From a virus: a DNA stretch of 24,170 bases. Shown piece by piece: positions 1 through 24,170 of this stretch. The stretch covers positions 1 through 24,170 of IMG/VR virus record IMGVR_UViG_3300010885_068257; one strand, given 5' to 3'. The position numbers and the translations under genes were made by a program. The notes under the pieces are model-generated. The model was given only the letters and a program-made list of their open reading frames with translations. It was not told where the DNA came from and did not search any database. Position 1 is the first letter of the stretch. Every line of letters starts with the position of its first letter.

Positions 1-1
1 A

Positions 2-160
2 GAAATTCAGCATGAAAATCTTGAAATTCAAGATGTTGAAAAAGAAAATGTTGATGGATTTTTAGTTCCATCAACAGCTCAGAAAATATCTGATTTAACT
101 TCTGAAGATCAAACAACAAAAGAAAAATCTTCAAAAAAGAAGAATAAAAAGAAGTACTAA
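2..160 (+). CDS. 3' end of an unrecognised gene (partial)
   Basis: An open frame enters from the left edge and ends at the TAA at 158-160, giving the last 52 residues of a protein. The visible part is highly charged: an acidic stretch rich in Glu and Asp, then a strongly basic tail ending in repeated Lys-Lys and a terminal Tyr. No domain can be recognised. Its stop codon abuts the stop codon of the minus-strand gene at 161-421 with no spacer, so the two genes converge and any terminator must lie inside one of them. Real coding is supported by the open frame and tight packing; the function is unknown. Confidence 0.6.
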   Translation, partial: EIQHENLEIQDVEKENVDGFLVPSTAQKISDLTSEDQTTKEKSSKKKNKKKY

Positions 161-421
161 TTAATCAACAATTATATTTCTTACTTTTTCGTAGATATTC
201 TTTTCTATTTGGCAGATTCTCATTCGTGTAAGGTTATAGATTTTTCCTATTTCCTGAAGCGTTTTAGGACCTGCCTTTGAAGCAATTATGACGCAGTTTT
301 TACTATCCTCGTAATCTATCCAATTATTACAAGATTTTCTTTGACAGTTTACTTCGTGTTTTTCATGTAATGAAAAGCATGATCGATCGGTGATTACGTG
401 TAGTTTTCTTTTCTTCATCAA
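161..421 (-). CDS. small sigma-70 region-4-like HTH protein with four cysteines
   Basis: An 86-residue protein, the only convincing minus-strand gene in the window. Residues 51-77 (GPKTLQEIGKIYNLTRMRIC and the following QIEK) closely resemble sigma-70 region 4.2, the helix-turn-helix that reads the -35 element (typical pattern TLEEIG...TRERIRQIE). No region 2 or 3 is present, so it cannot be a full sigma factor. Cys15, Cys26, Cys31 and Cys43 lie before the helix-turn-helix and could bind zinc. The start is ATG 419-421 or the next codon, also ATG; neither has a clear Shine-Dalgarno sequence. It is divergent from phoH. Inference: a phage transcription factor that contacts RNA polymerase, possibly analogous to T4 gp33 or gp55 in late transcription. 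The fold call is fairly firm; the role is not. Confidence 0.72.
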   Translation of the reverse strand: MMKKRKLHVITDRSCFSLHEKHEVNCQRKSCNNWIDYEDSKNCVIIASKAGPKTLQEIGKIYNLTRMRICQIEKNIYEKVRNIIVD

Positions 422-487
422 GTTAAGACAAACATTACAAAATCCGCGTTTAATTGTTTAAAACGTATTATATTTGATAGTAGCTAC
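422..487. promoter_or_regulatory. divergent intergenic region, likely promoters
   Basis: This 66-base AT-rich gap separates the divergent region-4-like gene and phoH, so it should hold start signals for both. On the + strand an ATTTGATA box (472-479) within a longer AT-rich run lies only 8 bases before the phoH ATG, and no Shine-Dalgarno sequence is visible. On the - strand the same run reads TATAAT-like (about 467-472). Promoter identity is inferred; no good -35 element can be assigned. Confidence 0.35.
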
Positions 488-1879
488 ATGAAGAAAACAT
501 ACGTCTTAGATACAAACGTTTTGCTTAGTGATCCAAATTCAATATTTTCATTTGAGGATAATGACCTGATTATTCCAATGGCTGTTCTTGAAGAGTTAGA
601 TCATCATAAAAGCAGATTAGACGAAGTTGGTAAGAATGCAAGACAAACGTCTAAAACATTAGATAAACTACGTCTACAAGGTAGTCTTGTAGATGGAATT
701 TCTTTGCAAAATGGTGCGACATTAAAAATTGTTTCTATTCACCCAAATAGTTTAACAAATCTTCCACCAGAGCTGACCTCTTCTAAGGTTGATAACATGA
801 TCATTTCTTTCATGTTACAGCTCAAAGAAACAAAAGATTCTTGCATACTTGTTTCTAAAGACATTAACGTAAGAATTAAGTGTGATTCTTTAGGCGTTAA
901 GTGTGAAGATTATCTAAAAATGCGTGTTGCAACTGATACCGATCAGTTTTATACAGGCGTGGCTGTTGTTGAAATATCAGAAAAAAGAGTAGATCAGTTT
1001 TATAAAGAAGAGCAATTACAACTGACAGCAGAAGAATTAGAAAATCATACTCTTTATCCAAATCAGATAGTTGTTATCAAAAACACTGGAGTAGACGGAA
1101 AAACCACAAAATCTGCTCTTTCTAAATGCGCTTCTTCAGATAAGCCTCTTGCTCCAATTAGCAAAATAGAACAAGCTTTTGGATTAAAACCAAGAAACAA
1201 AGAACAGTCTTTTTCGTTAGATTTGCTATTTGACAACAATGTAAAATTGCTTACATTGACAGGTCCTTCAGGAACTGGAAAAACTCTATTGGCAATAGCC
1301 GCCGCTCTCGAGCAATTAAAAGGTATAGGTGGCTCAGATAATGCTAAATACGAAAAGTTGATAGTGACTAGACCCGTCCAGCCAGTCGGAAAAGACATAG
1401 GTTTTCTTCCTGGAACATTAGAAGAAAAGATGGAACCGTGGATCTCTCCAATTAGAGATAACATTAACTTTTTGATGAATAGCAAAAAAGGAAACAAAAA
1501 ACGAGCGCCGGCAGACCCTACAAAAGCCAGATTGGGAGATGAATACTACCTTGCTCTTATGCAGGAAAAAGGTCTCATAGAAATCGAAGCAATCACATTT
1601 ATTCGTGGTCGATCTATTCCTAATGCGTACATCATTATTGATGAAGCTCAAAATCTGTCCATGCATGAGTTAAAAACAATTATCACTCGTGTTGGAGACG
1701 GAACAAAGATCGTTTTGACTGGAGATGTAGAACAGATAGATAATGTTCACGTCGATGTGTTTACAAATGGACTAACATTTGCAATAGAAAAATTTAAAGA
1801 GCATGGAATAGCTGGACATGTTAACTTGATCAAAGGAGAAAGATCAGAGCTAGCTACGCTTGCTTCAAAGATCCTTTAG
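488..1879 (+). CDS. phoH: PhoH family protein with N-terminal PIN domain
   Basis: A 463-residue two-domain protein. Residues 1-145 form a PIN nuclease domain, beginning YVLDTNVLL and with the expected acidic residues Asp8, Glu35, Asp102 and Asp125. Residues about 225-463 form the PhoH P-loop domain, with Walker A GPSGTGKT at 259-266 and Walker B IIIDEAQN at 382-389; this family belongs with superfamily-1-like helicases. PIN-PhoH (PhoH2/YlaK-type) proteins are described in bacteria as coupled RNA helicase and ribonuclease. Many marine phage PhoH proteins consist of the P-loop domain alone, so the PIN extension is notable. The ATG at 488 gives the canonical PIN start but has no Shine-Dalgarno sequence. 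A role in RNA turnover or host takeover is inference. Confidence 0.93.
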   Translation: MKKTYVLDTNVLLSDPNSIFSFEDNDLIIPMAVLEELDHHKSRLDEVGKNARQTSKTLDKLRLQGSLVDGISLQNGATLKIVSIHPNSLTNLPPELTSSKVDNMIISFMLQLKETKDSCILVSKDINVRIKCDSLGVKCEDYLKMRVATDTDQFYTGVAVVEISEKRVDQFYKEEQLQLTAEELENHTLYPNQIVVIKNTGVDGKTTKSALSKCASSDKPLAPISKIEQAFGLKPRNKEQSFSLDLLFDNNVKLLTLTGPSGTGKTLLAIAAALEQLKGIGGSDNAKYEKLIVTRPVQPVGKDIGFLPGTLEEKMEPWISPIRDNINFLMNSKKGNKKRAPADPTKARLGDEYYLALMQEKGLIEIEAITFIRGRSIPNAYIIIDEAQNLSMHELKTIITRVGDGTKIVLTGDVEQIDNVHVDVFTNGLTFAIEKFKEHGIAGHVNLIKGERSELATLASKIL

Positions 1880-1903
1880 TATTAAATGGGTGGCATTTTA
1901 ATA
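1880..1903 (+). terminator. possible hairpin terminator after phoH
   Basis: Directly after the phoH TAG, TATTAAATG (1880-1888) pairs with CATTTTAATA (1894-1903) around a GGTGG loop, with one bulged T. The stem is AT-rich and the right arm supplies a short T run. It may end or slow phoH transcription, but it lacks the GC-rich stem and long T tract of a classical terminator. Confidence 0.33.
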
Positions 1904-1912
1904 ATCACGCAT

Positions 1913-1920
1913 ATTTGATA
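1913..1920 (+). promoter_or_regulatory. ATTTGATA box before the virion gene block
   Basis: The same octamer as before phoH (472-479) lies 9 bases ahead of the ATG at 1930, and a third copy (10774-10781) precedes the gene at 10829. A phage promoter element is possible. The motif is AT-rich and also occurs inside a coding region (8754-8761), so support is weak. Confidence 0.28.
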
Positions 1921-1929
1921 TGTGGAAAT

Positions 1930-2958
1930 ATGAGCGGGATATTAAACAATAAATCGAGAGTCATTGATGCCATTCTGACGTATGAAGGAAGAAGTCAGCT
2001 GGCCAGTGGCAAGTTTGTTGTCAAGTATGCTTCATTTTCAGACACGAATGTTTACTATGAATCCAGTTTGCAAGAAGGGCACGTCGACCCGACTTCCAGA
2101 ATATATCTCGAGTCTTATCAAGTTCCTCAAGATGAAATAACATTTACTGCCGATGATTCAGGTAGACTAATACCTTTTCGACAACAGTCAAATGTAAATT
2201 TTTCGGAAGCTTCTGGTTCAACGTCTTGGTCTTCTTTTGTTTTAGGGAAAATCAAGAATAGGACAAATATTACTGGTAGCTTTTCTGAAGAAGCTGTGCT
2301 GGGAGCTACATTTACTTCTCAAATAGAAGGAATATTGACGTCTTCAATAGACAATTTTTCAAAACTTAGGATTATTGGGTCATCTGATTCAATATTTGAG
2401 GATGAAAATTTTGCTTTAAGTTCAAATGAAATAGAGTTTACATTACTTAAAAATTCTGAAACTCTTCAAATGGTTCCTGCTACAAACGTCAACACTATAG
2501 ATTCTTTATTTAACGATGAAAAGTTGAGGAATGTAGAAAATTTTATGTATCTTCCTCCGATAAAGAAGTCTACTTTTTCTGTTGATAAAACTAATTTAGA
2601 CCTACTAAAGAAAAATAATTTACTTCTTGGAGATTATCCAGCCTGGGGTCCGATTGAAAAGTTAGGGTTTTCTCAATTAAAACTTGAGCTTAATAAGTAC
2701 GAAGATTTTTCAAAAATTATTTCGTTTGATCCAACATCAAGAGATAACGACATTGTGGCTCAAGTCTTTGAAATTACAAACGATGAAGCTAGAAAGCTTG
2801 ACGTAATTGATTACGGAAGAGTCAATGATAATTCTAGCAATCCCCGTGCTTCTTCTCATCATGCATTCTTTGTTGGGAAAGTTGTTGTAGATGATAATGG
2901 TTCTGATTGCTTTGTCCACCTATTTACTCTAATGTTTAGCGGAGATGAGGAAATATAA
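1930..2958 (+). CDS. putative virion structural protein, LTxxGR N-terminal module
   Basis: A 342-residue protein. I start it at ATG 1930; the frame is also open from a TTG at 1915, but that adds five residues without a better ribosome site and would move away from the conserved start. The N terminus (IDAILTYEGRSQLASGKF and following, about residues 12-45) matches the N terminus of the protein at 10829-11542: DA-x-LT-x2-GR-x2-LA, then a Phe-rich strand. This supports a shared assembly or attachment module. The rest is serine-rich with no known domain and no signal peptide or membrane segment. Its stop overlaps the next start by one base (TAATG), so the two are translationally coupled. A tail or baseplate part is inferred from context. 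Confidence 0.65.
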   Translation: MSGILNNKSRVIDAILTYEGRSQLASGKFVVKYASFSDTNVYYESSLQEGHVDPTSRIYLESYQVPQDEITFTADDSGRLIPFRQQSNVNFSEASGSTSWSSFVLGKIKNRTNITGSFSEEAVLGATFTSQIEGILTSSIDNFSKLRIIGSSDSIFEDENFALSSNEIEFTLLKNSETLQMVPATNVNTIDSLFNDEKLRNVENFMYLPPIKKSTFSVDKTNLDLLKKNNLLLGDYPAWGPIEKLGFSQLKLELNKYEDFSKIISFDPTSRDNDIVAQVFEITNDEARKLDVIDYGRVNDNSSNPRASSHHAFFVGKVVVDDNGSDCFVHLFTLMFSGDEEI

Positions 2959-5300
2959 TGCAGCTATATTCTTCACCAATTCAACAAGACACATCATTTA
3001 AGGTTTCTCCTTATTTTTTTAGACTTTTAGAGACTAATGACAATTTCTATAAAATAGAAGTGTCATTTAGCGTATTACAAAGCAAGATCTTTTCTTCTTC
3101 ATTGAGCAAAGTCACAATAAATGTGGTCAATCCAAACGTGTCGATTTCAGAAGGAGAAAATGCGCAACGATCTGCAAATAACTCTAGTTCTGAATCTGCA
3201 ATAATTAATGCAGATGCTGGAGCTTACCAAATTCAGAATCTTCTTAAGAAAAGCTCAAATCAAATAATTTTAGCGAAGCAAAAGCTTCAAACTATAATCG
3301 CGTCTTCGACAATAAATCTTCAAGCTTATATTAACCAAGATGTTATATCTTCTTTAAAAGCAAACAAAAAATTGAATGAGATTTCTTCTCTTTATTCTTT
3401 TTCTGAGTCTTTGGAGGAAGATAAAGATGACGTTGATTTTTCTTTTGTCGGTATTACTCAAAAAGAAATAAAAAAGTTAAACCATGAATTGTTAAGCAAG
3501 TTTTTAATCGACCCTTCTGACGTTGTTAGAAAAGAAATAAGCTCATCAAATAGAATAATAAATGATATAAGAGCTTTTTACTTAAACGACGCGTTATCAT
3601 CTTTAAATAAAGAGAACGTATATTATAAATCAGTCAAAAAGTCAAAACTTAAAGATGAACTTTTTATAAAACAGAGCATTAACGTTCCAAAAACATTGAC
3701 GCAAAATTCTTTGAAAATAGCTTTTGAAATATACGATACTAATAATGAAACTCCAATACATAGAGTTTTCAAGGATGTAGACCTATCAAGTTATCAAAAG
3801 CTTTCTAAGTTAGCTGAGAACTCTTCAAAGATTTTTTATTTGAATAATCAGCTAAATGTAATTCAAGACAAAAACCATACTTCTTTTACGATAAAATTAA
3901 AAGAATTTACTAATTCAGGAATTGCGACAGAATATAGAGATGCCGCGCAGACTAGTCCTGGACCAATTAACGTAAATGAACCAAGCAATAAGTTGGCAAT
4001 TTATAGATGTATTTTTCAAGATTATTCTTCAGATTCTAATTCTGTGACTAATCCTTACTTTAAAAATGTAGTTGTAGGTAAGCCTCTTAACGTAGATTCT
4101 ACTGGTCTTGTGATAGAAGCAACACCTAAATCAAATTCTTCGACCTTAAGGGTTGTAAACCCACCATTTTATGCTGATCAAGTTCAAATTGAAAGAAGAG
4201 AAAAAGTTTCTGGAGGTTTCAGCGATTTTATCACAATTGTTAAATTCTCAGATTTAAAAACTTCTACATCAACTTATACAGACATGACTGTAAGAGATGG
4301 AAGAACGTATGAATACAGGTTAAAGTATAAAACTTCATACGGCTCTATTAAAGAGTCAGTTTCTCAAATTTATAAGCATATTAACTCTTCATTATTTTCA
4401 GTAGTTTCTACAGTAATAGAGTCTCCTGAAATAGGCACTTTTTCAGACAAACCAGAAGTAAGATTTACAGTAAGCACGACCATAAACCCAGACAGCACAA
4501 AAAAAATAAAAGACTATTTTGATGCAGCTGGTTATGGGACGAGCTTTTTTAATGAAATTGCGTCACAAGCAGAAAATCTTCAAAACTTAATCTTTAATAA
4601 GATCTCTAGAGTTAATTTAAAGACTGGAGTGAGAGAAGTCTTTGAAAATCCCGAAGTAAATAAATTTGGGTTGACTGATTTAAGCTTTGTTGATAATTTG
4701 AGAACCCAAAAAGAGTTTTCTATATCTTCTATAGACCCTAGCACAAATTACATGTATGAAATCAGGACTTTTTTAAGAAATCCTTTAAGCATGTTAAGAG
4801 ATCATGTAAAAACTGTAGAAGCATCCCCTGTTGGACGTTCTGGAAAAACAAGAACGTACTCTTATCGACCTTATAAATGGAGACAGCCACTTTCTCTTGA
4901 TAATGGAACTATTTTGCATGAAGATGAATCAGGAAACATTACTTCTCATTCTATTCTTGATGATGGAGAAATTGGGGTTACTGCGACATACATTTATGTT
5001 GGAGAGAAAAAATCTTTAGAAGTAAAAAATCTATATGCGGATCGATTGGATCTCGATAAAATTAAAATTTCTTGGAAAGTAGAAAATGATCTTTCGAATT
5101 ATGATCATTTTGTTTTGATAAAAGAAGTTAATAGAAAAAGAACGTTCTTAAACCCTGTGTCAACTTTAGAGTTAATAGACAAATTACAAAATGAAGATAG
5201 AGGAACAATTATCTACTACGTAATGCCCGTTCTTCGAGATTATTCTTTAGTTGAAGCTAGCAGAACAAATGCGATTGTTATTGATCCAAAAGAATTTTAA
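2958..5300 (+). CDS. large fibronectin-III-like virion protein
   Basis: A 780-residue protein with start ATG at 2958, preceded by a strong ribosome site (GGAGATGAGG, 2941-2950). The first ~380 residues have no recognisable domain and include Lys/Ser-rich, probably helical stretches. Three later segments look like fibronectin type III repeats. Residues about 390-480 end in DGRTYEYRLKYKTSYG. About 490-640 contains DPSTNYMYEIRTF. About 690-780 begins DKIKISWKV and ends with a YYVMPV strand. Such Ig-like or FN3 modules are common on phage tails, baseplates and fibres. It lies in a run of large virion genes and overlaps the upstream gene by one base. The structural role is inferred; the FN3 calls rest on pattern only. 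Confidence 0.65.
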   Translation: MQLYSSPIQQDTSFKVSPYFFRLLETNDNFYKIEVSFSVLQSKIFSSSLSKVTINVVNPNVSISEGENAQRSANNSSSESAIINADAGAYQIQNLLKKSSNQIILAKQKLQTIIASSTINLQAYINQDVISSLKANKKLNEISSLYSFSESLEEDKDDVDFSFVGITQKEIKKLNHELLSKFLIDPSDVVRKEISSSNRIINDIRAFYLNDALSSLNKENVYYKSVKKSKLKDELFIKQSINVPKTLTQNSLKIAFEIYDTNNETPIHRVFKDVDLSSYQKLSKLAENSSKIFYLNNQLNVIQDKNHTSFTIKLKEFTNSGIATEYRDAAQTSPGPINVNEPSNKLAIYRCIFQDYSSDSNSVTNPYFKNVVVGKPLNVDSTGLVIEATPKSNSSTLRVVNPPFYADQVQIERREKVSGGFSDFITIVKFSDLKTSTSTYTDMTVRDGRTYEYRLKYKTSYGSIKESVSQIYKHINSSLFSVVSTVIESPEIGTFSDKPEVRFTVSTTINPDSTKKIKDYFDAAGYGTSFFNEIASQAENLQNLIFNKISRVNLKTGVREVFENPEVNKFGLTDLSFVDNLRTQKEFSISSIDPSTNYMYEIRTFLRNPLSMLRDHVKTVEASPVGRSGKTRTYSYRPYKWRQPLSLDNGTILHEDESGNITSHSILDDGEIGVTATYIYVGEKKSLEVKNLYADRLDLDKIKISWKVENDLSNYDHFVLIKEVNRKRTFLNPVSTLELIDKLQNEDRGTIIYYVMPVLRDYSLVEASRTNAIVIDPKEF

Positions 5301-5320
5301 CATGGGCTTAGGAGAAAAAA

Positions 5321-8300
5321 ATGTCTAAATCTAAGTACGGAAATCTTTCTTCAATATCAATGGTCGGGTCTAATAAAGCAGACTTGATAAAATATCCTGT
5401 TGCGACCTCTTTTGCTATTTCAAAAGGAAAAGACAACGATCGATTAGAAGGAGGCTTGACGCAGTCAACAGTTTCTTCTTTTGAAATTTCTACAGGAATA
5501 ACAAATAACAGTCCCGAGATATTAGCTATTTCAAATTTCATTCCAGCATATGATGATAATGGTCGTTTAAATAAAGTAGGACAAGTTCTTCAAGCGAAGC
5601 AGGATAGTTTGCTAATATCTGCAGAAGCTTCAATTACCTCAATTTTAAATTCAAACATTTCTTCAGATTTATCTACAGCCGCGAGCGAAAACAGCTTAGA
5701 TTTGAAATTATTTTGTGATTCTTTTGGAGAAAATATTGATGATCTTTTGATAAGGTTTTCAAGAATAAAAAAGAAGTTTGATTGTAGGTCTCCCTTAGAT
5801 CAAAAAGATTTGATGTTAATTGGAGCTTTACAAGTTTATGTCAGCAACGCTTTATCAAAAAATAAAGTTATAGTCGACGTATCTCCTTCTTCTATTCAGG
5901 AAATTTTGTTTGATTCTACAGACAATACGACGGGATGGACTCCAACAAAAACGTGGATTCAAGTCTGTTTAGAAATGAAAGAAGCTTTTAGAAATGGTTT
6001 ACCAGGAGCTTTATTAACCCATGGAGCAATTCCATCTGCTATACCAAATGATCAAGCTTACTCAAGCCCTTACAATATAGTTTCTCCTAGGTCTGCAGCA
6101 CTAAGAAAATTTTCTTTTAATGATAGACATATATTAGTGCCAAGATTTCTTGATATTACTGGGTTGGTGTCTCAAAAAAATGAAAGCATCTTTCAGATAA
6201 TGAAAGCTGTGTTTAATTCAAAAGGTGTTTTGACAAATGTTTTTAACACGCAAGTTTTTGGAGAAACAGACAGCATCGAAGAATCTATCGCAAGACTTAG
6301 CCACTTAATTTGCAAAGAGTACGTTTTTTCTACAAAGATGAAACAGACGATAGTAGAAGATTATGGATATTCTATAAACACTTCAGGGACAGGAAACTCA
6401 AAGATTTGGGATAGCTTTTTTGGTCAAGTTGGTTCTGATATAACGGAAATTTTTTCAAATCCGCCAGGTGGCGGAAAATCCTTAGTTAGCCTTTCTCAAT
6501 TTATAGAAAAAGATAACACAGAAGTTTTGACGTTTGAAGACAGCTACATAAAAGACAATATTGGTACAAAAAGACCAAATGCAGTTATAACACCTGGAAC
6601 ATTTTATTATGTAGAAAGTTCGCTAAACTCTGATTCAAATAATTTTGATGTTTCTAGGTTATCCTCTTATATTCAAAGATTAAAGTCTTCTGCTGCAATG
6701 CTGAATTCATTAAGAGATGATTTAGCTTTTCAAGTTGATGTTGAACCGTATAGAAAACCTACTCAAAAATCTCATGGAGTAGGAGGATCGAATAGCGCAA
6801 ATTCTACTGACCTTGAAGATATTTTGTCAAACCCAATTTTGCTTTTAAGAAGTATAGAGCAAAAAGTGTTAAACGGGTCAGGTCTTCTTTGTAGAGATCC
6901 TGGCCCTAAAACTTGGTCAAATGAAGGAGAGTATGAAGACATAAGCGCAATTTTAATTTCAACTGCAATAAATGATGCAGAACTTATGTCTCTTCTTTTC
7001 ATATTTGTCGTTGGATTGATATCTGCAAATAAATCTAAATTTGGTGCTTCGGAAATTCAAGGGGCCCGCCCAGACTTTCAATACAGGTCAGACCTTGCGT
7101 TGAAAATAGTTGACAGGTTAAAGTCAATTGTTTCCTTCAATAGTCAAGAAAATGGAAAGTATCTTTTTTATGCTAGAGATATTCAAGGAAGCATAGAAGG
7201 AGGAATTGAAAACGGTGTTAAAATTTTAGAAAATTTAGCGAATTTTTTAGAGGGTCTAAGCGATAAATTAGACTTTTTAGAGACTTCTTCTTCAAGCAAT
7301 TTTGAAAAGTTTTTTATTTCTTCTCAAAGCTCGACATTTAAAATAGGCGATATTCAGCAACAAACAGACAAAAGGTCATTATATTCAGGAACGCAAAAAA
7401 CGATTTATCTTTCGTCAGTTTTTATGCTTTGTTGTTTGCTCGTCCATTCTTCAAATCCAGAAAGATTTGTCAATCATTACGCAGGAAATCAAACATTTGG
7501 AGATGTGTTTGAAATAAAAGAAGTATACGATCCTATCATGGTTCGTGATGCGACTGAAGATAAGTCAAGAAGTTCATCGTCAGTACGTAGTAGCGAAGGA
7601 ATCGTGTCGGCTCAAAAAGTAGATCAGCAGATTTCTAGAAAAAATCTTTCGATACTAAAATATGATGCTTTTTCAGTCAAGATTGAAAACCTACTTTCAG
7701 ATTACGATAGGACTTTGTTAAAAAAAATAAACAGAATTTACGGATTTCTATTTTCTTTACAAAGAGAGATGGAGACCTTGATTGGTTTATTAAATCCTGG
7801 AATTGGAAAATACTCTAAATTTTTGTCAAATGTTAACAGCGTAATAAATGAGCCAAGTCTTACTAGACTTTTAATGTCAGAAGAGCAATTATTACTTGTA
7901 AGAAGTAAGCTTACAGACATCTCAATAAGATCTTCAAATTCTTATTCATCTCCAGTTAAAGACTCTATTCCTTATTTCTTAAATTTGAGAAATCAATCAG
8001 GCATAGATAAGTTTCTTCCATTAGAAGATATTCACCTTGTCTCTTGGAATCTTTTGTTAAAAGACTTTCTAAAGACAAGTAATTTTGGATTGTCCGAATC
8101 TTCTTCTTACAATAAAAGAATAATTTCTGTTGGAATACCTCAGAAGCTTCAAAGAAGCTTACAGTTAAATGCCAGTAATTTATCTGCGTCAACAAGAAAA
8201 AACAAATTGGTGAATGTTAAAATCTATAGAGTCAATGGCTTAAAACCGGAATTAATTTACTCTCCAATAAGTTTTCTTTTTGATCTTACAAGATTTTCAA

Positions 8301-8929
8301 CTAGAGTTTTAAAGAATTTTATAGACAGCGGATTTTCAGTATTTGAGAGTTCAAGCTTTGACCTTAATAAAATCCCTACGTTAAAATCAAATCTGAGTTC
8401 AGAGATGTCTCCGTCCAACAGCTTTTCGATTATTAATAACGGGATTGAGTCTTTAAGCGATTATAGCTTTTTATCAAATGAAGACAAGAAAAAATTAATA
8501 GAAAATCACTCAATAAGTTTTTTAATGGAAGAATACTTGAGATACCTCTGTGGTGTTTCTTTTGATGAAAATCGTTATACAAACTTTAACGTAATCAAAA
8601 AAACAATAGACGCAGAATTTGAAAAATTTGTTAAATCCACGACAGGAACTGAAACAGCGACTTTTAGTAATCCTTCCATGCAGTCTTTTTTTGTTGAAGA
8701 CAGCTTTCTTTTAGATACGCAAGCCTTGAAAAAATCATTAATATCACCAAGAAAATTTGATAGAGTGTTTCATTTATTGGTAGACCCAGACGATTTTATA
8801 GTTGATACAACGCTGACCGAAAGTTTTGCACTAACAAAGTATCAAAATGACAGCAGCAGCGGTTCTTCTTTAGATGAAATAACTTTTGACAAATACTACG
8901 CAGCAATAGAGACATACAGCGATAAATGA
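5321..8929 (+). CDS. very large putative virion protein of unknown fold
   Basis: At 1202 residues this is the longest gene here. The start ATG 5321 follows a clear AGGAG (5310-5314). No catalytic motif or known domain was recognised. The protein is rich in Ser, Asn, Leu and Lys, with many predicted helical stretches. Two hydrophobic runs stand out, around residues 552-570 (SLLFIFVVGLISA) and 696-710 (SSVFMLCCLLV), each long enough to be a membrane helix or a buried core helix. Size and position between FN3-bearing genes suggest a baseplate wedge, tail-associated or internal virion protein. T4 gp7 (1032 residues) is comparable in size, but no sequence match is claimed. Expression appears coupled with its neighbours, with 20- and 12-base gaps. 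Confidence 0.6.
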   Translation: MSKSKYGNLSSISMVGSNKADLIKYPVATSFAISKGKDNDRLEGGLTQSTVSSFEISTGITNNSPEILAISNFIPAYDDNGRLNKVGQVLQAKQDSLLISAEASITSILNSNISSDLSTAASENSLDLKLFCDSFGENIDDLLIRFSRIKKKFDCRSPLDQKDLMLIGALQVYVSNALSKNKVIVDVSPSSIQEILFDSTDNTTGWTPTKTWIQVCLEMKEAFRNGLPGALLTHGAIPSAIPNDQAYSSPYNIVSPRSAALRKFSFNDRHILVPRFLDITGLVSQKNESIFQIMKAVFNSKGVLTNVFNTQVFGETDSIEESIARLSHLICKEYVFSTKMKQTIVEDYGYSINTSGTGNSKIWDSFFGQVGSDITEIFSNPPGGGKSLVSLSQFIEKDNTEVLTFEDSYIKDNIGTKRPNAVITPGTFYYVESSLNSDSNNFDVSRLSSYIQRLKSSAAMLNSLRDDLAFQVDVEPYRKPTQKSHGVGGSNSANSTDLEDILSNPILLLRSIEQKVLNGSGLLCRDPGPKTWSNEGEYEDISAILISTAINDAELMSLLFIFVVGLISANKSKFGASEIQGARPDFQYRSDLALKIVDRLKSIVSFNSQENGKYLFYARDIQGSIEGGIENGVKILENLANFLEGLSDKLDFLETSSSSNFEKFFISSQSSTFKIGDIQQQTDKRSLYSGTQKTIYLSSVFMLCCLLVHSSNPERFVNHYAGNQTFGDVFEIKEVYDPIMVRDATEDKSRSSSSVRSSEGIVSAQKVDQQISRKNLSILKYDAFSVKIENLLSDYDRTLLKKINRIYGFLFSLQREMETLIGLLNPGIGKYSKFLSNVNSVINEPSLTRLLMSEEQLLLVRSKLTDISIRSSNSYSSPVKDSIPYFLNLRNQSGIDKFLPLEDIHLVSWNLLLKDFLKTSNFGLSESSSYNKRIISVGIPQKLQRSLQLNASNLSASTRKNKLVNVKIYRVNGLKPELIYSPISFLFDLTRFSTRVLKNFIDSGFSVFESSSFDLNKIPTLKSNLSSEMSPSNSFSIINNGIESLSDYSFLSNEDKKKLIENHSISFLMEEYLRYLCGVSFDENRYTNFNVIKKTIDAEFEKFVKSTTGTETATFSNPSMQSFFVEDSFLLDTQALKKSLISPRKFDRVFHLLVDPDDFIVDTTLTESFALTKYQNDSSSGSSLDEITFDKYYAAIETYSDK

Positions 8930-8941
8930 AAGTAAGTTGAC

Positions 8942-10753
8942 ATGACATTATCTAGACCTTCAACTCCTGCGCTTTCTATTCATATTCCTCGACCTGGTAA
9001 TTTTCAATCTGAGTTTGTCTACAATTACTACGTTTATGATGAAGCAACAAATGCGTCTGCAGGAGTCCCAGAATATCTTAAAAAGAAATCTTCAGAACAA
9101 ATTAACACTGAAACTTCTAACTTCATGCTGAGACAACCAAGATACATAAAGTTGACGTGGAATTGTTCTAATTCATCAAAAGCTTTGCAGGCAGATTCGT
9201 CGAAATTTCCGATAAAAGATAATCTGGAAAAAGTAGCGTCTGAAGACGGTTTCGTTTCCTCCAGATTTACCTCACACACTTTTTCTGATTTTGAAAAAAT
9301 TGAGAATGCGTATAAAGATATCAATACGTCTTCGGATGGTAAAACCAGTCAAGCAACGATTATTGACAATTATGTTTCAAGTCTTTTAAAAAGATATTCA
9401 GAAACAGGCGATGAATCTGATTTAAGTCTATTGAGAAATCAAATCACAAAAGCTGTAGAAAACATAGAGATAATTGCAGATAGACCGTCTTCTACGTTAG
9501 GTATTAACTTTTATAATGCTGATGGAAAGCAGATAATGAACAGCGGGTTTGATAGGCTAATATCAAACGTCCCTGTAATGAATGTTAGTATTAACTCTTT
9601 GGTTCTTTCAGATGTTTTTGTTTCTGCGTCATTGTCTCAATCTGATATAGATCAAATTAATAGTGAATATCAAAAGAGCAAAAACGAATCTTCAAGAAAT
9701 GAAGATGCAATAGTGAAGCCCATTTATGTTGGAGAAAAAACTAGAGATCCTGAATCATTTTTATGCAAAGTTTCTCTTGTCGGTTATGTCATAGACAAGC
9801 ACGAAATGACAGATGAAGGTTTCATAAAAACAAAAACGATAACTATCGAAAGTTCTTTTATTAATAGTTTCATTGATTTAGAAGTAAAATATGGATCGAC
9901 TTACTACTACTCTATAAGAGCAATTGCAAAAATAGAAATTCCTGGATACGATGAAGAAAATGCAGAAATTAGAGACTTAATTTACTACGTCAGTTCAGGA
10001 CAAATATCAAATTCTACATTATGCAAAGAAGTTGTGCCGCCTCCGCCTCCTGTTGACACAAATTTTGTTTGGGACTATAAGACAAAAAAAATAAAAATAG
10101 TCTGGGGAATGCCGGTAAATTCTCAAAGAGATATAAAACAATTTCAAATTTTTAGAAGAAGCTCTATAAGAGAACCATTCGAACTTATAAGACAAAAATG
10201 TTTTGATTATTCAACAAAAAAGTACTTGACCGGTGAATTAATAGATGGAAACAGAGTTGAAATGACAAAAGAAGAAGAATCTTTTGTCGATTATGAAAAG
10301 TTTCCATCTATGTCTTATGTGGATGATGATTTTTTTGTAGACATAGAAATGTTATCATCTTCAAAATACATCTATACAGTTGCTACAGTCGATGCTCATG
10401 GGATGATATCAAACTATGGAGCTCAATTTGAGGTAACATTTGACTTTTTTAAGAACAAAATTGTAAAAAAATTAATCAGCTCATCCGGAGCTCCGCGTCA
10501 GTATCCAAACATGCAACTTGAATTAGACACGTTCAAAGATGTGATAAAGACTTCTGGAGAATTTTCTAGCAGAATGAAATTATATTTCATGCCAGAGTAT
10601 TTTAAGATCAAGTATAACAATAGTCGTGAACAAACGTTGGTGTCAACAAATCAACAAAACTCTTTTTACAAAATTCAATTCATCAATCTTCAAAACCAAA
10701 AGAGCGATTCTATTAAGGTTAAAATTGATGATCCTTATGGATTAGTAAAATAG
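8942..10753 (+). CDS. fibronectin-III-like virion protein with polyproline hinge
   Basis: A 603-residue protein starting at ATG 8942, 12 bases after the previous stop and without a strong Shine-Dalgarno sequence. A region near 290-350 resembles the end of an FN3-like domain (VKYGSTYYYSIRAIAKIE). It is followed by a five-proline run (about residues 365-369), a likely rigid hinge. A clearer FN3-like domain at about 378-505 begins KKIKIVWGMP, contains IKQFQIFRRS and ends YIYTVATVDAHG. Its domain make-up recalls the protein at 2958-5300, so the two may be partners or distant paralogues. A tail, baseplate or fibre part is inferred from domain type and context. The stop codon lies inside an inverted repeat (10720-10770). 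Confidence 0.65.
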   Translation: MTLSRPSTPALSIHIPRPGNFQSEFVYNYYVYDEATNASAGVPEYLKKKSSEQINTETSNFMLRQPRYIKLTWNCSNSSKALQADSSKFPIKDNLEKVASEDGFVSSRFTSHTFSDFEKIENAYKDINTSSDGKTSQATIIDNYVSSLLKRYSETGDESDLSLLRNQITKAVENIEIIADRPSSTLGINFYNADGKQIMNSGFDRLISNVPVMNVSINSLVLSDVFVSASLSQSDIDQINSEYQKSKNESSRNEDAIVKPIYVGEKTRDPESFLCKVSLVGYVIDKHEMTDEGFIKTKTITIESSFINSFIDLEVKYGSTYYYSIRAIAKIEIPGYDEENAEIRDLIYYVSSGQISNSTLCKEVVPPPPPVDTNFVWDYKTKKIKIVWGMPVNSQRDIKQFQIFRRSSIREPFELIRQKCFDYSTKKYLTGELIDGNRVEMTKEEESFVDYEKFPSMSYVDDDFFVDIEMLSSSKYIYTVATVDAHGMISNYGAQFEVTFDFFKNKIVKKLISSSGAPRQYPNMQLELDTFKDVIKTSGEFSSRMKLYFMPEYFKIKYNNSREQTLVSTNQQNSFYKIQFINLQNQKSDSIKVKIDDPYGLVK

Positions 10754-10770
10754 ATGTAGCATCAATTTTA
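10720..10770 (+). terminator. inverted repeat spanning the stop codon, possible 3'-end structure
   Basis: TAAAATTGATG (10720-10730) is the exact reverse complement of CATCAATTTTA (10760-10770). The 29-base loop contains the TAG stop at 10751-10753. The 11-bp stem is AT-rich, but the right arm ends in a T run. It could end transcription or protect the mRNA 3' end before the promoter-like box at 10774. Confidence 0.35.
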
Positions 10771-10773
10771 GGA

Positions 10774-10828
10774 ATTTGATATCTATTGTAGATTAGCAGT
10801 TAAAAATCTCGTTGGAGGACTTTAGAAA
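10774..10828 (+). promoter_or_regulatory. possible promoter and leader for the gene at 10829
   Basis: This part of the 75-base gap holds an ATTTGATA box (10774-10781), running on as ATTTGATATCTATT, and a strong ribosome site (TTGGAGGA, 10813-10819 region) 8-10 bases before the ATG. Promoter function is inferred from the motif shared with 472-479 and 1913-1920 and from the preceding inverted repeat. Confidence 0.35.
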
Positions 10829-11542
10829 ATGGGTTGGTTAGATAATTCAACAAACAATATCATACTCGATGCGGTGCTAACAGACTATGGACGTCAAGCA
10901 CTAGCAAGAAACGATGGATCTTTTAGAATCTCAAGATTTTCTCTAGGAGATGATGAAGTTGACTACAGCATCATTACGAAGTATGGTAGAACAGTTGGAA
11001 GGGAAAAGATAGAGAAAAACACTCCTGTATTTGAGGCATTTACCAATCAAAATTTAGGACTCAAATACAGAATGGTTAGCGTACCAAGACCGCTTCTTTA
11101 TCTTCCTGAAGTTAGTTTGTCAGGAGCGCAGGCTGTTTCTTTGACGACTACATCATCTCAAGGTGGATCAACTTCCAACGTGCAAAAAGTTATCATAACG
11201 CAAGTTCCTCGTGGTGGAGAATCTTCAATAGACCCAGATTTGTTGGAGACTAATTTTGATGTTTACGTTCCTGATTTATTCTTGAGTCTCGATGGGATAA
11301 CGCCAGTTGGTTCTCCAGATGTCAATAAGATAGCGATGTATACAATATCTACAGTAAGAGGACAAGGAAATCCAACTCTTACTTTAGATTTAAGAGTAAA
11401 GCCCATAACAAAAGCAACGTTTGATGTATACGGTAGAGCATCAACTTCTGGAGGTGACAGAACAATCATAAACACTTCTGTTAAAGTTGTTGGAAAAAGT
11501 TCTGGCGCAGTTAAAGAAATACCTGTTACAATAACAAAGTGA
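10829..11542 (+). CDS. putative virion structural protein, LTxxGR N-terminal module
   Basis: A 237-residue protein with an excellent ribosome site (GGAGGA) before ATG 10829. It begins MGWLDNSTNNIILDAVLTDY and continues GRQALA. This N-terminal pattern also opens the protein at 1930-2958 (DA-x-LT-x2-GR-x2-LA, then an SF-rich strand and an acidic VxY). I recall this N terminus from other uncharacterised virion proteins of environmental T4-like phages, but cannot check. The remainder (about 85-237) is Thr/Ser/Val-rich and looks all-beta, with an STVRGQGNPTLTLDLRVKP region. No catalytic motif is seen. It is 12 bases from the next gene. A tail or baseplate role is inferred. Confidence 0.68.
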   Translation: MGWLDNSTNNIILDAVLTDYGRQALARNDGSFRISRFSLGDDEVDYSIITKYGRTVGREKIEKNTPVFEAFTNQNLGLKYRMVSVPRPLLYLPEVSLSGAQAVSLTTTSSQGGSTSNVQKVIITQVPRGGESSIDPDLLETNFDVYVPDLFLSLDGITPVGSPDVNKIAMYTISTVRGQGNPTLTLDLRVKPITKATFDVYGRASTSGGDRTIINTSVKVVGKSSGAVKEIPVTITK

Positions 11543-11554
11543 TAAGGAACAAAA

Positions 11555-12811
11555 ATGGCGACATTTCATGAATTAGCTCCTGGTGACATCACAACAGCGA
11601 GATCTTTTTTAAATCAGCTGATCGATGTACTTCAAGAAGACATAAGCGGCTCTACATCTCGTAGAAAGTATCAGCATTTCGTAACTGGAGGAGTGGGCCC
11701 TGGAATTACTTCTTCTCTTTTTCAAACTGTCTATGATCAAGACTTTACTCTTCAGACAGCAAACCCTGTTTTTGATGTAACCGTAGGATTGGCACCGCCA
11801 GACGTACTTTCAAATGGAATTGCTGATCAAACAAAGACTGGCTACGACGCAAGTCAAAAGTACCTCTTTCCAAGCAGCTCTTTAATGATGCGCGAAAAGA
11901 CAGACGTATATCGTCAGTTTGCGCAGACTCTTTTGGGCGATGGAGGGTCTAAATTTACTGTTCCTCTTGAGGGAAGCTCTACAACAACGATTGATGCAGC
12001 GATGTTCATTGCTTTCAAGAGATTGTTCTCTAGAGACCAGATCAAAAGAGAAACATTCGCGATGCGTTTCTATCAAACGGCTTCATATGTCTCTAAGGTT
12101 GCGGGTAGCGATATGCCTCCCGCTGCAGATGGAAACGGCGTTCAAAATCTAAGGTCGACATCTCTTTCAGGATCGGCAATTTTTACTGACCTCGGTTCTG
12201 CAACCCAGAAGTTCTCTACGGTCGGCGGTCAGTACGGAATAATCGTAGATTCTGCAAACAACACTCGACAAGTAGGACTGATGTTCTATGACGCGGGTGT
12301 CGCTGTTTTTGATCTTTCTCAGATCACTTCAGGAAGTCAATTCGTTTCTGGAACAATCGACGCTATGAGCCCGATTGGAACAACAGTACTAGGTGGAGCT
12401 TATACTGAGACAGCAAAGAAGGCAAAGCTTATTCCTGACTTTATTACCTCTGCCAGCATAGACAACATTGTTGACCATCTATGCAGCGCAAGATTCCAGT
12501 CAGGATCATTGACTGCTATAACTTTCCAAAACGTGACAAATATTAACTCATCGTTAATATTCTGCAGAGCTCCTGCAGATGAGTTTAATTATTCTTCAAA
12601 CCCGACGTACGTCGATAAGTCAGACGATAAGAGGGGAAGAATAGTCGTCATAGATCCAGGACAAGAAGATAAACAAGACACTTTCACTTATGTCACAGCT
12701 GTCGGGTTGTATGATTCTTCTGGAAATCTATTAGCTGTTGCAAAGCTTAGCAGACCTGTCGAAAAGAGTCCTGAAAGAGATTTGACTTTCAGAGTTCGAT
12801 TGGACTTCTAA
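11555..12811 (+). CDS. putative virion structural protein with shared C-terminal LDF module
   Basis: A 418-residue protein with ATG 11555 after an AAGGA ribosome site. Composition and GC (higher than the genes at 2958-10753) suggest an abundant structural protein. The last ~90 residues contain EFNYSSNPTYVD, FTYVTAVGLYDSSGNLLAVA, LSRPVEKSPE and the terminal RVRLDF. The protein at 12838-15318 ends in the same order of motifs (SSNPSY, FVYISNINLHDENLNVVAKA, QPIMKRE, KIALDF). This shared terminal module is probably a beta-rich docking or oligomerisation domain. The rest (about 1-320) shows no known domain. The gene fits a tail or baseplate assembly set with its neighbours; the exact identity is unknown. 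Confidence 0.7.
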   Translation: MATFHELAPGDITTARSFLNQLIDVLQEDISGSTSRRKYQHFVTGGVGPGITSSLFQTVYDQDFTLQTANPVFDVTVGLAPPDVLSNGIADQTKTGYDASQKYLFPSSSLMMREKTDVYRQFAQTLLGDGGSKFTVPLEGSSTTTIDAAMFIAFKRLFSRDQIKRETFAMRFYQTASYVSKVAGSDMPPAADGNGVQNLRSTSLSGSAIFTDLGSATQKFSTVGGQYGIIVDSANNTRQVGLMFYDAGVAVFDLSQITSGSQFVSGTIDAMSPIGTTVLGGAYTETAKKAKLIPDFITSASIDNIVDHLCSARFQSGSLTAITFQNVTNINSSLIFCRAPADEFNYSSNPTYVDKSDDKRGRIVVIDPGQEDKQDTFTYVTAVGLYDSSGNLLAVAKLSRPVEKSPERDLTFRVRLDF

Positions 12812-12837
12812 TATCAACTTAAATCAAGAGAAATGAA

Positions 12838-15318
12838 ATGGCAATACTGCCTGTTACAGCAGACGATATCGAGTTTTTTACGACTTTGGTAAACCCAAGT
12901 CGTTCTTACTCTTCAAGTTCTTCTGGAGTGACAGGCTCTTTAAGCTTGTTTGCTAGATCTTCTCACATTGAAAAAGAAGTTCGGCCTTTAACAAGCTTTA
13001 ATGATTCTTTTGTCAACGACCAAGACATAGAAACTTCTAGGCTTGCTGTTTCTTCAAAAGCAAAAAAGACTCCACAAGGTGGTTCTTTTTTCCAAAGTTT
13101 AGATGATTATTTGCAAGACATCAATAAGCAAACAATATCTGAAAAGAAGCAGAAAAAATTAGACATCATAAGATTCACACCCGGAGTTTTCTTTACATCC
13201 AACACCGTTAGAAAATTAAATATCAAAGACATGCTTATGACGTACTATCGTACGTCATATCCTACTGCAAATTGGGCGTATACGAACTACCATAGTTTGA
13301 ATTTCTTTTCATCTCAAACTGTACCGACATCGTCTGTTCTTTTATATCCAAACATCGACAATCCCGACATACCTCAACATGATGGTTATGTTAGTGGAAC
13401 TTATTCTCTTTCAGGCGGGTTTAGTTTTGACTTTCATATAAATCCAAGGTACAAAAATGATGGTGGAAATTCTTCTTCATTTAAAGCTGGAACGATATTT
13501 CACGTGTCTTCTAGTTATTCGTTGTCGTTGATAACAGGATCTAATAAGGACGAAAACGGACTACCGGCTTCTTTTAGACTGCAACTTCAATTAAGCCACA
13601 GCGCAGACATTCCTCCTTCCCAAGCGAAGAATGGTTCATATCCAAATGATCTTGTTTTTTTATCTGACGATAATGTGTTGGACTGGAATAACTGGCGTAG
13701 GGTAGTTGTTAGATGGGGAACAAATTTAGTAAATGACGGTACAGGGTCATTTAACATAGACGGCGTAGAAAAGGGAACTTTCGTTGTCCCGTCTGGGACG
13801 ATTATGCCAAAGCTGTTTTCAACGAAGTCAGATCCAGACATTCTTTGCGTTGGAAATTATTACGAAGGTTTGAACTCTGCGCTTGACAGCACTTTCTTGT
13901 TCTTTTCTGACGTCACTTCAAAAAGAGATGGAGTCGATCAGTTGGTCGATAGCGCTGGGTCGTTTGATGAACCAATGAATTACGCATTTAATCACCCTTT
14001 AAACGCAGAGGTTCACGACCTTACAATTCGTAGATACTACATGACGGACCAAGAAATTCTCCAGACTTCTGGTAGTGGAATCTCTAGCATAGATCAATCA
14101 AAAATTGCCTTTCATGTCCCGCCGCTATTTGTAGAAAAAACGAATATTCGTAGGTCAGCAAATGGATTTGGAGGAATTCTTCAAACTCCGTTTTTTGAAA
14201 TAGACGGTTCTACTGATGATCCATTCAACGTTGCCATGGCCTTTGGAGTAAATGGTCATTACATCAATCTTGAAAATTTTGTGAAAGATTTTGCAAATGA
14301 ATCTTTCCCACGTTTACATCACTTGTCTGGATCAACGTTGGATTACACAACGTCCGCAGAACCTGCGAATGATTTTTTATACAAAGATCCATTTGTTAGA
14401 CGTAGAAATTTAACAATAATGCCGTGCGACGATGGAACGTTTGCACCAAACTACAATTTGCTTTCTGATCAAACAGGAAATAAATTCGTAGACTCTTTTG
14501 GAAGAACTGATTACAGTCTTATCAGTCTTGATAATCTTTTAAACGCGTCATCATTGCTGTTCGGAGCGACGCATGACACGGAAAATGACCCGACATTCTC
14601 AGAACAGCAGATAGGGTTTACGCCCGAAAACCCTGGAGTTCAACCGGGCCCAGCAGTTTTGAACAAAAAGAAGAAAATTGAATCAACAATAAGCGTAGAT
14701 GAAGCCTCTTATGATGTGGGAGTTCAAAGAGGCGTTCCATTGACGATCTTTCAGAGGACGAAAGATCCTTCTTCAAACCAGGTTACAATTTTTGATATAA
14801 GCAATCTTTATTATGGCTCAAGAATTTTACCAGGATCTTTTCAAATCGTAGATTCAAATCTTACTGGGTCTGGTGGAAAAATTTCTGTTACACTAAAAGA
14901 TGATGGCTTTGGTAACATCTATAGGTCTGATTCAATAACAAGTAATTGCACATGGAATTCGGTCGGAAATATTTTTTATAATGAAGGTATCGTCTTAATA
15001 AAGAGTCCTCATCTGCAATTTTTTGGAAAAGAACAATACGAAGTATCTTTTAAAGGTGAACAAAAGCTATACACTCAAAAATATGAGATATTAACTCCAA
15101 GCGGATTGATCAATTCATCATCAAATCCTTCTTACGCTCGTTGCCAAACATCGATAAGCGCGTCTGCTGATCCTCTTGATCAAGAAAAGTTCGTCTATAT
15201 TTCAAACATCAACTTGCACGATGAAAACTTGAATGTCGTAGCCAAGGCTGTTCTCGCGCAACCTATCATGAAACGCGAAAGCGAAAAGATCCTTTTTAAG
15301 ATAGCTTTAGATTTTTAA
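12838..15318 (+). CDS. large virion protein with LamG-like segment and shared C-terminal LDF module
   Basis: An 826-residue protein starting at ATG 12838 after a weak AAGAG site. Residues about 193-350 look like a concanavalin/LamG-type beta sandwich: strands at FSFDFHINP and FRLQLQLS, then WNNWRRVVVRWG, then a short-turn strand FNIDGVEKGTF. Such domains often bind glycans or hold fibre-like subunits together. The last ~90 residues share motifs with the preceding protein (SSNPSY, LHDENLNVVAKA, terminal ALDF). The N terminus is Ser-rich. Codons 133-140 hold a perfect 10-bp hairpin (13236-13259). A tail, baseplate or receptor-contact role is inferred. One base separates its stop from the next ATG. 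Confidence 0.7.
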   Translation: MAILPVTADDIEFFTTLVNPSRSYSSSSSGVTGSLSLFARSSHIEKEVRPLTSFNDSFVNDQDIETSRLAVSSKAKKTPQGGSFFQSLDDYLQDINKQTISEKKQKKLDIIRFTPGVFFTSNTVRKLNIKDMLMTYYRTSYPTANWAYTNYHSLNFFSSQTVPTSSVLLYPNIDNPDIPQHDGYVSGTYSLSGGFSFDFHINPRYKNDGGNSSSFKAGTIFHVSSSYSLSLITGSNKDENGLPASFRLQLQLSHSADIPPSQAKNGSYPNDLVFLSDDNVLDWNNWRRVVVRWGTNLVNDGTGSFNIDGVEKGTFVVPSGTIMPKLFSTKSDPDILCVGNYYEGLNSALDSTFLFFSDVTSKRDGVDQLVDSAGSFDEPMNYAFNHPLNAEVHDLTIRRYYMTDQEILQTSGSGISSIDQSKIAFHVPPLFVEKTNIRRSANGFGGILQTPFFEIDGSTDDPFNVAMAFGVNGHYINLENFVKDFANESFPRLHHLSGSTLDYTTSAEPANDFLYKDPFVRRRNLTIMPCDDGTFAPNYNLLSDQTGNKFVDSFGRTDYSLISLDNLLNASSLLFGATHDTENDPTFSEQQIGFTPENPGVQPGPAVLNKKKKIESTISVDEASYDVGVQRGVPLTIFQRTKDPSSNQVTIFDISNLYYGSRILPGSFQIVDSNLTGSGGKISVTLKDDGFGNIYRSDSITSNCTWNSVGNIFYNEGIVLIKSPHLQFFGKEQYEVSFKGEQKLYTQKYEILTPSGLINSSSNPSYARCQTSISASADPLDQEKFVYISNINLHDENLNVVAKAVLAQPIMKRESEKILFKIALDF
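13236..13259 (+). repeat. perfect 10-bp stem-loop inside a virion gene
   Basis: TATGACGTAC (13236-13245), loop TATC (13246-13249), then GTACGTCATA (13250-13259) form an exact hairpin within coding DNA. It may act as an RNA structure or a protein site, or be chance; no associated signal was recognised. Confidence 0.4.
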
Positions 15319-15319
15319 A

Positions 15320-15727
15320 ATGCCTCCCAAAAAGCCTCGTAAGCGAAAGAGAAAGCACAAGGGTCATTACCATAGAGGAACCCACATTTCTCCGATTGCT
15401 GGAGAATGCAAGTACCGTTCTGGATGGGAACAGAAATACATGGTCTATCTAGATGAGAATCCTGATGTGACATCGTGGTCCTATGAGAAGTTGATCATTG
15501 AGTATGTTTCAAATCAGAAGACCAAGAAGATTCGCAAGTACTATCCAGATTTTCAGGTTGAATATAAGGACGGTAGTAAAGTCATCATAGAGATCAAACC
15601 ATCTAGAAAACTAAACCAGATGACAGTGATTAAGAAGGTCAGGGCCGCCAAAGAGTGGTGCACGATCCACGGAGTGACCTACAAAGTGCTTACAGAAATA
15701 GAGCTAAAAGATATGGGTCTACTTTAA
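15320..15727 (+). CDS. gp4-like head-completion nuclease (PD-(D/E)XK)
   Basis: A 135-residue protein resembling the T4 gp4 head-completion family, whose fold is of the TnsA/PD-(D/E)XK nuclease type. After a very basic tail (residues 3-14, Lys/Arg-rich) comes YRSGWEQKYMVYLD (32-45) with candidate catalytic Glu37. It is followed by WSYEKLIIEY, then YYPDF with Asp77, and VIIEIKP with Glu91 and Lys93: the E...D...ExK order of this nuclease fold. In T4, gp4 acts late in head completion, before tails join filled heads. The ATG lies one base after the previous stop, with no Shine-Dalgarno sequence, suggesting reinitiation. From about here Lys is often AAG, and GC rises toward the primase. Confidence 0.85.
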   Translation: MPPKKPRKRKRKHKGHYHRGTHISPIAGECKYRSGWEQKYMVYLDENPDVTSWSYEKLIIEYVSNQKTKKIRKYYPDFQVEYKDGSKVIIEIKPSRKLNQMTVIKKVRAAKEWCTIHGVTYKVLTEIELKDMGLL

Positions 15728-15732
15728 TAAGA

Positions 15733-15758
15733 TTTTACTAATGTTAATTTTAGTAAAA
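15733..15758 (+). terminator. AT-rich intergenic hairpin between the nuclease and resolvase genes
   Basis: TTTTACTAA (15733-15741) and TTAGTAAAA (15750-15758) form a perfect 9-bp stem with an 8-base loop, six bases after the upstream stop. The flanking A and T runs give a bidirectional terminator-like look, but the stem is weak. It may act with the larger inverted repeat just downstream. Confidence 0.35.
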
Positions 15759-15766
15759 ATTAAAAG

Positions 15767-15866
15767 ATGTGGGACCCATGATACTTGGCCTAGATGTTTC
15801 TACTTCTGTGACCGGAATGTGCGTGGTCGATACTAGGATACCCCCCGACGATCATGGGTCCCACAT
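15767..15866 (+). promoter_or_regulatory. 16-bp perfect inverted repeat over the resolvase start
   Basis: ATGTGGGACCCATGAT (15767-15782) is the exact reverse complement of ATCATGGGTCCCACAT (15851-15866), with a 68-base loop. The left arm covers both candidate start codons (GTG 15769 and ATG 15778) and the only G-rich stretch that could bind the ribosome. The right arm is within codons 25-30 of the gene. In mRNA this would bury the start in a stable stem. Translational control is inferred; the repeat itself is directly seen. Confidence 0.6.
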
Positions 15867-16341
15867 TCTTCTTATAGATAGGATCGAATTCAAAAAGTGC
15901 AAGACTCTTTGGGAAAAAGCTGACGTCGTCGCTTTAGAGCTTGCTGAATTGTTGAAGAAGTTTCCTGGTGAATATCGTGTTGCACTTGAAGAGCCCCTCA
16001 TGGGGTTTCGTACTGGAATGTCTTCTGCTGCGACCATCACTACCCTCATGAGGTTCAACGGCATCGTGTCATACATCTCAAGGGAGATATTCAAGGTTGA
16101 TCCTGAGTACATCTCTTCATCTCACGCAAGAAAGTTGTGCGGAATCAAGATGCAACGGACATCGATAGCCGGGATGAGCGGAAAAGAACAAGTCTTTAAG
16201 TACATGGCAGAGCATGACCTTCAACACATCCAATGGTCCCTAAAAAAGAACGGTTCTGCTGTCGACTGGAGCCGCGATGCTACGGATGCATATGTGATCG
16301 CCAGAGCCGCTAGTATTCAGGGTCAGTTGAAAAACGTCTAA
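15778..16341 (+). CDS. RuvC-like Holliday junction resolvase
   Basis: A 187-residue RNase-H-fold protein. It opens MILGLDVSTSVTG, the first strand of RuvC-type resolvases, with catalytic Asp6. A second acidic site is ALEEP (Glu71/Glu72), and the C-terminal DWSRDATDAYVIA supplies Asp167 and Asp170, completing the D-E-D-D set. It would cut branched DNA such as Holliday junctions to free recombination and replication intermediates for packaging. T4 itself uses the unrelated endonuclease VII (gp49). I prefer ATG 15778 because it begins exactly at the conserved strand; GTG 15769 adds three residues. The segment around residues 20-30 (RIPPDDHGSHI) is encoded by the right arm of the inverted repeat and looks like an extra loop. 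The next gene follows after 21 bases. Confidence 0.85.
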   Translation: MILGLDVSTSVTGMCVVDTRIPPDDHGSHILLIDRIEFKKCKTLWEKADVVALELAELLKKFPGEYRVALEEPLMGFRTGMSSAATITTLMRFNGIVSYISREIFKVDPEYISSSHARKLCGIKMQRTSIAGMSGKEQVFKYMAEHDLQHIQWSLKKNGSAVDWSRDATDAYVIARAASIQGQLKNV

Positions 16342-16362
16342 TGGGTATGTTACAGTGATACC

Positions 16363-17340
16363 GTGGTCCACTCCCTCACGGACAAACTGAAGTTTTACGA
16401 ATCGATCTTTGGTCGAGGTCGAATCTCTGGCAACGGTCTCAACTTTGATGTCAGGTGTCCTATCTGTGCCCCAACAGATCCGACCAAAAAGAAGTTGGCT
16501 ATCCGTACAACAGACGATGCGAATCACTGTTGGACATGTGGATGGAAGGCCCGGAGCCTTGCTCCTTTATTACGGAAATATGGGACGCAGGAACACCTGA
16601 ACGCATATCGAGAATTAACTGGACAAGGTGGCAGGTCGGACCTGGTTACCGCCGAGGTCGAGAAAGTCCAGAAGATAGAGCTACCAAAGGATTTCCGACT
16701 GTTGACCTTAGCTAGCGAGATGGACCCAGATGTCAAGGCTGCATGGAGGTACGTTTATTCCAGAGGATTGACTGACCGTGATGCCTGGTACTTCAAGTTT
16801 GGAGTCTCTGATGAACAGAGGTGGAAGAGGAGGGTCATCATGCCGTCCTTTGATTCCAATGGTGAATTGAATTACTTTGTGGCTAGAGCGGTGGATAAAG
16901 ACAAGAAGCCGAAGTATGACAATCCTGATGTTGACAAGAATCCGATAGTCTTCAATGAGATCAACCTGGATTGGAACAAGCGGCTGGTTCTCTGCGAGGG
17001 ACCGTTCGATATGGTCAAGTGTCCAGAGAATTCAACTGCATTGTTGGGGTCAGACCTTGATGAGCGGCATGAGGTATTTAACAAAATTCTTCTACATGGA
17101 ACTCCTGTTGCCCTGGCCCTAGACGGTGACATGTGGCAGAAGAAAACACCACGGATCGTGAAGAAGTTACAGGAATACAACGTCGATGTCGTGGTGGTGG
17201 ATGTGAGGCCCTGGGGAGATCCCGGAAGCATGTCCAAGGCCGAGTTCGAAAAAGCTCTTTTTGAGGCTAAACCTTTATTCTGGGAAGACAGGTTCTTGAC
17301 CAAGCTGGATAAATTTGTTTCATCTAATTTTAAGTTTTAA
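16363..17340 (+). CDS. DNA primase with zinc finger and TOPRIM domain, gp61-like
   Basis: A 325-residue protein with the layout of T4 gp61 primase (342 residues). An N-terminal zinc finger has Cys32, Cys35, Cys56 and Cys59 (RCPIC...HCWTCGW). The TOPRIM catalytic core has LCEGPFD with Glu212 and ALDGD with Asp254 and Asp256. There is no helicase domain, so a separate helicase, outside the window, would be needed. It would make RNA primers for lagging-strand synthesis. The start is GTG 16363; no upstream in-frame start exists because the frame upstream offers no start codon before the resolvase stop, and no Shine-Dalgarno sequence is seen. GC is clearly higher than in the virion genes (for example 30 of 60 bases at 16681-16740). 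Confidence 0.9.
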   Translation: MVHSLTDKLKFYESIFGRGRISGNGLNFDVRCPICAPTDPTKKKLAIRTTDDANHCWTCGWKARSLAPLLRKYGTQEHLNAYRELTGQGGRSDLVTAEVEKVQKIELPKDFRLLTLASEMDPDVKAAWRYVYSRGLTDRDAWYFKFGVSDEQRWKRRVIMPSFDSNGELNYFVARAVDKDKKPKYDNPDVDKNPIVFNEINLDWNKRLVLCEGPFDMVKCPENSTALLGSDLDERHEVFNKILLHGTPVALALDGDMWQKKTPRIVKKLQEYNVDVVVVDVRPWGDPGSMSKAEFEKALFEAKPLFWEDRFLTKLDKFVSSNFKF

Positions 17341-17377
17341 TGGCTTATTGAACACTAACTGCTAATGTGGTACATTG

Positions 17378-17387
17378 ATTGATCAAT
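17378..17387. repeat. 10-bp palindrome overlapping a start codon
   Basis: ATTGATCAAT is a perfect palindrome covering the first two bases of the ATG of the Mre11-Rad50 fusion gene. It could be an operator-like site, but short AT-rich palindromes arise by chance. Confidence 0.25.
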
Positions 17388-20300
17388 GGTACGAATTGCT
17401 CATACGGCCGATATTCACTGGCGAGGTTTAAGTCGACACGATGAATATCGTGAAGTTTTCACAACTTTTCTTAAAGACTGCAAGAAGAACAATGTCGATC
17501 ATATCTTCATTGGTGGCGATCTGTTTCACACTAAAACTACTGGTATTTCTCCTGAATACATCGAGCAAATGACTTGGTGGCTAGATGCCATGGCAGAGGT
17601 TGCTCATGTTCACCTCACTCTTGGCAACCATGATGGTAACCTGGTAAACCTGTCCAGGCAAGATGCCGTGTCTCCGATCGTATCAGCCTTAAATAACCCC
17701 AGAGTTCATCTCTACAAGAAGAGCGGGGTGTATGAATTTCATCCTGGGTTCAATTGGTGCGTCTATTCTCTCTTTGATGAAGAGGGGTGGAAAGATGTGA
17801 AGCCGGAGCCTGGTAAGATCAACATCGCATGTTACCATGGTCCAGTTCATGGATCAGTGACAGAGACGGGTTGGGAACTTGATGACGCTCAAATTAAGGT
17901 AGAGTTTTTTGAAAGCTATCCGTATGCATTTTTGGGAGATATTCACCAGATGCAATTTCTAGGTTATAGAGATACGGTAGAAGGTGAAAATAAACCTTGG
18001 ATTGCTTATCCAGGAACTCCAATCCAGCAGAACTACGCAGAAGAGGTGGACCGTGGATACCTTTTCTGGACTATCACTAGTGATATTGATTGGGATGTTA
18101 AGTTTAAGAAACTTCCTAACCCAAAGCCATACGTGACTTTAATGTGGTCCGGTTCTTTAGAAGAACTTTTAAAATCTTCAAAGAAGTATCCGGAAGGGAC
18201 TAGATTCAGAGTCAGGTCTTCTGAAGATCTTGGGCAAAAAGATTTTAAAGTTATCAGCGAGGCTTTAAAAAGTTCAAAGCTTGCGACCGAAGTCACTTTT
18301 AAATCAGACTTTATTGTTGATCGGTCGGTGGTTAAAGCTGGAACAGTGACTATTGGAAAGTCGGACCTAAGAAGTTCAGATGTATTGTTAAAACTGATAA
18401 AGGATTATTACAGCTCAACTCAAATATCAAAAGACTCTTGGACCTCTATTTCAGAGCAAGTAAAATCTTACTTGTCGATTGCTGCTGCAAATGAAGAGAC
18501 TACCCGCAATTCAAAATGGTCATTGCGTTATCTCGAGTTTGATAATATGTTTGCTTATGGTGAGGGTAACGCCATTAATTTTGATAAATTAAGCGGAATT
18601 ATCGGCGTATTTGGACCTAATAGAATTGGTAAATCTTCTATTGTTGGTACTTTGATGTATTCTTTATTTAATACCACAGATCGTGGACCAATGAAGAATA
18701 TCCACGTTTGTAACGTTAGAAAGCCATACTGCTCGTCCAAAGTGATTATCAACCACAACGGTATAGACTATGTGATCGAACGCCAGACTACAAAAAGTGA
18801 AAATAAGAAAGGCATTATTAACGCCGCAACAGCTCTTAATGTGTTTAAAATTCGAGATGACGGAGAAGCCGATGATCTTGCTGGTGAGCAAAGGACAGAC
18901 ACAGAAAAAGTTATTAGGTCTTTGATCGGAAGCCAAGAAGATTTTACTATGACGTCCCTTGCTGCGCAAGGAGAGACAAATCAATTCATATCTCAAGGGT
19001 CTACGAAGCGTAGGGCAATCTTATCAAGATTTCTTGATCTTGATATCTTCGATAGGATGCATGAAATTGCTAATAGGGAGTTGAGTGGATTAAAAGCTCA
19101 ACTTAAGAATTTTCCTGAGAGAGATTGGAACGAAGTAATTCAGCTTGGAAACAAAGCTATCGAAAAAGTTGATGATGAGATTAAACAATTAAATCAAAAA
19201 ATAAAAGAAAAACAGTTTAAGCTTTCTCAGTTCCAGACAGAACTTTCAAAGCACAAGGATGTTACCCCAGTTACCAAGTCTCAAGTTGAATCATTCGCTA
19301 AAATGGTAGAATTGTTAGAACAACGCTGCAAGTCTTGTACCCAAACAATAGAGAAGTTAGGACAAGAAATAAAAGAATGTGAAAAGAAGATCGAGACAAT
19401 AAAAGAGGTAAAGTCAGATAACAACCTCACAGATTTAAAAGCCAGACATTCTGCTTATTTGAGTCTAGAGTCTTCTATTACATCGTTAAAGCATTCTTAT
19501 GAAAAAGAGTCGACTTTACTGAAGAACCAGCAAAAATCTTTAAAGATTCTTGACGAAGTTCCATGTGGAGACGATTATCCAAGCTGCAAATTTATTAAAG
19601 ATGCTCATATTAACAAAGGTAAGACATCAGAACAAGAAGAAAAAGTTAGTTTCGTGCAGCAAAAGCTTTTAGAAGCCTCAAAAGCTCTTGACGAACTCGA
19701 AAAAGAAAATATTCTTGCTCGACTTGAAAAGCTTGAAAGATTAATCGATCTTGAGTCCAAGCTTCTTCTTGAAATGTCTAGAAAAGAGACAGAGCTTGCA
19801 AAGGCAAAGTCTACATGCGATTCTCAAGTTATCGATCTAAAATCTTCAAAAGAGCGTCTAGTTCATCTTGAAGAGGCTTTAAAAAATGAAGAAAATGCTG
19901 AAGCTGTTTCTATTAAGACAGAAATAGAAAATATTTCTCGTGACATAGATGATCTTACTTCTCTTAAAATTTCAGCAGCCACAAATAAAGGAAAGCTTAC
20001 TGCTACCTTAGAAAAGACAGGCGAAGAAAAAGAATCGCGTGATAATCTTCTTGAAAAAATGAAAGTTCATGAGATTGTCGCTTCTGCTTTTTCTAAGAAG
20101 GGAATACCTCTCATCATCACAAAGTCTCAATTGCCTGTTATTAATTCAGAAATATCTAAGATACTTCAAGGTATCGTTGATTTTACAATTGAATTAGAGA
20201 ATGATGAAAGCACTGATTCTTCTGAAATCTATATCAATTATGGAGACTCTAGAAGGGTAATTGAACTGTGCTCTGGGATGGAAAAGACGATCGCTTCTCT

Positions 20301-20553
20301 TGCTGTTAGAGTTGCAATGATTAACACGACGACCCTGCCAAAATCAGATTTTTTTATTGTAGATGAAGGATTTGGTACATTAGACGATGCAGGAGTTGAA
20401 GCTTGTAATAGACTTCTAACATCTTTAAAGAAATATTTTAGATCTATTATTGTGATTACCCATGTTGATGGCGTCAAAGATATTGTAGACCATGTATTTG
20501 AGATCACAAAAAACGAGAAAGACTCAAAAGTTTTGTACGGAGTCGATGAATGA
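17386..20553 (+). CDS. fused Mre11/SbcD-Rad50/SbcC recombination nuclease (gp47-gp46 fusion)
   Basis: A single 1055-residue frame holds two proteins that are separate in T4. Residues 1-340 are the Mre11/gp47 metallophosphoesterase: Asp9 and His11 (TADIHW), Asp45 (GGDLFH), GNHD at 80-83, His151, GDIH at 184-187 and YPGTPIQQ at 208-215. Residues about 380-1055 are the Rad50/gp46 ATPase: Walker A GPNRIGKSS at 410-418, a coiled coil at about 580-895, signature CSGMEK at 962-967 and Walker B IVDEGFGTLDD around Asp993-Glu994. At the coil apex the hook is Cys727-x6-Cys734 instead of the usual CxxC; a CKSC lies earlier at 648-651. It would resect DNA ends for recombination-dependent replication. ATG 17386 has no Shine-Dalgarno sequence. 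GC falls partway through the nuclease domain. Confidence 0.94.
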   Translation: MVRIAHTADIHWRGLSRHDEYREVFTTFLKDCKKNNVDHIFIGGDLFHTKTTGISPEYIEQMTWWLDAMAEVAHVHLTLGNHDGNLVNLSRQDAVSPIVSALNNPRVHLYKKSGVYEFHPGFNWCVYSLFDEEGWKDVKPEPGKINIACYHGPVHGSVTETGWELDDAQIKVEFFESYPYAFLGDIHQMQFLGYRDTVEGENKPWIAYPGTPIQQNYAEEVDRGYLFWTITSDIDWDVKFKKLPNPKPYVTLMWSGSLEELLKSSKKYPEGTRFRVRSSEDLGQKDFKVISEALKSSKLATEVTFKSDFIVDRSVVKAGTVTIGKSDLRSSDVLLKLIKDYYSSTQISKDSWTSISEQVKSYLSIAAANEETTRNSKWSLRYLEFDNMFAYGEGNAINFDKLSGIIGVFGPNRIGKSSIVGTLMYSLFNTTDRGPMKNIHVCNVRKPYCSSKVIINHNGIDYVIERQTTKSENKKGIINAATALNVFKIRDDGEADDLAGEQRTDTEKVIRSLIGSQEDFTMTSLAAQGETNQFISQGSTKRRAILSRFLDLDIFDRMHEIANRELSGLKAQLKNFPERDWNEVIQLGNKAIEKVDDEIKQLNQKIKEKQFKLSQFQTELSKHKDVTPVTKSQVESFAKMVELLEQRCKSCTQTIEKLGQEIKECEKKIETIKEVKSDNNLTDLKARHSAYLSLESSITSLKHSYEKESTLLKNQQKSLKILDEVPCGDDYPSCKFIKDAHINKGKTSEQEEKVSFVQQKLLEASKALDELEKENILARLEKLERLIDLESKLLLEMSRKETELAKAKSTCDSQVIDLKSSKERLVHLEEALKNEENAEAVSIKTEIENISRDIDDLTSLKISAATNKGKLTATLEKTGEEKESRDNLLEKMKVHEIVASAFSKKGIPLIITKSQLPVINSEISKILQGIVDFTIELENDESTDSSEIYINYGDSRRVIELCSGMEKTIASLAVRVAMINTTTLPKSDFFIVDEGFGTLDDAGVEACNRLLTSLKKYFRSIIVITHVDGVKDIVDHVFEITKNEKDSKVLYGVDE

Positions 20554-20867
20554 AAGAAAACTGGCAGCCTTATCCAAGAGGAAGAAAAATAGTCGATAGA
20601 GGTCAGTACGTGTTAATTGTACCTGAAAGTTTTGAAGGTAAAGAATCTTCAAACGTACCACTTTTTTGCGAAGTCTGCGGAATTAGATTTAACGATAAAG
20701 AAGACGAAAAATCATTTTTTAAGTTTAAATGTTGCGCGACGTGTGCAGACACGTGGGCTTATTCAAACAAAGAAAAGTGGGAAAATGGCTGGAGACCAAG
20801 CAAACAACAGGTCAGCGAGTCTCTTGATAGCAGGTCTTTTATTAGTTCTGATCTGATCTTTGAGTAA
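20550..20867 (+). CDS. small zinc-ribbon protein of unknown role
   Basis: A 105-residue protein overlapping the end of the fusion gene by four bases (ATGA), with a GGAG ribosome site inside that gene, so it is translationally coupled to it. It has two cysteine pairs, Cys40-x2-Cys43 and Cys62-x2-Cys65 (with an extra Cys61), the spacing of a zinc ribbon. Around them are conserved-looking blocks: WQPYPRGRKIVDRGQY at the start and DTWAYSNKEKWENGWRPSKQQ after the second pair. No enzyme motif is seen. Coupling to the recombination nuclease suggests a DNA-metabolism role, but this is only context. The C terminus (after about residue 88) is Ser-rich and probably disordered. Confidence 0.72.
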   Translation: MKENWQPYPRGRKIVDRGQYVLIVPESFEGKESSNVPLFCEVCGIRFNDKEDEKSFFKFKCCATCADTWAYSNKEKWENGWRPSKQQVSESLDSRSFISSDLIFE

Positions 20868-20894
20868 TATTGTATATTTAAGTACGGAGATTTT
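20868..20894 (+). promoter_or_regulatory. short leader with ribosome site before the gene at 20895
   Basis: This AT-rich gap reads TATTGTATATTTAAG and ends in a good ribosome site (CGGAG) seven bases before the ATG. A promoter is possible given the TATATTTAAG run but cannot be shown. Confidence 0.3.
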
Positions 20895-21272
20895 ATGCCA
20901 AACATCGATTACAACGCTCTTGGCCAAGCTTTAGATACATCTTGGGGTCGTTCTTCTACTCCAAAAACATCTTCGTACTCGGTTAAATTTACTCTTGCCG
21001 GTGATGTATTAACAGCGTCATATCAAGCAGTTGTTAATTTTGCTACCGAAAAAGAGATGATTATTATGAAAAGACTTTATGAAGAAGAGTCCATCGAAAT
21101 TACCAGCGCTGTTCTAAAAAGTGTTAAGTCTGTCTACAAAGATATTTCTGGAAATTCCCTTTCAACAAAAGAAGCGTCTTCATCTACGTCGATTGAAATA
21201 ATAAATTTCAATATTCATAATCCAAAGAGAACTGCATACTTCCGTAGGAAGACAGCTTTTGAAATAGCTTGA
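20895..21272 (+). CDS. hypothetical protein upstream of the terminase
   Basis: A 125-residue protein with ATG 20895 and a good Shine-Dalgarno sequence. It begins MPNIDYNALGQALDTSWGR. A probable beta-rich N-terminal half (YSVKFTLAGDVLTASYQAVV) is followed by a helical segment with many Glu and Lys residues (EKEMIIMKRLYEEES), a Ser/Thr linker and a basic C terminus (NPKRTAYFRRKTAFEIA). Its stop overlaps the terminase ATG by one base, so translation is coupled. The position is that of a small terminase in T4 (gp16 before gp17), but it lacks the mostly helical, DNA-binding look of small terminases, so I do not assign it. A packaging- or head-related role is inferred from context only. Confidence 0.6.
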   Translation: MPNIDYNALGQALDTSWGRSSTPKTSSYSVKFTLAGDVLTASYQAVVNFATEKEMIIMKRLYEEESIEITSAVLKSVKSVYKDISGNSLSTKEASSSTSIEIINFNIHNPKRTAYFRRKTAFEIA

Positions 21273-22882
21273 TGAAACCTCTTACAAGAAGTGAACAGAT
21301 AAAGGAGATCATCCGATGCGGAAAGGATCCGATCTACTTTATGAAAAATTATGTGAGGATTCAGCACACGGTGCGTGGTCTTATACCGTTTGAAACTTAC
21401 GACTTTCAGGATGATTGTGTTAAACAGTTTGAAGAAAATCGCTTTAACATTGTTTTAAAGTCTCGTCAGTTAGGCTTATCAACAGTCACGGCTGCTTATG
21501 CAGTATGGTTTGCGATCTTTAAAAAAGATAAAAATATCCTTGTCATCGCTACAAAACTTTCTACGGCTATGAACTTCATCAAAAAAGTGAAGATTATGTT
21601 AGACGGTTTACCAAAGTGGCTGTTACTCACAAAGTTTGAACCTACAAAGCAATCAATATCTTTTGCAAATGGTTCACAAATAACTGCAATACCGACGTCA
21701 CCAGATGCTGGTCGTTCCGAGGCGCTGTCTCTTCTCATCGTCGACGAAGCTGCATTCATTAGAGACTTTGAAGACATCTGGACCGGTCTATATCCAACCT
21801 TATCTACTGGTGGTAAAGCTATTATCATTTCGACTCCGAATGGTGTTGGAGGACAATACTATCGACTCTGGATGGAAGGTGAGACAAAACAAAATGAATT
21901 CAACACTATCAAGCTTTCTTGGTGGGTTCATCCTGAGCATGATCAAGAATGGTTTGATAAAGAAACAAAGAATCTTCCAAAACGTAAAGTAGCCCAAGAG
22001 TTTCTTTGCGACTTTATTTCTTCAGGTGACACATTCTTACAGCCTTCAGAGCTTGAAAGTCTGAGAGAGTCTATTAGACCTCCTGTTGAAAAGTCGGGAC
22101 CACAAAATGCAGTGTGGACGTGGAGGCACCCAGTCGTCGGTAAAAAATACATTATTGCAGCTGACGTCGCTCGAGGAGACGCAGGAGATTTTTCTACTTT
22201 TCATATTGTCGATAATGAATCTTGTGAGGTCGTTGCAGAGTATATGGGAAAAACGCCACCAGACAAGCTCGCAGATCTTTTATTCGAATATGGAAAAAAA
22301 TACAACGAAGCTTTGATCTGCCCTGAACAAAATACATTCGGTTATTTTACTTGCGTAAAGCTTCGTGATGACGGGTATCCAAAGTTATATTATCAAGGAG
22401 CTACGGGTGATCCTTTTGAATATCATTCCATGGACCCGAACGCCGTCCCAGGATTTTCTACTCAAACAAAAACTAGGTCTCAAATATTAACAAAGTTAGA
22501 GGAATTAGCGCGTAATTCTGTTCTTAAAGTTTATTCTCAAAGGCTTTACGATCAGCTACAAGCCTTTGTTTGGAACGGTTCTCGTGCTCAAGCATCAAAA
22601 GATGCTCACGATGATCTTATCATGAGTCTTGCTATCGCGATGTGGCTTGTTGCTGGCGATTCAGGCGTAAATGAACAAGGAATGGCTCTTGCGTATGCAA
22701 TGTTAAAAGCTACGACAGTTCAAAGAAATGAAAGCATGCCAGGTGACGTAGCTTCAGTACGACCGGTCCCAAACGCGAACATGCAAAATTTTAACAATAG
22801 ACCACAGGACGTTTATAAACCAAAGGACCCTTCTCAAGTTCGACACACAGATGTGACAGATTTTTCTTGGCTGTATCGTTAA
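21272..22882 (+). CDS. terL: terminase large subunit (gp17-like packaging ATPase-nuclease)
   Basis: A 536-residue protein that pumps DNA into proheads and cuts the concatemer. The ATPase domain has a deviant Walker A KSRQLGLST (63-71), with lysine at the front where T4 has SRQLGKTT, Walker B LLIVDEA (154-160) and the coupling motif ISTPNG (186-191). The C-terminal nuclease domain has Asp298 (IAADVARGDAG), Glu352 (ICPEQN) and Asp447/Asp448 (DAHDDL), the acidic RNase-H-like triad. T4 gp17 is somewhat longer (610 residues). I start at ATG 21272, which overlaps the previous stop by one base; a TTG at 21269 would add only one residue. There is no Shine-Dalgarno sequence close by (AGGAAG is 22 bases away), so coupling probably drives translation. 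Confidence 0.95.
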   Translation: MKPLTRSEQIKEIIRCGKDPIYFMKNYVRIQHTVRGLIPFETYDFQDDCVKQFEENRFNIVLKSRQLGLSTVTAAYAVWFAIFKKDKNILVIATKLSTAMNFIKKVKIMLDGLPKWLLLTKFEPTKQSISFANGSQITAIPTSPDAGRSEALSLLIVDEAAFIRDFEDIWTGLYPTLSTGGKAIIISTPNGVGGQYYRLWMEGETKQNEFNTIKLSWWVHPEHDQEWFDKETKNLPKRKVAQEFLCDFISSGDTFLQPSELESLRESIRPPVEKSGPQNAVWTWRHPVVGKKYIIAADVARGDAGDFSTFHIVDNESCEVVAEYMGKTPPDKLADLLFEYGKKYNEALICPEQNTFGYFTCVKLRDDGYPKLYYQGATGDPFEYHSMDPNAVPGFSTQTKTRSQILTKLEELARNSVLKVYSQRLYDQLQAFVWNGSRAQASKDAHDDLIMSLAIAMWLVAGDSGVNEQGMALAYAMLKATTVQRNESMPGDVASVRPVPNANMQNFNNRPQDVYKPKDPSQVRHTDVTDFSWLYR

Positions 22883-22928
22883 GAAGATCTTAATTATGAT
22901 TAATATCTATTACTGCTAGAGGACCACT
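22883..22928 (+). promoter_or_regulatory. intergenic leader before the gene at 22929
   Basis: This 46-base AT-rich gap contains TTAATTATGATTAA (a small imperfect palindrome), an AATATCTATT run resembling the one at 10778-10787, and a good ribosome site (AGAGGA) six bases before the ATG. A promoter is possible but unproven. Confidence 0.3.
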
Positions 22929-23249
22929 ATGCGTAAAATTACACCTAAAAGACTAAGAGAGATTATTACAGAAGAGATAAGCTTGTTAAAAGAAGGAGGG
23001 GAAGAAGTTAAAGCCGTAGAAGATTTATTCAGAGTTATTAGACCTCTTCTTCAAGCAATTGAATCTTTTAATGAAAAAGCTCCTGAAAAAGTAAAGGCTT
23101 CAGGTTGCGGTTCAAATAGTACGTTGCAGGCATGCCTACAAGAAATAGAGACAACGCTAAATAGAATTTCTGACTCTCCAAAGGTACATATTGACTCAGT
23201 TAAACCAAAAGTTAAAAAAGTCGTTTTAAAGCCTGAAAATGTGATGTGA
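22929..23249 (+). CDS. small protein with possible prohead-protease site
   Basis: A 106-residue protein between the terminase and portal genes, with an AGAGGA ribosome site. The N terminus, MRKITPKRLREIITEEISLL, is a basic-acidic helix of a kind I recall opening many small phage proteins. It is followed at once by L20-K21-E22-G23, which fits the T4 gp21 prohead protease consensus (Ile/Leu)-x-Glu before a small residue. The middle part is helical, a Cys-Gly-Cys lies at about residues 59-61, and the C terminus is Lys/Val-rich. T4 has head-core and internal-protein genes near gene 20, so an internal head or scaffold protein is plausible. This is inference, not a family match. Confidence 0.6.
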   Translation: MRKITPKRLREIITEEISLLKEGGEEVKAVEDLFRVIRPLLQAIESFNEKAPEKVKASGCGSNSTLQACLQEIETTLNRISDSPKVHIDSVKPKVKKVVLKPENVM

Positions 23250-23297
23250 AGTTATACGACAATTACTTTAGCGTTATTATCTTCAAAAGAAAGAGCA

Positions 23298-23315
23298 CCG
23301 TCCAAGATTGGACGG
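23298..23315 (+). promoter_or_regulatory. GC-rich hairpin just upstream of the portal start
   Basis: CCGTCCA (23298-23304), loop AGAT, TGGACGG (23309-23315) form a perfect 7-bp stem with five G-C pairs in AT-rich DNA. It sits 10 bases before the portal ATG, with no T run, so it is not a terminator. An AAGAAAGAG run (about 23287-23295) lies just 5' of it. Folding would bring that purine run to about 12 bases from the ATG, as proposed for intercistronic hairpins in T4. The control role is inferred. Confidence 0.5.
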
Positions 23316-23325
23316 GCAAATTTGT

Positions 23326-24170
23326 ATGGTAAAAGAAAAAGATCAATCGTTATTTCAACGTCTTTCGAAACTTTTTAAGAGTGGTCCTGTAGTTAAGCGT
23401 AAAATACGTACTCTTGACACAGCTGTTGCCGTTGCAGATAAAACAAAATCTTCTGGTGCTTTACTTTTTCAAAAGTCGTTAGCTCCTTCTTACGCTACCA
23501 TTACTGCGAATGCTTATAACTTATCAGAACGTCTGATGAGGTATCAAGATTTTAGCGAAATGGAGTACACTCCTGAGATCGCGGCAGCAATGGACATTTA
23601 TGCTGATGAGACCGTCGCGCAGGATGATAAAGGAAGAGTACTTCACATCTACTCTGATAACGAAAAGATAAAAGAAATTCTTGAAGATTTGTTCTACAAC
23701 ACATTAAACGTAGAATTTAACCTTCGTTCTTGGGCAAGAAACCTCGTTAAATATGGAGACTTTTTTCTCTATAATGATGTCTCTCCAAAATATGGTGTAA
23801 TTAACGCATTTCCAATACCAGTCAACGAGATTGAACGCGAAGAAAACTATGATCCAAACGATCCCTTTGCCGTACGATATCGTTGGGTAACATTAGGAAA
23901 TAGGACCCTAGAGAACTGGGAAGTAACCCACTTTCGTCTACTCGGCAACGACATGTTCTTGCCTTATGGCTCATCAGTCATCGAGGCCGCTCGTCGCATT
24001 TGGCGTCAATTAATCCTTATTGAGGATGCTATGCTGGTTTATCGAGTCGTCCGCGCTCCGGAGCGTCGTGTTTTCTATATTGATGTTGCCAATATTCCTC
24101 CTGAAAACGTTCCGATGTACGTCGAAGAGCAGAGAAAAAATCTTCGTACAAACCAGGTCGTAGATAGAGC
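23326..24170 (+). CDS. portal protein, gp20-like (partial, 3' end missing)
   Basis: The frame opens at ATG 23326 and runs off the right edge after 281 codons; T4 gp20 has 524 residues, so roughly half is present. The segment from Ala244 (APERRVFYIDVANIPPENV) nearly matches the well-known APERR-FY-DV block of T4-type portals. Other portal-like features are YADETVAQDD (about 92-101), WARNLVKYGDFFLYND (about 136-151) and the GSSVIEAARRIWRQL helix. The portal is a dodecameric ring at one head vertex that starts prohead assembly, docks the terminase and lets DNA pass. No standard ribosome site is seen next to the ATG; the hairpin at 23298-23315 may compensate. In T4, sheath and tube genes lie between genes 17 and 20; here only one small gene does. 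Confidence 0.93.
   Translation, partial: MVKEKDQSLFQRLSKLFKSGPVVKRKIRTLDTAVAVADKTKSSGALLFQKSLAPSYATITANAYNLSERLMRYQDFSEMEYTPEIAAAMDIYADETVAQDDKGRVLHIYSDNEKIKEILEDLFYNTLNVEFNLRSWARNLVKYGDFFLYNDVSPKYGVINAFPIPVNEIEREENYDPNDPFAVRYRWVTLGNRTLENWEVTHFRLLGNDMFLPYGSSVIEAARRIWRQLILIEDAMLVYRVVRAPERRVFYIDVANIPPENVPMYVEEQRKNLRTNQVVDR

Follow-up and report, generated by a model that had tools for sequence, protein, structure and literature searches.

The window, that is, the whole 24,170-nt stretch of viral DNA analysed here, carries a reading frame that runs without internal stop from an ATG at 17386 to a stop codon at 20551–20553 and encodes a 1055-residue protein in which a complete Mre11-type nuclease is followed by a complete Rad50-type ATPase (Table 1). 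The Pfam profile Metallophos matches residues 3–188 (1.8e-13), and the PHROG matches are SbcD-like for the N-terminal half (residues 1–350, 7.8e-27) and SbcC-like for the C-terminal half (residues 319–1051, 1.3e-58). A DNA primase-like gene lies just upstream, as it does next to the fusion in several relatives, and the terminase large subunit gene found downstream identifies the window as part of a tailed phage. Megablast of the window against phage records gave no match. Note that the small gene at 15320–15727, assigned to head closure by PHROGs, contains a TnsA-like endonuclease domain according to Pfam (3.7e-17); an endonuclease with this type of domain interrupts the gene of one of the relatives described below (L083). 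Upstream of it, at 1915–15318, lie seven consecutive frames of large or medium size (347, 780, 1202, 603, 237, 418 and 826 aa) for which PHROGs gave no match; nor did Pfam for the six scanned against it (all but the 1202-aa frame).

Table 1. Features of the Mre11–Rad50 locus (positions are those of the window)
Feature	Positions	Strand	Residues	Basis
DNA primase-like gene, just upstream of the fusion	16363–17340	+		
Mre11–Rad50 fusion gene	17386–20553	+	1055 plus stop	ORF, Pfam, PHROG
Mre11-type metallophosphoesterase (nuclease) domain	17386–18111	+	1–242	Pfam, alignment, AlphaFold2
Nuclease motif DIH	17410–17418	+		
Nuclease motif GDLFH	17515–17529	+		
Nuclease motif GNHD	17623–17634	+		
Nuclease motif H151	17836–17838	+	151	
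Nuclease motif GDIH (motif V)	17935–17946	+		
Hairpin after motif V, empty and uninterrupted in the window; place of the split in 24 relatives	17953–18009	+	190–208	
Mre11 cap region	18118–18360	+	245–325	inferred from element order in the AlphaFold2 model
Helix pair, Rad50-binding region of Mre11	18376–18489	+	331–368	AlphaFold2; comparison with PMC3175470
True linker (about 8 residues), before the first Rad50 strand at 377	18490–18513	+	369–376	AlphaFold2
Rad50 N-terminal ATPase lobe	18514–19041	+	377–552	alignment, solved Rad50, AlphaFold2
Walker A GPNRIGKSS	18613–18639	+		
Q-loop Q528	18967–18969	+	528	
Coiled-coil arms	19042–20088	+	553–724 and 735–901	AlphaFold2
C-x6-C hook-like turn (CGDDYPSC)	19564–19587	+	727–734	
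Rad50 C-terminal ATPase lobe	20089–20550	+		Pfam, alignment, solved Rad50, AlphaFold2
Signature SGME	20272–20283	+		
Walker B and D-loop	20350–20385	+		
H1026	20461–20463	+	1026	
Terminase large subunit, downstream of the fusion	21269–22882	+		

The sequence-only reading had placed all Mre11 and Rad50 motifs in one uninterrupted frame, and the ORF, Pfam, PHROG and alignment data agree on this point. Conservation was judged in an alignment of 50 fused relatives, where the nuclease motifs are invariant (D9/H11, G44-D45/H48, G80-N81-H82-D83, H151 and G184-D185-I186-H187), including the full set of two-metal phosphoesterase ligands (D9, H11, D45, N81, H151, D185 and H187). In the Rad50 part, the invariant positions comprise (i) N412 and G415-K416-S417-S418 of Walker A; (ii) Q528; (iii) the signature S963-G964-M965-E966; (iv) D993-E994 of Walker B, and D1000; H1026 is nearly invariant. 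Aligned to solved Rad50, the protein displays the full ABC ATPase set, i.e. Walker A and B, Q-loop, signature and His switch. The putative zinc hook is formed by C727-x6-C734, not by the CxxC typical of the Mre11/Rad50 (SbcCD) complex; about 92 of the 114 members of the family share C-x6-C where the coil turns, and distant ones have CxxC. Compared to an SbcCD-type complex, the hook departs from the standard and the remainder does not.

The AlphaFold2 model of the protein (50 sequences, mean pLDDT 81.8) consists, in order, of the nuclease domain, the cap, two helices (residues 331–341 and 349–368), a loop of about 8 residues, the Rad50 head, the coiled-coil arms and the second Rad50 lobe; its pTM is modest (0.53), so that the placement of the nuclease relative to the Rad50 head is not firm. 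The Rad50-binding helix pair of Mre11 is thus kept in the model and followed by a short linker (369–376). It had been suggested from the sequence that residues of about 340–380 form a linker and that the fusion might change the gating of the nuclease; most of this stretch is in fact predicted to be the usual Rad50-binding helices, which weakens the gating idea and leads us to expect each Mre11 to dock normally on Rad50. According to Yoshida et al. (PMC3175470), about 28 Å separate the C-terminus of Mre11 from the N-terminus of Rad50, a gap that 9–12 residues are enough to bridge. In Foldseek searches the closest solved structures were Mre11–Rad50, SbcCD and Smc heads, and the closest viral models those of Tupanvirus, Harvfovirus, Catovirus, Tenacibaculum phages and a Listeria phage; these viral proteins, which are similar in length to the window protein (similar or longer for those of giant viruses), align over nearly their full length, suggesting that they may be fusions too.

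Fusions of this kind were described in 2011 by Yoshida, Claverie and Ogata, in Mimivirus R555 and 12 other sequences; besides Mimivirus, they occur in a Bacillus phage, in plasmids, in bacteria and in eukaryotes (PMC3175470). In aquatic metagenomes, these authors found the viral fractions to be rich in R555-like genes, some of which lay beside SPO1-type primase genes, and they proposed (aquatic) phages as their source. The window protein resembles R555 in the order of the Mre11-like and Rad50-like parts on one chain, the preserved Rad50-binding region, the short linker, the aquatic viral source and the primase-like neighbour. As judged from the published description of R555, it also shares two substitutions that are conserved in its own family: a His for the third Asp in motif II (GDLFH) and, in GDIH, an Asp (Asp185) for the ligand His206 of P. 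furiosus Mre11. Unlike R555 (1351 aa), however, it is only 1055 aa long, with a shorter coiled coil, belongs to a tailed phage and not a giant virus, and has relatives that are split inside Mre11. T4 gp47/gp46 and bacterial SbcD/SbcC display the same domains, the same order and the same presumed role in end processing and recombination; the T4 proteins are encoded by separate genes, and T4 has GHFH in motif V, SEGE as signature and CPTC as hook where the window protein has GDIH, SGME and CX6C.

A survey of 114 distinct relatives having both Mre11 and Rad50 parts revealed 90 that are fused in one frame and 24 that are interrupted, while none of the 114 has a gene boundary at the usual Mre11/Rad50 junction. 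The sequence-only reading had hinted at an unusual fusion and had granted that, should most relatives carry it, it would be only a known variant. This is what we found: the fusion is the rule in this phage family and the window protein, taken alone, is a further case of a known kind. The 80 cellular loci examined, which are all distant from the family, include no frame with both parts. A fusion of this kind, again beside a primase-like gene, is present in a cultured phage, Microcystis phage Mel-JY01 (L082, 3953–7150), where it is annotated only as 'AAA domain containing protein'. The fusions adjoin primase and terminase genes of phages, and one is carried by a phage in culture; both points support what was proposed in 2011, namely that the R555-like genes so abundant in aquatic viromes are phage genes.

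All 24 interruptions fall in one and the same nuclease hairpin, between motif V (GDIHxxQ) and the YPGSxxQQN strand. Relatives split in this way are L141 (1393–5550), L182 (1479–5565), L083 (3944–8169), L094, L104, L015, L025, L034, L053, L081 and L163–L181. The two pieces bear conserved tails, an acidic one of about 20 residues at the end of the first piece and a basic strand of about 11 residues heading the second. More specifically, and with the distant L083 as the sole exception, the C-terminus of the first piece reads R-[ED]-V-E-[IL]-x-I-D-E-x-[DE]-L-x-K-Y-P-G-[AC]-[ET]-[VI]-[IV]-E or a near version of it and the second begins with a short basic strand, e.g. MGKKIKIKVKKPW. In many split relatives the stop and start codons overlap, as in translational coupling. 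Three of the 24 harbour an endonuclease-like gene between the pieces. Those of L141 and L182 are similar to Vsr/DUF559-type or related nucleases, with scores under the curated Pfam cut-offs, and that of L083 contains a TnsA-like domain, above the cut-off; the endonuclease frame of L141 extends over the beginning of the second piece. The spacer of L094 retains the beginning and the end of an endonuclease gene with the middle deleted and that of L104 only the end, from which we conclude that, in some lineages, a short spacer is a relic. L083, with its different endonuclease and only loosely similar tails, may represent an independent event. The presence of an endonuclease-like gene at some of the breaks, alongside relatives that are uninterrupted, matches the arrangement known as genes-in-pieces, for which free-standing homing endonucleases are responsible in Aeh1 nrdA/mobE, T4 topoisomerase/mobA and phage 25 gene 43 (PMC2988022). 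The tails do not appear to be a general element that also occurs elsewhere: of 80 genes related to the L141 endonuclease, only those at the same Mre11 site had them, with the patterns used, which divergent tails would escape.

Comparison of close pairs and gene trees indicates that the split moves horizontally. The split L094 and the fused L007 match at 86–88% on both sides of the site, where 271 nt replace 36 nt; likewise, the split L104 and the fused L017 match at 88–90%, with 236 nt replacing 85 nt. Between L141 and L094, which belong to different clades, the element and its immediate flanks are 85–100% identical and most of the gene 64–74%, the pattern expected of homing with co-conversion of the flanks. 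On gene trees of the shared part, the fused and split states need 10 changes, at least nine of which are forced by well-supported branches, a result that also holds under a mixture model with the first 50 residues after the junction omitted; the count does not discriminate gains from losses of the split. If the split were ancestral, then the uninterrupted genes, including that of the window, would be repeated re-fusions. The blindness of the count to direction, one deep group that is wholly split and the hairpin of the window clade, five residues longer than that of its sister group and conceivably scarred, all speak for this scenario, which we nevertheless hold to be unlikely: the distant relatives (the Mel-JY01 group, L400, L421 and L158) are fused and have short hairpins, L094 and L104 branch within groups of closely similar fused genes, and the element shared by L141 and L094 results from a recent lateral transfer. 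The split state has the appearance of a mobile genes-in-pieces element that brings its own tails for reassembly. As in Aeh1 nrdA/mobE and its kin, an endonuclease-like gene interrupts a replication or recombination gene at a critical site and the pieces are presumed to reassemble; unlike in these cases, the target is Mre11, the split recurs in many lineages, and the element brings along one and the same set of complementary tails, which outlast the endonuclease.

The tails and heads are under purifying selection, with pN/pS values of 0.33 and 0.31, respectively, against 0.23 for the flank, figures that are rough because synonymous sites are near saturation. A read-through model of L034 displays strand 188–200, helix 201–206, strand 211–218 and strand 221–235, with a mean pLDDT of 80–87 in blocks 191–230; this model holds five residues (stop and spacer) that are absent from the real proteins, and only five of its aligned sequences include the tails. 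The succession of strands and helix, together with the alternating E-I-E-I and K-I-K-I patterns, leads us to infer that the pieces pair via their tails as an extended β-sheet, which would probably let them reassemble into a nuclease. Could the split relatives yield a single chain after all, the insert being an intron or a split intein, or the stop being read through? Some endonuclease genes do reside in introns or inteins, and the spacers of five lineages are in register, which suggested read-through. This is quite improbable, however, as most other lineages overlap or are out of register and L053 has three in-frame stops; Rfam gave no intron match, and where the genes abut or overlap an intron would have no room; and intein halves would have to be far longer than the tails, which have about 20 and 11 residues. 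Reassembly of two separate chains is the reading we retain: we consider it likely that the active-site hairpin is the homing site of a mobile element bringing its own complementary tails, so that the nuclease self-assembles without splicing, and that this arrangement survives loss of the endonuclease.

Altogether, we estimate at roughly 85% the probability that the window protein is a one-chain Mre11–Rad50 DNA-end nuclease and that the hairpin is, in its family, the homing site of a splitting element. The protein would be a phage SbcCD, of the gp47/gp46 type, on a single chain. Two copies would dimerise; upon ATP binding the Rad50 heads would close on DNA, and upon ATP hydrolysis the attached Mre11 nuclease would trim or open DNA ends for recombination-dependent replication. 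As the Rad50-binding helices lie only about 8 residues before the Rad50 part, an ordinary two-plus-two machine should form, with each Mre11 docked in cis on its own Rad50. The mobile element would comprise an acidic β-α-β tail, an often-lost endonuclease gene, whose product presumably cleaves DNA, and a basic β-strand head; its insertion after motif V would turn one gene into two, the products probably rebuilding the nuclease by pairing of their tails as an extended β-sheet. The window carries the uninterrupted form, with the empty site at about 17953–18009.

Alternatively, the fused gene could also give a separate Rad50 by internal initiation and work as separate subunits. An in-frame start codon near the Rad50 start is present in 51 of the 55 fused genes checked, as expected by chance, but a Shine-Dalgarno-like motif precedes such a codon in only four of the 55, and in the window there is none; we find this highly improbable and favour the one-chain protein. 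Finally, although phage mre11 and rad50 genes often adjoin or overlap (e.g. in Vibrio phage D146), the view that two such genes were joined by an assembly error, which the sequence-only reading had envisaged at 18400–18540, or by a sequencing artefact is almost certainly wrong, because identical frames are present in two independent IMG/VR contigs from other metagenome samples (L002 and L003) and because there are 90 distinct fused relatives, the 79 complete frames among which all span 1046–1202 codons.

A recurrent, horizontally moving split in Mre11 with complementary tails would add a new form to the known genes-in-pieces (PMC2988022). We found no description of such splitting of Mre11/SbcD in the literature searched, a corpus without most subscription journals, and therefore claim no priority. 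How proteins split by homing endonucleases reassemble is an open question for the field (PMC2988022), and the split relatives offer two dozen natural experiments on it. Since the conserved tails are charge-complementary, reassembly is directly testable, and the tails might serve as compact, splice-free split-protein tags. If our proposal holds, an enzyme that resects DNA breaks is itself a homing target. Note that, counted from GDIH to QQN, the hairpin after motif V comprises 33 residues in the window clade and 28 in its sister group, a difference that may be either a scar left by an insertion since lost or normal variation in length.
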